From contig NZ_CP121695.1 in assembly GCF_029761915.1 (NCBI RefSeq), forward strand, positions 3,439,501 to 3,503,500: a stretch of 64,000 bases of DNA, written 5' to 3'. This document shows, one piece after another, positions 1-64,000 of this stretch; position 1 is the first letter of the stretch; each line of letters starts with the position of its first letter. The DNA comes from Bradyrhizobium sp. CB1650. Its GTDB lineage: Bacteria > Pseudomonadota > Alphaproteobacteria > Rhizobiales > Xanthobacteraceae. A program made the position numbers and the translations under genes. Under the pieces are notes generated by a model, which was not told where the DNA came from, did not search any database, and saw only the letters and a list, made by a program, of their open reading frames with translations.

Positions 1-1332
1 GCCTTGCGCCGGATCATCAAGTGGAATTCGGCGATAATTTCGCGCGCCTCGACCAGGTTCGGTACGCCAGCTTCGATCGCCGCCACCGTGATGGTCTCCG
101 CTTTCGTGAGCAAATCCCGCCCGATTGTCATGAGGCGCGCGATCGTTCTGGCCGACGGAATCCGCTGAAGGTTCTGTGCGTCGGCCTTTTCAGCCCGTCG
201 TCTGCGCGTCGCCCATTCGCTGATGACGCGGAGCGAGCCTCGGAAGCCACGCGCCGTTAGGCGACGCCAGAGTTCAGCGCCGTTTCGGCAGCCAGCTGCC
301 CACTGATCGTCGAGCCACGGCAGGTGCTGATCGAGCGAACTCTGCCGGGTCCGGAAGACATCATTACGTTCGCTGCGGATCACCTGCCGTACGAGCTTCC
401 TGCTATGGCCAGTTTGGCGCACGATCTGCTTGATAGGTTTGCCGTTCTTCGACAGAGCCAGGATGGCCGCATTGGTCTCCTCGCGGCGCAGATAACCCTC
501 ATACTGGAGGCGCTCGGCGGCTGTTAGCAGCTTAGGATCGATCGTGGTCGCACCGATGACGGTACGTATCTGTCGCATTGATTTGCGGACCGCATCGAGA
601 AAGGCCCGACTGGCGTTCTCCATCAGGTGCCAACGATCCGCGACCTGTACCGCGTGCGGCAAAGCCTTTGCCGCAGCTTCGCCATAGCCCCCACCACGGT
701 CACGGGCGATGATCGCGATTGTGGGATGAGCGGCCAGCCAGGCCTGGGCGGTTGCGGGCTCCCGATCCGGCAACAGCGTGACGATCCGGCGCCTTTCCAG
801 GTTGCAGATGATGCTGGCGTACCGGTGATTGCGCCGCCACGCCCAATCATCAATGCCGATAACCTTGAGCGGGTCAGCCGGCGGACGGCTACGGCGTCGG
901 ACCACGCGTAGGAGCGTGTCTTTGCTCACCGGCAGCACCAGCCGTCTTGCAAAGTCTGCTGCCGGTCGACCGCCAAGCGCCAGACCGAGGTGATGGACGA
1001 TAGAGTCCAGCCTCGCCGTGCGTCGCGCCGAGGAAGCCAGCACCCCTTCGGCGAAGCGCTCAGTGAAGATTTGGCGCCCGCAGAGGACGGCATCGCAGCG
1101 GAAGCGGCGAGCGATCACCAGGAGCTGCACGATCCGCCCCGAAAGCGGCAGATCGGTCACGCGTCGTCGATACCGGCTATGGACACGTCGGCAAACCGTT
1201 CCGCACGACGGACACAGACCAACGCGTCCAGACGCCCGGACCACAATAACGGCCTTATCGCCTTCGTAGTACGCACTCTCTACAACAAACCCACGCGGCA
1301 CCAGACTGGAGCGCTGGAGTGCTTGCTGCATG
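1..1332 (-). CDS. ISL3-family transposase, C-terminus beyond the left edge
   Basis: The minus strand reads without a stop from an ATG at 1332 to position 1, so the end of the protein lies outside the window. The N-terminal part has a zinc-finger-like CPSCG motif with further Cys residues (about residues 40-80), then the ISL3 DDE core: GIDDWAWRR (about residue 165), IARDRGGGYGEAA, and QVADRWHLMENAS, followed by a helical region with an HTH-like segment (KPIKQIVRQTGHSRKLV). These motifs are typical of ISL3 transposases, which act by cut-and-paste. An in-frame TGA lies a few codons upstream of the chosen ATG. The reading frame is intact in the window, so the element may be functional. I could not see its far terminal repeat. 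Confidence 0.85.
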
Positions 1333-1375
1333 GCGCTGATTCTCCCCAATCAAAGCGCCAGACATCTCCCAAACT

Positions 1376-1425
1376 GCATCAAAAGTGATGGTGTGGAACG
1401 GCCCTTCGAACCGGCATCAAAAGTG
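1376..1425. repeat. 12-bp direct repeat in the ISL3/IS110 junction
   Basis: GCATCAAAAGTG occurs at 1376-1387 and again at 1414-1425, in the 139-bp gap between the ISL3 gene and the IS110 gene. The second copy sits in the quasi-palindrome GGCATCAAAAGTGCC. It probably belongs to the end of the ISL3 element or to the insertion junction; which of these cannot be decided without the other end. Confidence 0.5.
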
Positions 1426-1471
1426 CCTAACGTGGTCGCGTTGATAGGCGCCACAAAGGAAGGACCGTTCC

Positions 1472-2503
1472 ATGGAGAAGATTATCACGGTGGGGTTGGA
1501 TTTGGCCAAGTCGATCTTTCAAGTTCATGGCGTCGCCGAAAACGGGCAAGTCTTGGTTCGTCGTACCCTGCGGCGATCCCAGGTTCTGCCGTTCTTTCGC
1601 GGGCTTCCCGCCTGCTTGGTGGGCATGGAAGCTTGTGCGAGTGCCCATCACTGGGCGCGCGAGATCGCAGCGCGGGGCCACTCGGTCCGCCTGATGCCGC
1701 CAGCCTACGTGAAGCCCTACGTCAAACGTAACAAGACCGACGTGGCGGATGCTGAAGCCATTTGTGAGGCGGTCACCCGCCCGACAATGCGGTTCGTGCC
1801 GGTGAAGACTGCCGAACAACAAGCAGCCAGCATGATTTTGCGAACGCGAGAGATGCTAATGAGGCAGCGCGGCCAGACTGCAAATGCTCTGCGGGCTCAT
1901 ATGGCCGAATTGGGCATTATCGCCGGCACAGGCATGGCAAGCATCGCAAAACTCTTGGTGCTTCTCCGGGACGAAAAAGACAACAGGATCCCCGGCGCCG
2001 CCCGCTTTGCCCTGATCCTATTTGCTGAACAGATTGAGCTGCTTACAACGCGCATACAGAAGCTCGACAGAGAGATTTTGGTTGCCGTCAGGAAGGATCC
2101 CGATGCGAGGCGGCTGATGAGCATTCCGGGCGTCGGTCCTCTCATCGCCGCTACCGTTCAGACATCGGTCTTGGATGCTCGTGCTTTTGCGACTGCACGA
2201 GATTTTGCGGCTTGGACAGGGCTAACACCTAGGGCGCAGTCAAGCGGCGGGAAAGAAAGGCTTGGAGCGATATCAAAGCGTGGAAATCGGCAACTGCGAA
2301 CGCTCTTGATCGTTGGTGCAACCTCGATCATCAAGCTCGCTAAACGAGGATTGAAAGTCCCGCTCTGGATCCGGACCATGCTGCAAAGACGGCCGGTCAA
2401 GGTCGTATCGGTGGCGTTCGCCAATAAGATTGCGCGCACCATCTGGGCGTTGCTAGTCAGAGGCGGCATCTATCAGGCGCCGGCGGCAATGCTGAAATCC
2501 TAA
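1472..2503 (+). CDS. IS110-family transposase
   Basis: 343-residue transposase of the IS110/IS1111 group, which uses a RuvC-like DEDD site plus a C-terminal serine instead of DDE chemistry. The N-terminal DEDD part shows VGLDLAKSIFQVHG (first Asp), MEACASAHHWA (Glu) and KTDVADAEAI (Asp pair), residues about 7-100. The C-terminal transposase_20 part shows IPGVGPLIAATV (helix-hairpin-helix, about residue 215) and SSGGKERLGAISKRGN with the candidate catalytic Ser. An AGGAAGG ribosome binding site precedes the ATG. It is full length for the family and intact. IS110 elements often lack clear terminal inverted repeats, so I did not set element borders. Confidence 0.93.
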   Translation: MEKIITVGLDLAKSIFQVHGVAENGQVLVRRTLRRSQVLPFFRGLPACLVGMEACASAHHWAREIAARGHSVRLMPPAYVKPYVKRNKTDVADAEAICEAVTRPTMRFVPVKTAEQQAASMILRTREMLMRQRGQTANALRAHMAELGIIAGTGMASIAKLLVLLRDEKDNRIPGAARFALILFAEQIELLTTRIQKLDREILVAVRKDPDARRLMSIPGVGPLIAATVQTSVLDARAFATARDFAAWTGLTPRAQSSGGKERLGAISKRGNRQLRTLLIVGATSIIKLAKRGLKVPLWIRTMLQRRPVKVVSVAFANKIARTIWALLVRGGIYQAPAAMLKS

Positions 2504-2940
2504 TCTGAAGAGCTCACCGGCAGAAGAAGAGGAGGACTGCCGAGGAGGCAAGGTGCAAATCTGGATGAACCCTGAATGACGACGTTCCCGGTAGCAATCA
2601 GACCGCCTGACTCACTGCGCTTCGAGCGCGAGAAATTGATTGGGCGATTGCTTCCGCGGATATCATCGTGGCCAGCGGCCAGGTGCCGCGTTTACAGGCC
2701 GAACATATGACCGCACCGTCATCCCTTGTTCAACCAGAGAAAGATCTTGCAGCCCGGGCCGTTCCACATATGAGTCAGAGCCAATATTGCAGGCCGAATG
2801 ACACTTGGCGCCCATACTAAGATCGCGACCTTTCAAAGTCGCGAAGGGCATAAGAGCTGAATGCGCTACCGGGCTCGTGAACTGCGTTATGCGAAGGATT
2901 GGATGAGATATCGTAGGTTTGGCGGGTGTGGGTGAGCGGC
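2504..2940. other. IS-bounded spacer without recognisable gene
   Basis: The 437 bp between the IS110 gene and the left end of the IS481 element contain no reading frame that I recognise as a protein on either strand. It probably holds the IS110 right end plus older flanking DNA. Confidence 0.4.
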
Positions 2941-3012
2941 CCGAGACATAGGTGACAGAACGTACCGGACACATGGGTTACACTTTCCGCTTTTGTTCCG
3001 CGGGAGGTGTCG

Positions 3013-4179
3013 ATGCCGTGGAAAGCGAGTTCGGTGATGGAAGAGCGTCTGCGCTTTGTCGCTCGTCTCCTGGACGGGGAGGCGATGACGGATGTGTGCC
3101 GGGAGTTCGGTATCTCGCGCAAGACCGGCTACAAGATCTTTGACCGTTACAAGGAGCACGGGCTTGAGGCGCTGAGTGACCGCTCCAAACGCCCGATACG
3201 CTATGCCAACCAGTTGCCGGCTCAAATCGAGACCTTGATTGTCCAGCTCAAAGCCGCGAAGCCACATTGGGGCGCGCGCAAGATCCGCGAGCTCCTGGTT
3301 CGGCGATTGGATGGCGATTTTCGGGTTCCGGCCAAGAGCACGATCCACGCGGTTCTCGATCGGCACGGTTTGGTCAAACGCGGTTGCGGGCCGCGCCATC
3401 GTGCGCGCGGCACGCCGCTGTCACTAGGGGTGGCCCCCAATGATCTCTGGTGCGCCGACTTCAAGGGCGAGTTCAAGCTCGGCAATGGCCGCTATTGCTT
3501 TCCATTGACGGTCAGCGATCACGCCTCACGTTTCCTGCTTTTGTGCGAAGCGCTCGATTCGACCCGCGAAGACCCTGCCATTACTGCCTTCGAGCGCCTG
3601 TTCTGCGAGCGCGGCCTGCCGCTTGCCATTCGCTCCGACAACGGCGTGCCCTTTGCCAGTCCCAATGCCCTGTTCAACCTGTCGAAGCTGTCGGTGTGGT
3701 GGCTCAGGCTCGGCATCGCCATCGAGCGCATCAAGCCGGGCCGTCCGCAGCAGAACGGCCGCCACGAGCGCATGCATCTGACCCTCAAGAAGGAGGCCAC
3801 CCGGCCACCGGGCGTCAACAGCCTGCAGCAGCAGGAGCGCTTCGATGCTTTCCTCCGCGAGTTCAACACCGAACGTCCGCACGAGGCGCTCGACATGAAG
3901 TGCCCTGCCGAGCTCTACACTGCCTCAGGGCGCGCCTATGCCGGCCTGCCGGACCTGACCTATCCCTTCCATGACCGCGATGTCGTCGTCACCGCCTGCG
4001 GCCGCCTCTGCCTGCATCGCAAGAAGATCAACATCTCCACCGTGCTGGCCGGCCAAAAGCTCGGCATCAAGGAAGTCGACGACGGCATTTGGCTCGTCAG
4101 CTTCATGCATTACGACCTCGGATATTTCGACCTGGAGCAGAAAACCTTGCAGCCCCTCGACAACCCGTTCGGCCCGTAG
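3013..4179 (+). CDS. IS481-family transposase
   Basis: 388-residue DDE transposase. The N-terminal helix-turn-helix (about residues 8-60) includes MTDVCREFGISRKTGYK. The rve/integrase core carries DLWCADFKGEF (first Asp), IRSDNGVPFAS (second Asp) and QQNGRHERMHLTLKKE (Glu), in the order and spacing usual for IS481. A GGGAGG ribosome binding site lies 5 bp before the ATG at 3013, which makes this start better than the in-frame GTG two codons upstream. The frame is intact. It lies inside the inverted ends described for the element, so transposition may still be possible. Confidence 0.93.
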   Translation: MPWKASSVMEERLRFVARLLDGEAMTDVCREFGISRKTGYKIFDRYKEHGLEALSDRSKRPIRYANQLPAQIETLIVQLKAAKPHWGARKIRELLVRRLDGDFRVPAKSTIHAVLDRHGLVKRGCGPRHRARGTPLSLGVAPNDLWCADFKGEFKLGNGRYCFPLTVSDHASRFLLLCEALDSTREDPAITAFERLFCERGLPLAIRSDNGVPFASPNALFNLSKLSVWWLRLGIAIERIKPGRPQQNGRHERMHLTLKKEATRPPGVNSLQQQERFDAFLREFNTERPHEALDMKCPAELYTASGRAYAGLPDLTYPFHDRDVVVTACGRLCLHRKKINISTVLAGQKLGIKEVDDGIWLVSFMHYDLGYFDLEQKTLQPLDNPFGP

Positions 4180-4277
4180 CCCGTCACCCATGTCTCAGCT
4201 ACGACCTCGGCGCTCTGACCAAGACGCGCTTTGTCTCATTCTTGGCATGATAGTCCGTTGCTTGGCCGCGCTGAGCG

Positions 4278-4327
4278 GTCAACCCCCGAAGCCCGTACGG
4301 GGCGCGCCTTTGGCGCGCGGGGTTGAC
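4278..4327. repeat. Nested stem-loop between the two IS481 right ends
   Basis: GTCAACCCC (4278-4286) pairs with GGGGTTGAC (4319-4327), and inside it GCGCGCC (4302-4308) pairs with GGCGCGC (4312-4318) across a TTT loop. The hairpin lies in the DNA that separates the gene-proximal and distal IS481 ends. Its role is unknown. It could be a terminator-like or IS-subterminal structure. Confidence 0.45.
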
Positions 4328-4436
4328 GGCAACAGCGCGTGCCGAGCAATAATGGCCGTGCCATGAATGCGTGACGCCGCAACGCTCCGCACCCCCGGAT
4401 GCGTTCCGCGCCAGTTCAAACGACCACTGGAGTAAT

Positions 4437-4519
4437 TGACCTTGCAACCCCTCGACAACCCGAACGGCACGTGGTTGTCACCCATGTCTTAGGTACGCTC
4501 TGTTACCCATGTCTCCGGG
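4437..4519 (+). repeat. Second copy of the IS481 3' end
   Basis: CTTGCAACCCCTCGACAACC followed by the CACCCATGTCT box repeats, with a few changes, the last codons and terminal box of the IS481 gene at about 4146-4200 (CTTGCAGCCCCTCGACAACC then CACCCATGTCT). The duplicate lies about 295 bp downstream of the original and carries the fuller terminal inverted repeat. It is most simply a remnant of a second, related IS481 insertion. Confidence 0.7.
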
Positions 4520-4549
4520 CTGGACATGGGTGAACATGGGGAAGGCGGT

Positions 4550-4660
4550 AGCGCTCCAGGGACTCGAACCCCCGACGGATCACGCAATCGCGGCGAAACA
4601 GTCGCCCCCTTGCCACGAGGGCATGCCGCCCACCTCGCGGGATTCCTCAGCGGATCCAAC
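4550..4660 (-). pseudogene. tRNA-like remnant without acceptor stem
   Basis: On the minus strand three cloverleaf-like arms follow in tRNA order. A D-arm-like CCGC/GCGG hairpin lies at 4626-4640. An anticodon-arm-like stem of 6 bp, GCCCTC with GGGGGC around the loop GTGGCAA, lies at 4604-4622; it has a T in the U33 position and GGC in the anticodon position. A T-arm-like GGGGGTTCGAGTCCC lies at 4559-4573. The gap between the second and third arms is about 30 nt, and I found no 5' strand that pairs with the GAGCGCT segment after the T-arm. No CCA is encoded. I read it as a decayed tRNA or an integration-site fragment, with low certainty. Confidence 0.3.
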
Positions 4661-4901
4661 GGTGCAGTGCCCTGTTCTTGCGGGAAATGCCGACCAAATT
4701 CCAAAGAATTGAATGAAGCGTGAGCAGGGCAGATCGGAAGTTCCTCTCAAATCAAGATAGATCGATATCTTGGAAAGATGTTCACTCGTTTGCGAGGTAG
4801 CGAACGGCGGTTGAAGTGTTTGTAAGCCGGCGCTTTGTGCATCACCGGCTCCATTTGTTATCGACGTACTGTTGTCTTTCGCTTTTCCTTATTGGCGATC
4901 G

Positions 4902-5330
4902 CTATCCCGCGTTCGCCTTCAGCCCCGCGGCCCGGATGCCTGCTATGGCGCAGGCTTCGTCATTATCGGATGTGTCGCCGGACACACCGACGGCGCCGAG
5001 GAGTGTGGTGCCGTCCTGGATCAGCACGCCGCCGGGCACGGGCACCAGCGCGCCCTTGGCGATCGTGTTCACGGCGTCGATGAAATAGGCCTGCTCCTGC
5101 GCCCGCTGGTACAGCGCCCGCGATCCCAGGCCCATTGCAAGGGCGCCATAGGCCTTGCCGTGCGCGATTTCGGCGCGCATCAGGCTGGTGCCGTCCTGCG
5201 CGGCGGCAAGCTTGAGGACGCCGCGTGCATCGAGAATGGTGACGACGAGCGGCTTGAGGTTCAGCTCGGTGGCCTTCGCGAAGGCGGCGTCGAGGATCTT
5301 GCGGGCGACGTCGAGGGTCAGTTCAGCCAT
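4902..5330 (-). CDS. GlcG/HbpS-family protein
   Basis: 142-residue protein of the GlcG/HbpS (DUF336) family, soluble and without signal peptide. The body shows the family pattern: an N-terminal helix LTLDVARKILDAAFAKA, VVTILDARGVLKLAAAQDG, a GKAYGALAMG segment and the C-terminal GGVLIQDGTTLLGAVGVSG with DNDEACAIAGI. The ATG at 5330 overlaps the stop of the upstream dehydrogenase gene (ATGGCTGA), a typical translational coupling; an in-frame ATG six codons earlier is less likely. GlcG genes accompany glycolate oxidase genes in several bacteria, which fits the neighbour, but the biochemical role of this family is not settled. Confidence 0.85.
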   Translation of the reverse strand: MAELTLDVARKILDAAFAKATELNLKPLVVTILDARGVLKLAAAQDGTSLMRAEIAHGKAYGALAMGLGSRALYQRAQEQAYFIDAVNTIAKGALVPVPGGVLIQDGTTLLGAVGVSGDTSDNDEACAIAGIRAAGLKANAG

Positions 5331-8295
5331 GGCTGGTTTCCTTGTCATGGGCGAGGGAAGGGGTGTTGGCGCGATCGAGGCTCATCGCCAGCACGCGTGC
5401 AACGTGGAGGGCTTCGCGCTGCGCGCCGTCGTGGATCTGGTGCCGGCAGGAGGTGCCGTCGGCGACGACCAGTGTCGCCGGGTCGGCGCGCCGCACGGCC
5501 GGCAGCAGCGACAGCTCGGCCATCTCCATCGAGGCGTCGTAGGTGTCGGCGCCATAGCCAAAGGCGCCGGCCATGCCGCAGCAGGAAGATTCGATGGTCT
5601 CGACCTTGAGGCCGGGGATCAAGCGCAGCACCTGCTCGACCGGCTTGAAGGCGCCGAAGGATTTTTGGTGGCAATGACCGTGCACCATTGCCTTGTCCGC
5701 CACGCTACCGAGCGGCAGTTGCAACCGTCCCGCCTCCGCCTCGCGCACCAGAAATTCTTCGAAGGTGAGTGCGTGGGCGCCGACGGCTTTGGCGTCCTTG
5801 TCCTTGCGCAGCGAGGCGAGCTCGTCGCGCAGCGTCAACAGGCAGCTCGGCTCGAGGCCGACGATCGGCACGCCGCGCGCAGCAAAGGGCGCGAAGGCGG
5901 CAACGAGACGATCGAGCTCGACTTTGGCTTCATCGACAAGGCCCGCCGAGAGGAAGGTGCGGCCGCAACAGAGCGGCCGGCCGCCGCGCGAAGGTTTCGG
6001 CAGATGCACGCGATAGCCCCCTGCGGTGAGCACGCGCAGCGCGGCGTCGAGATTTTCCCGTTCGTAGATCCGGTTGAATGTATCAGCGAACAGCACGACC
6101 TCGCGGCCGGTCTGCGGCCCGACGCTATCGGCGGGCGACACGAAGACGTCGCGGCGGAAGGCGGGCAGCGCCCGGCGCGCGCTGATGCCGCCAAAGCGCT
6201 CGAACAGCTCTCGCAGCAGCGGGCTGCGGTTGCGCAGGTTCGCGAGCGGCGCGAAGCGTGCGGCAAGGTCGGCATAGCGTGGCAGATAGCCGACCAGCCG
6301 ATCGCGCAGCGTCAGGCCGTGGCTCGCGGCGCGCGCGGCGAGGACCTCGATCTTCATCTTGGCCATGTCGACGCCGGTCGGGCATTCGTGGCGGCAGGCC
6401 TTGCAGGAGACGCAGAGTTTGAGCGTCTCCATCATCTCGTCCGAGGCAAGCGCGCCCGCGCCGAGCTGGCCGGAGATCGCGAGCCGCAGCGTGTTGGCGC
6501 GGCCGCGGGTGACGTCCTTCTCGTTCCGTGTCGCGCGGTAGGACGGGCACATCACGCCGCCCTCGAGCTTGCGGCAGGCGCCGTTGTTGTTGCACATCTC
6601 GATCGCGCCCTGGAAGCCGCCGCCGGCGCCGGGCCAGGCGGACCAGTCGAGTTTCGTCTTCAGATCAGTGACGCGATAGTCGGGCCGGTAGCGGAACAGC
6701 GAACGGTCGTCCATCTTGGGCGCATCGACGATCTTGCCGGGGTTGAGGACGTTATCGGGATCGAAGCGGTGCTTTACCTCCCTGAAGTCGGCGACGAGCC
6801 GCTCGCCGAACATCGTCTCATGAAATTCGGAGCGCACGAGGCCATCGCCATGCTCGCCGGAATGCGAGCCCTTGTATTCGCGCACCAGCGCGAAGGCCTC
6901 CTCGGCGATGGCGCGCATCGCCTTGACGTCTTTTTCGAGCTTGAGGTTCAGCACGGGCCGCACATGCAGGCAGCCTTCGGAGGCATGCGCGTACATCGTG
7001 CCGCTGGTGCCGTGCCTGGCAAAAACCTGGTTCAGCCGCGCGGTATAGTCGGCCAGATGCGGCAGCGGCACCGCGCAGTCCTCGACGAATGAGACCGGCT
7101 TGCCCTCCTGCTTCATCGACATCATGACGTTGAGGCCGGCGGCGCGGAAATCGGCGATGCCGCTCTGCAAGGCGGGCTCGGTGATCTCCACCACGCCGCC
7201 CCATTTCCGCTTGTCGTTGTTCCAGCCGAAGCCGAGATCCCTCATCAGCTCGGTGAGCTGCTTCAGCCGCACCAGATTGTCGGCCTGGTCCTCTTCGGCG
7301 AACTCCACCACCAGCACGGCATCCGGATCGCCCTGGATGGCGGTGCCGATGATGGGCCTGAACATCGCGATCTCGCGGCCGAGCGCGATCATGGTGCGGT
7401 CGACAAGCTCGACCGCGATCGGCTTGAGCTTGACCAGATGCTGGGCCGCATCCATCGCCTCGTAGAAGCTGCCGAAATGACAGACGCCCACCACCTTGTT
7501 GCGGATCACGGGCCATAGCTTCAGCTCGACCTTGGTGGTGAAGGCGAGGGTGCCTTCGGAGCCGACCAGAAGATGAGCCATGTTGTTCGGTGCGTTGCGC
7601 GGCGCCAGTGCATCGAGATTGTAGCCGCCGACGCGGCGCTGCACTTTCGGAAAACGCGCCGCGATCTCCTCGGCCTCGCGCGCGCCGAGATCGAGCATGT
7701 CGCGGAACAGCGCAAGCGTCGTCGCGCTTGCGTCGACGTCCGAGAGGTCGCGCGAGACCTCGCCGAACCGCGCCAGCGTGCCGTCTGCAAGCGCGGCCTC
7801 CATAGACAGCGTGTTGTCGCGCATGGTGCCGTAGCGCAGCGACCGGCCGCCGCAGGAATTGTTGCCGGCCATGCCGCCGATGGTAGCGCGTGACGCCGTG
7901 GAGACGTCGACCGGGAACCACAGCCCGTGCTTCCTAAGCTGGCGGTTGAGGTCGTCGAGCACGATGCCGGGCTCGACCAGGCAGGTCCGGTTCTCGACGT
8001 CGAGCGACAGGATCCGGTTCAGGTGTTTGGAGAGATCGACGACGAGCCCGTCATTGACCGTCTGGCCGCATTGTGAAGTGCCGCCACCGCGCGGAGTGAC
8101 CTTCCGCCCTTCCTCGCGCGCAATCGCCAGCGCCCGCAGCGCCTCGTCCATGGTCTTGGGCACCACCACGCCGGCCGGCATGATCTGGTAGAACGAGGCG
8201 TCCGTCGCATAACGGCCACGGCTGAAGGGGTCGAACAGGACGTCGCCGGTCACTTCCGACCGCAGGCGCCGTTCGAGCGAGGAGGCGTTTGTCAT
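5323..8295 (-). CDS. Large FAD / Fe-S 2-hydroxyacid dehydrogenase (YdiJ/GlcD-GlcF type)
   Basis: 990-residue fusion of a flavin dehydrogenase and an Fe-S oxidoreductase, the size of E. coli YdiJ. Domains: FAD_binding_4 with the PRGGGTSQCGQ and GGMAGNNSCGGRSLRYG segments (about residues 40-270), the FAD-linked oxidase C-terminal domain with HASEGCLHVRP and HSGEHGDGLVRSE (about 280-540), 4Fe-4S motifs CNNNGACRK...MCPSY (about 566) and CVSCKACRHECP (about 632), and two CCG domains (CCGRTF, SSCCGMAG, about 760-910). The family oxidises D-2-hydroxyacids such as D-lactate, glycolate or D-2-hydroxyglutarate and passes electrons to the respiratory chain. With GlcG downstream and glyoxylate aminotransferases across the divergent promoter, a role in glycolate or a related hydroxyacid is inferred. 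The substrate is not shown by the sequence. Confidence 0.88.
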   Translation of the reverse strand: MTNASSLERRLRSEVTGDVLFDPFSRGRYATDASFYQIMPAGVVVPKTMDEALRALAIAREEGRKVTPRGGGTSQCGQTVNDGLVVDLSKHLNRILSLDVENRTCLVEPGIVLDDLNRQLRKHGLWFPVDVSTASRATIGGMAGNNSCGGRSLRYGTMRDNTLSMEAALADGTLARFGEVSRDLSDVDASATTLALFRDMLDLGAREAEEIAARFPKVQRRVGGYNLDALAPRNAPNNMAHLLVGSEGTLAFTTKVELKLWPVIRNKVVGVCHFGSFYEAMDAAQHLVKLKPIAVELVDRTMIALGREIAMFRPIIGTAIQGDPDAVLVVEFAEEDQADNLVRLKQLTELMRDLGFGWNNDKRKWGGVVEITEPALQSGIADFRAAGLNVMMSMKQEGKPVSFVEDCAVPLPHLADYTARLNQVFARHGTSGTMYAHASEGCLHVRPVLNLKLEKDVKAMRAIAEEAFALVREYKGSHSGEHGDGLVRSEFHETMFGERLVADFREVKHRFDPDNVLNPGKIVDAPKMDDRSLFRYRPDYRVTDLKTKLDWSAWPGAGGGFQGAIEMCNNNGACRKLEGGVMCPSYRATRNEKDVTRGRANTLRLAISGQLGAGALASDEMMETLKLCVSCKACRHECPTGVDMAKMKIEVLAARAASHGLTLRDRLVGYLPRYADLAARFAPLANLRNRSPLLRELFERFGGISARRALPAFRRDVFVSPADSVGPQTGREVVLFADTFNRIYERENLDAALRVLTAGGYRVHLPKPSRGGRPLCCGRTFLSAGLVDEAKVELDRLVAAFAPFAARGVPIVGLEPSCLLTLRDELASLRKDKDAKAVGAHALTFEEFLVREAEAGRLQLPLGSVADKAMVHGHCHQKSFGAFKPVEQVLRLIPGLKVETIESSCCGMAGAFGYGADTYDASMEMAELSLLPAVRRADPATLVVADGTSCRHQIHDGAQREALHVARVLAMSLDRANTPSLAHDKETSHG

Positions 8296-8340
8296 CCCTG
8301 ATCCCGGACTGATCCGACGGGCCGGCTCGGCCGCATCGGA

Positions 8341-8383
8341 GTATTCATTTTTTATCCTGATCGAATATATTATGAATGCAAAA
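8341..8383. promoter_or_regulatory. Candidate GntR operator repeats before the dehydrogenase gene
   Basis: The 106-bp gap upstream of the dehydrogenase gene carries AAAAAATGAATAC (minus strand, 8341-8353) and ATGAATGCAAAA (plus strand, 8372-8383). The same element, AAAAAATGAATGCAAAAT, occurs at 9213-9230 in front of the first aminotransferase. The shared ATGAATGC core at both promoters next to a GntR gene suggests a common operator. Confidence 0.5.
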
Positions 8384-8401
8384 CGAGCAAGCTGGTCGCC
8401 C

Positions 8402-9139
8402 CTAGGGCGAAGCTGACGCGTCCTCGGGAGCTTCGGTCAGGTGCTCGATCGCTGCCGTCCGCTTGTTGCGCAGATGCTGGAACAGGATGTCGCTGAGTTC
8501 GCTGCCGGCACGGCGGCGCAGGGCATCGAGGATGGCTTCGTGCTCGCGCATGGCCTCGCCCCAGCGCTGCCGCTTGCGCGCGAAATTCGCCGAATAGCGG
8601 ACGCGGCGGATCCGTCCCGCAAAGTTGGTGTAGGCGGTCTTCAGGGTCTCGTTGCGCGCGGCGTCGACGATGCTCTCGTGGATGCGCTGGTTGATCTGGA
8701 AATAGCCGTGCATGTCGCGATGCAGATAGTGGCCGTACATCTCGTAGTGCAGCCGCTCGATCGCGGCGATTTCATCGTCGGTAATGGCTTCGCAAGCGAG
8801 GCGCCCGGCGAGGCTCTCCAGGCCCGCCATCACATCGAACAATTCCTCGAGATCGCGCTGGCTGAGCTGGCGCACCCGCGCGCCGCGATTGGGCAGTAGC
8901 TCGATCAGGCCCTCTGCGGCGAGCACCTTGAGCGCTTCGCGTAGCGGCGTGCGGGAGATGCCGAGCATCTCGCAGAGCTGGCGCTCGGGAACGCGTGCAC
9001 CCTCGGGGATGTTGCCCTCGACCACGTAGTCGCGCAGCCGCAGCAGGATCTCGCCATGAAGCGAGGCTTCCTGGCGGTCGCTGCCATTGCCGGCGTTTGG
9101 GCCGATCGGAACCCCGTCGTCGGGAATCGTGGATTTCAT
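8402..9139 (-). CDS. GntR-family regulator, FCD/FadR subgroup
   Basis: 245-residue transcription factor. The N-terminal winged helix (about residues 25-95) has LRDYVVEGNIPEGARVPERQLCEMLGISRTPLREALKVLAAEGLIELLPNRGA when read in segments, the hallmark of GntR proteins. The C-terminal helical FCD effector domain (about 105-230) includes LEELFDVMAGLESLAGRLA, a metal/ligand-site-like HYEMYGHYLHRD region and REHEAILDAL. The ATG at 9139 is preferred over the GTG at 9148. The gene sits between the dehydrogenase operon and the divergent aminotransferase operon, so it probably controls both, with a hydroxyacid or a breakdown product as effector. Repeats matching a shared operator lie in front of both operons. 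Confidence 0.88.
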   Translation of the reverse strand: MKSTIPDDGVPIGPNAGNGSDRQEASLHGEILLRLRDYVVEGNIPEGARVPERQLCEMLGISRTPLREALKVLAAEGLIELLPNRGARVRQLSQRDLEELFDVMAGLESLAGRLACEAITDDEIAAIERLHYEMYGHYLHRDMHGYFQINQRIHESIVDAARNETLKTAYTNFAGRIRRVRYSANFARKRQRWGEAMREHEAILDALRRRAGSELSDILFQHLRNKRTAAIEHLTEAPEDASASP

Positions 9140-9212
9140 ATGCAGCACAATAATTTGCCCGGTTGGCCGCGTCGATGTTCACAATCGCATACCAAAATTA
9201 GATTGAAATGCC

Positions 9213-9230
9213 AAAAAATGAATGCAAAAT
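9213..9230 (+). promoter_or_regulatory. Candidate GntR operator in the divergent promoter
   Basis: AAAAAATGAATGCAAAAT lies in the 133-bp divergent region between the GntR gene and the first aminotransferase gene. It repeats the ATGAATGCAAAA element seen at 8372-8383 and the AAAAAATGAAT element at 8341-8353. Confidence 0.5.
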
Positions 9231-9272
9231 AGGTGAGGAGCCGGGCCAGAACCCGCCGATAGGGAGGTTTTC

Positions 9273-10475
9273 ATGCATCAGGGACGCCATTTCCTCCAGA
9301 TTCCGGGGCCGAGCCCAGTGCCGGATCGCATCCTGCGCGCCATGGACATGCCGGTGATCGACCACCGCAGCGCAGAGTTCGCCGCGCTCGGCCGGGCCGT
9401 GCTCGAAGGCAGCCAGAAGATTTTCCAGACATCGGGCCCGGTGGTGATCTTCCCCTCCTCGGGGACGGGTGCCTGGGAGGCCGCGATCGTCAACACGCTG
9501 TCACCGGGCGATAGGGTGCTGATGGTCGAGACCGGCCATTTCGCCACCCTGTGGCGCCAGATGGCGGGACGGTTCGGGATCGAGGTCGACTTCATTCCCG
9601 GTGACTGGCGCCGCGGCGCCGACCCCGCCCAGATCGAGGCAAAGCTCGCCGACGATGCCGCCCGCGCCATCAAGGCGGTCATGGTCGTGCACAACGAGAC
9701 CTCGACCGGCGCGACCAGCCGGATCGCCGACATCCGCGCTGCGATCGACCGCACCTCGCACCCGGCGCTCTTGATGGTCGACACCATCTCCTCGCTCGGC
9801 TCGGTCGACTACCGGCACGACGAATGGAAGGTCGATGTCAGCGTGAGCTGCTCGCAGAAGGGTTTCATGCTGCCGCCCGGTCTCGGCTTCAACGCGATCT
9901 CGGACAAGGCCCGCGCCGCGTCGAAGGCCAACAAGATGCCGCGCTCCTATTTCGACTGGGAGGAGATGCTGAAGCCGAACGCGAACGGCTTCTTCCCCTA
10001 CACGCCGGCAACGAACCTGCTCTACGGCCTGCGCGAGGCGATCGCGATGCTGCTCGAAGAGGGGCTCGACAACGTTTTTGCGCGGCATCAGCGGCTCGCG
10101 GCGGCGACCCGCGCCGCCGTCAATCATTGGGGCCTCGAGGTGCTGTGCCAGGAGCCCGCCGAATTCTCTCCGGTGCTGACGGCGGTGCTGATGCCGCCGG
10201 GGCATGATGCGGACCAATTCCGGAAAGTGGTGCTCGACAATTACAACATGTCGCTCGGCTCAGGCCTGTCCAAGGTCGCCGGCAAGGTCTTCCGGATCGG
10301 CCATCTCGGCGAATGCAACGCGCTGACGCTGCTCGGCGCGCTGACCGGCGTGGAGATGGGGCTGTCGGTGGCCGGCGTGCCGCACCGCTCCGGCGGCGTC
10401 GAGGCCGCGATGAAGCTCCTGGAGCAGCGCACGCAGGGCAATTCGTCGCCGCATCTGAAGGTGGTCGGCACATAG
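9273..10475 (+). CDS. Serine-glyoxylate-type aminotransferase (first copy)
   Basis: 400-residue class V PLP aminotransferase of the serine/alanine-glyoxylate group, which converts glyoxylate to glycine at the expense of serine or a related amino donor. Family landmarks are GRHFLQIPGPSPVPDRIL at the N-terminus, FPSSGTGAWEAAIVN (cofactor phosphate), VVHNETSTGA, LMVDTISSLGSVD (cofactor Asp) and SCSQKGFMLPPGLGF with the Schiff-base Lys at about residue 199. AGGGAGG precedes the ATG. It starts a plus-strand run of aminotransferase, MFS carrier, second aminotransferase and hydratase. A candidate GntR operator lies about 45 bp upstream. The exact amino donor cannot be read from the sequence. Confidence 0.9.
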   Translation: MHQGRHFLQIPGPSPVPDRILRAMDMPVIDHRSAEFAALGRAVLEGSQKIFQTSGPVVIFPSSGTGAWEAAIVNTLSPGDRVLMVETGHFATLWRQMAGRFGIEVDFIPGDWRRGADPAQIEAKLADDAARAIKAVMVVHNETSTGATSRIADIRAAIDRTSHPALLMVDTISSLGSVDYRHDEWKVDVSVSCSQKGFMLPPGLGFNAISDKARAASKANKMPRSYFDWEEMLKPNANGFFPYTPATNLLYGLREAIAMLLEEGLDNVFARHQRLAAATRAAVNHWGLEVLCQEPAEFSPVLTAVLMPPGHDADQFRKVVLDNYNMSLGSGLSKVAGKVFRIGHLGECNALTLLGALTGVEMGLSVAGVPHRSGGVEAAMKLLEQRTQGNSSPHLKVVGT

Positions 10476-10529
10476 CCGGCCTCTGCACACACCGACAATC
10501 AAACAACAGCGATACGGGAGGGGATAGCG

Positions 10530-11813
10530 ATGGGAGTTCGGCTCAAGGCCACGCATGTCGTGCTGGCCATGCTCTGTGCGATGTATTTCATCACCTATGT
10601 CGACCGGGTCAACATCGGCACCGCGGCCAGCGAGATCCAGAAGGAGCTCGGACTCAGCAACACCCAGCTCGGCCTGGTGTTCTCCGCCTTCGCCTATCCG
10701 TATCTACTCTTCCAGGTGATCGGCGGCTGGGTCGGCGATCATTTCGGGCCGCGCAAGACGCTGTTCTGGTGCGGCATGATCTGGGCCGCCGCGACCATCA
10801 TGACCGGCTTCGTGAACGGTCTCGCCGCGCTGTTCGTCGCGCGCTTTGCGCTCGGCTTCGGCGAGGGCGCAACCTTTCCGACCGCGACACGCGCGATGCA
10901 ATACTGGACGCCGGCGAACCGCCGCGGTTTTGCGCAAGGACTGACGCATTCCTTCGCCAGGCTTGGAAATGCCGTGACACCGCCGGTGGTCGCGCTCCTG
11001 ATCGTCTGGCTGACCTGGCGCGGGTCATTCGTGGTGCTTGGCCTCGTCAGCCTGGTCTGGGGCTTCATCTGGGTCTGGTACTTCCGCAACGAGCCGAAGG
11101 ACCACGCCTCCATCACGCAAGCGGAGCTCGCGGCGCTGCCGCCGCGTCCCACAGGAGACCGGCCACGCGTACCCTGGGGCCCGCTGCTGGGGCGGATGTG
11201 GCCGGTGACGCTGACCTATTTCTGCTACGGCTGGTGCCTGTGGCTGTATCTCAACTGGCTGCCCTTGTTCTTCAAGAACAGCTACAGCCTCGACATCAAG
11301 AACTCCGCCCTGTTCGCCTCGGGCGTCTTCTTCGCCGGCGTGGTCGGCGACAGCGTCGGCGGCGTGCTGTCGGACAAAATTCTTGATCGCACCGGCAATG
11401 TCCGCCTGGCGCGGCTGAGCGTGACGGTTGCGGGATTTACGGGGGCGCTGTTGTCGCTGCTGCCGATCCTGTTCGTCCACGACATCACGGTGGTCGCGCT
11501 GTGCCTGTCGGCGGGCTTCTTCTGTGCTGAGCTGGTGATCGGCCCGATGTGGTCGATCCCGATGGACATCGCCCCGAAATATTCCGGCACGGCGTCGGGG
11601 ATCATGAACACCGGCTCGGCCTTCGCCGCCATCGCCTCGCCGCTGGTGGCGGGGTTCGTCATCGACGTGACCGGCAACTGGTACCTGCCGTTCCTGATGT
11701 CGATGGGGCTCCTCCTGCTCGGCGGCATCTCCGCCTTCCTGATGCATCCCGAGCGGCCATTCGCAGAGGCCGAGGGGCGCTTTCCGTCCGGAAAAGTGGT
11801 CCCCGCGGAGTAG
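10530..11813 (+). CDS. MFS transporter, anion:cation symporter type
   Basis: 427-residue inner-membrane carrier with about 12 hydrophobic segments. The N-terminal MYFITYVDRVNIGTAA and the loop GWVGDHFGPRKTLFW are typical of the ACS (anion:cation symporter) family that takes up organic acids such as hexuronates, tartrate or phthalate. RFALGFGEGATFPT is the matching TM4/5 signature, and GVLSDKILDRTG marks the TM8-9 loop. A GGGAGGGG ribosome binding site lies before the ATG. It lies between two glyoxylate aminotransferase genes, so it probably imports a hydroxyacid or related organic acid that the neighbouring dehydrogenase and aminotransferases process. The substrate is an inference. Confidence 0.88.
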   Translation: MGVRLKATHVVLAMLCAMYFITYVDRVNIGTAASEIQKELGLSNTQLGLVFSAFAYPYLLFQVIGGWVGDHFGPRKTLFWCGMIWAAATIMTGFVNGLAALFVARFALGFGEGATFPTATRAMQYWTPANRRGFAQGLTHSFARLGNAVTPPVVALLIVWLTWRGSFVVLGLVSLVWGFIWVWYFRNEPKDHASITQAELAALPPRPTGDRPRVPWGPLLGRMWPVTLTYFCYGWCLWLYLNWLPLFFKNSYSLDIKNSALFASGVFFAGVVGDSVGGVLSDKILDRTGNVRLARLSVTVAGFTGALLSLLPILFVHDITVVALCLSAGFFCAELVIGPMWSIPMDIAPKYSGTASGIMNTGSAFAAIASPLVAGFVIDVTGNWYLPFLMSMGLLLLGGISAFLMHPERPFAEAEGRFPSGKVVPAE

Positions 11814-11939
11814 GGGATGGGGAGCGGAGGGAGGACCGCCGGATATGCATGGAAGGCGCCTTTAGGAGAGGGGACAAGCCGGTCAAATGGTGGTATTCGG
11901 CGCCCCACCAACACCGAGGGCAGACCGGGAAGGACGCCG

Positions 11940-13139
11940 ATGACCGTGCACACTGGAAGGCATTTTCTCCAGATTCCAGGACCGACCAACGTACCCGACC
12001 GGGTGCTGCGGGCGATGGACATGCCGACGCTGGACCATCGCGGTCCGGAGTTCGCCGAACTCGGTTTCGCCGTCCTGGCCGCAATGCAGCGGGTGTTCCG
12101 GACCAAGCAGCCCGTGACCATCTTCCCCTCGTCCGGGACCGGCGCCTGGGAAGCAGCCATGGTCAACATGTTCGCCCCTGGCGACAAGGTGCTGATGTGC
12201 GAGACCGGCCAGTTCGCCGTGCTGTGGCGCGGCATCGCCGACAAGTTCAAGCTCGACGTCGACTTCATCCCGAGCGACTGGCGCCATGGCGCCGACCTCG
12301 CCGAGATCGAGAAGCGCCTTTCCGCCGACAAACAGCATGCGATCAAGGCAGTCTGCGTCGTGCACAACGAGACCTCGACCGGCTGCCTGACGCCGCCGCT
12401 CGAGGTGCGCAAGATTCTCGACCGGGTGAAGCATCCGGCGCTGCTGATGGTCGACACCATCTCCGGCCTCGGCTCGATGGAATACGAGCACGACGCCTGG
12501 GGCATCGACGTCTCGGTCGCCGGCTCGCAGAAGGGCCTGATGCTCCCGCCCGGCCTCGGCTTCAACGCCGTCTCGGAGAAGGCGCTCGCCGCCGCAAAGG
12601 GCAACCCGGGCATGCGCTCCTACTGGGACTGGCAGGAAGTCATCACCTTCAACAAGCTCGGCACCTTCCCCTATACCCCCGCGACCAACCTGCTGTACGG
12701 CCTGCGCGAGGCGGTGAAGATGCTGGAAGAAGAGGGGCTCGAGAACGTATGGGCCCGCCACAAGCGCCATAGCGCAGCGACGCGTGCTGCGGTCAAGGTC
12801 TGGGGCCTGGAGACGCAGTGCGCCGATGCCAACGCGCATTCGCCGGCGCTGACCGGCGTGCGCATGCCCGAGGGCCATGACGCCGACGACTTCCGCAAGG
12901 TGGTGCTGGAGAATTTCGACATGTCGCTCGGCACCGGCCTGAACAAGGTCAAGGGCAAGGTGTTCCGGATCGGTCATATCGGCCATTTCAACGATCTGAT
13001 GCTGATGGGCACGCTGGCCGGCGTCGAGATGGGGCTGGATCTCGCAAAGGTCCCGCACCGCAGCGGCGGCGTGCTGGCGGCCATGGATGTCCTCAAGGGA
13101 CGCGATGTGGTGCCGATGGCCAAGGCGCAGGTCGCCTGA
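11940..13139 (+). CDS. Serine-glyoxylate-type aminotransferase (second copy)
   Basis: 399-residue paralog of the enzyme encoded at 9273. It has the same landmarks: GRHFLQIPGPTNVPDRVL, FPSSGTGAWEAAMVN, VVHNETSTGC, LMVDTISGLGSME and AGSQKGLMLPPGLGF with the cofactor Lys. The two copies align end to end, and even the C-terminal PHRSGGV segment matches. The chosen ATG begins MTVHTGRHF, matching the paralog's start; the longer frame upstream to 11817 adds 41 residues with no family similarity. Keeping two copies around one carrier suggests different donor or acceptor preferences, or dosage; neither can be decided here. Confidence 0.9.
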   Translation: MTVHTGRHFLQIPGPTNVPDRVLRAMDMPTLDHRGPEFAELGFAVLAAMQRVFRTKQPVTIFPSSGTGAWEAAMVNMFAPGDKVLMCETGQFAVLWRGIADKFKLDVDFIPSDWRHGADLAEIEKRLSADKQHAIKAVCVVHNETSTGCLTPPLEVRKILDRVKHPALLMVDTISGLGSMEYEHDAWGIDVSVAGSQKGLMLPPGLGFNAVSEKALAAAKGNPGMRSYWDWQEVITFNKLGTFPYTPATNLLYGLREAVKMLEEEGLENVWARHKRHSAATRAAVKVWGLETQCADANAHSPALTGVRMPEGHDADDFRKVVLENFDMSLGTGLNKVKGKVFRIGHIGHFNDLMLMGTLAGVEMGLDLAKVPHRSGGVLAAMDVLKGRDVVPMAKAQVA

Positions 13140-13148
13140 ACCAATTCC

Positions 13149-13190
13149 AAAGCGCGATGAGTCGTCATCGCGCTTTAGATTTTGTTTTTT
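13149..13190 (+). terminator. Rho-independent terminator after the second aminotransferase
   Basis: A perfect 12-bp stem, AAAGCGCGATGA with TCATCGCGCTTT, closes a GTCG loop (13149-13176) and is followed by AGATTTTGTTTTTT. It begins 9 bp after the aminotransferase stop codon. The hydratase gene downstream may therefore have its own promoter. Confidence 0.75.
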
Positions 13191-13231
13191 GAGCATGATC
13201 TTTTCGGAAAACCGCTGCACGGATCATGCTC
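13191..13231. repeat. Bradyrhizobiaceae-type intergenic palindrome
   Basis: GAGCATGATC (13191-13200) and GATCATGCTC (13222-13231) form a perfect 10-bp inverted repeat around CTTTTCGGAAAACCGC. I recall this GAGCATGATCTTTTCGGAAA element as a dispersed intergenic repeat in Bradyrhizobium and relatives. It directly follows the terminator. Confidence 0.7.
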
Positions 13232-13255
13232 CAGTGAAGTAGAAGAGAGCGCGCG

Positions 13256-14053
13256 ATGAACCTACCTGCGACTGCCAACGAAGACCTGCTCTACTCCGTC
13301 CAGGACGGCATCGCGCGGCTCACCTTCAACCGCCCGCAGGCGCGCAACGCGCTGACCTTCGCCATGTACGAGCGCATGGCGAAGATATGTCAGGAGATCA
13401 ATGCCGACCGCTCGATCAAGGCGCTGATCCTGACCGGCGCCGGCGACAAGGCGTTCGCCTCCGGCACCGACATCTCGCAGTTTCGCGCCTTCAAGACCGC
13501 GCAGGACGCGCTGGACTATGAGGCGCGCATCGACCGCGTGCTCGGCACGCTGGAACAGTGTCGCGTGCCCGTGATTGCGGCAATCGCGGGGGCCTGCACC
13601 GGCGGCGGCGCCGGCATCGCGGCCTGCTGCGACATCCGCATCGGCACTGCGGCAACGCGCATCGGCTTTCCGATCGCGCGCACGCTCGGCAACTGCCTGT
13701 CGATGTCGAACATCAGCCGCGTCGTCTCGCTGGTGGGGCCTGCCCGCACCAAGGACCTGATCTTCAAGGCACGCCTGGTCGAGGCGCCGGAGGCGCTGGC
13801 GCTCGGCCTGCTCAACGAGGTCGTGCCCGACGTCGAGACGCTGCAGCGCCGCGCCGACGAGACCGCAAAGCTCGTCGCCAGCCATGCTCCGCTGACGCTG
13901 GAGGCGACCAAGGAGGCGGTGCGCCGAATCCGCCGCACGCTGTCGCGCGAGGAGGGCGAGGACCTGATCCTGAAGGCCTATATGAGCGAGGATTTCCGCG
14001 AGGGCATGGACGCCTTCCTCAACAAGCGCACGCCGAACTGGAAGGGCAAGTAG
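13256..14053 (+). CDS. Enoyl-CoA hydratase/isomerase-family protein
   Basis: 265-residue crotonase-fold protein. The oxyanion-hole regions are present: GAGDKAFASGTDISQF (about residues 61-76) and IAGACTGGGAGIAACCDIRIG (about 105-125, read in parts). The region where classical hydratases carry the catalytic Glu pair reads GFPIARTLGNCLSMSNI here, without an obvious GAGGTQRL-like segment. The reaction may therefore be something other than simple crotonyl-CoA hydration, for example isomerisation, racemisation or cleavage. The C-terminal AFLNKRTPNWKGK is typical of the family. The gene is downstream of the second aminotransferase but beyond a strong terminator, so its link to glyoxylate metabolism is only positional. 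Confidence 0.85.
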   Translation: MNLPATANEDLLYSVQDGIARLTFNRPQARNALTFAMYERMAKICQEINADRSIKALILTGAGDKAFASGTDISQFRAFKTAQDALDYEARIDRVLGTLEQCRVPVIAAIAGACTGGGAGIAACCDIRIGTAATRIGFPIARTLGNCLSMSNISRVVSLVGPARTKDLIFKARLVEAPEALALGLLNEVVPDVETLQRRADETAKLVASHAPLTLEATKEAVRRIRRTLSREEGEDLILKAYMSEDFREGMDAFLNKRTPNWKGK

Positions 14054-14087
14054 CGAACTCCGCTCAAAAGGCATTCCGATCGGGAAA

Positions 14088-14481
14088 GCGAAACAGTTTC
14101 GTTTTCCGAAATCGCCAGGGACTGCTACTCTGCGGCAGCTTTTTCTGAAGCATTGGCAAACAGCTCTAAGATTTGTACGACAAGCTCGCGGCCACTACCC
14201 TCGCATTGGTCCAGCTTGCATCCGCCTATGACTGCGTGAGTCCAGTCCTGGCCGTGTGCGCGAAGGTTATCTTCAATACATGCGCCGATTTCGTGTCGGC
14301 ATGGCCTGCAACGGTGAATCGAGCCCCCGAGATCTAAGCCCGAGCATTCTACTATGTGCTGCCTGCAAGCCGCCTTGATGAGTTTGGCTCGCTGCTGACG
14401 ACTAGCAGATAACTTAAAGTACAAGGGAAGTGCTTTGGTACTTTAGATATTCCGAAGGCGAAACAGTTTCGTTTTTTGAAA
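14088..14481. repeat. 24-bp direct repeats framing a small ORF
   Basis: The copies are at 14088-14111 and 14458-14481. Both begin GCGAAACAGTTTCGTTTT and differ at only two of 24 positions. Each contains the palindrome GAAACAGTTTC. The left copy lies 35 bp after the hydratase gene, where apparently vertical DNA gives way to the accessory insert. They could be attachment-site copies or a dispersed repeat. Confidence 0.6.
14125..14424 (-). CDS. Small Cys-rich hypothetical protein
   Basis: 99-residue reading frame that lies wholly between the 24-bp direct repeats. It has no family that I recognise. It is rich in Cys and His in paired arrangements (AACRQHIVEC, HRCRPCRHEIGAC, GGCKLDQCEG), which suggests metal binding or a redox protein. 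The only in-frame start is a TTG, and I see no good ribosome binding site. GC content is below that of the flanking metabolic genes. It may be a spurious frame, but the cysteine pattern and position make it worth listing. Confidence 0.35.
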   Translation of the reverse strand: MYFKLSASRQQRAKLIKAACRQHIVECSGLDLGGSIHRCRPCRHEIGACIEDNLRAHGQDWTHAVIGGCKLDQCEGSGRELVVQILELFANASEKAAAE

Positions 14482-14599
14482 AATATTGCGTTAAGCTAGA
14501 TCAACGGTCTTGACGTAATTCCGAAGTGTCTTAATTTTCTCGCGGGGTAGGGCGACAGTCCTACGGGGGGTCCACTGGGTTTCAGCCTGAGAGGACCGC

Positions 14600-15241
14600 A
14601 TGAGGGACGTCGAGACTTACGACTACACGAAGATCCCGGCCGAGCATCGCGAGGAAGTTCGGCGTCTGACGATGCAAATTCGAGCGTCTATCCGATCCTC
14701 GATCGACTGTGGCATCGATGCCGGCAAAGCACTCATCGAGGTGAAGTCCAAGCTGCAGAAGGGTGAGTTTCTCACTTACTGCAAAGAAGCTTACACCGAA
14801 AGCCTTCGCACGCTGCAGAATTACATGAGCGTGGCAAGGCTGTCTGACTGCTACGGGCCCGAGGCCGTTTCGAAAGTACCCTCCGGTGTTGCTTATAAGC
14901 TCGGCGCCAAGGGCGTTGACCCCGAGTTGGTCGAGGCTATCTTGGCAGAGATCGCCGCGGGAGATATCCCGACCGTCGCAATCGTCGTGGAGCGCATCAA
15001 CGAGACGAAGGGTAGCTCTAGCCGTAGCCGCCGCGCCGGCGTTTCTCCGGAAGAGCTGGATCGGCTCGCGGTCATGCTGGTCACCGCTCTGTCTTCCGCT
15101 CAGCTCGCTTCGTTCGTCGGTTTTCTGGCGGGGGCCAACTCTTCGGCGATCGGCGAACTCGGAAAGAAATGTGGATTGCTCGGCGGCGCGACCGAGGCGC
15201 CGATAGTTCCGCGCCAGGTTTCCGGGACTATTTTCGGATAG
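14600..15241 (+). CDS. DUF3102-like accessory protein
   Basis: 213-residue protein resembling the DUF3102 family found on phages and mobile elements. The diagnostic stretch is residues about 30-85: GKALIEVKSKLQKGEFLTYC, then ESLRTLQNYMSVARLSD. That is a helix with Lys-rich KLxxGEF followed by an HTH-like segment in which a Ser/Arg-rich helix precedes NYM. The middle and C-terminus (VAIVVERINETKG, SSAQLASFVGFLAG) are helical and unfamiliar. A GAGAGGA ribosome binding site precedes the ATG. It lies upstream of the recombinase on the same strand. DNA binding on a mobile element is inferred; no function is established for the family. Confidence 0.6.
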   Translation: MRDVETYDYTKIPAEHREEVRRLTMQIRASIRSSIDCGIDAGKALIEVKSKLQKGEFLTYCKEAYTESLRTLQNYMSVARLSDCYGPEAVSKVPSGVAYKLGAKGVDPELVEAILAEIAAGDIPTVAIVVERINETKGSSSRSRRAGVSPEELDRLAVMLVTALSSAQLASFVGFLAGANSSAIGELGKKCGLLGGATEAPIVPRQVSGTIFG

Positions 15242-15399
15242 CCCAGCTCCCGCGCGAGCCTCGGACCTGCATATGCGAGGCCGAGCTCCATGTAGTCGGA
15301 CGCGATCTGTCGCCAACGGCTCGAACTGGATCACGGCCATCCTACACCAAGCACTTTTCTGGACGCTCGGCGTCCGACAATAAGGAGGCTAGTCCAGCA

Positions 15400-16551
15400 A
15401 TGAACGTAAACGTCCGGAAACTGTTGGAGCGTACGCAGGCATGTTGCGACCGCATTCCCAAGCGCGAAGTCAGTCCGAATACGCTCGAGGCCTACGTTGC
15501 GGAGTTCGAGCGCATGCTGGCAACGGGTAATCTCGATCCGTTGAGGCCGCACATCAGCCGCCACACCTATTATTTTTCCCGTGCTGCATTTCATACTGCG
15601 GCAAGGATTTCTCTAATCAACCTCTTCTGGGGCTGCTACGACGCCGCGGAGCGGGGCGATGCCGATCTCGCTCTGGAATATGCGCGTCGGCTTCATCGGG
15701 TGCTGATCCCGGTGGAGAAAGCGTTGGCGGTCGAGCCCCCTTGCGAGCCCGGCGTTCTGCCCTTCGAGAACGGGCCTTCCCGCTGGAAGCCGATTGAGGC
15801 CGAAGCGACGGAAGAAGGTGAAGAATCTGAGGGTGACCAGGGCGGAAAGAAGGAAGAATCTGAGGGTGGCCGGGGCGGAAAGAAGAACGTCTTGGCAGTC
15901 CTGCACAAGAGAGGAGGCGACTGGACGAGAGAACTGTGGGACGGCGTTTCCAAGGACTGGCCATATCAAGCGGCGCTTGCGGTTTGCCTGATCGCTCCGA
16001 TCAGACCCGAAGAACTGACCGAAGGGCTGCGCAACGACGTTCATCGGCTGGGCGTTCGCCTTTCCGTTAAGGATAATGAGCTCTCGATCGAATATACACC
16101 GGCCAAGAGCCATCGCGGGCGATATGGCACCGGCCGCACCACCATAACCGTGGACTGGACCATTATCGGAGGGCCGGCGCAGTGCCTTGCCGATTTGTGC
16201 GCAGGCGGGTGCCCGGTCGTGGCGATCGCTTCAACCGACGCCTTCCGCAAAGCGCTGGTTAGGCTTGGCGAGCGTGTTTTTCGCGATGTGGCGGTTTCCA
16301 TCACGCCCTACGTCTTAAGGAACCAAGTTGTCGCGGATCTGAAGTCAACTTACGGGGCGGGCAGGGAGGTCGCTATTGCCGCGGGGCACGGTACCGACAA
16401 GACCCAGTCTCGTTACGGCCACCAGCAGCATGGCCGGAAACTCGTCGGCTACGTGAGGATCGAAGCCGCCCGAGAGCCCCGCACCGGCAGCATCGATCGC
16501 GCGAGGCAACTCGCCCATCGTCGCCGGCCGAAACCCAAGCCGGATCGCTGA
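15400..16551 (+). CDS. Divergent tyrosine recombinase/integrase
   Basis: 383-residue protein with the C-terminal layout of a tyrosine recombinase. It shows IRPEELTEGL (Arg I, about residue 200), an AKSHRGRYG segment (candidate Lys, about 234), YVLRNQVVADL (Arg II, about 303, with Tyr where HxxR normally has His), GHGTDKTQSRYGH (His/Gly box at about 329 and candidate nucleophile Tyr at about 338). The N-terminus resembles a SAM-like core-binding domain. Between them is an acidic linker with an 11-residue tandem repeat. AAGGAGG lies 11 bp before the chosen ATG; the frame extends upstream over the DUF3102-like gene end without a better start. It is the likely integration enzyme of the accessory insert. 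The HxxR change makes activity uncertain. Confidence 0.7.
   Translation: MNVNVRKLLERTQACCDRIPKREVSPNTLEAYVAEFERMLATGNLDPLRPHISRHTYYFSRAAFHTAARISLINLFWGCYDAAERGDADLALEYARRLHRVLIPVEKALAVEPPCEPGVLPFENGPSRWKPIEAEATEEGEESEGDQGGKKEESEGGRGGKKNVLAVLHKRGGDWTRELWDGVSKDWPYQAALAVCLIAPIRPEELTEGLRNDVHRLGVRLSVKDNELSIEYTPAKSHRGRYGTGRTTITVDWTIIGGPAQCLADLCAGGCPVVAIASTDAFRKALVRLGERVFRDVAVSITPYVLRNQVVADLKSTYGAGREVAIAAGHGTDKTQSRYGHQQHGRKLVGYVRIEAAREPRTGSIDRARQLAHRRRPKPKPDR
15820..15885 (+). repeat. 33-bp tandem repeat inside the recombinase gene
   Basis: Two adjacent 33-bp units (15820-15852 and 15853-15885) encode EESEGDQGGKK and EESEGGRGGKK. The repeat keeps frame and lengthens the charged linker between the two recombinase domains. 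It probably arose by replication slippage. Confidence 0.8.
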
Positions 16552-16769
16552 CGGTCTTAAGCTCCCGATTGTTGGACGAGACCAACCCGGTGATGCGCGG
16601 TGTCCAGGCAGTCAAGGCTGGGCGCTGGCGAGAACAGTCGTGTCCGCGCGGGAGCCAAGATGGCTCCGACGCTTCCGATGCTGGGCCGGTCGGCGCGACG
16701 CACGCGAGCGCAGCCTGCGCTACAAATCATGTGCATCGGCAGGACTGTCTCGCGATCGAACAACATCGC

Positions 16770-18341
16770 TCAGTTGCGGGCGGCCCGGGCATCATGCTCG
16801 CGCATCACGACCTCCACGATCCGGCGCAAGCGGCGGACCGAGCCGCCATGCCAGTGGCGGGCAATGGCCTGCTTCTCCGCCGTCGTGAACGGAATCATCC
16901 AGCGACGGTCGAGACCACGATCACGCAGGATGTCGGCGATCACGGCAGGCAGCAAGGTCTCGAGGTCCTCTGCGGCGGGCTTCGGAAATTCGATCTGCCG
17001 AAATCGGTCGCGCAACGGGGACGGCAGCGTGTCGGTGTGATTGGCGGTGGCAATGTAAGAAATGTGGCGCAGGTCCAGCGTGGTCTGCAGTGCGGGATCT
17101 GGGTATTGACGCGCGGTCTCCGACTCCAGGAACGCGAGCAGGCGATCGAACAGCCGGCCATAGTCGCGACCAACCGCGGCCTTGTCGATTTCGTCGATGA
17201 GAATCCCGGGGTTGGCGTGGCCTGCACGCGCGATCGCCAACATGGGATGGCAGACCTGGGCGGTCGACCAGCGTCGGTCGGTGCCACCGAAGGCCGAGCC
17301 GTCGGCTGCCGTGGCGTCGGTGCGCCAACAGGATACGCCGAGATGATGAAACATGCGCTCCGCAAACCGCGTCTTGCCCGACCCCGGTTCGCCGGTCAAC
17401 AGCAATGGATTTAGTCTCACCGTTGGCCGACCGACGAGATCGGCAAGGACAAAGTCGACGACGAGGGCCGCATACGGAAACTCGGCCAGCAGTGATCGAC
17501 GTACTTCGGAGAGAGGAGGCATGGCGACGAGGGGCAACGCGATATTGATGACCTTACTCAGCGGCGCCATGATGTCCTTCAGCTTATGGCGCGAGACCTC
17601 TGCCGAATCTATCCGGGCGACCACAATCTGGCCGTTCGGCGCCGGCGCGTCGTCGGCTCGCGCGTCCTTCTCGGGAGCCACGGCGAGATCGGAGTTGGTT
17701 CGTTCCACTCGTTCCCTGGCGGCGTGCGCCATGACTTTTGCGGTGGCGTCCTCAATCCGATACTTTGCCATCTGCGCGCCCAGAGCCGCCGCGGCGGTCG
17801 CGGCCGGGGTCTGGAAGGTTCTGGTGACGTCGTTGGCACAGACCGGCAAGGCTGCCCAGCCATAGGTCACCGCCTCGGCTTCGGCGGCGAGGTGGTCGGG
17901 ACTGTCGTTGTCGAGCTTGCGCAACGCGACGAGCAAGGCTCTAGCGACACGGCGATGGTCCTCGATGAGGGCCTTGTCGCGGGGCAGTATCAGCGAGGTC
18001 AGGCGGATGCAATCGGCAAGACCTCGCAGCTCACTCTTGTCTTCGACGACGGCGCGGTGGTCGAGCTCCGCTGCGAGCCTGCTACCCGTGTCGGCATTGG
18101 GCATGCCGAGCCATTCCGCGGTCGAGGGCAAGCCGGGACAGGTTTCCTCGATCTCGGCGGCAAGACGCTGATAGACCGAATTGACGCCACGCGCGGCGAG
18201 CAGCCCATATCGCAGAATCCGCGGCAGCTTGGCGAGTTCGTCGTCGCTCGCGGCTGAATCCTCCGCCGCCCCCTCGAGGAGATCCAGATCGAAATCGGTG
18301 AACGGTATCTCGTCCGTATCGTCGGTCATCATCTTATCCAT
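16770..18341 (-). CDS. AAA+ ATPase, Lon-like but without protease domain
   Basis: 523-residue AAA+ protein. The N-terminal 300 residues are helical and unassigned. The AAA module follows with Walker A GEPGSGKT (about residue 317), Walker B ILIDEIDK (about 379), sensor-1 IATAN (about 432) and the arginine-finger motif SPLRDRF (about 445). The last 70 residues form the helical lid with GGSVRRLRRIV (sensor 2). The core resembles Lon-type AAA domains, but there is no Ser-Lys peptidase. The ATG at 18341 is the first on this frame; a TTG 25 codons upstream is possible. It lies downstream of the GIY-YIG protein on the same strand, so the two probably act together on DNA or on a protein complex. The function is unknown. 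Confidence 0.75.
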   Translation of the reverse strand: MDKMMTDDTDEIPFTDFDLDLLEGAAEDSAASDDELAKLPRILRYGLLAARGVNSVYQRLAAEIEETCPGLPSTAEWLGMPNADTGSRLAAELDHRAVVEDKSELRGLADCIRLTSLILPRDKALIEDHRRVARALLVALRKLDNDSPDHLAAEAEAVTYGWAALPVCANDVTRTFQTPAATAAAALGAQMAKYRIEDATAKVMAHAARERVERTNSDLAVAPEKDARADDAPAPNGQIVVARIDSAEVSRHKLKDIMAPLSKVINIALPLVAMPPLSEVRRSLLAEFPYAALVVDFVLADLVGRPTVRLNPLLLTGEPGSGKTRFAERMFHHLGVSCWRTDATAADGSAFGGTDRRWSTAQVCHPMLAIARAGHANPGILIDEIDKAAVGRDYGRLFDRLLAFLESETARQYPDPALQTTLDLRHISYIATANHTDTLPSPLRDRFRQIEFPKPAAEDLETLLPAVIADILRDRGLDRRWMIPFTTAEKQAIARHWHGGSVRRLRRIVEVVMREHDARAARN

Positions 18342-18516
18342 GAACGCGTCGCTGCAACCGGTCGCCCGGGCCGAATCGATCGGTGCTCTGACGGCGTCGC
18401 GACGCGCGGAAGGCAACGCCCAGCGCCTCGGGTTCGTCGGCGGCGGTGAACTGCCGCCAAAAGGCGGTGAGACCGACGCCGCACGCTTTCGAGAGCGTGC
18501 GGCGTCGAGGTTCGCA

Positions 18517-19461
18517 TTAGAGGTGCATCAGGGGGCGCTGATTAGGATCGATCGCCCGCCACTTCGAAGAATCGACATGGGCGCCGCACGCCACGGCCGC
18601 GGCGATCGCCATCGACGGCAGGGCGACGTCGACCGTGAGGCGCATGCGATCAGAGGCTCCGGGGATCGGGCTCAAGACGCCGGCGTCGAACAGGGCCGCG
18701 CGGCGGGCGCGGTTGACCGCGCTCGCGCTCGGATTCGTGGTGATGCGAATGTCCGAACCGGCCGCCACCACGAAGCGGTCGCCGGCGGGATAGCCATGCG
18801 CCCACAGCGTGTCGTCGTAGCGAAGCTCGAACTCGCTGCCGCCGCGCGGCAGGTCGACACCGATTTCCATCGGACCGGTCTCGTCCGCCTCGATAGTTTC
18901 GGACGCGGAGATCTCGGCGATCTGCTCGTGCGCGCCGGTGAAGGGTGAGGGTTCGAAAGCGGCGAGGCCGGCGTCGAACAGAAGGCGCTTGCTATCTTCC
19001 ACGATGCGCTCCAGAAGCGGAACGTCGAGCGGGTCGACCTCGGACAAGCGGGGCGGGCAACCCGCCACCACCTGCAACGCGCTGCACGCCTTGGCGGCCT
19101 GCGTGAGCGTGTACTGCAGATAGACAGCCGTGTCCTTGGTGAAGCGGAACCCTTCGGCGCCCCGGACAACGAAGATCCGCTGCACGAAGGCCTTCTGAGG
19201 ATCGGCAGCATGTTCTCCCAACCGGCGGCCGAGATTGTTGGTCTCCCCGAGATAGATGCGCCCCGAGCCGACCATGGCGTAGAAGGCAGGGCAGGCAAGC
19301 TCGCTTGCGATGATGTCCGAAATCAGTGTCGACGGAAAATCGAGAACCCGGACATGGGCGGCGCGGTCGGTGACCTCGCGGACGTCGGCGATGCCGCCAT
19401 AGGGCCGGTAGATGTGAGTGGTGCTGCGGGCCAGCACGGCCTTGCTCTTGAACAACGACAT
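18517..19461 (-). CDS. GIY-YIG / DUF4357-type protein with E to Q change
   Basis: 314-residue protein. Residues about 55-140 follow the GIY-YIG nuclease pattern: FYAMVGSGRIYLGETNN gives the GIY and YIG strands, and RRLGEHA supplies the conserved Arg. In related GIY-YIG/DUF4357 proteins the next helix reads like YLESRLI; here it is YLQYTLTQAAK, so the catalytic Glu is replaced by Gln (about residue 117). The segment PPRLSEVDPLDVPLLERIVED and the C-terminal LPSMAIAAAVACGAHVDSSKW match the DUF4357 layout. CAGGAG precedes the ATG at 19461. I infer a DNA-binding, probably cleavage-deficient member of the family, partnered with the AAA+ ATPase gene downstream. Confidence 0.75.
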   Translation of the reverse strand: MSLFKSKAVLARSTTHIYRPYGGIADVREVTDRAAHVRVLDFPSTLISDIIASELACPAFYAMVGSGRIYLGETNNLGRRLGEHAADPQKAFVQRIFVVRGAEGFRFTKDTAVYLQYTLTQAAKACSALQVVAGCPPRLSEVDPLDVPLLERIVEDSKRLLFDAGLAAFEPSPFTGAHEQIAEISASETIEADETGPMEIGVDLPRGGSEFELRYDDTLWAHGYPAGDRFVVAAGSDIRITTNPSASAVNRARRAALFDAGVLSPIPGASDRMRLTVDVALPSMAIAAAVACGAHVDSSKWRAIDPNQRPLMHL

Positions 19462-19606
19462 TGAAGAACTCCTGGGGCTATGAAGGTCATCGTCCGAACG
19501 GGGCAGCACGGCACTGGGCTCGGCTCGAACGAGCAGCGTCATGCGGCCATGCCGCGACGGGGTGTCGTCGGCGCGCGGATCGTGATCTGGGGTGAGTAGG
19601 GCGGTG

Positions 19607-19774
19607 CTAGTTCAGGGGCGAAGGCAAGAGCATTGCCTCGTTTGCCGACTTGCCGCGCGCGAGCGCGTGCACAGCGTCGTCATCGGGGCTGCGCTGGCGG
19701 TCCTTGGGATCGTGAATAGCAAGCTTGAAAGCGGAAACGATCGCCGAATCGGCGGTATAATGGCTCTTAGCCAT
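19607..19774 (-). CDS. Small 55-residue ORF upstream of the GIY-YIG gene
   Basis: 55-residue reading frame starting MAKSHYTADSAIVSAF and ending EAMLLPSPLN. It is preceded by GTGGAG, 6 bp before the ATG. It is polar, has no membrane segment and matches no family that I recognise. It sits 145 bp upstream of the GIY-YIG gene on the same strand and could be the first gene of that set. The start codon, ribosome binding site and amino-acid composition look real, but its size limits confidence. Confidence 0.5.
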   Translation of the reverse strand: MAKSHYTADSAIVSAFKLAIHDPKDRQRSPDDDAVHALARGKSANEAMLLPSPLN

Positions 19775-20211
19775 GATAGACTCCACGTTAGTCTGTTGTG
19801 GTCAGGCCGTCGTCCGGTGCTGCAACATCGGCGGCGGCCGCCCTCGCGGTCATCGCGGCGGCAGGACAAATGTAGAACGCCGATCTGAGAAAAGCCAGCT
19901 GCAATCGCATAAATTTCTATGGTTAACGCCGCCGTGGTTCGCCCTGAACGCGTTTCTACGGCCATCGTTATCGAGAGGCCCCTTGCGGGAAGGGAGCTTT
20001 GGTTGAATATCGATTGCTTTGAGCAATCGTTTCGTTCTGCTGGACCCGCTCTGGGCGAGTGGCACGTAAGCGCGGATGAACCGTGCCTCGTCACGTCAAC
20101 AGCAAGTTCCGCCCAAAGTCACATTTGCGCAACTGCCTGAACGTGCCATTACTGCGTCCGCACAGTGACAAGCGTGAATTTGTCGGCAACAGAACCACAG
20201 GGAAGAAACGC
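19775..20211. other. Spacer between accessory insert and transporter genes
   Basis: 437 bp without a credible gene. It has lower GC than the flanks. It must contain the promoter for the tctC-type gene and that of the minus-strand set. I see no clear repeat matching the 14.1-kb side that would define an insert border. Confidence 0.4.
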
Positions 20212-21198
20212 GTGCGAAAACTAATGATGGTCGCTTGCAGCGCAGGAGCGCTGTTGGCAGCGGCTCCTGCCTTTGCCGGCTGGGAGCCGACGAAGCCTGT
20301 CGAGATCGTGGTGGCGGCGGGCGCGGGCGGCGCCTCCGATCAGATGGCGCGGATGATGCAGGCCGCGATCCAGAAGAACAATCTGATGAAGCAGCCGATG
20401 GTCGTCTCGCTCAAGGGCGGCGCGTCGGGCGCGGAAGCGCTGATGTACATGAAGTCCAGCGAGGGCGATCCGAACAAGGTGCTGATCGCCTATTCGCTGA
20501 TATACATGCTGCCACTGTCGGCTAAGATTCCGTTCAACTGGCGCGAGCTGACGCCGGTGTCCGTCGTCGCGCTCGACCAGTTCGTGCTGTGGGACAACAG
20601 CGCCGGTCCCAAGACGGTGAAGGATTTCGTCGCGGCCGCGAAGGCCGCGAGTTCGCCGTTCAAGATGGGCGGCACCGGCTCCAAGCGCGAGGACCACGTG
20701 CTGACCGTGTTCCTCGAGCAGAAGACCGGCGCGAAATTCTCTTATTTGCCCTACAAATCCGGCGGCGAGGCCGCGACCCAGCTCGTCGGCAACCACACCG
20801 AATCCAACGTCAACAATCCGTCCGAGAATCTCGAAGTCTGGCGTGCGGGCCAGGTGCGTCCGCTCTGCGTGTTCGACAAGGAGCGCATCTCCTACACCAG
20901 CAAGGTGACGGACACGCAGTCCTGGGCCGACATCCCGACCTGCAAGGAGGAGGGCGTCGACGTCCAGTACCTGATGCTGCGCGCGATGTTCCTGCCCGGC
21001 AAGGTCACGCCGGAGCAGCAGGCGTTCTACGTCGAGCTGTTCCAGAAGGTGACGCAGACGCCGGAATACAAGGACTACATGGAAAAGCAGGCGTTGAAGC
21101 CGATCTTCCTTACCGGCAAAGACATGGTGAAATTCCTCGAGGAGGACGACGCGCTGAACAAGTCGCTGATGACGGAAGCCGGCTTCGTCGCAAAGTGA
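20212..21198 (+). CDS. tctC: Tripartite tricarboxylate transporter binding protein (TctC/Bug)
   Basis: 328-residue periplasmic solute-binding protein. The GTG start at 20212, preceded by GGAAG, gives a signal peptide RKLMMVACSAGALLAAAPAFA cleaved before GWEP; the longer upstream frame has no such leader. The mature part shows the Bug-family features KPVEIVVAAGAGGASDQMARMM near the start, GGTGSKREDHV (ligand carboxylate site) and YKSGGEAATQLVG. It captures a carboxylate for the TctBA membrane complex encoded just downstream. The true ligand is unknown, and the family often binds aromatic or dicarboxylic acids rather than citrate. Confidence 0.9.
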   Translation: MRKLMMVACSAGALLAAAPAFAGWEPTKPVEIVVAAGAGGASDQMARMMQAAIQKNNLMKQPMVVSLKGGASGAEALMYMKSSEGDPNKVLIAYSLIYMLPLSAKIPFNWRELTPVSVVALDQFVLWDNSAGPKTVKDFVAAAKAASSPFKMGGTGSKREDHVLTVFLEQKTGAKFSYLPYKSGGEAATQLVGNHTESNVNNPSENLEVWRAGQVRPLCVFDKERISYTSKVTDTQSWADIPTCKEEGVDVQYLMLRAMFLPGKVTPEQQAFYVELFQKVTQTPEYKDYMEKQALKPIFLTGKDMVKFLEEDDALNKSLMTEAGFVAK

Positions 21199-21210
21199 CC
21201 GCGGTTTACA

Positions 21211-21350
21211 CCTCGCCCCGCTTGCGGGGAGAGGTCGCATCGCATCGAAGATGCGATGCGGGTGAGGGGGACTCTCCGCGAGTCCAGCTATCACCGTCCT
21301 CTTGGAGACTTCCCCTCACCCCGACCCTCTCCCCACAAGCGGGGAGAGGG
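21211..21350. repeat. Dispersed GC-rich palindromic repeat between tctC and tctB
   Basis: CCCCGCTTGCGGGGAGAGG at the left and CCCCACAAGCGGGGAGAGGG at the right bracket a short central stem (GCATCGCATC with GATGCGATGC). I recall this CCTCTCCCCGC/GCGGGGAGAGG element as abundant between genes in Bradyrhizobium and relatives. It lies within a transporter operon, so it could influence the ratio of binding protein to membrane components. Confidence 0.7.
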
Positions 21351-21366
21351 AGATTGGCCACCACTC

Positions 21367-21909
21367 ATGTCCCAGACTGATCTAGAAATCGTCGTCGAGG
21401 ATCCGACCGCCCCCGAGGACGATTCACCTGCGGTCGTGAGCTCCGGCACGATCGAGATCATCGTCTCGCTGCTGCTGCTCGCGCTTGCCGCAACGCTCGG
21501 CTACGACAATTGGCGCACCGGCATCTCCTGGGATGCGACCGGGCCCGAGCCCGGGTATTTCCCGTTCTATCTCTCCGTCATCCTCGGCGGCGCCAGCCTC
21601 TACGGCCTGATCTCCGCGCTGCTCGCGCGCTGCGCGGCTGCCGAAACCTTCGTCACGCGCGCGCAGGCCCGCCGCGTGATGGCGGTGTTCGCCCCGACGC
21701 TGCTGTTCTGCCTGGTGACGCAGTTCCTCGGCCTCTATGTCGCGAGCTTCCTCCTGATCGCCGGCTTCATGCGCCTCATCGGCAAGATCGCGCTGTGGAA
21801 GTCGCTGCTCACCGCCTTCGTGTTCACGGCGATCATGTTCGTCACCTTCGACATCGCCTTCGACGTCATCATGCCGAAAGGGCCGCTGGAAGCGGCCTTC
21901 GGCTACTAG
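21367..21909 (+). CDS. tctB: Tripartite tricarboxylate transporter small membrane subunit (TctB)
   Basis: 180-residue protein with four hydrophobic segments, as usual for TctB: IEIIVSLLLLALAATLGYDNW, the FPFYLSVILGGASLYGL stretch, AVFAPTLLFCLVTQFLGLYV and a final pair around LTAFVFTAIMFVTFDIAF. GPEPGYFPFYL is a recognisable TctB signature. The ATG at 21367 follows the palindromic repeat; the frame upstream of it is repeat-derived and unlikely to be translated. It works with the TctA subunit encoded 11 bp downstream. Confidence 0.88.
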   Translation: MSQTDLEIVVEDPTAPEDDSPAVVSSGTIEIIVSLLLLALAATLGYDNWRTGISWDATGPEPGYFPFYLSVILGGASLYGLISALLARCAAAETFVTRAQARRVMAVFAPTLLFCLVTQFLGLYVASFLLIAGFMRLIGKIALWKSLLTAFVFTAIMFVTFDIAFDVIMPKGPLEAAFGY

Positions 21910-21920
21910 GCGGGCAAGCG

Positions 21921-23447
21921 ATGGAAGCCTTCGGTCTTTTGCTTCACGGATTTGCGGTCCTGCTCACGGGCAAGACGCTCGTGCTGATGATGGTCGGCCT
22001 GGTGCTCGGCATCTTCGTCGGCGTGCTGCCGGGGCTCGGCGGGCCCAATGGCGTCGCGATCCTGTTGCCGCTCACCTTCACGATGGATCCGACCTCGGCG
22101 ATCGTGATGCTGTCCTGCATCTACTGGGGCGCGCTGTTCGGCGGCGCCATCACCTCGATCCTGTTCAACATCCCGGGCGAAGCCTGGTCAGTCGCCACCA
22201 CCTTCGACGGCTATCCGATGGCGCAGCAGGGCAGGGCGGCGGAGGCGCTGACGGCGGCGTTCACGTCCTCATTCATCGGCTCGCTGGTCGCTGTGCTCCT
22301 GATCACCTTCCTCGCGCCGATGATCTCGTCATTCGCGCTGAAGTTCGGCCCGCCCGAGTTCTTTGCCGTTTACCTGCTGACATTCTGTTCCTTCGTCGGC
22401 CTCGGGCGCGAGGCCAAGCACAAGACCGTCATCTCGATGTCGCTGGGGCTCCTTCTCGCCGGCGTCGGCATGGACACCGTGTCGGGGCAGTTGCGCATGA
22501 CCTTCGGCTCGGCCGAGCTCCTGCGCGGCATCAACTTCCTGGTCGCCGTCATCGGCCTGTTCGGCATCAGCGAGATCCTGCTCACGATGGAGGAGCGCCT
22601 GGCGCTCCGCGGCCACGCGGCGACCATCTCGCTGCGCGTCGTGGCGAGCGTGTGGAGGGACCTGCCGAAATACTGGGTGACGCTGCTGCGCTCGTCCTTC
22701 ATCGGTTGCTGGCTCGGCATCACGCCCGGCGGCGCGATCGCGGCGTCTTTCATGGGCTACAACCTCGCCAAGCGCTTCGCCAACGATCCCGAAAGCTTCG
22801 GCAAGGGCCGCATCGAAGGCGTGTTCGCGCCGGAAACGGCGGCGCACGCCTCAGGCACCTCGGCGCTGCTGCCGATGCTGGCGCTCGGCATCCCTGGCTC
22901 CGGCACCGCCGCGATCCTGCTCGGCGGATTGATGGTCTGGGGGCTCAATCCGGGACCGCTGCTGTTCGTCGAGCACAAGGATTTCGTCTGGGGCCTGATC
23001 GCCTCGATGTATCTCGGCAACGTCGTCGGCCTCGTGCTGGTGCTGACGACGGTACCGATCTTCGCGTCCATCCTGCGGGTGCCGTTCGCGGCGGTCGCGC
23101 CGATGATCGTGGTGTCCTGCGCAATCGGTGCCTACGCGATCCAGAACGCGATGTTCGACATCTGGCTGATGCTGGGCTTCGGCGTCGTCGGCTACGTCTT
23201 CAAGAAGATCGGCATTCCGCTGGCGCCGTTCACGCTGGCCCTGGTGCTCGGCAACCGCGCCGAGGATGCCTTCCGCTTGTCCATGATCGGCTCCGCCGGC
23301 GACCTCAGGGTGTTCTGGTCCAACGGGCTGGTCGGTTCGATCACGACGCTGGCGATCGTGCTGCTGTTCTGGCCGGTGATCGACGGCTTGCTCGGCCGCG
23401 TCGGATGGACGCGAGCGGAGAAATCGGCGCCGTCAACGCGTCAGTGA
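21921..23447 (+). CDS. tctA: Tripartite tricarboxylate transporter large membrane subunit (TctA)
   Basis: 508-residue permease with about 12 hydrophobic segments. Signature motifs are GVLPGLGGPNGVAILLPLTF near the N-terminus, YWGALFGGAITSILFNIPGE, the GITPGGAIAASFMGYNLAKR region (second half of the internal repeat), and GIPGSGTAAILLGGLMVWGL. These are the conserved loops of TctA proteins. The start codon ATG at 21921 lies 11 bp after the tctB stop. The three genes form a complete tctCBA set, whose substrate remains open. Confidence 0.92.
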   Translation: MEAFGLLLHGFAVLLTGKTLVLMMVGLVLGIFVGVLPGLGGPNGVAILLPLTFTMDPTSAIVMLSCIYWGALFGGAITSILFNIPGEAWSVATTFDGYPMAQQGRAAEALTAAFTSSFIGSLVAVLLITFLAPMISSFALKFGPPEFFAVYLLTFCSFVGLGREAKHKTVISMSLGLLLAGVGMDTVSGQLRMTFGSAELLRGINFLVAVIGLFGISEILLTMEERLALRGHAATISLRVVASVWRDLPKYWVTLLRSSFIGCWLGITPGGAIAASFMGYNLAKRFANDPESFGKGRIEGVFAPETAAHASGTSALLPMLALGIPGSGTAAILLGGLMVWGLNPGPLLFVEHKDFVWGLIASMYLGNVVGLVLVLTTVPIFASILRVPFAAVAPMIVVSCAIGAYAIQNAMFDIWLMLGFGVVGYVFKKIGIPLAPFTLALVLGNRAEDAFRLSMIGSAGDLRVFWSNGLVGSITTLAIVLLFWPVIDGLLGRVGWTRAEKSAPSTRQ

Positions 23448-23941
23448 GACGGCCTCCGGAAGGGAGGCATCGCCTTTTGCCCGCTTCGGTGAACTCCGAT
23501 CTCGGAAACGTGAAGGGCGGTCGACCCAGCTCTTGGGCCCCCGGCCGGCCGCTGCTGAGCCGCCTCGTAACGTAGGCCAGGATTTGGTTTCCGCTTGCCG
23601 CCACCCTTGTTCCGCGGTGCTGCCGTGGAATTTTCCCCGGAGACGGCCGATCCGAGAGATCGAGCACGGCGCCAGCGACGCGCCAAGGGCCTTCAGCATA
23701 TCCGCGGCCGCTCACTAACATAGGCTAACAAGGGCTCGCCCTTCCGGTTTTTTTGCTGACCCGTGACAGATTTTCCGATTCGACACGGTGGTCAGGCTCG
23801 CGCTGTACTGCTCCCTAACGACACGCAGGACGCGCAAACCGAACAGCGCTCGCACCTTTCGTACGCGGATGTCGCGTGGACCTTTCGGTTCGGCTCGTTA
23901 CGCGTGACGCTTCAACTGGACACTTCTGAAGGGTCACGAAG
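23448..23941. other. Spacer after tctA
   Basis: 494 bp between the transporter and the first large exported-protein gene. I see no convincing gene; minus-strand frames at 23433-23699 are Arg-rich and look spurious. A terminator-like hairpin lies at 23730-23754. The promoter for the next gene should lie in the last 180 bp. Confidence 0.4.
23730..23754 (+). terminator. Terminator-like hairpin
   Basis: AAGGGC TC GCCCTT (23730-23743) forms a 6-bp stem followed by CCGGTTTTTTT. It lies about 280 bp after tctA and could end transcripts from that operon. Confidence 0.5.
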
Positions 23942-26900
23942 ATGGCTACGACGATAGGCAACCTGATTAGCCTTGATGGCCAATTTACGGACTGGCCGGC
24001 GACCGATTCCCTGATGACGCCGGATAATTACGTCGCCGGATATCAGGTGTACGGCGCCCTCATTAACGACACGACGCTCGGCAACACATACGTCGTCGGC
24101 GTCAACGCAACCAGCGGCACCGCGGTCATAGACGTCGGCACCACCATCTACCTCAACACTGATCAAAACACGGCGACGGGCTTTAGCCCAGCCGGAGCCG
24201 TGGGTGCGGAATACGAAGTACAGTTCTCGACCTTGGGCGGCACGCTCGCGCCCTATCTGTATTCGCTCGCAGCCAATGGAACCCCGACGTTACTAAACGG
24301 CGGCGCACCGCTGAATTTTGCGCTCTCGAGCGACGGTAAAAGCGTCGAACTGGCCATTCCTCAGTCACTGATTACTCCGAGCGGCGGGGTGGCACCTCAC
24401 TCGATCAGCTTCGCTTACTTGGGCAACAACGGCGCCGTCGCCCTGCCCAGTAGCTTTAGCAGCCCCGAATACAACATCACCGATCCCTCTACACTCGTTC
24501 CAGTCGATCACAGCGTGAAGAAGGTCGCGATCGTCTATTCCGCGACGACCGCCGCGCAGTATTTCGGAGGCGGAGATGCAGGCCAGACTGCTTATGCGGA
24601 CCTCTTCATGGCTGCGCAACAGCAAGCGCGGGCCGCGGGTGTGTCTTATGATATCCTCACAGAAGCCGACCTGACCAACGTGGCGAAGATGGCGCAATAC
24701 AGTGCGCTGATCTTCCCGGACATGCAGAACGTCCAGAGCAGTCAGGCTGCGGCCATCGAAAGCGCGCTCCACCAGGTCGTTTACGATTACCACGTGCCGA
24801 TCATCACGGCCGGTCAGTTCATGACCAATGATCAGACCGGTGCGGCCTTTGCGGCCCCCTATGCCGCCATGCAGTCGCTACTGGACCTGACTCAGAGTTC
24901 GTTCGGCACAGCGACCTACTCCGTGACGGCCGATCCGACGGCGCTTGCCAACCACAATTCGGTGGTCTCCGGATATGCTCCGGGAGAGTTGATCGGAGGG
25001 GCGAGCGGACAGTTTGCCGGCACGACGGCCGGCCTCTATACGAATACTGGTTATCTTACTTTTTCCGGCGTCACCAAACCGGCAACGGTCCTCGCGGACA
25101 TCAACATTCAAGGCGGCGCTTCGGTCGCGGGCGTGGTTCAGACCACCACCGGCGCTAACAACACGCATTTCGCTACGACCGGTCTGCTCGGCGACAGCAA
25201 TCTGCTGCAGCATGCGATCCAGAATGCCGTGTTCGGCACCACCCCGAGCCTGGCGCTCGACATCACGCGGATGGCCGGTGTTGTCGACTCTCGCACCGAC
25301 CTCGATCAATCACAATTTCCCGCTGACGTCTCGCCGGCGGGCAAACCCGGAATCTACGACGTCTTGCTACCGATTCTGCAACAGTGGAAGCAGCAATACA
25401 ATTTCGTCGGCAGCTACTACGCCAATATTGGCGACAACGCCAATCCTGCCAACGGCAACACCACGAATTGGGCCGTGTCCGCCGCCTACTACAAGGCGCT
25501 CATTGCCCTGGGCAACGAGTTCGGAACGCACTCCTATACCCACCTGATCAACCCGCCCACAATCGATGCCAACGGCAATCCGGTGCCGACCGCGACTTGG
25601 GATGAGAACACCAATACTCTTTACGTCACGCCGCCCGCGAATGGTTCCGCGCCCAACTGGACGTTCGCTTATGAGTTCGGGCAGTCGAAGACGATCTTCC
25701 AGCAGCAGCTCGGCATCACGCTTGCTGGCACGGCTGTCCCGGGCGCCAACGACACCGCAGCAACCGCGCACCAGATTTTGCAGTATTTCCCAACGACGCC
25801 GGGTGGTCTCACCGGATATGTCTCCGGCGGGTGGACCGGGGTCGGCTCGGGCTATCCGAATGCCTTCGGCTACATCAGTCCCAACGATACAAATTCCGTT
25901 TACATCGCTCCGAACATCACCTTCGATTTTACCGAGATCCAGTTCGACAAGAAGACTCCCGCGCAAGCCCTTGCAGATTGGGAGACGCTGTTCAATCAGG
26001 TCTCTGCAAACTCCAACACTCCTGTGATCGTATGGCCCTGGCATGACTACGGGCCGACGGACTGGAACACCAGCGGCACGAGCACGGATCCGGGCTACAC
26101 CTCGGCAATGTTCACGAACTTCATCGCCTACGCTTATAACAAAGGCTATGAGTTCGTGACCACGGAGGATCTCGCCGCGCGCATCGCGGTGGAGCAGAAG
26201 GCGAAGCTTTCCGAGACGACGAGCGGCAATGTCATCACGGCCACCGTGACACCCGATCCAACCGCTCTCGATCTCGGCGCCATGGCATTGAACGTGACCA
26301 ATGGCGGCAGTCAGGTCATTCAAAACGCTGGCAATTGGTACGCCTACGACAGCAACAGCATCTTCCTGCCTTACGGTGGCGGCACCTACACCGTCACGCT
26401 CGGTGCCACGCAGGATGACGTTACCCATATCGACGCGCTGCCGATGCGCGCCGACCTCAAATCGGTGACCGGCAACGGATCTAATCTTTCGTTTTCAATG
26501 ACCGGCGACGGTGTCGTCGGCGTTCACGTCAAGACGCCCGGCACGAACATCGTCTCGATCCAGGGAGCACCGACAGCCACTTTGAACGGAGCTGATTTGT
26601 CGCTGACGTTCAACGACGGGGCCCTCGCACTATCGTCGACCTCGCCGCAAGGCGCGCCAGTATTGCATAGTGTGACGATTACGGATGGTGCTACCGCGGT
26701 TGAGACTGCCGGCAATGACATCATTTTCGGCGGCTCTGGAGCGACCGACACCGTCACGTGGACCGGTGCGGAAAACAACTACGCCATCACCTACAATGCG
26801 GCGACGCAGACCTTCACGGTTAGCGACAAGCGCGCCGGCGCGCCCGACGGCACGGATACGGTGTCCAGCATCGAGAATTTCAAATTCTCGGATGCAACGT

Positions 26901-29437
26901 ATGCGAGCTCCAACTTCACGTCAGCGCCGGTCACCATCGAGTCGTTTGGCTCAACGAGCCTCCTCCAGCAGGGCAGCTACTACGAGCTCGGCGTTTCCGG
27001 TCCGATGTTGAAGTCCGGCGGAGCGCCGGCGGTGAGCGGGTCATTGGTGGCGATCGGAGCGGAGCAGACGGCAAGCGGGTTCGATGTCGCCTGGAAGATG
27101 TCCGGCGTGGACAGTTATACGGTGTGGACCACCGATGCGAACGGCAATTTTCTCGCTAACCTCGTGCAGTCGGTATCGGGTACCACCCTCGCCCTGGAGA
27201 ATTTGGAGTCCACCTTCCATCAGGACCTGAACGGGGATGGGCACATCGGGCCTGTCCCCATCGTGGTGGAGGCGAGCGGATCAACGCGTCTCAGCGAGAT
27301 CGCGGACCACTTCTATCTCTATGACAGCAATGGGGTGGGACCCTCGCTGAAGATTTACGGTACGGATTATGTACAGGGACAGTTTGGCGGTTGGACGCCG
27401 ATCAGCGCGGAGCTGACGAGCACCGGATATGAGGTCGCCTGGAAGCTTGCCGGCGCGGATCAGTACTCGGTGTGGACGACCGACAGCACGGGACACTACC
27501 TGTCGAACACGGCTCTCGTGAACGGCTTCGTGACTGGAGCCGATCCCGCCCTGCAGGCGCTGGAGACGAGCTTCCGGCAGGACCTGAACGGGGACGGGCA
27601 CATCGGACTTGTCCCCATCGTGGTGGAGTTGAGCGGATCAACGCGTCTCACCGAGATTGCGAACCACTTCTACCTCTATAACAGCAGCGGTGTGGGACCC
27701 TCGCTGAAGATTTACGGTACGGATTATATGCAGGGACAGTTTGGCGGTTGGACGCCGATCAGCGCGGAGCAGACGGGCAGCGGATATGAGGTTGCCTGGA
27801 AGCTTGCCGGCGCGGATCAGTACTCGGTGTGGACGACCGACAGCACGGGACACTACCTGTCGAACACGTCTCTCGTGAACGGCTTCGTGACTGGAGCCGA
27901 TCACGCTCTGCAGGCGCTGGAGACGGGCTTCCAGCAGGACCTGAACGGGGACGGGCATGTCGGGCTTGTCCCCACCGTGGTGGAGGCGAACGGATCAACG
28001 CGTCTCACCGAGATTGCGGACCACTTCTACCTCTATGACAGCAATGGGGTGGGACCCTCGCTGAAGATTTACGGTACGGATTATGTGCAGGGACAGTTTG
28101 GCGGTTGGACGCCGATCAGCGCGGAGCAGACGAGCAGCGGATATGAGGTCGCCTGGAAGCTCGCCGGCGCGGATCAGTACTCGGTGTGGACGACCGACAG
28201 CACGGGACACTACCTGTCGAACACGGCTCTCGTGAACGGCTTCGTGACTGGAGCCGATCCCGCCCTGCGGGGGCTGGAGACGAGCTTCCATCAGGACCTG
28301 AACGGGGACGGGCGCATCGAGCCTATCCCCGTCGTGGTGGAGGCGAGCGGATCAACGCGTCTCACCGAGACTGTGGACCACTTCTACCTCTATGACAGCA
28401 ATGGGGTGGGACCCTCGCTGAAGATTTACGGTACGGATTACGTGCAGGGACAGTTTGGCGGTTGGACACCGATCAGCGCGGAGCAGACGAGCAGCGGATA
28501 TGAGGTCGCCTGGAAGCTCGCCGGCGCGGATCAGTACTCGGTGTGGACGACTGACAGCACGGGACACTACCTGTCGAACACGGCTCTCGTGAACGGCTTC
28601 GTGACTGGAGCCGATCCCGCCCTGCAGGCGCTGGAGACGAGCTTCCGGCAGGACCTGAACGGGGATGGACATGTCGGGGTTGTCCCCACCGTGGTGGAGG
28701 CGAACGGATCAACCCGTCTCACCGAGATCGCGGACCACTTCTACCTCTATGACAGCAATGGGGTGGGACCCTCGCTGAAGATTTACGGTACGGATTACGT
28801 GCAGGGACAATTTGGCGGTTGGACACCGTTCAGCGCGGAGCAGACGAGCAGCGGATATGAGGTCGCCTGGAAGCTTGCCGGCGCGGATCAGTACTCGGTG
28901 TGGACGACCGACAGCACGGGACGCTACCTGTCGAACACGTCTCTCGTGAACGGCTTCGTGACTGGAGCCGATCCCGCCCTGCAGGCGCTGGAGGCGAGCT
29001 TCCAGCAGGACCTGAACGGGGACGGACATGTCGGGCTTGTTCCCACCGTGGTGGAGGCGAACGGATCAACGCGTCTCACCGAGATCGCGGACCACTTCTA
29101 CCTCTACGACAGCAATGGGGTGGGACCCTCGCTGAAGATTTACGGTACGGATTATGTGCAGGGACAGTTTGGCGGTTGGACACCGATCAGCGCGGAGCAG
29201 ACGAGCACCGGATATGAGGTTGCCTGGAAGCTCGCCGGCGCGGATCAGTACTCGGTGTGGACGACCGACAGCACGGGACACTACCTGTCGAACACGTCTC
29301 TCGTGAACGGGTTTGTGACTGGAGCCGATCACGCTCTGCAGGCGTTGGAGACGAGCTTCCACCAGGACCTGAACGGAGATGGCACGATCGGGGTGCCGAC
29401 CACGACGAGTGCCATCAACGATTTCCATCTGATATGA
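23942..29437 (+). CDS. Exported deacetylase-like protein with C-terminal calcium-loop repeats
   Basis: 1831-residue protein without an N-terminal signal peptide. Residues 1-165 look like a carbohydrate-binding (CBM9/DOMON-like) domain beginning LISLDGQFTDWPA. Residues about 190-300 look Rossmann-like. Residues about 440-760 resemble a polysaccharide deacetylase, with a NodB-type THSYTH motif (about 529) and WPWHDYG (about 698), possibly akin to the Agd3/PelA group. A single RTX-like stretch GNDIIFGGSG lies at about 920. Residues about 1105-1818 are six 119-residue repeats, each ending in DLNGDGxIG, an EF-hand-type Ca loop; a divergent seventh unit precedes them. The end NDFHLI fits a type I secretion signal. 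No secretion genes are in the window. The enzyme activity is inferred only. Confidence 0.75.
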   Translation: MATTIGNLISLDGQFTDWPATDSLMTPDNYVAGYQVYGALINDTTLGNTYVVGVNATSGTAVIDVGTTIYLNTDQNTATGFSPAGAVGAEYEVQFSTLGGTLAPYLYSLAANGTPTLLNGGAPLNFALSSDGKSVELAIPQSLITPSGGVAPHSISFAYLGNNGAVALPSSFSSPEYNITDPSTLVPVDHSVKKVAIVYSATTAAQYFGGGDAGQTAYADLFMAAQQQARAAGVSYDILTEADLTNVAKMAQYSALIFPDMQNVQSSQAAAIESALHQVVYDYHVPIITAGQFMTNDQTGAAFAAPYAAMQSLLDLTQSSFGTATYSVTADPTALANHNSVVSGYAPGELIGGASGQFAGTTAGLYTNTGYLTFSGVTKPATVLADINIQGGASVAGVVQTTTGANNTHFATTGLLGDSNLLQHAIQNAVFGTTPSLALDITRMAGVVDSRTDLDQSQFPADVSPAGKPGIYDVLLPILQQWKQQYNFVGSYYANIGDNANPANGNTTNWAVSAAYYKALIALGNEFGTHSYTHLINPPTIDANGNPVPTATWDENTNTLYVTPPANGSAPNWTFAYEFGQSKTIFQQQLGITLAGTAVPGANDTAATAHQILQYFPTTPGGLTGYVSGGWTGVGSGYPNAFGYISPNDTNSVYIAPNITFDFTEIQFDKKTPAQALADWETLFNQVSANSNTPVIVWPWHDYGPTDWNTSGTSTDPGYTSAMFTNFIAYAYNKGYEFVTTEDLAARIAVEQKAKLSETTSGNVITATVTPDPTALDLGAMALNVTNGGSQVIQNAGNWYAYDSNSIFLPYGGGTYTVTLGATQDDVTHIDALPMRADLKSVTGNGSNLSFSMTGDGVVGVHVKTPGTNIVSIQGAPTATLNGADLSLTFNDGALALSSTSPQGAPVLHSVTITDGATAVETAGNDIIFGGSGATDTVTWTGAENNYAITYNAATQTFTVSDKRAGAPDGTDTVSSIENFKFSDATYASSNFTSAPVTIESFGSTSLLQQGSYYELGVSGPMLKSGGAPAVSGSLVAIGAEQTASGFDVAWKMSGVDSYTVWTTDANGNFLANLVQSVSGTTLALENLESTFHQDLNGDGHIGPVPIVVEASGSTRLSEIADHFYLYDSNGVGPSLKIYGTDYVQGQFGGWTPISAELTSTGYEVAWKLAGADQYSVWTTDSTGHYLSNTALVNGFVTGADPALQALETSFRQDLNGDGHIGLVPIVVELSGSTRLTEIANHFYLYNSSGVGPSLKIYGTDYMQGQFGGWTPISAEQTGSGYEVAWKLAGADQYSVWTTDSTGHYLSNTSLVNGFVTGADHALQALETGFQQDLNGDGHVGLVPTVVEANGSTRLTEIADHFYLYDSNGVGPSLKIYGTDYVQGQFGGWTPISAEQTSSGYEVAWKLAGADQYSVWTTDSTGHYLSNTALVNGFVTGADPALRGLETSFHQDLNGDGRIEPIPVVVEASGSTRLTETVDHFYLYDSNGVGPSLKIYGTDYVQGQFGGWTPISAEQTSSGYEVAWKLAGADQYSVWTTDSTGHYLSNTALVNGFVTGADPALQALETSFRQDLNGDGHVGVVPTVVEANGSTRLTEIADHFYLYDSNGVGPSLKIYGTDYVQGQFGGWTPFSAEQTSSGYEVAWKLAGADQYSVWTTDSTGRYLSNTSLVNGFVTGADPALQALEASFQQDLNGDGHVGLVPTVVEANGSTRLTEIADHFYLYDSNGVGPSLKIYGTDYVQGQFGGWTPISAEQTSTGYEVAWKLAGADQYSVWTTDSTGHYLSNTSLVNGFVTGADHALQALETSFHQDLNGDGTIGVPTTTSAINDFHLI
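27254..29395 (+). repeat. Six 357-bp tandem repeats in the deacetylase-like gene
   Basis: Units begin near 27254, 27611, 27968, 28325, 28682 and 29039, a constant period of 357 bp (119 codons). Each encodes STRLTEIADHFYLYDSNGVG, LKIYGTDYVQGQFGGWTPIS, GYEVAWKLAGADQYSVWTTD and QDLNGDGHIG. Neighbouring units are nearly identical at DNA level, including synonymous positions, which implies recent duplication or homogenisation. Confidence 0.92.
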
Positions 29438-29589
29438 AGTACGGGCGAAGCGCCGCCCTGCGAGGGTGCCGCAGGTGCAGGTTCGTGAAGCTCCTTCAGT
29501 TTGGACCCGCGAGAGCGGTCGAAGGAAACCTCGTTAGCTGCGCGCCCTTATCGCGCGCACAACTCTCCTCGGTTCGTCTCTGCCAGAAC

Positions 29590-30783
29590 CTAAATCACTT
29601 TGGCCCGCTTTAATTCGGCGATTTCTTCCACCTCGAAGCCGAACTCGGCCAGCACCTCGTCCGTCTGCTCGCCGAACTCCGGCGGCCGCGCCACCATCCT
29701 GCTCGGCGTCCGCGACAGCGTGACGGGCTGGCCGACCAGCTGGATATGGCGGTTCTCCTCGTTCGGCACGTCCTGGGCGATGCCGAGATGCCTGACCTGG
29801 ACATCCTCGAACATCTGATCGATGGCGTAGATCGGTCCGCAGGGCACGCCGGCCTCGTTGAGCTCCCTGACCCAGGTCTCAGTCGACTTGGTCACGGTGT
29901 GCTTCTCGATCGCGGCGTTGAGGGTGTCGCGGTTCTTTGAGCGGGCCGGCGCGGTCGCGTAGTCGGGATCCGTGACGAGCTCCGGCGCGCCGACCGCCTG
30001 GGCGCAGCGCTCCCAGATCCGTCCGCCGGTGGTGGCGATGTTGATGTAGCCGTCGGAAGTCTTGAACACGCCGGTCGGAATGCTGGTCGGATGGTTGTTG
30101 CCGGCCTGCTTGGCGACCTCCTTCTCCACCAGCCAGCGGGCGGCCTGGAAGTCGAGCATGAAGATCTGCGCCTGCAACAGCGAGGTCTGCACCCACTGGC
30201 CCTGGCCCGAGACCTCGCGCTCCAGAAGCGCGGTGAGGATGCCGATGGCGCAGAACAGGCCCGCCGTGAGGTCGGCGACGGGAATGCCGACCCGCATCGG
30301 GCCGCCGCCCGGCGCGCCGGTGATCGACATCAGCCCGCCCATGCCCTGCGCGATCTGATCGAAGCCCGGCCGCTTGTGATAGGGGCCGTCCTGGCCGAAG
30401 CCGGAGATGCTGCCATAGACGATGCGCGGGTTGATCGCGCGCAGGGCCTCGTAGTCGATGCCGAGCTTCTTCTTCACATCGGGGCGGAAATTCTCGACCA
30501 CCACGTCGGCCCTGGCGGCGAGCCGCTTGAAGACCGCAAGTCCGCGCTCATCCTTGAGGTTGAGCGTCATGGCCCGCTTGTTGCGGTGCAAATTCTGGAA
30601 ATCGGACCCCAGCCGCGGGCCCCCCGGCTGCTCGCCGCCGGCATCCTCGGTGAGCGCATCGATCTTGACGACATTGGCGCCCCAATCCGCGAGCTGCCGC
30701 ACGCAGGTGGGCCCGGACCGGACGCGAGTTAGATCGAGTACGGTAAAGCGTGACAGGGCTTCTGAGGCGTGCGGAAAGGACAT
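29590..30783 (-). CDS. Class III CoA-transferase (CaiB/BaiF family)
   Basis: 397-residue CoA-transferase of family III, which moves CoA between carboxylic acids through a covalent Asp-acyl intermediate. The N-terminus has the family start FTVLDLTRVRSGPTCVRQLADWGA and IKIDA-like VVKIDAL. The middle has NLHRNKRAMTLNLKDERG, VVENFRPDVKKKLGIDYE and GSISGFGQDGPY. IPVADLTAGLFCAIGIL contains the Asp at the position of the catalytic residue, and GQGQWVQTSLLQA follows. It is full length. It lies alone on the minus strand between the two repeat-protein genes, and nothing around it points to a substrate. Confidence 0.9.
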   Translation of the reverse strand: MSFPHASEALSRFTVLDLTRVRSGPTCVRQLADWGANVVKIDALTEDAGGEQPGGPRLGSDFQNLHRNKRAMTLNLKDERGLAVFKRLAARADVVVENFRPDVKKKLGIDYEALRAINPRIVYGSISGFGQDGPYHKRPGFDQIAQGMGGLMSITGAPGGGPMRVGIPVADLTAGLFCAIGILTALLEREVSGQGQWVQTSLLQAQIFMLDFQAARWLVEKEVAKQAGNNHPTSIPTGVFKTSDGYINIATTGGRIWERCAQAVGAPELVTDPDYATAPARSKNRDTLNAAIEKHTVTKSTETWVRELNEAGVPCGPIYAIDQMFEDVQVRHLGIAQDVPNEENRHIQLVGQPVTLSRTPSRMVARPPEFGEQTDEVLAEFGFEVEEIAELKRAKVI

Positions 30784-30915
30784 CTTGAAGGGCTCCGGGA
30801 CAGATCGCGCGGCCTACCATAGTGCCGAAACAACATGCAGCAAGTCGGCCCTGGCGCCGACGCCACCTGCCAAAACGGGATGGCTGGCGCGGCTTTGCTG
30901 CGATGCGTAACGAGG

Positions 30916-31218
30916 TCAGCGCGACAGGCGCCTGAGCTCCTCGCGCGCCTTTTCGGCCAGGGGATCGTCGCGGTGGCGGGCGATGAAGAGCTGGAACGCA
31001 TCGACCGTTCCCTTGCGGCGGGCGAGCTCGTACTCTTCGGCGACCGCCGCCGAGGGGGCGCGCGCAGGAGGTACTGAGGGCGCGCGCAGCGCGTTGCCGC
31101 TTTCGTCCGCGTTGGCTTTCCCGGCCATGTTAGGCAGTCCTTCGAAAGGCAGATGATCCGGCCCGGCGAGCGCCACCAAGGCACCGAGCAGACCGGCTGA
31201 CAGTGGATACATTTTCAT
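30916..31218 (-). CDS. Small exported protein, function unknown
   Basis: 100-residue protein. The first 19 residues, MKMYPLSAGLLGALVALAG, form a signal-peptide-like hydrophobic stretch. A Pro/Ala-rich linker follows. The C-terminal 40 residues, with EYELARRKGTVDAFQLFIAR and DDPLAEKAREELRRL, look like one helical TPR-like hairpin. I recall similar C-terminal pieces in rhizobial periplasmic or caspase-like proteins, but cannot name a family. It is a divergent neighbour of the metalloprotease gene, separated by about 200 bp. A periplasmic location is inferred. Confidence 0.6.
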   Translation of the reverse strand: MKMYPLSAGLLGALVALAGPDHLPFEGLPNMAGKANADESGNALRAPSVPPARAPSAAVAEEYELARRKGTVDAFQLFIARHRDDPLAEKAREELRRLSR

Positions 31219-31420
31219 GATTTTGCTTGCCGTTTTTGTTCCTAGCGGGAACCGATATGCCCGAGCCAGGCCCGTATGACTACGGGATTTGATTGGCTAA
31301 CGCGGCGTTATGGAAGAGGATCGAAGCAGCGGCCCAAATTAAACCAAACGTATCACTCTCTAGCTAGAATCATCCACCCGCGCCTCGAATCGAGCGCGGC
31401 ATGCTGCTCCGGAGATTCCC

Positions 31421-34400
31421 TTGGCTACCGCTGTCACCGTCAGTAAGACCAACAACGCAGATATCGATGGGCTGTTGTCGGGCTACAAATGGTCCGGCAC
31501 GATTACCTACAGCTTCCCGGACGCGCCCAGCGACTATGCCAACCCCTATAGCGGCGGCGACAGCGAGCCGACCACCTCTGGCTTTGCTTCGGCACCCAGC
31601 CAGATGCAGGCGGCGATCAACTATGCGATCAGGCTGATCAACGGCTACACCAACGCCAATATCCAGTACGCCGGCACCGACGGCGCCGATATCATGATCG
31701 CGCAGTCGCCGGCGGCCAATCCGACTTCCTACGCCTACTACCCCGGCAACTACGCGCCCGGCGGCGATATTTGGTTCGGGACCAATTACGACTACACGCA
31801 AGCGAAGCTCGGCAATTACTATTTCACGACGGCGCTGCACGAGCTCGGCCACGCCGTCGGCCTCAAGCACAGCCAGGAGACGGGCGGCATCGCAAACGTC
31901 GCGGTGCCGACCGCGCATGACGACAGCGAATACACCGTCATGAGCTACCGCAGCTATGTCGGCGCTTCGACGACCGCCGGCTACAGCAATGAAGCTTACG
32001 GATATCCGCAGACCTACATGGCCAACGATATCCTCGCGCTCCAGACGCTGTACGGCGCGAACTACACGACCCAGAGCGGGAGCACGGTCTATACCTGGAG
32101 CCCGACCACGGGGCAGGAGTTCATCAACGGTGTCGGACAGCTCGCGCCGGGCGGCGGCGCCGGTGGCTCGGCTAACCGCATCTATGAGGCGGTCTGGGAT
32201 GGCGGCGGCGTCGATACCTATGATCTGTCGAACTACACGACGAACCTGAGCATCAACCTCAATCCCGGCGCCTCGTCGGTATTCTCCTCCACACAACTGG
32301 CCAATCTCGGCTACGGCCACTATGCGGCGGGTAACGTCTACAACGCCTACCTCTACAACGACGACGCGCGCTCCTACATCGACAACGCCACCGGCGGCTC
32401 GGGCAACGACACGATCATCGGCAACGCCATCGCCAACATCCTGAACGGCGGCTCCGGCAACGATACGATTAATGGCGGCGGCGGCAACGACACGATCATT
32501 GGCGGCGCGGGGACGGATACGGCGATGTATTCGGGCAGCGAAGCAAGCTACGCCATTTCCTACAATTCGGCGACGCAGACCTTCATGATTGTCGACCAGC
32601 GTCCCGGCTCACCTGATGGCACCGATACCGTGTCGGGGGTGGAATATTTCGGCTTTGCCGACGCCACGATTGCGAGCTCGGCATTTGTGGCGCCGATCAC
32701 GATAGAGTCGCTTGGGTCGACGAGTCTGATTCAATATGGAGGCAATTACTATCTCGACCCGGTTGCAGGAGGGACGGGTCCCGAGCTGAAGTACTATGGT
32801 TCTCCGGTTGCTGTTGGCCAATTTGGATCCACGGTGCCGATCGGAGTCGAGGCGACTGCGTCCGGCTACGAGATGGCGTGGAAGGTTACGGGCGCGGATC
32901 TGTACTCAGTATGGACGACCGACAGCACGGGAAAATACCTGTCGAATACCAATCTCGTGAACGGATTCGTGTCTGGAGCTGATCCCGCTCTGCAGGCGCT
33001 CGAGACGAGCTTCCAGCAGGACCTGAACGGGGACGGACGCATCGGGCTTATCCCCGCCGTGGCGGAGGCGAACGGATCAACGCGTCTCACCGAGATTGCG
33101 GATCACTTCTACCTGTATGACAGCAATGGGGTGGGACCCTCGCTGAAGATTTACGGTACGGATTATGTACAGGGGCAGTTTGGCGGTTGGGCACCGATCA
33201 GCGCGGAGCAGACGAGCAGTGGATATGAGGTTGCCTGGAAGCTTGCTGGCGCTGATCAGTACTCGGTGTGGACGACTGACAGCACGGGACACTACCTCTC
33301 GAACACGGCTCTCGTGAACGGCTTCGTGACTGGAGCTGATCCCGCTCTGCAGGCGCTGGAGACGAGTTTCCAGCAGGACCTGAACGGGGACGGGCACATC
33401 GGGCTTGTTTCCACTGTTATCGAAGCGAACGGATCAACGAGTCTGGTTCAATATGGGGGCAACTACTATCTCAACCCGGTTGCAGGAGGGACGGGTCCCG
33501 AGCTGAAGTACTATGGTTCTCCGGTTGCTGTTGGCCAATTTGGATCCACGGTGCCGATCGGAGTCGAGGCGACTGCGTCCGGCTACGAGATGGCGTGGAA
33601 GGTTACGGGCGCGGATCTGTACTCAGTATGGACGACCGACAGCACGGGAAAATACCTGTCGAATACCAATCTCGTGAACGGATTCGTGTCTGGAGCTGAT
33701 CCCGCTCTGCAGGCGCTCGAGACGAGCTTCCAGCAGGATCTGAACGGGGACGGGCACATCGGGCTTGTTTCCACTGTTATCGAAGCGAACGGATCAACGA
33801 GTCTGGTTCAATATGGGGGCAACTACTATCTCAACCCGGTTGCAGGAGGGACGGGTCCCGAGCTGAAGTACTATGGTTCTCCGGTTGCTGTTGGCCAATT
33901 TGGATCCACGGTGCCGATCGGAGTCGAGGCGACTGCGTCCGGCTACGAGATGGCGTGGAAGGTTACGGGCGCGGATCTGTACTCAGTATGGACGACCGAC
34001 AGCACGGGAAAATACCTGTCGAATACCAATCTCGTGAACGGATTCGTGTCTGGAGCTGATCCCGCTCTGCAGGCGCTCGAGACGAGCTTCCAGCAGGACC
34101 TGAACGGGGACGGACGCATCGGGCTTATCCCCGCCGTGGCGGAGGCGAACGGATCAACGCGTCTCACCGAGATTGCGGATCACTTCTACCTGTATGACAG
34201 CAATGGGGTGGGACCCTCGCTGAAGATTTACGGTACGGATTATGTACAGGGGCAGTTTGGCGGTTGGGCACCGATCAGCGCGGAGCAGACGAGCAGTGGA
34301 TATGAGGTTGCCTGGAAGCTTGCTGGCGCTGATCAGTACTCGGTGTGGACGACTGACAGCACGGGACACTACCTCTCGAACACGGCTCTCGTGAACGGCT

Positions 34401-34540
34401 TCGTGACTGGAGCTGATCCCGCTCTGCAGGCGCTGGAGACGAGTTTTCAGCAGGACTTAAACGGAGATGGGCTCCTCGGACCTTCGGCACATCAGCAGCA
34501 AGGCGGCCATTTGAATGATGGTCATTTCTTTTTCGTGTAA
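31421..34540 (+). CDS. Serralysin-like M10 metalloprotease with calcium-loop repeats
   Basis: 1039-residue secreted zinc protease. The N-terminus IDGLLSGYKWSGTITYSFP is typical of serralysins. The zinc site HELGHAVGLKH (about residue 139) fits HExxHxxGxxH, and the Met-turn is VMSYRSY (about 173). RTX nonapeptides GGSGNDTI, GGGGNDTI and relatives lie at about 326-365. Five repeats of about 119-120 residues follow (about 425-1023) in the order A-B-A-A-B, each with a DLNGDGxIG Ca loop. There is no signal peptide, and the end GHFFFV fits type I secretion. The start codon is a TTG preceded by CCGGAG; the ATG at 31401 is out of frame. It probably degrades extracellular protein; no inhibitor or exporter gene is in the window. 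Confidence 0.88.
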   Translation: MATAVTVSKTNNADIDGLLSGYKWSGTITYSFPDAPSDYANPYSGGDSEPTTSGFASAPSQMQAAINYAIRLINGYTNANIQYAGTDGADIMIAQSPAANPTSYAYYPGNYAPGGDIWFGTNYDYTQAKLGNYYFTTALHELGHAVGLKHSQETGGIANVAVPTAHDDSEYTVMSYRSYVGASTTAGYSNEAYGYPQTYMANDILALQTLYGANYTTQSGSTVYTWSPTTGQEFINGVGQLAPGGGAGGSANRIYEAVWDGGGVDTYDLSNYTTNLSINLNPGASSVFSSTQLANLGYGHYAAGNVYNAYLYNDDARSYIDNATGGSGNDTIIGNAIANILNGGSGNDTINGGGGNDTIIGGAGTDTAMYSGSEASYAISYNSATQTFMIVDQRPGSPDGTDTVSGVEYFGFADATIASSAFVAPITIESLGSTSLIQYGGNYYLDPVAGGTGPELKYYGSPVAVGQFGSTVPIGVEATASGYEMAWKVTGADLYSVWTTDSTGKYLSNTNLVNGFVSGADPALQALETSFQQDLNGDGRIGLIPAVAEANGSTRLTEIADHFYLYDSNGVGPSLKIYGTDYVQGQFGGWAPISAEQTSSGYEVAWKLAGADQYSVWTTDSTGHYLSNTALVNGFVTGADPALQALETSFQQDLNGDGHIGLVSTVIEANGSTSLVQYGGNYYLNPVAGGTGPELKYYGSPVAVGQFGSTVPIGVEATASGYEMAWKVTGADLYSVWTTDSTGKYLSNTNLVNGFVSGADPALQALETSFQQDLNGDGHIGLVSTVIEANGSTSLVQYGGNYYLNPVAGGTGPELKYYGSPVAVGQFGSTVPIGVEATASGYEMAWKVTGADLYSVWTTDSTGKYLSNTNLVNGFVSGADPALQALETSFQQDLNGDGRIGLIPAVAEANGSTRLTEIADHFYLYDSNGVGPSLKIYGTDYVQGQFGGWAPISAEQTSSGYEVAWKLAGADQYSVWTTDSTGHYLSNTALVNGFVTGADPALQALETSFQQDLNGDGLLGPSAHQQQGGHLNDGHFFFV
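32698..34490 (+). repeat. Five repeat units (A-B-A-A-B) in the metalloprotease gene
   Basis: Type A units encode SLIQYGGNYYLDPVAGGTG and YYGSPVAVGQFGSTVPIG; type B units encode the STRLTEIADHFYLYDSNGVG form found in the deacetylase-like gene. The two central A units (about 33411-33770 and 33771-34130, period 360 bp) are almost identical at DNA level. The last A-B pair repeats the first A-B pair closely. Confidence 0.9.
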
Positions 34541-34727
34541 GTTGTTCCCATAGTAGTCACTTAGCCAATTCGGCGGCGCCAGAAGTCCGGGCCGTAACTT
34601 CCGCGCATCTGCGGATCGAGCAGTTCAGCGCATTTTGCCTGTGAGACGTCAACTCATCGCCGCTAGGTGATCCCGGACAATCCCAGCATCGGGATGCCGC
34701 GCGCCGGCTGCCAGGCCTTCGTTCCGC

Positions 34728-36152
34728 TCATGACGACGGGTGTCCAAGCCATGAAGGGAGCGCATCGGCGAGTACCCCCTTGAGCGCCTCCAATGAGTGC
34801 TCGTCCTCGTAGGCCGCAAAACCAAAACTGTCCTTCGGCTGCTCCGCCAGCCGGCAAAGCTGTTTCAGGATGTCCGCCGCGTCACCTTCAGTCGCAACCG
34901 CGCCGATGTTTGCGCGCCGCACGCGGTTTCCCATCAGTGTATTTCCGGATACGAGGATCGGGCGGCGAAGTCCGGCAGCCTTGGTGAGCGAGTTGGACGA
35001 GCTGTCAAAGCCCCGATAGACCGCATAGACGATATCGGCTGCCGCGATGACATCGTTATAGTCGCGTTCGTTCTTGATGTAGCCCTGCGACAGGAGAACG
35101 TTTTCCGGAGGCCGTGCGTAGAATGAACGGATCCGCGCTTTATCGCCGCCGAAATGCTCCCAAAACACCTCGCCGACCAGCGCGAAGAAGAAGCGGGTGG
35201 GATCGGCCGCAGCGATGACGTCGAGCAGCGTCGGGATGCCCTTGTGCCCGGTGATCGACCCGATCTGCAGGACGATCGCCCGGTTGCCGGCGCGCTTGCG
35301 CATCTCGCGGGCCAGCGCTGATGGTTCGTCCGGCAATTCCAGGTCCCCAACGTCAGGCGCCAGCGCAAAATGCAGCTGCGGAGTCGTCTGCGCATAGAGC
35401 GGCACGGCGGCGGGCACCAGAAATACTCCGCCTCTCGCCGTCCTCGATTCGAGATAGCCCTCGATCTTGGCCGTCTTGTCCTTTGCGAGCCGCGGATGAA
35501 ACAAGATCCCGATCCATGGTGGCGCGCCCGGACGGTCGAGCGCGGCGACGTGCTGCTCGTGCTGCGCCATCAGATCCAAATAGAGGAAGAAAATCAGGTC
35601 GGGAGCGGGAACACCGGGGATGAATGGCGCCTTCTCCACGTGCTCCAGCAGAGGCGAAAACAGAAGTCGACCGAGGTCCGGGTGCATCCAGCACGCCAGC
35701 GGGGTCTTCAGCAAGCGGCGGGCAATCGCGCGCTCGATCCGGTGGATCTGAGGCCGGATCGACAACGGCATCAGCCGCATCAGGACGCGACGTGGCACGC
35801 TCACACATCGCTTCAGGACTCCGAAGGCACCTTCCTCCTGCCAGACAAGTCGTGCCCGCCGCATCACGTTCATCGTGCAGCGTTCGGAGACCGGCTCCTC
35901 CTGCGTCGTCAACTCCTCCGCCGCCCGCGGTTCGGGCAACGCGACCGAACGCGCGTCTTGAAACGAGACAAACGAAAACGCCGCTCTAAGCTTCGCGTCG
36001 TTGCGCGCGAGGTAGGCGCTCGTGTCGCCATCCGCTGCGGCGACGAGGACCACCCTATATCCTAATTCCAGAAGCGCGCGCGCATACAGCCGGGCGTAGG
36101 AGTCCAGATGACCCCGTCCCGAAACCGGATTCACGAGAAAAATAGATTTCAT
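34728..36152 (-). CDS. GT4-like glycosyltransferase
   Basis: 474-residue cytoplasmic glycosyltransferase-like protein. The chosen start gives MKSIFLVNPVSGRGHLDSYAR, which matches the start of its damaged paralog at 45865; the open frame continues upstream to 36656 without similarity. The C-terminal half has the GT-B nucleotide-sugar domain: VLQIGSITGHKGIPTLLDVI, FFFALVGEVFW, NVLLSQGYIKNERDYNDVIA, and ADIVYAVYRGFDSSSNSLTKAA, where Ser-rich and Lys residues take the place of the usual E-x7-E loop. The N-terminal half shows DLIFFLYLDLMAQHEQH. It faces away from the membrane-protein gene at 36796. It probably adds a sugar to the surface glycan; donor and acceptor are unknown. Confidence 0.7.
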   Translation of the reverse strand: MKSIFLVNPVSGRGHLDSYARLYARALLELGYRVVLVAAADGDTSAYLARNDAKLRAAFSFVSFQDARSVALPEPRAAEELTTQEEPVSERCTMNVMRRARLVWQEEGAFGVLKRCVSVPRRVLMRLMPLSIRPQIHRIERAIARRLLKTPLACWMHPDLGRLLFSPLLEHVEKAPFIPGVPAPDLIFFLYLDLMAQHEQHVAALDRPGAPPWIGILFHPRLAKDKTAKIEGYLESRTARGGVFLVPAAVPLYAQTTPQLHFALAPDVGDLELPDEPSALAREMRKRAGNRAIVLQIGSITGHKGIPTLLDVIAAADPTRFFFALVGEVFWEHFGGDKARIRSFYARPPENVLLSQGYIKNERDYNDVIAAADIVYAVYRGFDSSSNSLTKAAGLRRPILVSGNTLMGNRVRRANIGAVATEGDAADILKQLCRLAEQPKDSFGFAAYEDEHSLEALKGVLADALPSWLGHPSS

Positions 36153-36795
36153 CAGGTGCTTCTCGGACGAGGTGCCACCGAGGTTTACCAAGGGGCTCAT
36201 GTCATTGTACAGTACACTCCAGACGCCTTCCGCTACCCTCCGATGGAAGAATGACCAGCGCCGTGAATCCTCGGCGCGGGTGCTCCGGCAGAGTTCTCCA
36301 TCTTCCATCTCTGGCCGCCTGCTGCAAGGGCTATATCTACAAGTGTTGCCGCTTGTCGAGAGACTGCTGCTGGGGGCGCCGGCACAATATGTTGCCTCGA
36401 TGGCGCCGCGCTGCCCGCATCCGAGGTGAATTCTGTGTGCGTTGCTTTGCGAGATAGGACTCTTGTCCGCCGGGCGTGGTGCTGGAACGGCCGAGATATT
36501 GCTTAAGACGAAGACCGCTTCGTGAACGATCTTCTGACCTCGCCCGTGTCTCATGTCTTCATCAGACGGGGAGCTGACGGTGGCATTCCCCCGCCATATT
36601 CGGGTCTGCTCGCAGCACCGATTCCGGCAGGGACTGCAATATCTTGCGCCTCGCAAAGTGACCGAGCATGGGCCAAAGCCGCTCGAATGAGACCGTCACA
36701 CGTTGATTTCGTCCGGCGCAGCTGTTATTCGGCGCTCGATCCCTGCGACACCATCCGAAGCGTGCGGTGCGATGCGCCGGTACATTCCTTGCTCC
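36153..36795. other. Divergent spacer before the membrane-protein gene
   Basis: 643 bp between two divergently oriented genes. I find no convincing gene in it. Promoters for both directions should lie here. Confidence 0.4.
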
Positions 36796-38367
36796 ATGAA
36801 TATTTTTCCACGATATCAAGCCACCGCCGTCGCAGTGATGTCGGTCCTGCTCTCGGCCTGGCTCATTGGCTCACAGGTCTTCCATGCGAGCTGGGGCGCG
36901 ATCGATGATCATGACACGTTGAAGATGATTGGTGCGGGCAATCACCACTTGCCGCTCGGCCAATATCTCCAGGTGCTGTTCACGCAGACCGAACTCGGGC
37001 AGATCGGCGCGTATCCGCGCTTTCGGCCATTTTACTATCCGGCACTGCTGGGCGAGGCGGTGCTGTGGGGTGACAACGTCCATCTCTGGTATGCGAGCCG
37101 CGTCGGACTGCTTGCGATTTTTATCGCCGGAATCTGGATCCCGATCGCGCGCCATCTCGGCATTATCATCAGCCTGTGCTTCGTCCTCAGCATCATGCGA
37201 ATGCCATTCTGGGGCGACGTATGGGCTCGTCTCGGTCCCGGAGAAATATACGCCGCGGCTGGCCTGGGGGGGTGGGTAGCCGGGATCGACGCGATGTTTG
37301 CCGGGGCCAGCGAGCGCCTGCGCAGGCTCGGCATGTTCTCGGTCAGCCTGGGCACTCTCATAATGGTCGGCAGCAAGGAAACGCTGTTTCCGTTCGCGGG
37401 CTATTCGATCTGCGCCTTTGTGGCCTTTATCTATCTCCATAGGCAATCTGTGGCTGCAAAAATTCACCTGGTGCTGGTCCTGGCCTATAGCGCGGCCACT
37501 GCCGCCGCCATCGGGCTTGCGCTGCGCGGGGGCGAGGATATTCTGGGCCGGCCGGCCGGCCTCTCGGAACGGCTGACCCAGATCGTGGCGCCATTCGCGT
37601 CTTCGCTGGCCATGTTTGTCCTGCCTGCGATCGTACTGCTTGCCGTCACGGCGGCTATCGCGCGCTGGCGGCGGCCTGTGGGGAGCAGTTTGGGCGACAG
37701 CTGGCTCAAGCCTGCAATCACCTATATTGCCGGCGTTGTCTGGCTGTGGAGCCTCTATCTATCGCAATACATCGGCTATAACGGTCAATGGCCGACCGGC
37801 TATCGATATGACTTTCCCGGCGTGTTTGCCGCGCCGGCGCTGGTCGTCATCAGCGTCATGTTTCTGGCCGCCGTGACGCGGCCATACCCGCTCGCAAGCC
37901 GTGCGGTCAGGGGTGCCGCGATGACGGCGGCCCTCGTTTCCATCGTGATCTCCATCATGGCGATGCCATTTCCGCTAGCGAACTCCGTCAAAGACAATAT
38001 CGATCATACTGCGAGGTTTCAAAAGGCGCTGGCCAACGTGGCGGCGCTTGCCAAGAAGGATCCCGATCTGCCGATCATCCTCCGGGCGAATGGTGCCTGG
38101 ACCTACGAGAAGATCGTTTCGGTGGCGATCTACCTGCACAATTACTACAAGGTTGCCAATCCGATCGCGGTCAAGTTTTATTCCGACGGCAATTCCAGCC
38201 CTCAATTTTTAGCGCTCGCAGAGGCCATCAAGCGGTGGGAACGGGATGGCGGGCGAGAGCAGTTCGTTCCGCTCGGCTCTGTTGCCGAGCGCGCCAAATT
38301 GGGCTGCCTGAGCATTGGGCTCGACGGCCCGGGGGAACCAGACTGCCGCGGCGACGCCAGTATGTAG
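36796..38367 (+). CDS. Polytopic membrane protein, possible lipid-linked-sugar glycosyltransferase
   Basis: 523-residue protein with about 10 hydrophobic segments and a soluble C-terminal tail of about 110 residues (KALANVAALAKKDPDLPIIL, then KFYSDGNSSPQFLALAEAIK). After the first membrane segment there is an acidic GAIDDHDTLKMIG loop, similar in position to the Asp-containing external loop of PMT/ArnT-type GT-C enzymes. The region FPLYYPALL-like FRPFYYPALLGEAVLWG is also compatible. I do not recognise a specific family. The ATG at 36796 opens directly into the first membrane segment; an in-frame ATG at 36772 is possible. The polysaccharide genes on both sides support a role in glycan modification. 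Confidence 0.6.
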   Translation: MNIFPRYQATAVAVMSVLLSAWLIGSQVFHASWGAIDDHDTLKMIGAGNHHLPLGQYLQVLFTQTELGQIGAYPRFRPFYYPALLGEAVLWGDNVHLWYASRVGLLAIFIAGIWIPIARHLGIIISLCFVLSIMRMPFWGDVWARLGPGEIYAAAGLGGWVAGIDAMFAGASERLRRLGMFSVSLGTLIMVGSKETLFPFAGYSICAFVAFIYLHRQSVAAKIHLVLVLAYSAATAAAIGLALRGGEDILGRPAGLSERLTQIVAPFASSLAMFVLPAIVLLAVTAAIARWRRPVGSSLGDSWLKPAITYIAGVVWLWSLYLSQYIGYNGQWPTGYRYDFPGVFAAPALVVISVMFLAAVTRPYPLASRAVRGAAMTAALVSIVISIMAMPFPLANSVKDNIDHTARFQKALANVAALAKKDPDLPIILRANGAWTYEKIVSVAIYLHNYYKVANPIAVKFYSDGNSSPQFLALAEAIKRWERDGGREQFVPLGSVAERAKLGCLSIGLDGPGEPDCRGDASM

Positions 38368-38504
38368 GCCAGCCCGCGGCAAAGCCCGTTTTGCCGGATG
38401 GTAGCAGATGAAACAAAGGAGGGAACGCGTCCCAAAGTTCGTCTGGATAGTTTGCCCTGAACTTTGCTATCTTTAGCTTCGATCTGAGAGGACGAGAAAG
38501 ATTG

Positions 38505-39215
38505 ATGCGTACGGCAATTGTGTTAGCAGGTGGCTTGGGATCTCGCCTAAAGCCGTACACTGTTGTTCTTCCGAAGCCGCTGATGCCCATCGGCGAAATG
38601 CCGATTCTCGAGGTCATCCTTCGACAGTTGAAACTCCATCACTTCTCACGAGTGATACTGGCGGTAAACCACCAAGCCGATATTCTGAAAGCTTACTTCG
38701 GCGATGGAGCTCGATTTGGGATCGATGTTTCATACTCGCTTGAAACGAAGCGACTTGGAACCATGGGGCCGCTACGACTCATCGGGCATCTGCCTGAGAA
38801 CTTCATTGTCATGAATGGCGACATTCTCTGCGATCTTAACTTCTCTGACTTTTTCCTCACGCACGAGAACAACGATCGATTGTTCACAATCTCGGCCGCC
38901 GAGCGAACCCACACTGTTGATTACGGTGTTCTAGAGCGGAGCGGCAGCGGCAATTTGGTTGGATTTCGTGAGAAACCGCAGGCAAGTTATCTGGTCAGCA
39001 TGGGGGTTTATTGCGCCAGTCGGGCAATTCTGGATTGGATTCCTCAAGACGAGAGCTTCGGATTCGATCAGTTGATGTTGTCGCTTTTGGCGGCAGACAA
39101 ATCGGTGGTCGTCGAGCCCCACCAAGGCTACTGGCTCGACATAGGACGACCCGACGACTATCACCAGGCGATAGCTGAATGGCCACAACTTAAGAGCCGC
39201 TTGCTACGTGACTAG
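38505..39215 (+). CDS. Sugar-1-phosphate nucleotidyltransferase
   Basis: 236-residue nucleotidyltransferase of the NTP_transferase family, which makes an NDP-sugar from sugar-1-phosphate and NTP. The signature GGLGSRLKPYTVVLPKPLMP lies at residues about 8-27, followed by NHQADILKAYFGDG, VMNGDILCDLNF (metal-binding Asp), VGFREKP and YWLDIGRPDDYHQA. The size fits mannose-1-phosphate or glucose-1-phosphate types without a C-terminal hexapeptide domain. The ATG at 38505 is used; a TTG just before it is in frame. Its end overlaps the next gene's GTG by 8 bp, so the two are translationally coupled. Base composition is lower in GC than the genes to the left. Confidence 0.88.
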   Translation: MRTAIVLAGGLGSRLKPYTVVLPKPLMPIGEMPILEVILRQLKLHHFSRVILAVNHQADILKAYFGDGARFGIDVSYSLETKRLGTMGPLRLIGHLPENFIVMNGDILCDLNFSDFFLTHENNDRLFTISAAERTHTVDYGVLERSGSGNLVGFREKPQASYLVSMGVYCASRAILDWIPQDESFGFDQLMLSLLAADKSVVVEPHQGYWLDIGRPDDYHQAIAEWPQLKSRLLRD

Positions 39216-40080
39216 TTTTGACCCCAAGGGTGGACCTGGAAATACGGTCGTAACCGGGGCAACCGGATTCATTGGCCGTCATCTCGTCGAGAAACTTCGA
39301 CGGGCGGGAAATGTTGTGCACGCACTTTCGCGCTCGACGGGTTTTGATCTCGTGCATGATGAGCTTCCGCTGGACGGAATCGATCATGTCTATCACCTTG
39401 CGGGGCAAACATTTGTCCCCCAGGCTTGGTCCAACCCGATCGATTTCCATCTGGTCAACGCGCACGGCACAGTTCGTGTGCTCGACCAATGCCGTCGGAA
39501 TGGAGTCAGCGTTACTTACGCGAGCGCCTATGTTTACGGCAATCCCGCAACATTGCCGATCCGGGAGGACGCCGACGTCCGTTTGAATAATCCGTATGCA
39601 TTCTCAAAATATGCGGGAGAGGAAGCTTGCCGGTTTTATTCAAACATTTTCAACTTGCCGGTCACCATCTTTCGCATCTTTAACGTGTTTGGGCCGGGAC
39701 AGGATGACCGATTTCTGATCCCGATGATCATGCGTCAGGTTCGAGATCCGAAGGTCGCGATTATTGAGGTGGCCGATTTGTCGCCGCGAAGAGACTACGT
39801 ATACGTGGATGATGTCTCAGAAGCCCTTCTGCTTTCTCCTCGCTTGTTGGGTGGCACTTACAACGTCGGCAGCGGTCGATCGTACTCAGTTGAGGAACTT
39901 GTACAGAAGATTCTGGCGACCTCCTGCTCTGATAAGACCTATCGGCAAACCGGTAGTCAGAGGAATAATGAAATTAACGACGTGGTCGCAGATACAGCAG
40001 CACTTCAGAAAATCGGATGGCAAGCTTCGTTTTCGCTGGAAAACGGACTTCGCGCCATGTGGGACGAGATCAACAAATGA
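39208..40080 (+). CDS. NAD-dependent nucleotide-sugar epimerase/dehydratase
   Basis: 290-residue extended SDR. The Rossmann motif GATGFIGRHLVEKL lies at the N-terminus, followed by HVYHLAGQTFVPQAWSNP, ASAYVYG (catalytic Ser region) and NPYAFSKYAGEEACR with the YxxxK pair. IFRIFNVFGPGQDDRFLIP and DYVYVDDVSEALLL are the usual substrate-domain motifs. It starts with GTG inside the end of the nucleotidyltransferase gene and overlaps the next gene by ATGA. It most likely works on the NDP-sugar made by that neighbour, by C4 epimerisation, reduction or dehydration; the sequence alone does not say which. Confidence 0.87.
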   Translation: MTSFDPKGGPGNTVVTGATGFIGRHLVEKLRRAGNVVHALSRSTGFDLVHDELPLDGIDHVYHLAGQTFVPQAWSNPIDFHLVNAHGTVRVLDQCRRNGVSVTYASAYVYGNPATLPIREDADVRLNNPYAFSKYAGEEACRFYSNIFNLPVTIFRIFNVFGPGQDDRFLIPMIMRQVRDPKVAIIEVADLSPRRDYVYVDDVSEALLLSPRLLGGTYNVGSGRSYSVEELVQKILATSCSDKTYRQTGSQRNNEINDVVADTAALQKIGWQASFSLENGLRAMWDEINK

Positions 40081-41039
40081 CTACTATTGACATAGTCTCC
40101 CCGGTTTTTGGTGAAGAAGAAGCGATCTCCGCCTTTCACGAAGCGCTTATTCAGTCAACTGCGCCGCTCTCCAACGACTTCACGTTCAATTTCATTTATG
40201 TGGTCGATCCCGCAAAAGATCGAACTGAAGACAAGCTCATTGCTCTCGCCAAGTGCGATCCAAGGATAACGGTCATTATAATGTCGCGCCGATTTGGCCA
40301 TCAGGCCGCTCTCTTAGCGGGCATGGATGCGAGCGCCGGCGATGCATTGATCATGTTGGACAGCGATCTTCAACATCCGCCATCTCTCATTCCAGAAATG
40401 ATTCAATACTGGCGTTCTGGGGCTGAGATTGTCCAGGCGCTCAGGCGGGATGGCGTAGAGACCTCGTCCGGGAAACGTATTACCTCATCGTGGTTCTATC
40501 AAATCCTCGGAAAAATCAGCCCGGTCAAGTTGCAGTCCGGTGCAGCCGACTTCAGGCTAATTTCGCGTCGTGTGGTTGAACTGTTCAGAAGCAGTATCCG
40601 CGAACACAATCCCTTCTTGCGCGGCCTAATGGGGTGGGTCGGATTCACGGTCGCCTATCTCCCGTTTACCCCCGCTGCCCGATTTAAGGGGCGCTCGAAG
40701 TATACTTTATCAGCCCTCACAGTATTCGCCTTAAATGGGTTCTGTTCATTTTCAAAACTGCCATTGCGACTTTGTGTGGCAGCTGGTCTGGTCATTTCGG
40801 TGCTCAGCCTACTCATGGGCGCGATCAACGTCGTTCTATATTTTTCAGGAAGCAGGTTTGTGCCAGGCTGGGCTTCAATCTTTGCACTAACGTCATTCGC
40901 CATAGGCTTGAACATGCTCTTCCTCGGAGTGATAGGTGAGTACGTTGGATTGATTTTCGATGAAGTCAAAGAGCGCCCGCGTTATATAATTGACAAGGTC
41001 CACAAGGGCGGCGGCCTCACTGCGCCCCATGCCGAATGA
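40077..41039 (+). CDS. GT2 glycosyltransferase, polyprenyl-phosphate type
   Basis: 320-residue membrane-attached GT2 enzyme. The catalytic domain has DIVSPVFGEEEAI, MSRRFGHQAALLAGMDAS and MLDSDLQHPPSLIPEM with the DxD-type motif at about residue 97, then AADFRLISRRV and FLRGLMGWVGF, a pattern shared with dolichol/undecaprenyl-phosphate sugar transferases. Two C-terminal membrane segments follow (VAAGLVISVLSLLMGAINVV and FALTSFAIGLNMLFLGVIG). It starts with ATGA overlapping the epimerase stop. It probably loads a sugar onto undecaprenyl phosphate for later transfer on the outer face. Confidence 0.88.
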   Translation: MTTIDIVSPVFGEEEAISAFHEALIQSTAPLSNDFTFNFIYVVDPAKDRTEDKLIALAKCDPRITVIIMSRRFGHQAALLAGMDASAGDALIMLDSDLQHPPSLIPEMIQYWRSGAEIVQALRRDGVETSSGKRITSSWFYQILGKISPVKLQSGAADFRLISRRVVELFRSSIREHNPFLRGLMGWVGFTVAYLPFTPAARFKGRSKYTLSALTVFALNGFCSFSKLPLRLCVAAGLVISVLSLLMGAINVVLYFSGSRFVPGWASIFALTSFAIGLNMLFLGVIGEYVGLIFDEVKERPRYIIDKVHKGGGLTAPHAE

Positions 41040-41165
41040 TTAGTCAACGCGGCCGTAGCGATGTGGAATTGGCGGCGAAGGTGCCGCCGACTTCCTGAGC
41101 AAGCGATCCTATCCAAGAGGTCCGGTCCGACGTGTTCGGTACGGGCCGACATCGAGAACAAGGCA

Positions 41166-42407
41166 ATGACAACCATTTCGGGCAAGAACAGTTCCGCAGA
41201 TATGGATTCACTTATCGCGCTAATCTTGAAGCGTACCCATTCAATGATTGATGGGGATATCCGACAGAATAGCGAGAAGCTTCGATCAATGGTTAGGGGC
41301 AAGCGGATTCTGGTCATTGGAGGCGGTGGAAGCATTGGAAGCAGCACGACAGAATTGATCGTGGAGCTCTGTCCTCAGTGCGTTCACGTCGTTGACATCA
41401 ACGAGAACTATCTGGCCGAATTGGTACGCAACATTCGCCTCCGATCAGAGGCCGTCGCACAGGTCGACTTTCGAACACTTCCGTTCGACTTCGGAAGCCC
41501 TATCATGCAGCGGTATATCTTTGAGGAGCGGCCTTATGACATCGTTCTCAATTTCGCTGCATTAAAACATGTTCGCTCGGAAAAGAACGTATTTTCCATC
41601 CTCCAAATGATAGATACGAATGTCGTAAAGCAAGCGCGCTTCAAGCGGTGGCTTTCGGAGAGAGGCGGATGTCAGAGGTATTTTGTCGTTTCAACCGATA
41701 AGGCGGCAAATCCGACTAGCTTGATGGGGGCAACGAAGCGCCTGATGGAAGACGTGATTTTTGATGTGGCTCTTCGACCAGATTTGGTTGTGACTTCGGC
41801 TCGTTTTGCGAACGTGGCTTTTTCAAATGGGAGCCTTCTACAGTCATTTCTTTATCGCATTTCGGCTGGTCAACCGCTCGCGGCACCACGCGAAACACGC
41901 CGGTACTTTGTCAGTCAGCGTGAAGCCGGAGAAATCTGTCTACTCGCGGCTCTCGTTGGGCAGGATCGGCACATCTATTTCCCTCGTCTCGACCCTGAGA
42001 AGGAACTGCGTCCGTTGACGGACATCGCCATCGAGGTGATGAACTACTATGGGCTTCAACAGGACATTTATGACGATGAGGCTGCGGCTCGACGGGATGC
42101 AAGAGGGCTGATTGTACAGGGCAGATTGCCCCTCATTTTGACGCCGCTCGATACCAGCGGCGAGAAGTCGTACGAAGAGTTTCTCGGACATGGCGAATTG
42201 GAGGCGCAAGTCGACTTCAATAGTCTAAACGCACTCATCCATAGCGCGAACATCGTCTCAACGACTGGTTTGGTGGAGTGGTGCGAAGGGTTGATCACCA
42301 ATCCCTCCGAGGCCGTCGACAAGCGCACTATTGTTCAAACGATCTCGGCGGCTCTTCCCAATTTTCAGCATGTCGAAACCGGACGATCTCTGGATGACCG
42401 GATTTAG
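41166..42407 (+). CDS. CapD/FlaA1-like polysaccharide biosynthesis dehydratase
   Basis: 413-residue soluble SDR of the Polysacc_synt_2 type, lacking the membrane domain of full-length CapD. It has the cofactor motif VIGGGGSIGSSTTEL (about residues 44-58), NFAALKHVRSEKNV, VVSTDKAANPTSLMGATKRL (the modified SDR active site) and TSARFANVAFSNGSLLQSFL. These enzymes act on UDP-GlcNAc as 4,6-dehydratase/5-epimerase or 4-epimerase. AAGG precedes the ATG at 41166; the frame upstream from 41061 shows no similarity. The C-terminal 120 residues include the usual TPLDTSGEKSYEEFLG. It lies in the low-GC part of the locus with GT2 upstream and a methyltransferase downstream. Confidence 0.85.
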   Translation: MTTISGKNSSADMDSLIALILKRTHSMIDGDIRQNSEKLRSMVRGKRILVIGGGGSIGSSTTELIVELCPQCVHVVDINENYLAELVRNIRLRSEAVAQVDFRTLPFDFGSPIMQRYIFEERPYDIVLNFAALKHVRSEKNVFSILQMIDTNVVKQARFKRWLSERGGCQRYFVVSTDKAANPTSLMGATKRLMEDVIFDVALRPDLVVTSARFANVAFSNGSLLQSFLYRISAGQPLAAPRETRRYFVSQREAGEICLLAALVGQDRHIYFPRLDPEKELRPLTDIAIEVMNYYGLQQDIYDDEAAARRDARGLIVQGRLPLILTPLDTSGEKSYEEFLGHGELEAQVDFNSLNALIHSANIVSTTGLVEWCEGLITNPSEAVDKRTIVQTISAALPNFQHVETGRSLDDRI

Positions 42408-42420
42408 AGGAGACAGTCCG

Positions 42421-43302
42421 ATGAAAGTCGCCACTTCGACAGCGAATCGACCGATCGACGATACGCAAAACTGCCTTGTATGTGGGGGCGCTTATAAGCC
42501 TAGCCACCTCCCTGGGCTATTCAAGTGCTCCTCCTGCGGCTTCATTTCTGCCAACCTGCAGATCCCCGAAGCTGAATTGGAGGCACTCTATGGAACGGAC
42601 TACTTCCATGGCCAGGAATACCTCGATTACGCGGCTGAAGCCGAAAGCCTCCGTGTTAACTTTCGGCGCCGGATATCCACGCTCAATCAATTGCGACCCA
42701 ACCTAATCGAGGCAGAGCTTTTCGAGATCGGATGCGCGTATGGATACTTTCTGCAGGAGGTTGCCCCCAGCGTTCGAAGAGCGTTCGGAATAGACATTTC
42801 GGCCGATGCGGTTGAGCGTGCCATAAAGGACCAGAACGTCGCTGCCGAACACGCCGATTATCTTTCTTACGATCTCGGCCGAAAGGTAGACGTGATCACG
42901 ATGTGGGATACTATTGAGCATCTCAAACGGCCTGATTTGTTCGTGGAGAAGGCGGCAGACGACCTCAAAACCGGGGGGCTCCTGGCGATAACCACGGGAG
43001 ACATCGGGTCATACGTAGCTCGCTTGCGAGGAAAACATTGGAGGATGATTCATCCTCCCACGCACCTCCATTATTTCTCGGTCAACACACTTTCTCGATT
43101 GCTCAAACGGCATAAGCTCAATGTAGTCTACGTCGCCCATCCGGGAAACTCGAGACGCCTAAGATCGGTTTTGTATTTTTTGCTGGTCTTAAAGGGCAAG
43201 CAGCGCCGACTCTATGATGCACTCCGGGGAAGTCCCGTGTTCAACCTGGATCTCACCGTAAACCTGTTCGATATCATGTACGTCGTAGCCAGGAAGCCAT
43301 AG
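42421..43302 (+). CDS. SAM-dependent methyltransferase with N-terminal zinc ribbon
   Basis: 293-residue protein. The N-terminus holds two Cys pairs, CLVCGG and CSSCGF (about residues 17-42), a rubredoxin-like zinc ribbon common in sugar C- or N-methyltransferases. The Methyltransf_23-type Rossmann core follows: AELFEIGCAYGYFLQEVAP (SAM motif I, about 100), FGIDISADAVERA, VDVITMWDTIEHLKRPDLFV and LKTGGLLAITTGD. The C-terminal HLHYFSVNTLSRLLKRHKL is also typical. It starts 13 bp after the CapD-like gene. It probably methylates a sugar or a glycan end. Confidence 0.85.
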   Translation: MKVATSTANRPIDDTQNCLVCGGAYKPSHLPGLFKCSSCGFISANLQIPEAELEALYGTDYFHGQEYLDYAAEAESLRVNFRRRISTLNQLRPNLIEAELFEIGCAYGYFLQEVAPSVRRAFGIDISADAVERAIKDQNVAAEHADYLSYDLGRKVDVITMWDTIEHLKRPDLFVEKAADDLKTGGLLAITTGDIGSYVARLRGKHWRMIHPPTHLHYFSVNTLSRLLKRHKLNVVYVAHPGNSRRLRSVLYFLLVLKGKQRRLYDALRGSPVFNLDLTVNLFDIMYVVARKP

Positions 43303-43458
43303 GATCCTGCACGCGACGCTCACGGTAAAGCTGCTCCTTGAAGGTCGATGCGGAACTCTGACGGGATACTCTGCATCGCTGTTTAACTCGTCGGCAAACT
43401 GTCTGATCGTGCAGCTGACAAAGTTTTCAGAGCTGTCTGCGCCGCGTCTCCGTTAAGA

Positions 43459-44409
43459 TCAAGGTACATCCCAGTCTGCAGCTCCAAACTGAGAAAACGA
43501 GCCCGGAAAATTTCTTTCAACGACTGGGAATGGGCGGCCTAGCATGCGCGTAGGTATTCGAATGAACCCACGCTGCAGTGGTGAACGTAAATGACAGAAT
43601 TCAAGGACTGCATGCACGCCTTCGCGTGACATTGCCTCCACAGCACGCGTTTGTAGGCCTCGCCATTCATCCGAGTTATATGCGCGAGCTGCCAGGATTG
43701 CCGCTACTCTTATGGGACCAAATCGTAATATCCGGTAGACGAGTTTAGCCGGTTCCGTGCAAGCCGACTGTAAATGGACAACTGAATAGGTCACCCCTGG
43801 GCGACTTTTGAAGCGCCATTCAAAAGTCTCAGGATCGGACAAATCCAAACCGCCGAGTTGAAAGAGATCTTGCTGTGATTGTTTAGGCGGTACCGCATCG
43901 ACGCGGTTGCGTTCGGCAAGGTGTGGCCATGCAGGCCGCATCCAAAAGTAACATTCAGTGCTTTGCCGAAAGCCAGCGCGCAGGATGCCCTCCAGCGAAT
44001 TCGGATTCGGAAAGCAATATATAGGCGTCCGTGGGCCAAGCTCTTCCAAGAGTGCAGCCAAGCACGTCCCAAAAAAACCCCGACGGCGATACGATTTCGC
44101 CGTTGCAATGTCGGCAAGCTGATAGACGAGCAAGGCCTCTCCGCTGATAAAGAATTTTATTGGAATGGCGGAAATTGACGCCACTAACTCCTGATTGATC
44201 CGTATTTGAACGAGAATTGGATTTCCGGCCGAGGAATATTTCCACCGGTAATAACTGGGCGTTTGCACGCGCGATGCATCGATGAGTGCGCGCGGCTTGT
44301 GAAATGCGCTCCGTTGAAAAATCGAGAACTCGTTGAAGTCGACGTCTGTAACCGACTTCAGTACCTTGAGAGAAAGCAACTCTCGTCTCGGCATTGGTGA
44401 TCCCATCAT
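43459..44409 (-). CDS. GNAT-like acyltransferase
   Basis: 316-residue protein with a GNAT fold in the first half. The segment LADIATAKSYRRRGFFGTCL (about residues 98-117) is the acyl-CoA pyrophosphate-binding motif, after the beta-strand pair ILVQIRINQELVASIS. IYCFPNPNSLEGILRAGF follows. The second half is unfamiliar. The start is uncertain: ATG at 44409 overlaps the stop of the damaged glycosyltransferase upstream (CAATGATGG), and an ATG at 44394 is also possible; neither has a strong ribosome binding site. The gene runs opposite to its polysaccharide neighbours. N- or O-acylation of a sugar is a plausible role. Confidence 0.65.
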   Translation of the reverse strand: MMGSPMPRRELLSLKVLKSVTDVDFNEFSIFQRSAFHKPRALIDASRVQTPSYYRWKYSSAGNPILVQIRINQELVASISAIPIKFFISGEALLVYQLADIATAKSYRRRGFFGTCLAALLEELGPRTPIYCFPNPNSLEGILRAGFRQSTECYFWMRPAWPHLAERNRVDAVPPKQSQQDLFQLGGLDLSDPETFEWRFKSRPGVTYSVVHLQSACTEPAKLVYRILRFGPIRVAAILAARAYNSDEWRGLQTRAVEAMSREGVHAVLEFCHLRSPLQRGFIRIPTRMLGRPFPVVERNFPGSFSQFGAADWDVP

Positions 44410-45865
44410 TGGGCTATCGATCGGGATGTGCGACACACGAAATTGCGCTTGCGCTGCGTGCTGCCGTGATGATGACGCCGCTGTAGCCCGTACCCGCGTC
44501 GGCCGAAGGGACGGTCGAACCAATGTTGAATTTTCTTGACCCGCTCTCCCATCAGCGAATTCTTGGAAATCAAGATCGGGCGGCGAAATCCCGCAGCCTT
44601 TGTCAGCGAGTTCGAGGAACTGCCAAAATCCTGATAGACTGCGTAGACAATGTCGCTTGCGGCTATGATGCTGTTGTAGTTGCGCTCGCTCCTGATGTAT
44701 CCCTCCGCCAGATAGACGTTTTCGGGCGGGTGCGCGTAAAACGATCTTACCCGGTTCTCATGTTCAGCGAAAGTTGTCCAATGAACTTCGCCTATCAGTG
44801 CGAAGAAGAAGCGAGCGGGATTCGCGGCCGCGATGACATCAAGCAGTGTCGGAACGTCCCTGTGTGCTGTGATCGAACCGATCTGCAACACAATCGTCCG
44901 CATTCCTGCATGTTCCCTGATGTCGCGAGCAAGTTGGTATGACTCAATCGGCAGCTCCAGGTCCGCGACATCGGGGGCTAGGGCAAAGTGCAGATGAGGC
45001 GATGCATTGGCGTAGGTCGTGACAGCGGACGGGACAAGAAAAACACCGTCTCGCGCGTTCCCGGAATTGAAATACCCTTCAACCTCCGCGTTCGGATGGC
45101 GTGCCAGCCGTGGGTGAAATCGGATTCCAATCCATGTTCGCGCACTGAGATGATCGAGCACGACCGTGTTTTGTTGCTGCTCGGCCATGAGATCGGCATA
45201 CAGAAAAAAGATCAAGTCGGGCGAAGCTTGTCCCGGCATTGGAGCGGTTGTGTCATCGTATCGGAGTAGCGATGAAAATATGACGCGGCCACCCTCGCCC
45301 TGAATGTCCGGTGCAGGTGTCCATCGCGTCTTCGACGAGCGTTGCGCTATCGCGCGTTCGATACGCCCAATCTGCCGACGAAGTGCGGGCCAGGTATCCG
45401 GAAGAGGGGACTGCGACATAAGGCGATAGCATTTCGACGAGGAACGATTGTGCAGCGAGCCAAAGCGCCCAACAGACCTTCTTGCTGCCAAACAAGACGG
45501 GCACGCTGCGTTGGAGACAGTAGCGAACGCGCCGAGACGGTTCCCGCGTCGTCAGCACAAGCCTCGCCTTTAGCCACCGCCGATTCGGCCCGTGAGCAGG
45601 ATGGCGACGGCGATTGGCCGAGGTCAGCGATGAGCGATTGAGGCTGATTGCGCGCGACGAATGATTCAGCCTGATCAAATGATACGAACGAAAAGTAGTT
45701 TGCCGCGCTCGTGCAGCTGTGTGCGAGATAGTCGGATGTGTCGCCGTCATTTGCGAGCAAAACCACTCTATATCCGAGTTGCAAGAGTACCCTTGAATAG
45801 AGCCGGGCGTAAGCATCGAGATGCCCGCGCCCTGAAATTGGATTGACCAATACTATCGATTTCAT
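44406..45865 (-). pseudogene. Frameshifted paralog of the glycosyltransferase at 34.7 kb
   Basis: Starting at 45865 the frame reads MKSIVLVNPISGRGHLDAYAR, matching the intact protein encoded at 34728-36152. The match continues to VPRR at about 45430, then moves to another frame (IGRIERAIAQRSSKT onward) and continues through VLQIGSITAHRDVPTLLDVI and ADIVYAVYQDFGSSSNSLTK. Near 44515 it shifts again, from the frame that reads VKKIQHW to one that reads NIGSTVPSADAG, matching NIGAVATEGDAA of the intact copy, and then stops early. Two frameshifts and a missing C-terminus make a functional protein unlikely. The copy lies in lower-GC DNA, so it may be the older or imported copy. Confidence 0.85.
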
Positions 45866-46298
45866 CGGTGAAACATATTGCTACTTTCAACCGATTCTCG
45901 CGCGCAAGTTGCTCAAAAAAGGATACGACTTGCATTCGAAGCCCGGAAAGGCAATAACTATCGTTGCGACCAATTCGCATCTTGCCTGACTTTAAGTTGC
46001 CTCTATTGCAATTGGGCAATTGGACGCGGGCACAATCATTGTCAAAACGACGACGGGAATAGAAGCAGAATGACGGTTCGAGCGCGACCGTGGCCGGAAA
46101 CGCGTACGCCCATTCGAAAACATCTGAGGCGGCGGCGGTTGCGGGTAATCGAGGATTGCCATAGGCGGCCTCCCATAAGCTCTTATAAAAACTAAAGAAG
46201 ACTTGGATGTCGCCTGCCGCGATTGACGTTCATGGCCTGAACATTGTAGGTGTTCATCACCTGAACAGATTTTCGGGGGAACTTTTCGGGTTCGGCTG
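45866..46298. other. Divergent regulatory spacer before the EPS regulator
   Basis: 433 bp between the damaged glycosyltransferase gene and the EPS regulator. I see no gene. It is relatively AT-rich in its first 180 bp and carries the twin GTTCA boxes close to the regulator start. Confidence 0.5.
46228..46266 (+). promoter_or_regulatory. Twin GTTCA-N5-TGAAC operator-like boxes
   Basis: GTTCATGGCCTGAAC (46228-46242) and GTTCATCACCTGAAC (46252-46266) are two imperfect palindromes with identical arms. Their centres are 24 bp apart, a little over two helical turns. The second ends 32 bp before the ATG of the MarR-type regulator, so autoregulation is likely. Confidence 0.65.
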
Positions 46299-46937
46299 AT
46301 GATGAGCAACGGCGAGCATCAGGGGATGCAGGAAGCGCGGATCATGCTTGGCTTGCTCGAGCAAGTCGAACGCAATGGCGGGCAGACCCAACGCCGCATG
46401 GCCTCCGAACTTGGGGTTGCTCTGGGGCTTGTGAACGCGTACCTGAAACGCTGCGTGAAGAAGGGGCTGATGAAGGTTTCCGAGGCGCCGGCCCGGCGGT
46501 ACGCCTACTATTTGACCCTGCAGGGCTTCGCTGAGAAGGCGAGATTGTCGGTGGACTATTTCTCCTACTCCTTGTCGCTGTTTCGTCGAGCTCGATCCCA
46601 ATATGGCGCTCTCTTCAATCAGGCAACTGGTTGCGGTTTTTCCAGGCTTGTGCTGGCCGGCGTGTCCGATCTGGCGGAAATCGCGATCATCTGTGCCTTA
46701 GAGGCGGGGGTCGAGGTCGTAGCTGTGGTCGATGATACGCCGGGCAAATCGAGGTTTGTCGGCATCTCAGTGTTCCGGTCCTTCGACGAACTCGCGATAC
46801 CGTTCGATGCCGTGGTCATCACCGCGTTTCCGAATGCCGGTGATGTCTGGCAGGACGCACGCGTGCGTTTTGGGGAGGAGCGCATATTTGTGCCGCCGCT
46901 GCTTGGTCTGTCCCAGCCGGTGGCGGAGGCGTCCTGA
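46299..46937 (+). CDS. MarR-type EPS-associated transcriptional regulator
   Basis: 212-residue regulator. Residues about 10-75 form a winged helix: LGLLEQVERNGGQTQRRMAS, ELGVALGLVNAYLKRCVKKG, and the wing RYAYYLTLQGFAEKARL. This is the layout of EPS-associated MarR-type regulators found at the head of polysaccharide loci in alphaproteobacteria. Residues about 105-200 form a Rossmann-like domain (LVLAGVSDLAEIAIICALEA, VVAVVDDTPG, FDAVVITAFPNAGD), similar to the N-terminal part of sugar O-acyltransferases of the PglD type, and may sense a nucleotide or nucleotide sugar. The stop overlaps the ATG of the NusG-like gene by one base, so the two are coupled. Twin boxes upstream suggest self-control. 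Confidence 0.8.
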   Translation: MMSNGEHQGMQEARIMLGLLEQVERNGGQTQRRMASELGVALGLVNAYLKRCVKKGLMKVSEAPARRYAYYLTLQGFAEKARLSVDYFSYSLSLFRRARSQYGALFNQATGCGFSRLVLAGVSDLAEIAIICALEAGVEVVAVVDDTPGKSRFVGISVFRSFDELAIPFDAVVITAFPNAGDVWQDARVRFGEERIFVPPLLGLSQPVAEAS

Positions 46938-47452
46938 TGAATCGGGCGGAGACCAGACGCTGGTACGTCGTCCAAACGCGCCCGCACGCGGAAGTCAAAG
47001 TGGCGATGCATTTGGGAAGGCAAGGCTTTGACATCTACATCCCGCGCTACTTGAAACGAAGGCGGCATGCCCGGCGGGTCGAGATGGTCGCCGCCCCGCT
47101 GTTTCCGCGGTATGTGTTCGTTGCGATTGACGTGACCGCTCAACGTTGGCGATCGATACAGTCGACATTCGGAGTAGCGCGGCTGGTTTGCAACGGTGAT
47201 TATCCGGCAGAAGTGCCGGAGTCAGTTATCGGGGGGCTGCGGTCCAGCGAAGACGAGCGCGGGTTCGTTCGTCTTGAAAATCGGTCGGTGTTCCGGCTCG
47301 GGGACAAGGTACGTATTCTCGACGGCGCGTTCTCGGCGTGTCTTGGTTTGTTCGAGGGAATGCCCGATGGCGAACGCATCGCCATTCTCCTCGATATGCT
47401 TGGCCGCAAGGTCAGGATCGTGCTTGACGCGGATGCAATAGAAGCGGCGTAA
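46937..47452 (+). CDS. NusG-paralog antiterminator (RfaH-like)
   Basis: 171-residue NusG-family protein. The NGN domain (residues about 7-105) starts RRWYVVQTRPHAEVKVAMHL and contains GFDIYIPRYLKRR and APLFPRYVFVAID, the strands that contact the RNA polymerase clamp. A KOW domain follows (about 118-165) with FRLGDKVRILDGAFSACLGLFEG. The length and missing acidic loops fit specialised paralogs such as RfaH rather than housekeeping NusG. It is coupled to the regulator gene and stands directly upstream of a JUMPstart/ops-like sequence and a long polysaccharide operon, so it probably lets RNA polymerase read through the operon. Confidence 0.88.
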   Translation: MNRAETRRWYVVQTRPHAEVKVAMHLGRQGFDIYIPRYLKRRRHARRVEMVAAPLFPRYVFVAIDVTAQRWRSIQSTFGVARLVCNGDYPAEVPESVIGGLRSSEDERGFVRLENRSVFRLGDKVRILDGAFSACLGLFEGMPDGERIAILLDMLGRKVRIVLDADAIEAA

Positions 47453-47476
47453 AGTCGTTTGCGAACTGCATTCGGA

Positions 47477-47516
47477 CTCTGGTTGAAAGCGGTTTCACCC
47501 GGAGTGCGGTAGCATG
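47477..47516 (+). promoter_or_regulatory. JUMPstart/ops-like element
   Basis: CTCTGGT (47477-47483) and GCGGTAGCATG (47506-47516) match the two blocks of the enterobacterial JUMPstart sequence, whose ops core is GGCGGTAGCGTG. The spacing here is 22 bp instead of 16. TGC-GGTA-GCA (47505-47514) can form the small non-template hairpin by which ops recruits RfaH. It lies 25-64 bp after the RfaH-like gene and 113 bp before the first gene of the long operon. Confidence 0.55.
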
Positions 47517-47628
47517 GCTAAAATAGTGCGCCGCGAATCTGGGACTGTCGATGCGATCTTCTTGCTTAGCTAACCAACGCAGTGCCGCAGAAAAGTCTGG
47601 CGGCGTCATTGAACAGGCCGGGGATTAG

Positions 47629-48402
47629 ATGGTTTTGCGCCGTGCTTTTCGCCGCATGAGGCGGCTCGCGGGCGCTCTGCATGGGCCCGCAGTATCTGAA
47701 ACAGCAAGTGCCTCTGGCGCCATCGCGGACAGCCCCGCGTCTCCAGCGCCGCCGATGCACAGGAAGCTTATCGAAAACATGGAGATCCTAGCCAATGGCT
47801 ATGGTCAGTTGCGAACGTTCGATATCCATCGACCGGTCGACACTATTGGACAGGCGCTGCCGTGGTTTACCTACCCGGCGATTGAATACCTGAAGCGGTT
47901 CAATTTTAAAGGCTGGCGGGTGTTCGAATATGGCGCAGGCCAATCGACTGTCTATTGGTCGCGCCGAGGCGCCATCGTCACGTCGGTTGAGCACAATCCG
48001 CAATGGTTCGCGGAGGTGAAAGAGGCCCTGCCGGGCGCCGCAATCAGCCACCGCAGCGACAAAGAGGCCTATGTCAATGCTGTCGGCGACGAAGGCGTTC
48101 GCTTCAATGTCATTGTGATCGATGGTGTATGGCGTGAAGCCTGTGCCGATGCATGTATTCCCCACTTGAGTGACGACGGAATACTTATCCTTGACAATTC
48201 CGATTGGTATCACCAAGCAGGAACCAGAATCCGCAGCAAGGGCTTTCTTGAGGTGAGCTTTAGCGGGTTCGGTCCCGTGAACAACTATACATGGACGACG
48301 TCGCTCTTCTTCAGGCTTCCGAATTCCTCGTATAGGCTGACTCCCCCGGCCCCAATCGGCGGCAACATCCTCGGACCCGATGCGGTCAACGAATGGTGGT
48401 AG
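47629..48402 (+). CDS. Putative SAM-dependent methyltransferase
   Basis: 257-residue protein that begins the long polysaccharide run. The N-terminal 50 residues are basic then Ala/Ser/Pro-rich. The core has a class I SAM fold: RVFEYGAGQSTVYWSRRGA (motif I, about residue 105), TSVEHNPQWFAEVKEAL (acidic end of strand 2), FNVIVIDGVWREAC and HLSDDGILILDNSDWY. The last 50 residues carry FGPVNNYTWTTSLFFR. I place it among uncharacterised methyltransferases of glycan loci. A GGGGA lies upstream of the ATG. The substrate is unknown. Confidence 0.7.
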   Translation: MVLRRAFRRMRRLAGALHGPAVSETASASGAIADSPASPAPPMHRKLIENMEILANGYGQLRTFDIHRPVDTIGQALPWFTYPAIEYLKRFNFKGWRVFEYGAGQSTVYWSRRGAIVTSVEHNPQWFAEVKEALPGAAISHRSDKEAYVNAVGDEGVRFNVIVIDGVWREACADACIPHLSDDGILILDNSDWYHQAGTRIRSKGFLEVSFSGFGPVNNYTWTTSLFFRLPNSSYRLTPPAPIGGNILGPDAVNEWW

Positions 48403-48474
48403 GCTCAGTTACCCCTCAACGATCGTTTGGCGAACTGAAAGCGTCTCGATCACCATTCGAAGAGCAAATTTTGC

Positions 48475-49302
48475 ATGTCCTGGATCAAAAATCAGAGGTT
48501 GCTCAGGCGCCAGCGCGATGCTGAGCGCGCGGCTGCTCGGCTTCGAGAGCTTATCGATCGTCAAGTCGATATCAGCGAAAACATGATCGAGGCGGTCATC
48601 GAACGCGACCGCACAAAAGTGCTAGACATTCTCGCGCGAACAGATCCTTTTTTTTCGCAACGCGCGCTGAGCTTTTCGCAAGAAGGCGAGGACCTCATAC
48701 TCAAGCGGTTGTTCGAGGGTCGTAGTGAAGGCTTTTTTGTCGACGTCGGGGCCTATCATCCCTTTCGCTTCTCCAACACCTTCCTGCTGTATAGGTCGGG
48801 TTGGCGCGGTATCAACATTGATGCGACACCAGGATCCATGCACGCATTCGAAGAGTTTCGCCCGCTAGATACCAACATTGAGTGTTTCGTTGGCGACCCG
48901 ACATCGGAAAAGATCTTCACGCGCTACAACGAGCCGGCGCTGAATACCGGGTCACAGATGGTTTTGGAATCGCGCGTCCTGCATTCGTCTGTCTATTGGC
49001 CCGTCGGGACCTCTAAGGTACGACCACGTAGCTTGGCCGCGATATTGGAAGAGCACAAACCTGCCGATGTATCCATTGATCTCTTGAACTTGGACGTGGA
49101 AGGAAGCGAGCAGGACGTGCTTGATTCGAACGATTGGTCGAGATACCGACCGAGCGTCATCGTGATCGAGCAATTGTCAACCGATCTCGAGGCGAGCTCC
49201 CATCATCCCACCACCAAGTTCCTGAGTGATCTAGGATATCGGCTCGTTGCCAAAGCCATCAATAGTTCGTTTTTCAAGTTGAAAGAAGCCGGGTCCCGGT
49301 AA
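48475..49302 (+). CDS. FkbM-family methyltransferase
   Basis: 275-residue protein. After a basic, coiled N-terminal helix (RRQRDAERAAARLRELIDRQ) the FkbM domain runs from about residue 65: FSQEGEDLILKRLF, GFFVDVGAYHPFRFSNTFLL (SAM motif I), GINIDATPGSMHAFEEFRP and IDLLNLDVEGSEQDVLDSND, which is the FkbM signature near the C-terminus. Such enzymes O-methylate sugars and often work at glycan ends. The gene sits immediately before wzt, where O-antigen chain-capping methyltransferases are commonly encoded. A capping role is inferred from that position. Confidence 0.85.
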   Translation: MSWIKNQRLLRRQRDAERAAARLRELIDRQVDISENMIEAVIERDRTKVLDILARTDPFFSQRALSFSQEGEDLILKRLFEGRSEGFFVDVGAYHPFRFSNTFLLYRSGWRGINIDATPGSMHAFEEFRPLDTNIECFVGDPTSEKIFTRYNEPALNTGSQMVLESRVLHSSVYWPVGTSKVRPRSLAAILEEHKPADVSIDLLNLDVEGSEQDVLDSNDWSRYRPSVIVIEQLSTDLEASSHHPTTKFLSDLGYRLVAKAINSSFFKLKEAGSR

Positions 49303-49323
49303 CGTATCGTAAGTCGATTCCAG

Positions 49324-50625
49324 ATGACGCATCGGACCTCGATTCTCGTCGACGACGTGACGAAGCATTATCGGATCTATCCGACACCTCTGGATAGATT
49401 TCGGGATGCGTTGGGACTCAGATCCAGTTTCAAGGATTTTGAGGCGCTATCGAACGTATCGTTTCGTGTTGGATCCGGCGAATTCTGGGGAATCCTCGGC
49501 CGGAATGGGTCGGGCAAGTCGACGCTTCTGAAGGTGGTTGCTGGGCAACTTCAAGCGACAAAAGGTTCCGTAACTTGCAATGGTCGGGCCGCCTTGCTGC
49601 AGCTTGGCCTCGGTTTCGATCCCGAGCTGACGGGGCTCGAGAACATCAAGCATTCGCGTTTGCTTCAAAATCTGACGAGCGACTACCACGAGGTCGTCGA
49701 TTTTGTAACGAGCTTCTCTGAACTGGGCGATTTCATCAACTATCCGGTCAAGACCTATTCGTCGGGAATGTATTCGCGTCTCGCTTTTGCGACGGCAATC
49801 GCGGGCGACCCCGACATTCTCATTGCCGATGAGGTATTGGCCGTCGGGGACATGAATTTTTCGCAGAAATGCCTAGCCAAGATGCGTGAATTCAAGGAGT
49901 TGGGCAAGACCGTGGTGCTGGTCACGCACGATATCACGGCTGTAAAGAATTTCTGCGATCAAGCCATCTGGCTCAATGAGGGAAAGCTCATCGCATCCGG
50001 CCCGGCCACGCTCGTTGCGGAGGATTTTCGAAACTTCATGCTGTACGGCGTGACGAGCTCGTTGGCTACTGAGCCCAGCGCGCGTGCGAGTGACGATCAG
50101 GTCCTGACACCTTTGTCGGAGCCGAGCTCCCCCCAAGAAGCAGAATCCAGCTGGGTTATTCCCAACAGCAACAGGCGGACTGTTACCACTGGCAGGATCG
50201 ACATCTCGCGCTATCGGTTTGTCGACCTGGTGCGTCAGGCGGCGGTCGCTGACCTGCAGCCCAGCGAGCCGATCGGGCTAGAGATCGATTTCAGTTTTCT
50301 GGACGCGACCGAAATCGCTTCCTTTGGGGTTACTTTGCACGATCGCAGTGGCAATATTGCAGTTCATCTCAATTCTGAATTTTTTGGCGGTCACTCCATA
50401 GCTGGGGCGGCCGGCCGGGCCATGAGGGCCAAGTTCCTGTTCGACGTGCCTCCGCTTGCAAATGGCGATTATTCAATTTCGCTTGGTTGCTCGGACATAT
50501 CGGGCAATCTGCTCGAAAAATACGACTATGACTCTACGATCGGAATCTATCATCAAAAATCTCCCGCGACCGACCGCCAAGGAGGTTACGTCATCATTCC
50601 GGACGCCAGGTTCGAGATTTCCTGA
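49324..50625 (+). CDS. wzt: O-antigen/polysaccharide ABC exporter ATPase (Wzt type)
   Basis: 433-residue ATPase. The nucleotide-binding domain (residues about 5-235) has Walker A LGRNGSGKST, the signature YSSGMYSRLAFA, Walker B ILIADEVLAVGD and the switch His in VLVTHD. Residues about 280-430 form a C-terminal Wzt-C-like beta-sandwich (PIGLEIDFSFLDATEIASFG, GDYSISLGCSD), which in characterised systems binds the capped O-antigen end. With Wzm it exports undecaprenyl-linked glycan across the inner membrane. The 98-bp overlap with wzm is discussed there. Confidence 0.92.
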   Translation: MTHRTSILVDDVTKHYRIYPTPLDRFRDALGLRSSFKDFEALSNVSFRVGSGEFWGILGRNGSGKSTLLKVVAGQLQATKGSVTCNGRAALLQLGLGFDPELTGLENIKHSRLLQNLTSDYHEVVDFVTSFSELGDFINYPVKTYSSGMYSRLAFATAIAGDPDILIADEVLAVGDMNFSQKCLAKMREFKELGKTVVLVTHDITAVKNFCDQAIWLNEGKLIASGPATLVAEDFRNFMLYGVTSSLATEPSARASDDQVLTPLSEPSSPQEAESSWVIPNSNRRTVTTGRIDISRYRFVDLVRQAAVADLQPSEPIGLEIDFSFLDATEIASFGVTLHDRSGNIAVHLNSEFFGGHSIAGAAGRAMRAKFLFDVPPLANGDYSISLGCSDISGNLLEKYDYDSTIGIYHQKSPATDRQGGYVIIPDARFEIS

Positions 50626-51421
50626 CGTGCTTGGCTTGGTGCGGAGCGCCTTTCTGAACAGGCGCATACTTTGGCAGCTGATCAAGCGCGACCTCTTCGC
50701 TGCCCACCACGGATCGGTGTTGGGGGCGCTGTGGGTGCTGATTGATCCATTGGCTTATATCGCACTGGCGCTGTGCTTCTTTCAGTTTGCCGTGAAAGGG
50801 GGCGAGGACGCGGGTGTGTCCTATGTAGCCTGGGTGCTCCCCCTTATCGTGCTGTGGACCTTTGTAAGCGCCGCAATCAGTAGTGCGACCGCAATGGTTC
50901 GAGAATATAGTTTTCTGTTGAGGCATCGGAACTTCGACATGCGGCTGGTCGCCTGGATCAAAGTATCCTCTGCCGCGCTGGTCCATTTCGTCCTGCTGGC
51001 CGTTGTGCTGATTTTCCTGATCGTTCATTCCCGACTGCCAGTAGGTTGGCCAATGCTGGCGCTCGTCTACTATTTCTTCGCGATCTGTGCGTTCATCACC
51101 GCTGTAGACTGGATCATCTCTGCACTCGGAGTCTTCTGGAAGGACGTTCGGGGCATCGTCTCGATCCTCCTTCAAGTCGGATTTTGGATCAGCCCGATTT
51201 TCTGGGAGCCGAGCCGATTTCCCGCGCCTGTTGCTTTTGTGATGTATGCAAACCCGTTGTTTTATCCTATGAACGGTTATCGAAAATCGATCATTATGGC
51301 AGACTTTGGTGTGTCCTTTTGGGGATTCACGTTCTACTACTGGGCCGTAATTGGAGTGCTGCTGTATTTCGGTTCACGTCTGTTCAATCGGTTGTCGCGC
51401 AGTTTCGGAGACGTCCTGTAG
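50528..51421 (+). CDS. wzm: O-antigen/polysaccharide ABC exporter permease (Wzm type)
   Basis: Up to 297 residues, ABC-2 type permease with six membrane segments. The conserved cytoplasmic entry IKRDLFAAHHGSVLGALWVLIDP precedes the first one, and FWKDVRGIVSILLQVGFWISPIFW marks the re-entrant region. The ATG at 50528 would overlap wzt by 98 bp; a GTG at 50627, just after the wzt stop, would give a shorter protein that still begins before the conserved entry motif. An AAGGAGG at 50579 lies between the two. The start is therefore unsettled. It forms the channel half of the exporter whose ATPase is the upstream gene. Confidence 0.9.
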   Translation: MTLRSESIIKNLPRPTAKEVTSSFRTPGSRFPDVLGLVRSAFLNRRILWQLIKRDLFAAHHGSVLGALWVLIDPLAYIALALCFFQFAVKGGEDAGVSYVAWVLPLIVLWTFVSAAISSATAMVREYSFLLRHRNFDMRLVAWIKVSSAALVHFVLLAVVLIFLIVHSRLPVGWPMLALVYYFFAICAFITAVDWIISALGVFWKDVRGIVSILLQVGFWISPIFWEPSRFPAPVAFVMYANPLFYPMNGYRKSIIMADFGVSFWGFTFYYWAVIGVLLYFGSRLFNRLSRSFGDVL

Positions 51422-51635
51422 GCGTCTCGCCGCCCGGAGGTTTCTGGAACGCTGGTCGAGTCGCTATGCTGCCCTCGCGCGAGAAGACGGCAGTTCTGCG
51501 CGCCATCGTGACTGGTGATCGTTTCGGTCGAGGGAGAGTTCGCCGAAGGGGTCCGAAACCACCGGATTTGCAAGCTCAATATACCTTCTGTATAGCTTTG
51601 CGGCCCGTCAGCTGCGGGCCGAATTGGATGCGCAA

Positions 51636-52109
51636 ATGACCGCAATGACCGAAGACAATACCGGCCCGCTGGTGCAGGTCGAGCATGACGGACAATTGCT
51701 GGCCGTCATCGTGCGCAACGAATTCCGCACTCCCGGCATCACCTTCTTTACCGACAACGAGTTGTCCCAGCAGATGGGTTTCATGCGCCATCCCGTGGGC
51801 AAGGTGATCGAGCCGCATGTTCACAATCACGTCTCCCGCAGCGTCAACTATACCCAGGAGGCGCTGTTCATCCGCCGCGGAAAGGTCAGGGTCGACTTCT
51901 ATTCCGACGCTCAGCACTATCTGTTCAGTCACGTGCTGCGTTCCGGCGATGTGGTGCTGTTGATCTCCGGTGGCCACGGTTTCGAGATCCTCGAGGAAGT
52001 GGAGATGATCGAGGTGAAGCAGGGGCCGTATGCCGGTGATCGCGACAAGACGCGCTTCGTGGGAGTTTCCACCGAGCGGCTGTCCGGTCCAGACGGTCAC
52101 AAGGCGTAG
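51636..52109 (+). CDS. Cupin-fold protein of the polysaccharide locus
   Basis: 157-residue single-domain cupin. The beta-barrel motif IEPHVHNHVSR carries two His for a metal or substrate site, and EALFIRRGKVRVDFY with the GDVVLLISGGHGFEIL strand completes the fold. It resembles small WbuC/WxcM-like cupins of O-antigen loci, though I would not name one. It ends 30 bp before the DegT aminotransferase gene. Two in-frame ATGs lie close together at the start. A sugar isomerase or a regulatory sugar-binding role is possible. Confidence 0.65.
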   Translation: MTAMTEDNTGPLVQVEHDGQLLAVIVRNEFRTPGITFFTDNELSQQMGFMRHPVGKVIEPHVHNHVSRSVNYTQEALFIRRGKVRVDFYSDAQHYLFSHVLRSGDVVLLISGGHGFEILEEVEMIEVKQGPYAGDRDKTRFVGVSTERLSGPDGHKA

Positions 52110-52138
52110 TGTTCATCCAGAGTTCCGGAGAAGGGTCC

Positions 52139-53245
52139 ATGATACCAGTATCTGAACCACTATTGGCCGGAGTCGAGGCGAAGTATGTCGCCGATTGCAT
52201 CCAAACCGGCTGGATTTCCTCCGAGGGGCGCTATCTCGCCGCTTTCGAACAGGCGTGGGCGCAATATTGTGGCGCCGAATTCGGGATTGGCGTTTCCAAC
52301 GGAACGACCGCGTTGCAGATCGCCGTCGCCGCGCTTGGACTTGAGCCCGGTTCGGAGATCATCTTACCGTCCTTCACGATCATCTCCTGCTCGCTGGCGA
52401 TCGTGGAAGCAGGCTGCGTCCCGGTACTGGTCGATGTCGAGCCGGAGACCTGGGCGCTCGATCTCGACCAGGTAGAAGCGAAGATCACGAGCAAGACCCG
52501 CGCGATCATGCCAGTGCACATGTTCGGCCATCCCGTTGATATGCCGCGTCTGATGAAGATCGCGGCCAGGTACAATCTGAAGGTGATCGAGGATGCAGCA
52601 GAGGCCCATGGCGCCGAGGTGGATGGCCGCAGGGTGGGTGGGATCGGCGATCTCTCCACGTTCAGCTTCTATGCCAACAAGATCATCACCACGGGCGAAG
52701 GCGGCATGGTGCTGACCAGCGACGAGGGGCTGGCCAAGCGCCTCCGCTCGTTGCGCAACCTCTGCTTCAAGCCGGAACGGCGCTTCTTCCACACCGAGCT
52801 CGGACATAATTATCGGCTCACCAATCTGCAGGCGGCGATCGGTCTGGCGCAGCTTGAGCGGATCGACGAGCACCTGGCCAAGAAGCGCTGGATGGCCACG
52901 AGCTATGCCGAGCGGCTGCGCGATCTCCACCAGCTCCGGTTGCCCATCGAGCTGCCCGGCTACAAGAACGTCTACTGGATGTACAGCATCGTGCTGAGCG
53001 ACGACGTGCCGTTCGATGCGGTGGAGTTCGCCAAGCGCCTGCAGCAACTGGGTGTGCAGACCCGCCCGCTTTTCCTCGGTATGCATGAGCAGCCGGTGTT
53101 TCACGAGCGTGGCCTTCATCTGAACGAGCGCTATCCGGTCACCGAACGGCTGGCGCGGCGCGGGCTCTATCTTCCATCAGGGCTCACGCTCACGATCGAG
53201 CAGATCGACGCCGTCAGCGACGCCGTCCACAAAGTCCTGGCATGA
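52139..53245 (+). CDS. DegT/DnrJ/EryC1 nucleotide-sugar aminotransferase
   Basis: 368-residue PLP enzyme that converts a keto-sugar nucleotide into an amino sugar, perosamine-synthase-like. Landmarks are IPVSEPLLAGVEAKYVADCI, GWISSEGRYLAAFE, GVSNGTTALQIAVAAL, VIEDAAEAHGAE (cofactor Asp) and FSFYANKIITTGEGGM with the Schiff-base Lys at about residue 183. GGAGAAGG precedes the ATG at 52139. The stop overlaps the next ATG (ATGA). It resembles GDP-perosamine synthases and related enzymes more than the second DegT protein in this window. The matching keto-sugar supply is not encoded here. Confidence 0.9.
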   Translation: MIPVSEPLLAGVEAKYVADCIQTGWISSEGRYLAAFEQAWAQYCGAEFGIGVSNGTTALQIAVAALGLEPGSEIILPSFTIISCSLAIVEAGCVPVLVDVEPETWALDLDQVEAKITSKTRAIMPVHMFGHPVDMPRLMKIAARYNLKVIEDAAEAHGAEVDGRRVGGIGDLSTFSFYANKIITTGEGGMVLTSDEGLAKRLRSLRNLCFKPERRFFHTELGHNYRLTNLQAAIGLAQLERIDEHLAKKRWMATSYAERLRDLHQLRLPIELPGYKNVYWMYSIVLSDDVPFDAVEFAKRLQQLGVQTRPLFLGMHEQPVFHERGLHLNERYPVTERLARRGLYLPSGLTLTIEQIDAVSDAVHKVLA

Positions 53246-54006
53246 CCGGCGTATTTAACGAAGCCTACGCGTCCGCCTACGATGCCATGTATGCGGACAA
53301 GAGCAACGCTGCGGAATGTGACGCGGTGGTCTCCCTGTTCCGCAAATGCGGCGACAGAAAGATCTCGCGCCTCCTCGATCTCGGCTGCGGCACCGGCAGG
53401 CACGCGATCGAATTAGCGGGGCGCGGCTTCGACGTGACCGGCGTGGATTTCTCCGAGGCCATGCTGGCACGGGCGCGCGAGCGGGCGCCGGGCAAGGGGA
53501 CGCTGGATTTCGCGCAGGGTGATGCACGAAGCTATCGATCCGCCAAGCCGTTCGATGCAGTGCTGATGAATTTCAACGTGCTCGGCTACATGAGCAGCAA
53601 TCAGGACTTCACCGCGGCGCTCGCCACTGCGCGCGCGAACCTGCGCGCGGGCGGCGTTTTCGTCGCGGACTTCTGGTACGGCCCGGCCGTGGTGATCGAT
53701 CCACCGGGCGAGCGCCTGCGTGAAATCACCGCCGGTGACAGCAAGATCCTGCGCTGCTCGCGCGGCACGCATGAGCCGGACAGACAATGCATCAGCATCG
53801 CTATCCGCGTGATCGAGGTGCAGCAGGGGCAAATTCGCGCCGATAGCGAGGAAGTCCATACCATGCGCTATTTCTTCCCGCTCGAGCTCGAGCTGGCGCT
53901 GCAATCGCACGGCTTCCGGCTCGCGGCGCTGACTGGCTATCCCGACATCGAAAAGCCGGCGAGCGCGAGCGAGTGGCTGGCGGCGCTCTGCGCAGTCGCG
54001 ATCTAG
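53242..54006 (+). CDS. SAM-dependent methyltransferase
   Basis: 254-residue class I methyltransferase. The core shows LLDLGCGTGRHAIELAGRGF (motif I, about residues 43-62), VTGVDFSEAMLARARERA, FDAVLMNFNVLGYMSSNQDF and ANLRAGGVFVADFWYGP. YFFPLELELALQSHGF is the usual C-terminal strand-helix. It overlaps the aminotransferase gene by ATGA. The position right after a DegT enzyme fits N-methylation of the amino group (N,N-dimethyl or N-methyl sugar), which is an inference from context. Confidence 0.85.
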   Translation: MTGVFNEAYASAYDAMYADKSNAAECDAVVSLFRKCGDRKISRLLDLGCGTGRHAIELAGRGFDVTGVDFSEAMLARARERAPGKGTLDFAQGDARSYRSAKPFDAVLMNFNVLGYMSSNQDFTAALATARANLRAGGVFVADFWYGPAVVIDPPGERLREITAGDSKILRCSRGTHEPDRQCISIAIRVIEVQQGQIRADSEEVHTMRYFFPLELELALQSHGFRLAALTGYPDIEKPASASEWLAALCAVAI

Positions 54007-54024
54007 GCTATATCGAGCGCCTTC

Positions 54025-55320
54025 ATGAAGATCGGTCTTTGCGTCATCGACATGCCGGCCTCGCTCGGCGGCGGCTACGTGTTCCGCGAAAGCCTGGCGC
54101 AGGCGGCGCTAGCGAATCCGGGCCGGCACACGATCGAACTGGTGAAGGCGCGGCCGCGCCAGCCGAAATTCGACCAGAGCTCGATCGGCGCTTCGCTCGG
54201 CAAGGCGGTGCGGCGAGGGGGCGTCGCCTCCGTCCTCAATCCCGCTTTTCTCAAGACTGGTGTCCGCAAGGTGGCGCGCAAGGTGCTTCGATCAGGCGGC
54301 GGGTCAGGCTCCGTCGAACCGCAGGTTCGCTCCTATGTCGATTGGGCCATCGAACAGAAATTGACCTGGCCAAATCCGGACGTCGTGCGCGATTTCGACG
54401 CCGATGTCCGCGACCGGAATTTCGACCTGCTCTGGTTCAACAATATCGAGCCGATCCACATCGGCGTTCCCTACATTTACAACGTATTCGATCTGCAGCA
54501 CCGGGTGCAGCCGTGGTTTCCCGAAGTTAGCGACAAGGGCCAATACCGGCTCCGCGAAGGCAGCTATTCGGAAGCCGTGCGCCGCGCCGCCTTCGTCGTC
54601 ACCTCGTCCGAGGAAACCAGGGAGCAGGTGAGCCTGTTCTATGGCGTGCCATCCGACCGCATTCGCGTGATCCCTTTCCCGACGCCGCAGCCGGCGACCG
54701 ATGCGGCCGCTGTGCCGCCGAAGATGAGCGAGGCGGAGCTCCGCGCAAAGCACGGAATCAAGGGGCCTTATCTGTTCTATCCGGCGCAGTTCTGGCCGCA
54801 CAAGAACCACATCAACCTGCTGCGCGGGCTGAAGGTGCTGCGCGAGAAGCATGGGCTCGAGCATTCCATGGTCTTCACGGGCGCCGACCATGGCAATGCC
54901 GACTTCGTCAAGGCGGAGGCACGATCGCTCGGGTTGGCCGACAAGGTTCATTTCGCCGGCTTCATTTCCTATGACGAGGTTGCCGCACTCTACCGGCATG
55001 CCTTTGCCATGACGTATGTGACCTTCTTCGGGCCCGACAATCTGCCGCCGCTGGAAGCGTTCGCGTTCGGATGTCCCGTCGTGCTGTCCGACATCCCCGG
55101 CATCGAAAAGCTGTTCGAGGATGCCGTCGTGCCGGTCAACCATCGCGATCCCTCCTCGATTGCAGCCGGTGTCAAGAGGCTGGTTGACGATCCCGCCGAA
55201 CGCGCGCGGCGAGTGGAGAAGGGCAAACTCATTGCCGCTCGCAATTCGATGCCGAATTACGTCACGCAAGTTCAGGCATTGTTTGATGAATTCGAATCGG
55301 TCCGTCGTTGCTGGCCGTAG
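54025..55320 (+). CDS. GT4 glycosyltransferase
   Basis: 431-residue GT-B enzyme of family GT4. The N-terminal half has MKIGLCVIDMPASLGGGYVF (glycine loop). The C-terminal half has YLFYPAQFWPHKNHINLLRG (donor-site Lys and His), KVHFAGFISYDEVAALYRHA and FFGPDNLPPLEAFAFGCPVV, a variant of the ExFG-type E7E motif in which Pro-Leu-Glu precedes AFAFG. The end of the protein (VRRCWP) is unremarkable. It follows the methyltransferase with 18 bp between them. It transfers a sugar, retaining configuration, to the growing repeat unit. Confidence 0.88.
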   Translation: MKIGLCVIDMPASLGGGYVFRESLAQAALANPGRHTIELVKARPRQPKFDQSSIGASLGKAVRRGGVASVLNPAFLKTGVRKVARKVLRSGGGSGSVEPQVRSYVDWAIEQKLTWPNPDVVRDFDADVRDRNFDLLWFNNIEPIHIGVPYIYNVFDLQHRVQPWFPEVSDKGQYRLREGSYSEAVRRAAFVVTSSEETREQVSLFYGVPSDRIRVIPFPTPQPATDAAAVPPKMSEAELRAKHGIKGPYLFYPAQFWPHKNHINLLRGLKVLREKHGLEHSMVFTGADHGNADFVKAEARSLGLADKVHFAGFISYDEVAALYRHAFAMTYVTFFGPDNLPPLEAFAFGCPVVLSDIPGIEKLFEDAVVPVNHRDPSSIAAGVKRLVDDPAERARRVEKGKLIAARNSMPNYVTQVQALFDEFESVRRCWP

Positions 55321-55349
55321 GGCCATCGCATTGAGGTGAGCAAACCACT

Positions 55350-56498
55350 ATGCGCGTCATGATCATCAGTACCGACTACGGCCCGTTTCTGCGGACGCTG
55401 TACAATCCGAATCCATCCTTGCTCGGCCGGCTGCTCGGCCGCAAATCCGCGCTGCAGGGTGCGTCGTACAAGCAGCAGCTTGATACACGCAACGACACGC
55501 TGTTTGCCGGATCGGATTTCTATTCGCGGAATTTTGTTGCGCTCGGGCACGAGGCGGCGGAGTTCCATGTCAACAACGGCGCCCTGCAGTCGGCCTGGCT
55601 CCGGGAGCGAGGGCAGCAGGTCGGGCCGCGTCCAGCCGTTGCGAGCCCGCTGCGTTCGCCGATTGAGCCGAGCAACATCGATCTCGAGGAGATCATCGTC
55701 AGCCAGGCGCGCGAGATGAAGCCCGACATCATCCTCAACCAGGCGGTGAGCGAAGTCGAAAGCCGGGTGCTGGAGCGCCTCAAGCCGTATTGCAGATTGA
55801 TCGTGGGCCAGATCGCCTCACCCTATCCGGAGAATGAGCCGTATACGGCCTACGATCTGATGATCTCCTCGCTGCCAAATTTCGTGAACTATTACCGCAA
55901 GCGTGGGCTCGCCGCCGAGCCGAACCTCTTGGGATTTGAACCTGGAGTTCTGGAAGAGGTGAAGGTCGCCGAACGCGACGTGTCGCTGTCCTTTGTCGGT
56001 AGCATCACCTCGGATCATGGCTCCCGCTACGATTTGGTCGACCGGTTGGTGCGCGCGACCGATATCCAGATTTGGGGCCGTCTGGTATCGGTCCCTTCGA
56101 GCTCGCCGATCATGAAGCGATATCGAGGCGAGGCCTGGGGCCGCGGCATGTTCGGCGTGCTGGGCCGCTCCAAGATCACCGTCAACCAGCACATCGACAT
56201 CGCCGAAAACTACGCCAACAACATGCGCCTGTTCGAGGCCACCGGCATGGGGGCGCTGCTGATCACCGACTGGAAAGACAACATCGCCGACCTATTCGAG
56301 CCCGGCAAGGAAGTCGTCTGCTACAAATCGGTCGACGAATGCATCGAGCTGATCGACTATTACTCTCGCCACGAGGCGGAGCGGGCAGCGATCGCGGCGG
56401 CCGGACAACGCCGCACCCTGCAAAGCCATTCCTACGCGCAAGTGGTTGCCGATCAGGTCCGCATCTTCGAGCACTATCTGGCGGCCAAGGCCGCATAG
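55350..56498 (+). CDS. CgeB-like glycosyltransferase
   Basis: 382-residue protein of the GT1/CgeB-like group. The N-terminus MRVMIISTDYGPFLRTLY, the segment GSDFYSRNFVALGHEAAEF and the C-terminal block ENYANNMRLFEATGMGALLITD (read in parts), followed by DNIADLFEPGKEVVCY, are typical. The same features recur in the protein encoded at 60561, so the locus holds two intact members of this family and one relic (57498). GAGGTGA lies upstream of the ATG. It is likely to add a sugar in the O-unit. Confidence 0.82.
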   Translation: MRVMIISTDYGPFLRTLYNPNPSLLGRLLGRKSALQGASYKQQLDTRNDTLFAGSDFYSRNFVALGHEAAEFHVNNGALQSAWLRERGQQVGPRPAVASPLRSPIEPSNIDLEEIIVSQAREMKPDIILNQAVSEVESRVLERLKPYCRLIVGQIASPYPENEPYTAYDLMISSLPNFVNYYRKRGLAAEPNLLGFEPGVLEEVKVAERDVSLSFVGSITSDHGSRYDLVDRLVRATDIQIWGRLVSVPSSSPIMKRYRGEAWGRGMFGVLGRSKITVNQHIDIAENYANNMRLFEATGMGALLITDWKDNIADLFEPGKEVVCYKSVDECIELIDYYSRHEAERAAIAAAGQRRTLQSHSYAQVVADQVRIFEHYLAAKAA

Positions 56499-56521
56499 CG
56501 ATTCAATCGGGATCCGACGGC

Positions 56522-57499
56522 GTGATTGGGCAGACTTCAACGGCGTGCATCGCCTGCGGCGCCGGTAATGCGCCGTATATCGGCGAAATCTGGGACGACC
56601 GCTACGGCTCGCCCGGAAAATTCTCGGTCCTGAAATGTGCAAGCTGCGGGCAGATGGTGACGTCGCCGATGCTTCGCGAAGAGGATCTTCCCACGCTCTA
56701 CAGCCGCTATTACCCGAGGCGGAACGTCGACCTCAAAGCGATCAAGCGCGAGGCCGACGCCGTTCTCGCCGCAGGTGCCGAACACAAAAGGCATCGCGAG
56801 GGCTCCGACAATCAGGGGCAGTATCTGGTCAAGCCGGGGCAGAAGGTGCTGGATATCGGTTGCGGTTCCTGCGTGTCGCTGATCGAAGTGCGCAATCTCG
56901 GTGGCAAGGCCTGGGGAATCGAGACCGATCCCAATGTAGGCGCCATCGCCGATCATTTCGGCCTCGATGTGCATATCGGCAGCATCCATGACGAGCCGTT
57001 TCCGGGCGAGGATTTCGATCTGATCGTGCTCAACCAGGTCATCGAGCACGTACCTGATCCAATCGCGCTGCTGAAGCTGGTACGTCGACGGCTTCGTCCG
57101 GACGGCAAGGTGGTGCTGGCCTTCCCCAACACAGCATCTCTTAACAAGCGGGTTACCGGACGCCGCTGGATCAACTGGCACATTCCGTATCATTTGCACC
57201 ATTACAACAAGCGGTCCTTCACGCTGATTGCAGAGCAGGCGGGTTATGGCGTGGCGAGCATGCAAACAATCACGCCGAACGTGTGGACGATTTTGCAGAT
57301 GCAGGCATTGCTGCGTCCGGCAAGCGAGCAACAAGCCGCCGCTTGGGGGGATTCGACGACGGCAACCGCGGCCGAGGCTCCTGTGACCGTCAAGAAGCAT
57401 CTCGTGTCCATCGCCCACGCGATCATCGGTCCGTTCAACCGGATCATGGATCAAATGGGGCTGGGCGACAGCCTGCTGGTCAAGCTCCGGCCAAAGTGA
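56522..57499 (+). CDS. SAM-dependent methyltransferase with zinc ribbon
   Basis: 325-residue protein similar in build to that encoded at 42421. The N-terminal ribbon has CIACGAGN and CASCGQ. The core has VLDIGCGSCVSLIEVRNLGG (motif I, about residues 108-127), WGIETDPNVGAIAD, FDLIVLNQVIEHVPDPIALL and LRPDGKVVLAFPN. The C-terminal HLHHYNKRSFTLIAEQAGY is shared with sugar methyltransferases. GTG at 56522 is the start; the overlapping longer frame lies in the preceding gene. It probably methylates a sugar in the glycan. Confidence 0.85.
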   Translation: MIGQTSTACIACGAGNAPYIGEIWDDRYGSPGKFSVLKCASCGQMVTSPMLREEDLPTLYSRYYPRRNVDLKAIKREADAVLAAGAEHKRHREGSDNQGQYLVKPGQKVLDIGCGSCVSLIEVRNLGGKAWGIETDPNVGAIADHFGLDVHIGSIHDEPFPGEDFDLIVLNQVIEHVPDPIALLKLVRRRLRPDGKVVLAFPNTASLNKRVTGRRWINWHIPYHLHHYNKRSFTLIAEQAGYGVASMQTITPNVWTILQMQALLRPASEQQAAAWGDSTTATAAEAPVTVKKHLVSIAHAIIGPFNRIMDQMGLGDSLLVKLRPK

Positions 57500-57672
57500 G
57501 CGGGAAGAAGCCTGCGTCGAAATCCCGCACCGCCAATCCGTCGCTGCGACGCAGGATTGTCACACCCGATCCGCTATTCCTGTCGCTTGCCGCGTCGGAT
57601 TTCTTGGTCAAGAACCTCAATGATCTCGGCTGCGATGCCGCCGGCCTGACGGCCAATTGCACACAGCTGTAG
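57498..57672 (+). pseudogene. N-terminal relic of a CgeB-like glycosyltransferase
   Basis: A 58-codon frame starting with GTG inside the methyltransferase stop. Its end, SDFLVKNLNDLGCDAAGLTA then NCTQL, closely resembles SDFYTKHLKDLGCEAFDLIA then NCVPL of the glycosyltransferase encoded at 60561. A TAG stops it exactly where the intact proteins continue with QAAWLRENG. I read it as the start of a third glycosyltransferase gene of this family, decayed after a duplication. The 138 bp that follow up to rmlA hold no further match that I can see. Confidence 0.7.
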
Positions 57673-57810
57673 TCGGCGCGCGTTGCGAAGCTGGCCCATA
57701 GCCAAATGACGTTTCGGTCAGACGGGATTTTGCAGCGTTGTTTCGGCAACGCCGGTTCTGGGCCGTAGCACGGCCTGACGATCACGCAGTTGACAAGAGA
57801 AGGAAAACAG

Positions 57811-58686
57811 ATGTTGCGCCGGGGTATCGTGCTGGCCGGGGGAACGGGCTCACGTCTTTTCCCGATGACATCGGCAGTGAGCAAGCAGCTGCTTCCGATC
57901 TATGACAAGCCGATGATCTACTACTCGCTCTCGACGCTGTTGCTGAGCGATATCCGCGAGATATTGCTCATCTCGACGCCGCGCGACGTTCCCCTGTTTC
58001 GCGAGCTCTTGGGCGATGGATCTCGCCTGGGTATCCGTCTCGAGTTCGCTGTTCAGCAGCGGCCGGCCGGGCTTGCCGAGGCATTCCTGATTGGCGAAAG
58101 TTTCCTGGATAGTGCTCCCAGTGCGTTGGTCCTGGGCGACAACGTTTTCTATGGCGAAGGCTTCTCGGATCACCTGAGCAGCGCGAGCAGACGCGGAGTT
58201 GGCGCGACCATCTTCAGCTATCCGGTGCAAAATCCGCGTGACTTCGGCGTCGTGGTCTTCGATGAGCATGGCCGTGCGACCGACATCGAGGAAAAGCCGG
58301 AAAAGCCTAAATCAAGTTCCGCAGTGGTTGGTCTCTATTTTTACGACGAGCGAGCGCCACGCTTTGCGCGGACGCTGACGCCTTCGGCGCGCGGCGAACT
58401 GGAAATCACCGACCTGAACCGGCGATACCTCGAGACGCGTGAGCTTTACGTCGAGCAGCTCGGTCGAGGCTTTGCATGGCTCGACACCGGAACCTGCGCG
58501 TCGATGCTCGATGCGACAAACTTCGTTGCGACGTTGCAGAGGCGGCAGGGACTGCGGATCGCCTGCCTCGAGGAAATCGCGTTCCGCAAGGGCTGGATCA
58601 CCAAAACGGAACTCGCGGCCGCGGCAGCTCGATTTGGCGCTAGCGAATACGGCGCCTACCTGCTCGAGCTGCCTTTGTTCATGTGA
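57811..58686 (+). CDS. rmlA: Glucose-1-phosphate thymidylyltransferase (RmlA)
   Basis: 291-residue enzyme that forms dTDP-glucose from glucose-1-phosphate and dTTP, first step of dTDP-deoxysugar synthesis. Landmarks are RGIVLAGGTGSRLFPMT (nucleotide loop), SKQLLPIYDKPMIYYSLSTL, LVLGDNVFYGEG, EEKPEKPKSS, AVVGLYFYD and GFAWLDTGTCASMLDAT. AGAAGG precedes the ATG. With the FdtA- and FdtB-like genes downstream and rmlB at the window edge, it supplies dTDP-4-keto-6-deoxyglucose for a 3-amino sugar. RmlC and RmlD are not in the window. Confidence 0.95.
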   Translation: MLRRGIVLAGGTGSRLFPMTSAVSKQLLPIYDKPMIYYSLSTLLLSDIREILLISTPRDVPLFRELLGDGSRLGIRLEFAVQQRPAGLAEAFLIGESFLDSAPSALVLGDNVFYGEGFSDHLSSASRRGVGATIFSYPVQNPRDFGVVVFDEHGRATDIEEKPEKPKSSSAVVGLYFYDERAPRFARTLTPSARGELEITDLNRRYLETRELYVEQLGRGFAWLDTGTCASMLDATNFVATLQRRQGLRIACLEEIAFRKGWITKTELAAAAARFGASEYGAYLLELPLFM

Positions 58687-58791
58687 CCCTTGCATGACGC
58701 TGGAGCGCATGCCATGCGGGGAGTAATGCTTCTATCGCGGCTTCTCCTCGAGCGGGCAAACGGCTAGTTGCAGATCCCGAGCGCGATCAAG

Positions 58792-59937
58792 ATGAATCAG
58801 AAACCCTCAACAATCGGCCCAGACATGCAAGCCACCGTCGTTCCTTTGGCCAGCCCTCGTCGTGATGTTGCGCGCTATGAGGCCGATCTCATCGAGGTGA
58901 CGCGTCGTGTCATTGCCTCGGGCAGCTACATTGGTGGCCCCGAGCTTGATGCATTGGAGAAAGGGCTCGCGCGCTCGATTGGGACGGAGGCGGTGACCGG
59001 CGTCGGCAGTGGCACCGACGCCTTGATCTTTGCGATGCAAGCGGCCGGCGTCTCCCGTGGAGACGAGGTCATCGTTCCCTCGCATACGGCTGGTCCGAGT
59101 GTAGCCGCGATCAACGCGCTGCCTGCCACGCCCGTTTTCGTCGATGTCGAGTTCGATACGGCCTGCATCGATGTGAACTGCGTTGCGGCCGCGATCGGCC
59201 GGCGAACCAAGGCGATCCTTGCCGTTCACCTCTACGGTCATCCGGCTCGGATCGACGAATTGGTCCGGTTGGCTGCGGATCGCGGGGTTTCGGTTATCGA
59301 GGATTGCGCCCAGGCGCAAGGCGCGCGCCTGATGGACAGGCCGGTCGGCTCCTTCGGCCGGTTTGGGTGCTTCTCGTTTTATCCGACCAAGAATCTCGGC
59401 GCGATCGGAGACGCAGGCGCGGTCGCAGGCTCTGCCGCCGGCGTAAGCCTCGTCCGTCAACTGCGGACCTATGGCTGGCGAGAGCCGCAGTTCGCGGAAA
59501 TTCCCGGTGGACGCTGCTCGCGCCTCGACGAGTTGCAGGCTGGCTTCCTGAATGTGCGGCTCAAGGGGCTGGATGAGGATGTTCGGGCGCGCCGCGAGAT
59601 CGCGCGCGCCTACAACGAACGCCTGGCGGGTTTGCCGATCGCGCTGCCCGTCGAGCACAAGGGCGCCTATCACGCCTACCATTTGTTCGTCATCAAGTCG
59701 GACCGCCGCGACGCCCTCAAGGAACATCTGGCGAAGTCGGGTGTGATGACCAGCATCCACTATCCATTCCCGGCGCATCGCCAGCCCGGGCTTGCCGCCG
59801 GCAGCCGCACCGAAGGGACGTTGGATGTGACGGACAGGCTGCAGCAGCAGATCCTCAGTCTTCCAATCTTCGCTACGATGTCGCGTGGCGAAGTGGATCG
59901 GGTCGCCGAAGCCGTGCGCGGATTCTTTGGGGACTAG
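58792..59937 (+). CDS. dTDP-3-keto-6-deoxyhexose aminotransferase (FdtB/QdtB-like)
   Basis: 381-residue DegT-family PLP enzyme. Landmarks are VVPLASPRRDVARYEADLIE, GSYIGGPELDALEKGLA, GVGSGTDALIFAM, VIEDCAQAQGARL and FSFYPTKNLGAIGDAGA with the PLP Lys. These are characteristic of the 3-aminotransferases that make dTDP-Fuc3N or dTDP-Qui3N. The assignment is strengthened by the neighbouring ketoisomerase gene, 2 bp downstream. The start among three nearby candidates (TTG 58768, ATG 58792, ATG 58825) is not certain. Confidence 0.87.
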   Translation: MNQKPSTIGPDMQATVVPLASPRRDVARYEADLIEVTRRVIASGSYIGGPELDALEKGLARSIGTEAVTGVGSGTDALIFAMQAAGVSRGDEVIVPSHTAGPSVAAINALPATPVFVDVEFDTACIDVNCVAAAIGRRTKAILAVHLYGHPARIDELVRLAADRGVSVIEDCAQAQGARLMDRPVGSFGRFGCFSFYPTKNLGAIGDAGAVAGSAAGVSLVRQLRTYGWREPQFAEIPGGRCSRLDELQAGFLNVRLKGLDEDVRARREIARAYNERLAGLPIALPVEHKGAYHAYHLFVIKSDRRDALKEHLAKSGVMTSIHYPFPAHRQPGLAAGSRTEGTLDVTDRLQQQILSLPIFATMSRGEVDRVAEAVRGFFGD

Positions 59938-59939
59938 TC

Positions 59940-60356
59940 ATGTCGAGCGGCCGGACAGCCAATGCCTTGAGCAGGGTCACGCGTGGAAGCGCCAAGCTGG
60001 TTGGCGATGATCGCGGCACGTTGGGCGTGGTCGACCTGGTCGGGCACGCGCCTTTCGTGCCGGTGCGCATCTTCTGGATCTCGGATGTTCCGGCGGGAAA
60101 GGTACGGGGAGGGCATGCGCACAAGGCGTGCAGCCAGTTTGTCGTTTGCCTTCACGGCAGGGTCGTGGTCGATGCCTTCGACGGAACCGCAAACGAGCGC
60201 TTTGTGCTCGAGGCCGGCGATTTCATCAATCTGGTTCCGGGAATCTTCGCGACCGAAGAGTTCGTCGAACCGGGCTCGCTGCTGCTGGTCGTCTGTGATC
60301 GGCCCTACGAGGCGCACGATTATATCCACGACAAGGACGCCCTGAAGCCTGATTGA
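59940..60356 (+). CDS. dTDP-6-deoxyhex-4-ulose 3,4-ketoisomerase (FdtA/QdtA-like cupin)
   Basis: 138-residue cupin. It fits the FdtA/QdtA family that moves the keto group from C4 to C3 of dTDP-4-keto-6-deoxyglucose before transamination. Family landmarks are DDRGTLGVVDL, FVPVRIFWISDVPAGKVRG then GHAHK (catalytic His region), CSQFVVCLHGRVVVDAFDG and FINLVPGIFATEEF. It follows the aminotransferase gene by 2 bp. Whether the product has the gluco (Qui3N) or galacto (Fuc3N) form cannot be read from the sequence by eye. Confidence 0.88.
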   Translation: MSSGRTANALSRVTRGSAKLVGDDRGTLGVVDLVGHAPFVPVRIFWISDVPAGKVRGGHAHKACSQFVVCLHGRVVVDAFDGTANERFVLEAGDFINLVPGIFATEEFVEPGSLLLVVCDRPYEAHDYIHDKDALKPD

Positions 60357-60560
60357 TCGGTAATCGATCGGATACGTCACCTACATCCCACAATCGCGAT
60401 CGATTGCGCTTGGTTGACCCATGGCCCGATCGGTCCCGTCAATCGTCTGGCCTGCGCTTGGTTTGGGAGATAGCCTCTTGGTCGTGCTGCGTAGGAATTG
60501 AATGCGCCGGAACGCCGACGGCGAAGCGTACGAACAGGACTGGAGTCAACCGGAAGGGCC

Positions 60561-61688
60561 ATGCGCATCGTTTTTGTCGATACCTATTACAGGCGCTTCC
60601 TGGGGGAGCACTACGCGCGCAATTCTCAGCTTGCGAGCGAGAGTTATGCGCTACAGCATCGCTCGTTGATCGAGGCCCGCTTCGGGACGTCGGATTTCTA
60701 CACGAAGCACCTCAAGGACCTCGGCTGCGAAGCCTTTGACCTGATCGCGAATTGCGTTCCCCTTCAGGCCGCCTGGCTGAGGGAAAATGGCCGCAACGCG
60801 AGGCTATTTCACTACGCGGCGCCGCACCGGTTCTACCGTCTTCCAATCCTCGGCCACGTCGTGGCCGCACTGCCCGGTCTTCTCAGCACGGTACTTGAGC
60901 AGGTGCGCTCGCTGCGGCCGGATGTGCTGTATTGTCACGACCTGTCGCTGTTTCCGAGCTGGTTTCTCGGCAGGATCCGCAAGCACGTCAAGCTGGTGGT
61001 CGGGCAGATTGCCTATGCTTTGCCGCCGGACAGCTTCGTCGGGGGATACGATCTCATTCTGACCTCGTTTCCGCATTTCGTGGATCGCATCAAGGCGAAG
61101 GGAGTCGATTCGGAATATTTTCGCCTGGGTTTCGACCGCCGAATGTCGGCTGGCTTCGACGGGATTCCGAGGGATATCGAGTTTTCTTTCGTCGGCGCTC
61201 TCGGCCGGAGCCATGGGTCCGCGCTTCCGCTTCTGGAACGACTTTGCCGCGAAACGCCGATAAGGATTTACGGCTACGGCATAGATGGCGTGCCAGGCAA
61301 TTCGCCGATCCGGGAGCGATATGAGGGCGAGGTCTGGGGTCTCGACATGTACCGGATCCTGGCGCGCAGCAGGGTGACGCTCAACCGGCACATCGGCGTC
61401 GCGGAAAATTTCGCCAACAACATGCGTTTGTATGAAGCGACGGGCATGGGAGCTCTGTTGCTGACTGAACGGAAGGACAATCTGAGCGATCTGTTTGTGC
61501 CGGGCGAGGAAGTCGAGATCTATTCCGGTCCCGACGACGCAGTCGAGAAAGTCTCCTCTCTCCTGCGTGATACCGAGCGTTGCGCCAGGATTGCAGCCGC
61601 CGGGCAAGCTCGCACGTTGATGGAGCACACCTATCGCGAGCGCATGAAGGAATTGATGCTGATCCTCGAGCGGCGCATTGTGACATGA
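60561..61688 (+). CDS. CgeB-like glycosyltransferase
   Basis: 375-residue paralog of the protein encoded at 55350. It has MRIVFVDTYYRRFLGEHYAR, GTSDFYTKHLKDLGCEAFDL, VAENFANNMRLYEATGMGAL then LLTERKDNLSDLFVPGEEV, and the C-terminal AAAGQARTLMEHTY shared by both. CGGAAGG precedes the ATG. The longer frame upstream (from 60498) has no similarity. About 200 bp separate it from the ketoisomerase gene, with no gene between. It probably adds one residue of the repeat unit. Confidence 0.83.
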   Translation: MRIVFVDTYYRRFLGEHYARNSQLASESYALQHRSLIEARFGTSDFYTKHLKDLGCEAFDLIANCVPLQAAWLRENGRNARLFHYAAPHRFYRLPILGHVVAALPGLLSTVLEQVRSLRPDVLYCHDLSLFPSWFLGRIRKHVKLVVGQIAYALPPDSFVGGYDLILTSFPHFVDRIKAKGVDSEYFRLGFDRRMSAGFDGIPRDIEFSFVGALGRSHGSALPLLERLCRETPIRIYGYGIDGVPGNSPIRERYEGEVWGLDMYRILARSRVTLNRHIGVAENFANNMRLYEATGMGALLLTERKDNLSDLFVPGEEVEIYSGPDDAVEKVSSLLRDTERCARIAAAGQARTLMEHTYRERMKELMLILERRIVT

Positions 61689-61762
61689 GCTCGGAGATCG
61701 GAGAGACGGAACGTTCGAAGCGTCGGGTCATGGCAAGTCAGGACGACTGCAGGCGTGGAGCA

Positions 61763-62791
61763 ATGATGGACCGCGTTTACTGCACCTGCTTCGACCGCAA
61801 CTACCTGTCGCGCGGACTAGCACTTTATCACTCGCTTCGAAGGCATGCCCCTGGCTCCAGGCTTTGGGTCCTCTGTCTGGATCAGGCCGCCTATCGGTTG
61901 CTGCGCGACCAGGCTTTGCCGGACCTGATCCCCGTACAGCTCTCCGAGTTCGAGGCTGCTGATCCCGATGTGGCCGCGACCAGGACAAGCCGGAGCCTCG
62001 TCGAATACTACTTCACGCTCTCCCCGGCCTGGCTGCTCTACGTGGCGCAACAGGAGGCCGGCTCGGACTGGGTAACCTATCTTGATGGCGATCTGTTTTT
62101 CTTTGGTTCGCCCGAGCCGATCTACGAAGAGCTCGACGGCGCAGCCCTTGCCATCATTCCTCATCGTTATCCGCCTGCGCTCGAGCGACTGAAGCGGTTC
62201 GGGATTTACAATGTGGGATGGGTCGGAGCCCGGACCGATCCCGATGGTCTGGCCCCGCTGCGATGGTGGCGGGAGAAGTGCATCGAGTGGTGCCATGACT
62301 ATGTCAACGGCGAGCGGTTTGCCGACCAGGGATATCTTCAGGAACTCGCCAGGCGATTCCCGCGGGTGAAGGCGATCGAAAATCCCGGTGCAAACCTCGC
62401 GCCGTGGAATCTGGCGAATTACCGGATCGGCTTTCGCGCTCGCCAGCTCCTGATCGACGATGCTCAGCCGCTCATCTTCTTCCATTTCCAGGGTGTAAAG
62501 AGGGGATTCGGCTGCTTCATCTTCAACAATCACCGCAACTACGAGGCGCCGTTCACCAGTGTCGTGCGGGAGCACATCTACAGGCCTTATGTGGATGAGA
62601 TGCTGAGGATCGAGCAGGGAATTGATCCGAGCATCGACGTGTCAGATGCTAGGCCTCTCGCGCGCGCCGATGTCAACGCGTTCTGGCGCCGCCTTGAGAA
62701 TGTGATCCGGAGGGCGCGCAACCGCTGGTTCCAGATGCTCGATATCGTGACGGGGCGGGCGTTTCTGGTCTTGCGAGGCAAGGCCTACTGA
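61763..62791 (+). CDS. GT8-like glycosyltransferase
   Basis: About 342 residues. The N-terminal DRVYCTCFDRNYLSRGLALY and SLRRHAPGSRLWVLCLD resemble GT8-type or related GT-A enzymes. The DxD metal motif lies in WVTYLDGDLFFFGSPEPIY (about residue 98), followed by NVGWVGARTDPDGLAPLRWW and FADQGYLQELARRFP. IFFHFQGVKRGFG is in the acceptor region. GGAG lies close to ATGATG at 61763-61768. An upstream ATG at 61685, overlapping the previous stop (ATGA), adds 26 residues without similarity, so I prefer the later start. It is the last plus-strand gene of the operon. Confidence 0.78.
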   Translation: MMDRVYCTCFDRNYLSRGLALYHSLRRHAPGSRLWVLCLDQAAYRLLRDQALPDLIPVQLSEFEAADPDVAATRTSRSLVEYYFTLSPAWLLYVAQQEAGSDWVTYLDGDLFFFGSPEPIYEELDGAALAIIPHRYPPALERLKRFGIYNVGWVGARTDPDGLAPLRWWREKCIEWCHDYVNGERFADQGYLQELARRFPRVKAIENPGANLAPWNLANYRIGFRARQLLIDDAQPLIFFHFQGVKRGFGCFIFNNHRNYEAPFTSVVREHIYRPYVDEMLRIEQGIDPSIDVSDARPLARADVNAFWRRLENVIRRARNRWFQMLDIVTGRAFLVLRGKAY

Positions 62792-62811
62792 GCGGTGTAA
62801 CGTGCGGCGGA

Positions 62812-63609
62812 TTACTGCTCCCGCTTGACCGCGAAAAGATAGGTTTCGCTGACCGAGTGATGGCCAGTCACCTCATGCACGTCGTAGGGAATTCCGGACC
62901 ACTCCGCCTCCAGCCGCAAGCCTGCTGCGTTGCAGATGGCGAGCAATTCGCGCTTGTCGAAGATGACCTCCACGACCGGGGCCCCATAGGCAAGTTTCGT
63001 GAGGAAGGTCGTCGCGTGGTCGTGAAACACCGGGACGCCGTGCAAAATGCAGTAGCGCTCCGCGACCCGGGCTGCTTCGTGGATCGCTGCTTCGTAATCG
63101 ATGATGTGCATCAGGGCGACGCCATTGAACGCAACGTCGAACGATCGGTCGCCGTAGGGCAATCTCGTCGCATCTCCAACGTCAAATCGGCGGCCGGAAT
63201 GATGCATCCTGGCGCGGGCGATCATGGCCTCCGAGTAGTCCATGCCGCGATAGTCGATCGCGCCGGGGAGCATTGTTGCAAGGACTTCCGAGTAGCTGCC
63301 GGTCCCGCAGCCGATCTCGATGACCCGCGGACGCTCGATTCCGGTGGCGGCGATGGCCTTGGCCGCGACCTCGAAATCAATCCGGGGCCGGCCGCGCTTC
63401 ATGTCGGCAATCAAGCCGCGATAGGCGCGTTCCTGCCGCGCGACGGTGCGGGCGGCGAGCCAGCCGCTGGATGACCGCATCAGTTGCCTGGCTTCGTCGC
63501 GGCCGCTCAGCACGCGATAGTCGCTCGAGGTCATGATGTGGCGTCGCAAGAACGGCGACGATTTGATCACGCGCTTGCCGATTTGCCGGATGGTGCGGGG
63601 CAGCTTCAA
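62812..63609 (-). CDS. SAM-dependent methyltransferase
   Basis: 265-residue class I methyltransferase on the minus strand, convergent with the operon. A basic N-terminal segment (KRVIKSSPFLRRH) precedes the core: RVIEIGCGTGSYSEVLATML (motif I, about residue 95), YRGMDYSEAMIARARMH, FDVGDATRLPYGDRSFDVAF and ALMHIIDYEAAIHEAARVAE. The C-terminus ends with VHEVTGHHSVSETYLFAVK. It begins 10 bp after the stop of the rmlB gene on the same strand, so the two share a transcript. It may act on a dTDP-sugar or on the glycan. Confidence 0.83.
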   Translation of the reverse strand: MKLPRTIRQIGKRVIKSSPFLRRHIMTSSDYRVLSGRDEARQLMRSSSGWLAARTVARQERAYRGLIADMKRGRPRIDFEVAAKAIAATGIERPRVIEIGCGTGSYSEVLATMLPGAIDYRGMDYSEAMIARARMHHSGRRFDVGDATRLPYGDRSFDVAFNGVALMHIIDYEAAIHEAARVAERYCILHGVPVFHDHATTFLTKLAYGAPVVEVIFDKRELLAICNAAGLRLEAEWSGIPYDVHEVTGHHSVSETYLFAVKREQ

Positions 63610-63619
63610 GGCCGTGGCT

Positions 63620-64000
63620 CTAGACCGCAGATCGATATCCGTAGTTCGTCTCGATCCAGGTCCGGTAGCCGCCGTTGATCACGGCGCGCCACCATGCCTC
63701 GTTCTCGATGTACCAGCGAACCGTCTGCTCCAGGCCGGCGGCAAAATCGACGCTGCAGGGCTTACCAAGTTCGTTGGCAAGCTTGGTCGCATTGATCGCG
63801 TAACGATGGTCATGCCCCGGCCGGTCGGTCACGAACGTGATCAGCGATCGGCAGGATCGATCGCCGGCCGCCGGGCAGCCCGGGAATCGCTCTTTGAGTT
63901 TGGAGTCCTTGGCAAAGACGCGATCGATCGTCTCGCAGATCAAGCCCACGAGGTTGCGATTGTTCTGCTCGTTGTCGCCGCCGACATTGTAGGTCTCCCC
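63620..64000 (-). CDS. rmlB: dTDP-glucose 4,6-dehydratase (RmlB), C-terminal part
   Basis: The last 126 residues of an SDR dehydratase, with the start beyond the right edge. It reads GETYNVGGDNEQNNRNLVGL at the edge, then ITFVTDRPGHDHRYAINATK and WYIENEAWWRAVINGGYRTW, ending RSAV. GHDxRYAI and the WYxxNxxWW block are diagnostic of RmlB. It converts dTDP-glucose from RmlA to dTDP-4-keto-6-deoxyglucose, the substrate of the FdtA-like enzyme. It lies on the opposite strand to rmlA and about 5 kb away. Confidence 0.93.
   Translation of the reverse strand, partial: GETYNVGGDNEQNNRNLVGLICETIDRVFAKDSKLKERFPGCPAAGDRSCRSLITFVTDRPGHDHRYAINATKLANELGKPCSVDFAAGLEQTVRWYIENEAWWRAVINGGYRTWIETNYGYRSAV

Follow-up and report, generated by a model that had tools for sequence, protein, structure and literature searches.

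An ops-like element joined to a covarying hairpin accompanies an RfaH-like NusG paralog ahead of glycan genes in Bradyrhizobium and other Alphaproteobacteria

When the window (the whole 64,000-nucleotide stretch of DNA analysed here) was examined computationally, a hairpin running into an ops-like element was found between the gene of an RfaH-like NusG paralog and a glycan operon. The pairing of paralog and element extends past Bradyrhizobium across the Alphaproteobacteria, with two cases in another class. We consider the element very probably to be a loading site for the adjacent paralog, that is, a pause-and-load antiterminator signal. An RfaH-like paralog with an ops-like element before glycan operons had already been proposed in a preliminary description, and the proposal is supported by the recurrence and covariation of the element, its genome-wide co-occurrence with the paralog, the gene context and the protein signatures.

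All genes of the locus lie on the plus strand. A winged-helix regulator gene (46299..46937; Pfam HTH_24, 33.1 bits; NCBIfam TIGR04176, 51.8 bits, below the cut-off of 88), encoding a distant kin of MarR-type EPS-associated regulators, overlaps with its 3' end the start of the gene for the specialised NusG paralog (46937..47452; 171 aa; Pfam NusG, 77.5 bits; best NCBIfam model RfaH). A leader of 176 nt (47453..47628) leads to the first glycan gene of the presumed target operon (47629..62791), in which Pfam recognised methyltransferases, a Wzt/Wzm-type ABC exporter, DegT aminotransferases, glycosyltransferases and a sugar nucleotidyltransferase, some ORFs being without a Pfam match. The element had been placed just after the paralog gene and before a co-directional glycan operon of about 15 kb; both statements hold, as CTCTGGT begins 24 nt past the stop within the 176-nt gap and the ORFs reach 62791. 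A promoter scan of the region found none. The genome contains two NusG-type genes, namely housekeeping NusG, which is the better Pfam match, and the window paralog. Upstream of the regulator, a second co-directional set of sugar genes (38502-43302; nucleotidyltransferase, epimerase-like, glycosyltransferase, Polysacc_synt_2 and methyltransferase) is without an element detectable by the R1 model described below. Farther upstream, the ORFs at 23942-29437 and 31421-34540 each contain several W_rich_C domains, with tandem repeats of 357-360 bp at 27214-29392 and 32720-34126, and the second ORF additionally matches RTX-repeat and M10 peptidase models; they are likely secreted repeat proteins next to the glycan locus.

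The ops-like element TGCGGTAGCATG (47505..47516, plus strand), the presumed pause and loading site, is identical to E. coli ops GGCGGTAGCGTG at 10/12 bases. The hairpin (47476..47505, plus strand; RNA or non-template DNA), recognised by its local fold energy and its covariation in relatives, starts 23 nt 3' of the paralog gene and consists of a 5' arm (47476-47488), a GCGG loop (47489-47492) and the 3' arm TTTCACCCGGAGT (47493-47505); it has 12 pairs and one mismatch, and its foot runs directly into the ops-like block. The preliminary description overlooked this hairpin and its junction with the block, reporting instead two conserved blocks, CTCTGGT and GCGGTAGCATG, 22 nt apart. Their positions (47477-47483 and 47506-47516) and separation were confirmed, but CTCTGGT proved to be hairpin 5' arm, variable among relatives. 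When 47473-47517 was folded, the energy was -19.2 kcal/mol, equalled by 0/200 shuffles, and the local hairpin stands out (z of -2.3 and -2.9); the fold of the whole 176-nt leader is ordinary (z -0.30). The small DNA hairpin TGC-GGTA-GCA, also reported earlier, does fold in the window's ops-like block; among the sites compared, the inner pairs 2-9 and 3-8 are invariant, and the T1-A10 pair is not. With at most one mismatch, GCGGTAGCNTG matches the window five times, where 5.1 matches are expected, the exact match being unique. The ops-like block alone is within chance expectation; the element is more than chance because it recurs with the paralog across genomes.

As MAFFT left the 5' arms unaligned, R1 was built as a sequence-only model of the 3' arm and ops. 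Its training set comprised 35 sites, of which 33 adjoin paralogs; most were picked by a pattern containing the ops core, so the conservation of the core is partly selection. R1 is ignorant of pairing, and the stem therefore serves as an independent test. Scans of more than 40 genomes used stricter filters, with which weak matches are lost. One clear element was found in the window's own genome (33.5 bits at 47493-47521; next-best match 13.6 bits), and the R1 scan found no further elements in the window. With a single site in this genome, paralog and element would act as a dedicated system in cis; elsewhere, the signal stands before distant glycan genes as well.

A protein search at E<1e-20 found the paralog in 24/146 Bradyrhizobium genomes. 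R1 sites at E<=1e-3 occur in 24/24 genomes with an intact paralog and in 0/122 others, and E<=0.05 adds three genomes (G093, G098 and G023). Five of the 24 paralog-bearing genomes had given R1 training sites, and part of this match is linkage, since element and paralog are adjacent. Two cases reach beyond linkage. In G084, the copy beside the paralog is degenerate and the sole intact copy lies 44 kb away, where it precedes histidine-biosynthesis-like, glutamine amidotransferase, oxidoreductase and GDP-mannose-dehydratase-like genes; in G093, a broken paralog goes with a decayed element. The conservation 3' of orthologous paralog genes that the preliminary description would predict was observed: GGTAGC, with a hairpin before it, lies 55-96 nt after the stop in 22/23 close Bradyrhizobium orthologs (window included) and in one locus whose paralog is 36% identical (L026). 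Three Bradyrhizobium loci from the named genomes treated below (L161, L162 and L165) have elements identical to those of genus-set genomes. The regulator is found in 26/146 genus genomes, including 23 of the 24 with the paralog.

In the class, the paralog was found at E<=1e-14 in 89/385 genomes (92 matches, giving 89 loci after those of G471 and G467 were left out and the window's own genome was counted apart), and by a strict pattern the element stands beside the gene in 29/89 loci. R1 at E<=1e-3 gave 51 sites in 50 of the 385 genomes. The paralog is present in 47/50 site-bearing genomes versus 42/335 others (p = 9e-32) and, when the 30 training genomes are removed, in 18/21 versus 41/334 (p = 7e-13). 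By coordinates, 28 of the 51 sites are beside the paralog and 23 elsewhere. The site lies away from any paralog in 20/21 untrained site-bearing genomes; in 17 of those 20 the paralog is present, 12 times on another contig or more than 600 kb off and 5 times within about 1-24 kb, and some of the distant cases could be nearer than apparent because draft contigs may be neighbours. Three site-bearing genomes at E<=1e-3 are without a detected paralog (loci L251-L253), and the L252 site looks like a chance match. At E<=0.05, the paralog is missing from 17/76 site-bearing genomes and the excess is still present. No site at E<=1e-3 was found in 42/89 paralog-bearing class genomes.

The named loci are the best 80 of 564 relatives obtained by a search with an alignment of 26 paralogs, and they include Bradyrhizobium, Nitrobacter, Hyphomicrobiaceae, Devosia, Paramagnetospirillum and Rhodospirillales, along with a few that carry labels from outside the class. 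R1 gave 53 matches at E<=1 in these loci. The distance from paralog stop to element is 30-199 nt (median 55) in 47/80 of these best of 564; in 5 more the element is farther downstream on the plus strand, and 33/80 have no element beside the gene (L208, on the minus strand, was excluded from the position count). In a model-free test independent of R1, GCGGTAGC ranked first among the 8-mers within 250 nt past paralog genes, occurring in 44/79 named loci versus 1/73 and 0/70 control regions; the maximum for any 8-mer in 20 Markov simulations was 10. Sites beside the gene are scattered over the paralog tree, in which the placement of E. coli RfaH and two NusG rows is unusable owing to branch lengths of 6.8 and 7.6 changes per column. 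One locus (L009) has a weaker second hairpin-ops copy with a GCTGTAGC core, 240 nt past the main one (reverse strand, offset 2330).

When 299 genomes of the phylum were scanned, sites at E<=0.01 were found in 17, 10 of them outside the class. Among six outside-class loci examined, the paralog adjoins the element in two (L269 and L274), and these pairs could reflect vertical inheritance or transfer. Both belong to family f184 of another class of the phylum, and the L274 protein shares 36% identity with E. coli RfaH. Paralog relatives 37-38% identical were also seen in loci labelled outside Alphaproteobacteria, one from Fluviispira (L217) and one from a MAG labelled Legionella (L227); no R1 site was found in either. 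In a MAG labelled Nitrospirales (L234), the contig ends at the paralog-relative gene.

For 20/23 non-adjacent class sites (G204, G326 and G499 were left out), one early plus-strand downstream ORF per site was scanned with Pfam, the first in 16 cases and the second in 4. Polysacc_synt_2 follows five sites (L239, L243, L247, L248 and L251), and DegT and cytidylyltransferase follow two each. NeuB, UDP-GlcNAc 2-epimerase, nucleotidyltransferase, glycosyltransferase, ABC transporter, asparagine synthase, acetyltransferase and formyltransferase were each found once, and the scanned ORF had no Pfam match at 3/20 sites. Sugar-nucleotide or glycosyltransferase genes thus follow 13/20 non-adjacent sites, a count in which some genes are possibly not targets, as site and scanned gene are separated by minus-strand ORFs at L240, L242, L246, L249 and L252; three of the 20 loci (L251-L253) are those of genomes without a detected paralog.

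The stem covaries. Over 82 non-redundant sites (the weaker L009 copy and L111 left out, the decayed L028 retained), the mean folding energy was -13.7 kcal/mol; it was -11.0 when 5' arms were exchanged between sites (sd 0.23, best of 200 -11.6) and -8.6 with shuffled 5' arms. At least six pairs are formed in the 3' arm at 73/82 sites. The 21 sites of non-adjacent loci, including two apparent chance rows (the second L251 row and L252), had a mean of -13.2 versus -10.7 swapped and -10.4 shuffled, and at the four stem positions before ops position 1 both bases of their pairs change. The 3' arm (TTCACCC..) keeps its sequence, CACCC being nearly invariant, and the 5' arm and loops are variable. Ops positions 2-5, 8 and 9 are conserved in all 82 sites, position 7 in 81 and position 6 in 78, and TG occupies positions 11-12 in most sites, with an offset of one base in some. 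Ops position 1 is part of the predicted stem in 41/82 sites, and the stem stops just before it in 11 more, thereby reaching position 0 or 1 in 52/82; in the remaining sites it stops 2-5 bases earlier, and in one no such stem is predicted.

By NCBIfam scores the window paralog is closest to RfaH (115.7 bits, below the equivalog cut-off of 144.5), and it also stays below the cut-offs of housekeeping NusG TIGR00922 (58.9 bits; 135.7), LoaP (45.3 bits; 125) and UpxY (71.6 bits; 100). Structurally, it matched best to RfaH on polymerase paused at ops, sharing the NGN fold, and its NGN domain is closer to RfaH than to NusG. In the numbering of E. coli RfaH, H20 and R23 are each present in 42/53 paralogs, K10 in 2/53, R73 in 6/53 and the autoinhibition residue E48 in 0/53; position 93 is I or V in 51/53, and F130 is present in 43/53. 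Most paralogs retain H20, R23 and Q24, three of the four residues that form the pocket taking up the flipped ops T, and R73 is rarely kept; Q24 and T72 also occur in housekeeping NusG, which leaves H20, R23 and G74 as the discriminating residues of this set. The window protein has R, H, R and F at the positions of K10, H20, R23 and R73. Its C-terminal domain is a beta-barrel in the best AlphaFold2 model (one model; block pLDDT 69-79).

By analogy to RfaH and from the hairpin geometry, we infer pausing, binding, antitermination and a role of the hairpin. RNA polymerase, having transcribed the regulator and paralog genes, would pause at the ops-like block, a pause that the hairpin, by forming within the RNA exit channel or close to it, would lengthen. 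GCGGTAGC on the non-template strand would then offer G5 and T6 in the small DNA hairpin to the N-terminal domain of the paralog, with H20, R23 and Q24 as the presumed pocket residues. The paralog would remain on the polymerase through the 15-kb glycan operon, excluding NusG and so Rho. We tentatively suggest that the signal may have two parts, an exit-channel RNA hairpin fused to an ops-type non-template DNA hairpin, and may be read by a NusG paralog free of autoinhibition. The distance of the hairpin would in that case roughly match that of pauses stabilised by hairpins, about 11 nt; the foot of the window stem lies 10 nt before U11, the expected pause position.

Several observations count against a loading site. 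Two of the four side chains with which E. coli RfaH contacts ops (K10 and R73) are mostly absent, R73 belonging to the T6 pocket as well, E48 is found in none of the 53 paralogs, and there are paralog genomes and loci without sites (42/89 and 33/80) as well as sites without a paralog. In the accessible text of a preprint, beta-fold RfaH homologs adjoining their operons are reported to work without ops in E. coli (PMC13015549), and the fold predicted for the window paralog is of that kind, which also argues against this reading. The paralog might read the RNA hairpin instead, as LoaP does, with GCGGTAGC merely a pause sequence. This would fit the 3' arm TTCACCC, conserved beyond what pairing requires, the binding of a small leader RNA hairpin reported for LoaP (PMC12691694, accessible text) and the rarity of K10 and R73; however, we consider it unlikely, as GCGGTAGC tops the 8-mers after the gene, above words of the 3' arm, the T6-pocket residues H20 and R23 are kept in 42/53 paralogs, unlike NusG, and the loops are variable.

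Further explanations do not involve loading of the paralog. The ops-like block could be a leader-peptide start or an attenuator, the hairpin being possibly a terminator, and an ATG, GTG or TTG does occur at ops positions 10-12 in 57/81 sites. We judge this very unlikely, because the resulting frames are no longer than the other two (median 19 versus 21 and 23 codons), position 10 is C in 6/82 sites, in some the TG is displaced by a single base, and the hairpin was not among the terminators listed by a scan of the region. Just as little weight, or slightly less, is given to the inverted repeat as operator of the upstream winged-helix regulator. It is palindromic and close to the regulator gene, which accompanies the paralog in 23/24 genus genomes (26/146 overall), but its 3' side continues into the asymmetric ops block, and 47/52 plus-strand sites in the named loci (best 80 of 564) stand just after the paralog in transcriptional orientation. 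In addition, G032 has paralog and element with no regulator match, and G002, G012 and G093 have the regulator with no intact element, although these are few cases. Chance resemblance, which the preliminary description had allowed for, agrees with the number of one-mismatch matches in the window; it is refuted by the genus and class scans, including the co-occurrence in the class, and by the 8-mer test, and we regard it as practically excluded.

The loading-site reading can be compared with several known systems. The LoaP/dfn hairpin of Bacillus velezensis likewise combines a NusG paralog with a leader RNA hairpin before a long operon, but LoaP's hairpin is UNCG-type, without a detectable pause there, and no ops core is mentioned in the accessible text (PMC12691694). 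UpxY of Bacteroides resembles the present paralog in being a NusG paralog encoded with a capsule operon, whereas it is reported to act in the leader upstream of its own gene (PMC7819879).

JUMPstart RNA (RF01707), according to the accessible description, is listed for Gammaproteobacteria (PMC2864571). Like the present element, it is found in polysaccharide leaders and has a stem immediately before ops, with one unpaired base between them in the Rfam consensus. The window stem has 12 pairs versus 5, and its conserved 3' arm is TTCACCCGGA versus CCAGG. With a stem at the foot of ops in both, the designs are alike, and the sequences outside ops differ; CTCTGGT probably resembles JUMPstart because both 5' arms pair with a similar 3' arm. 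In Rfam terms the element falls outside JUMPstart, and CTCTGGT, one half of the likeness originally proposed, belongs to a different hairpin. An Rfam search of the window at gathering thresholds gave no match, and a permissive search of 301 bases gave JUMPstart at 13 bits (E 4.6), versus a cut-off of 35, together with two unrelated weak matches. Among the 385 class genomes, Rfam JUMPstart gave matches at E<=0.1 in 20 and above the 35-bit cut-off in 0; of the places listed at E<=0.1, only G226 C5 coincides with an R1 site. The E. coli JUMPstart control scored 60 bits in Rfam and gave no R1 match.

Alphaproteobacterial RfaH-like genes with glycan neighbours were already reported by Wang et al. 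2020 (PMC7593976), where RfaH-like cluster CL4 adjoins HTH regulators; our guess is that CL4 may contain the window paralog family. The accessible part of that paper calls the recruitment modes of operon-encoded NusG paralogs unknown and gives no signal for the RfaH-like clusters. No description of an alphaproteobacterial ops element was found in the literature searched, subscription papers and supplements lying outside the search. The element offers a concrete candidate site for a paralog group present in 89/385 sampled alphaproteobacterial genomes. Rhizobial operons of such kind make surface glycans important in symbiosis. Element-headed operons, including distant nonulosonate and O-antigen-type ones, should depend on the paralog if the regulon is as predicted.

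E. coli RfaH-ops, as described in the accessible texts (PMC5995543, PMC11001881), is similar in the NGN fold, the core GCGGTAGC, the TG at positions 11-12 in most sites, the glycan-operon targets and the H20, R23 and Q24 of most paralogs. In contrast to E. coli RfaH, the alphaproteobacterial paralog gene is often beside its target, K10 and R73 are rare and E48 is never found, and the C-terminal domain is a predicted beta-barrel rather than an alpha-hairpin. A covarying hairpin abuts the alphaproteobacterial ops, unlike that of E. coli. The E. coli ops pause is placed at U11, and ops pauses and RNA-hairpin pauses are described as biochemically distinct (PMC11001881, accessible text); the alphaproteobacterial element joins both features. 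A late origin of ops recognition within the RfaH line, together with R73 and fold-switching, has been proposed (PMC7593976, accessible part). If the signal has two parts, ops recognition would be older and built on the H20-R23-Q24 pocket, fold-switching being added later. By analogy, the element would be like RfaH-ops in its working, and by score the system stands outside the RfaH equivalog and RF01707.
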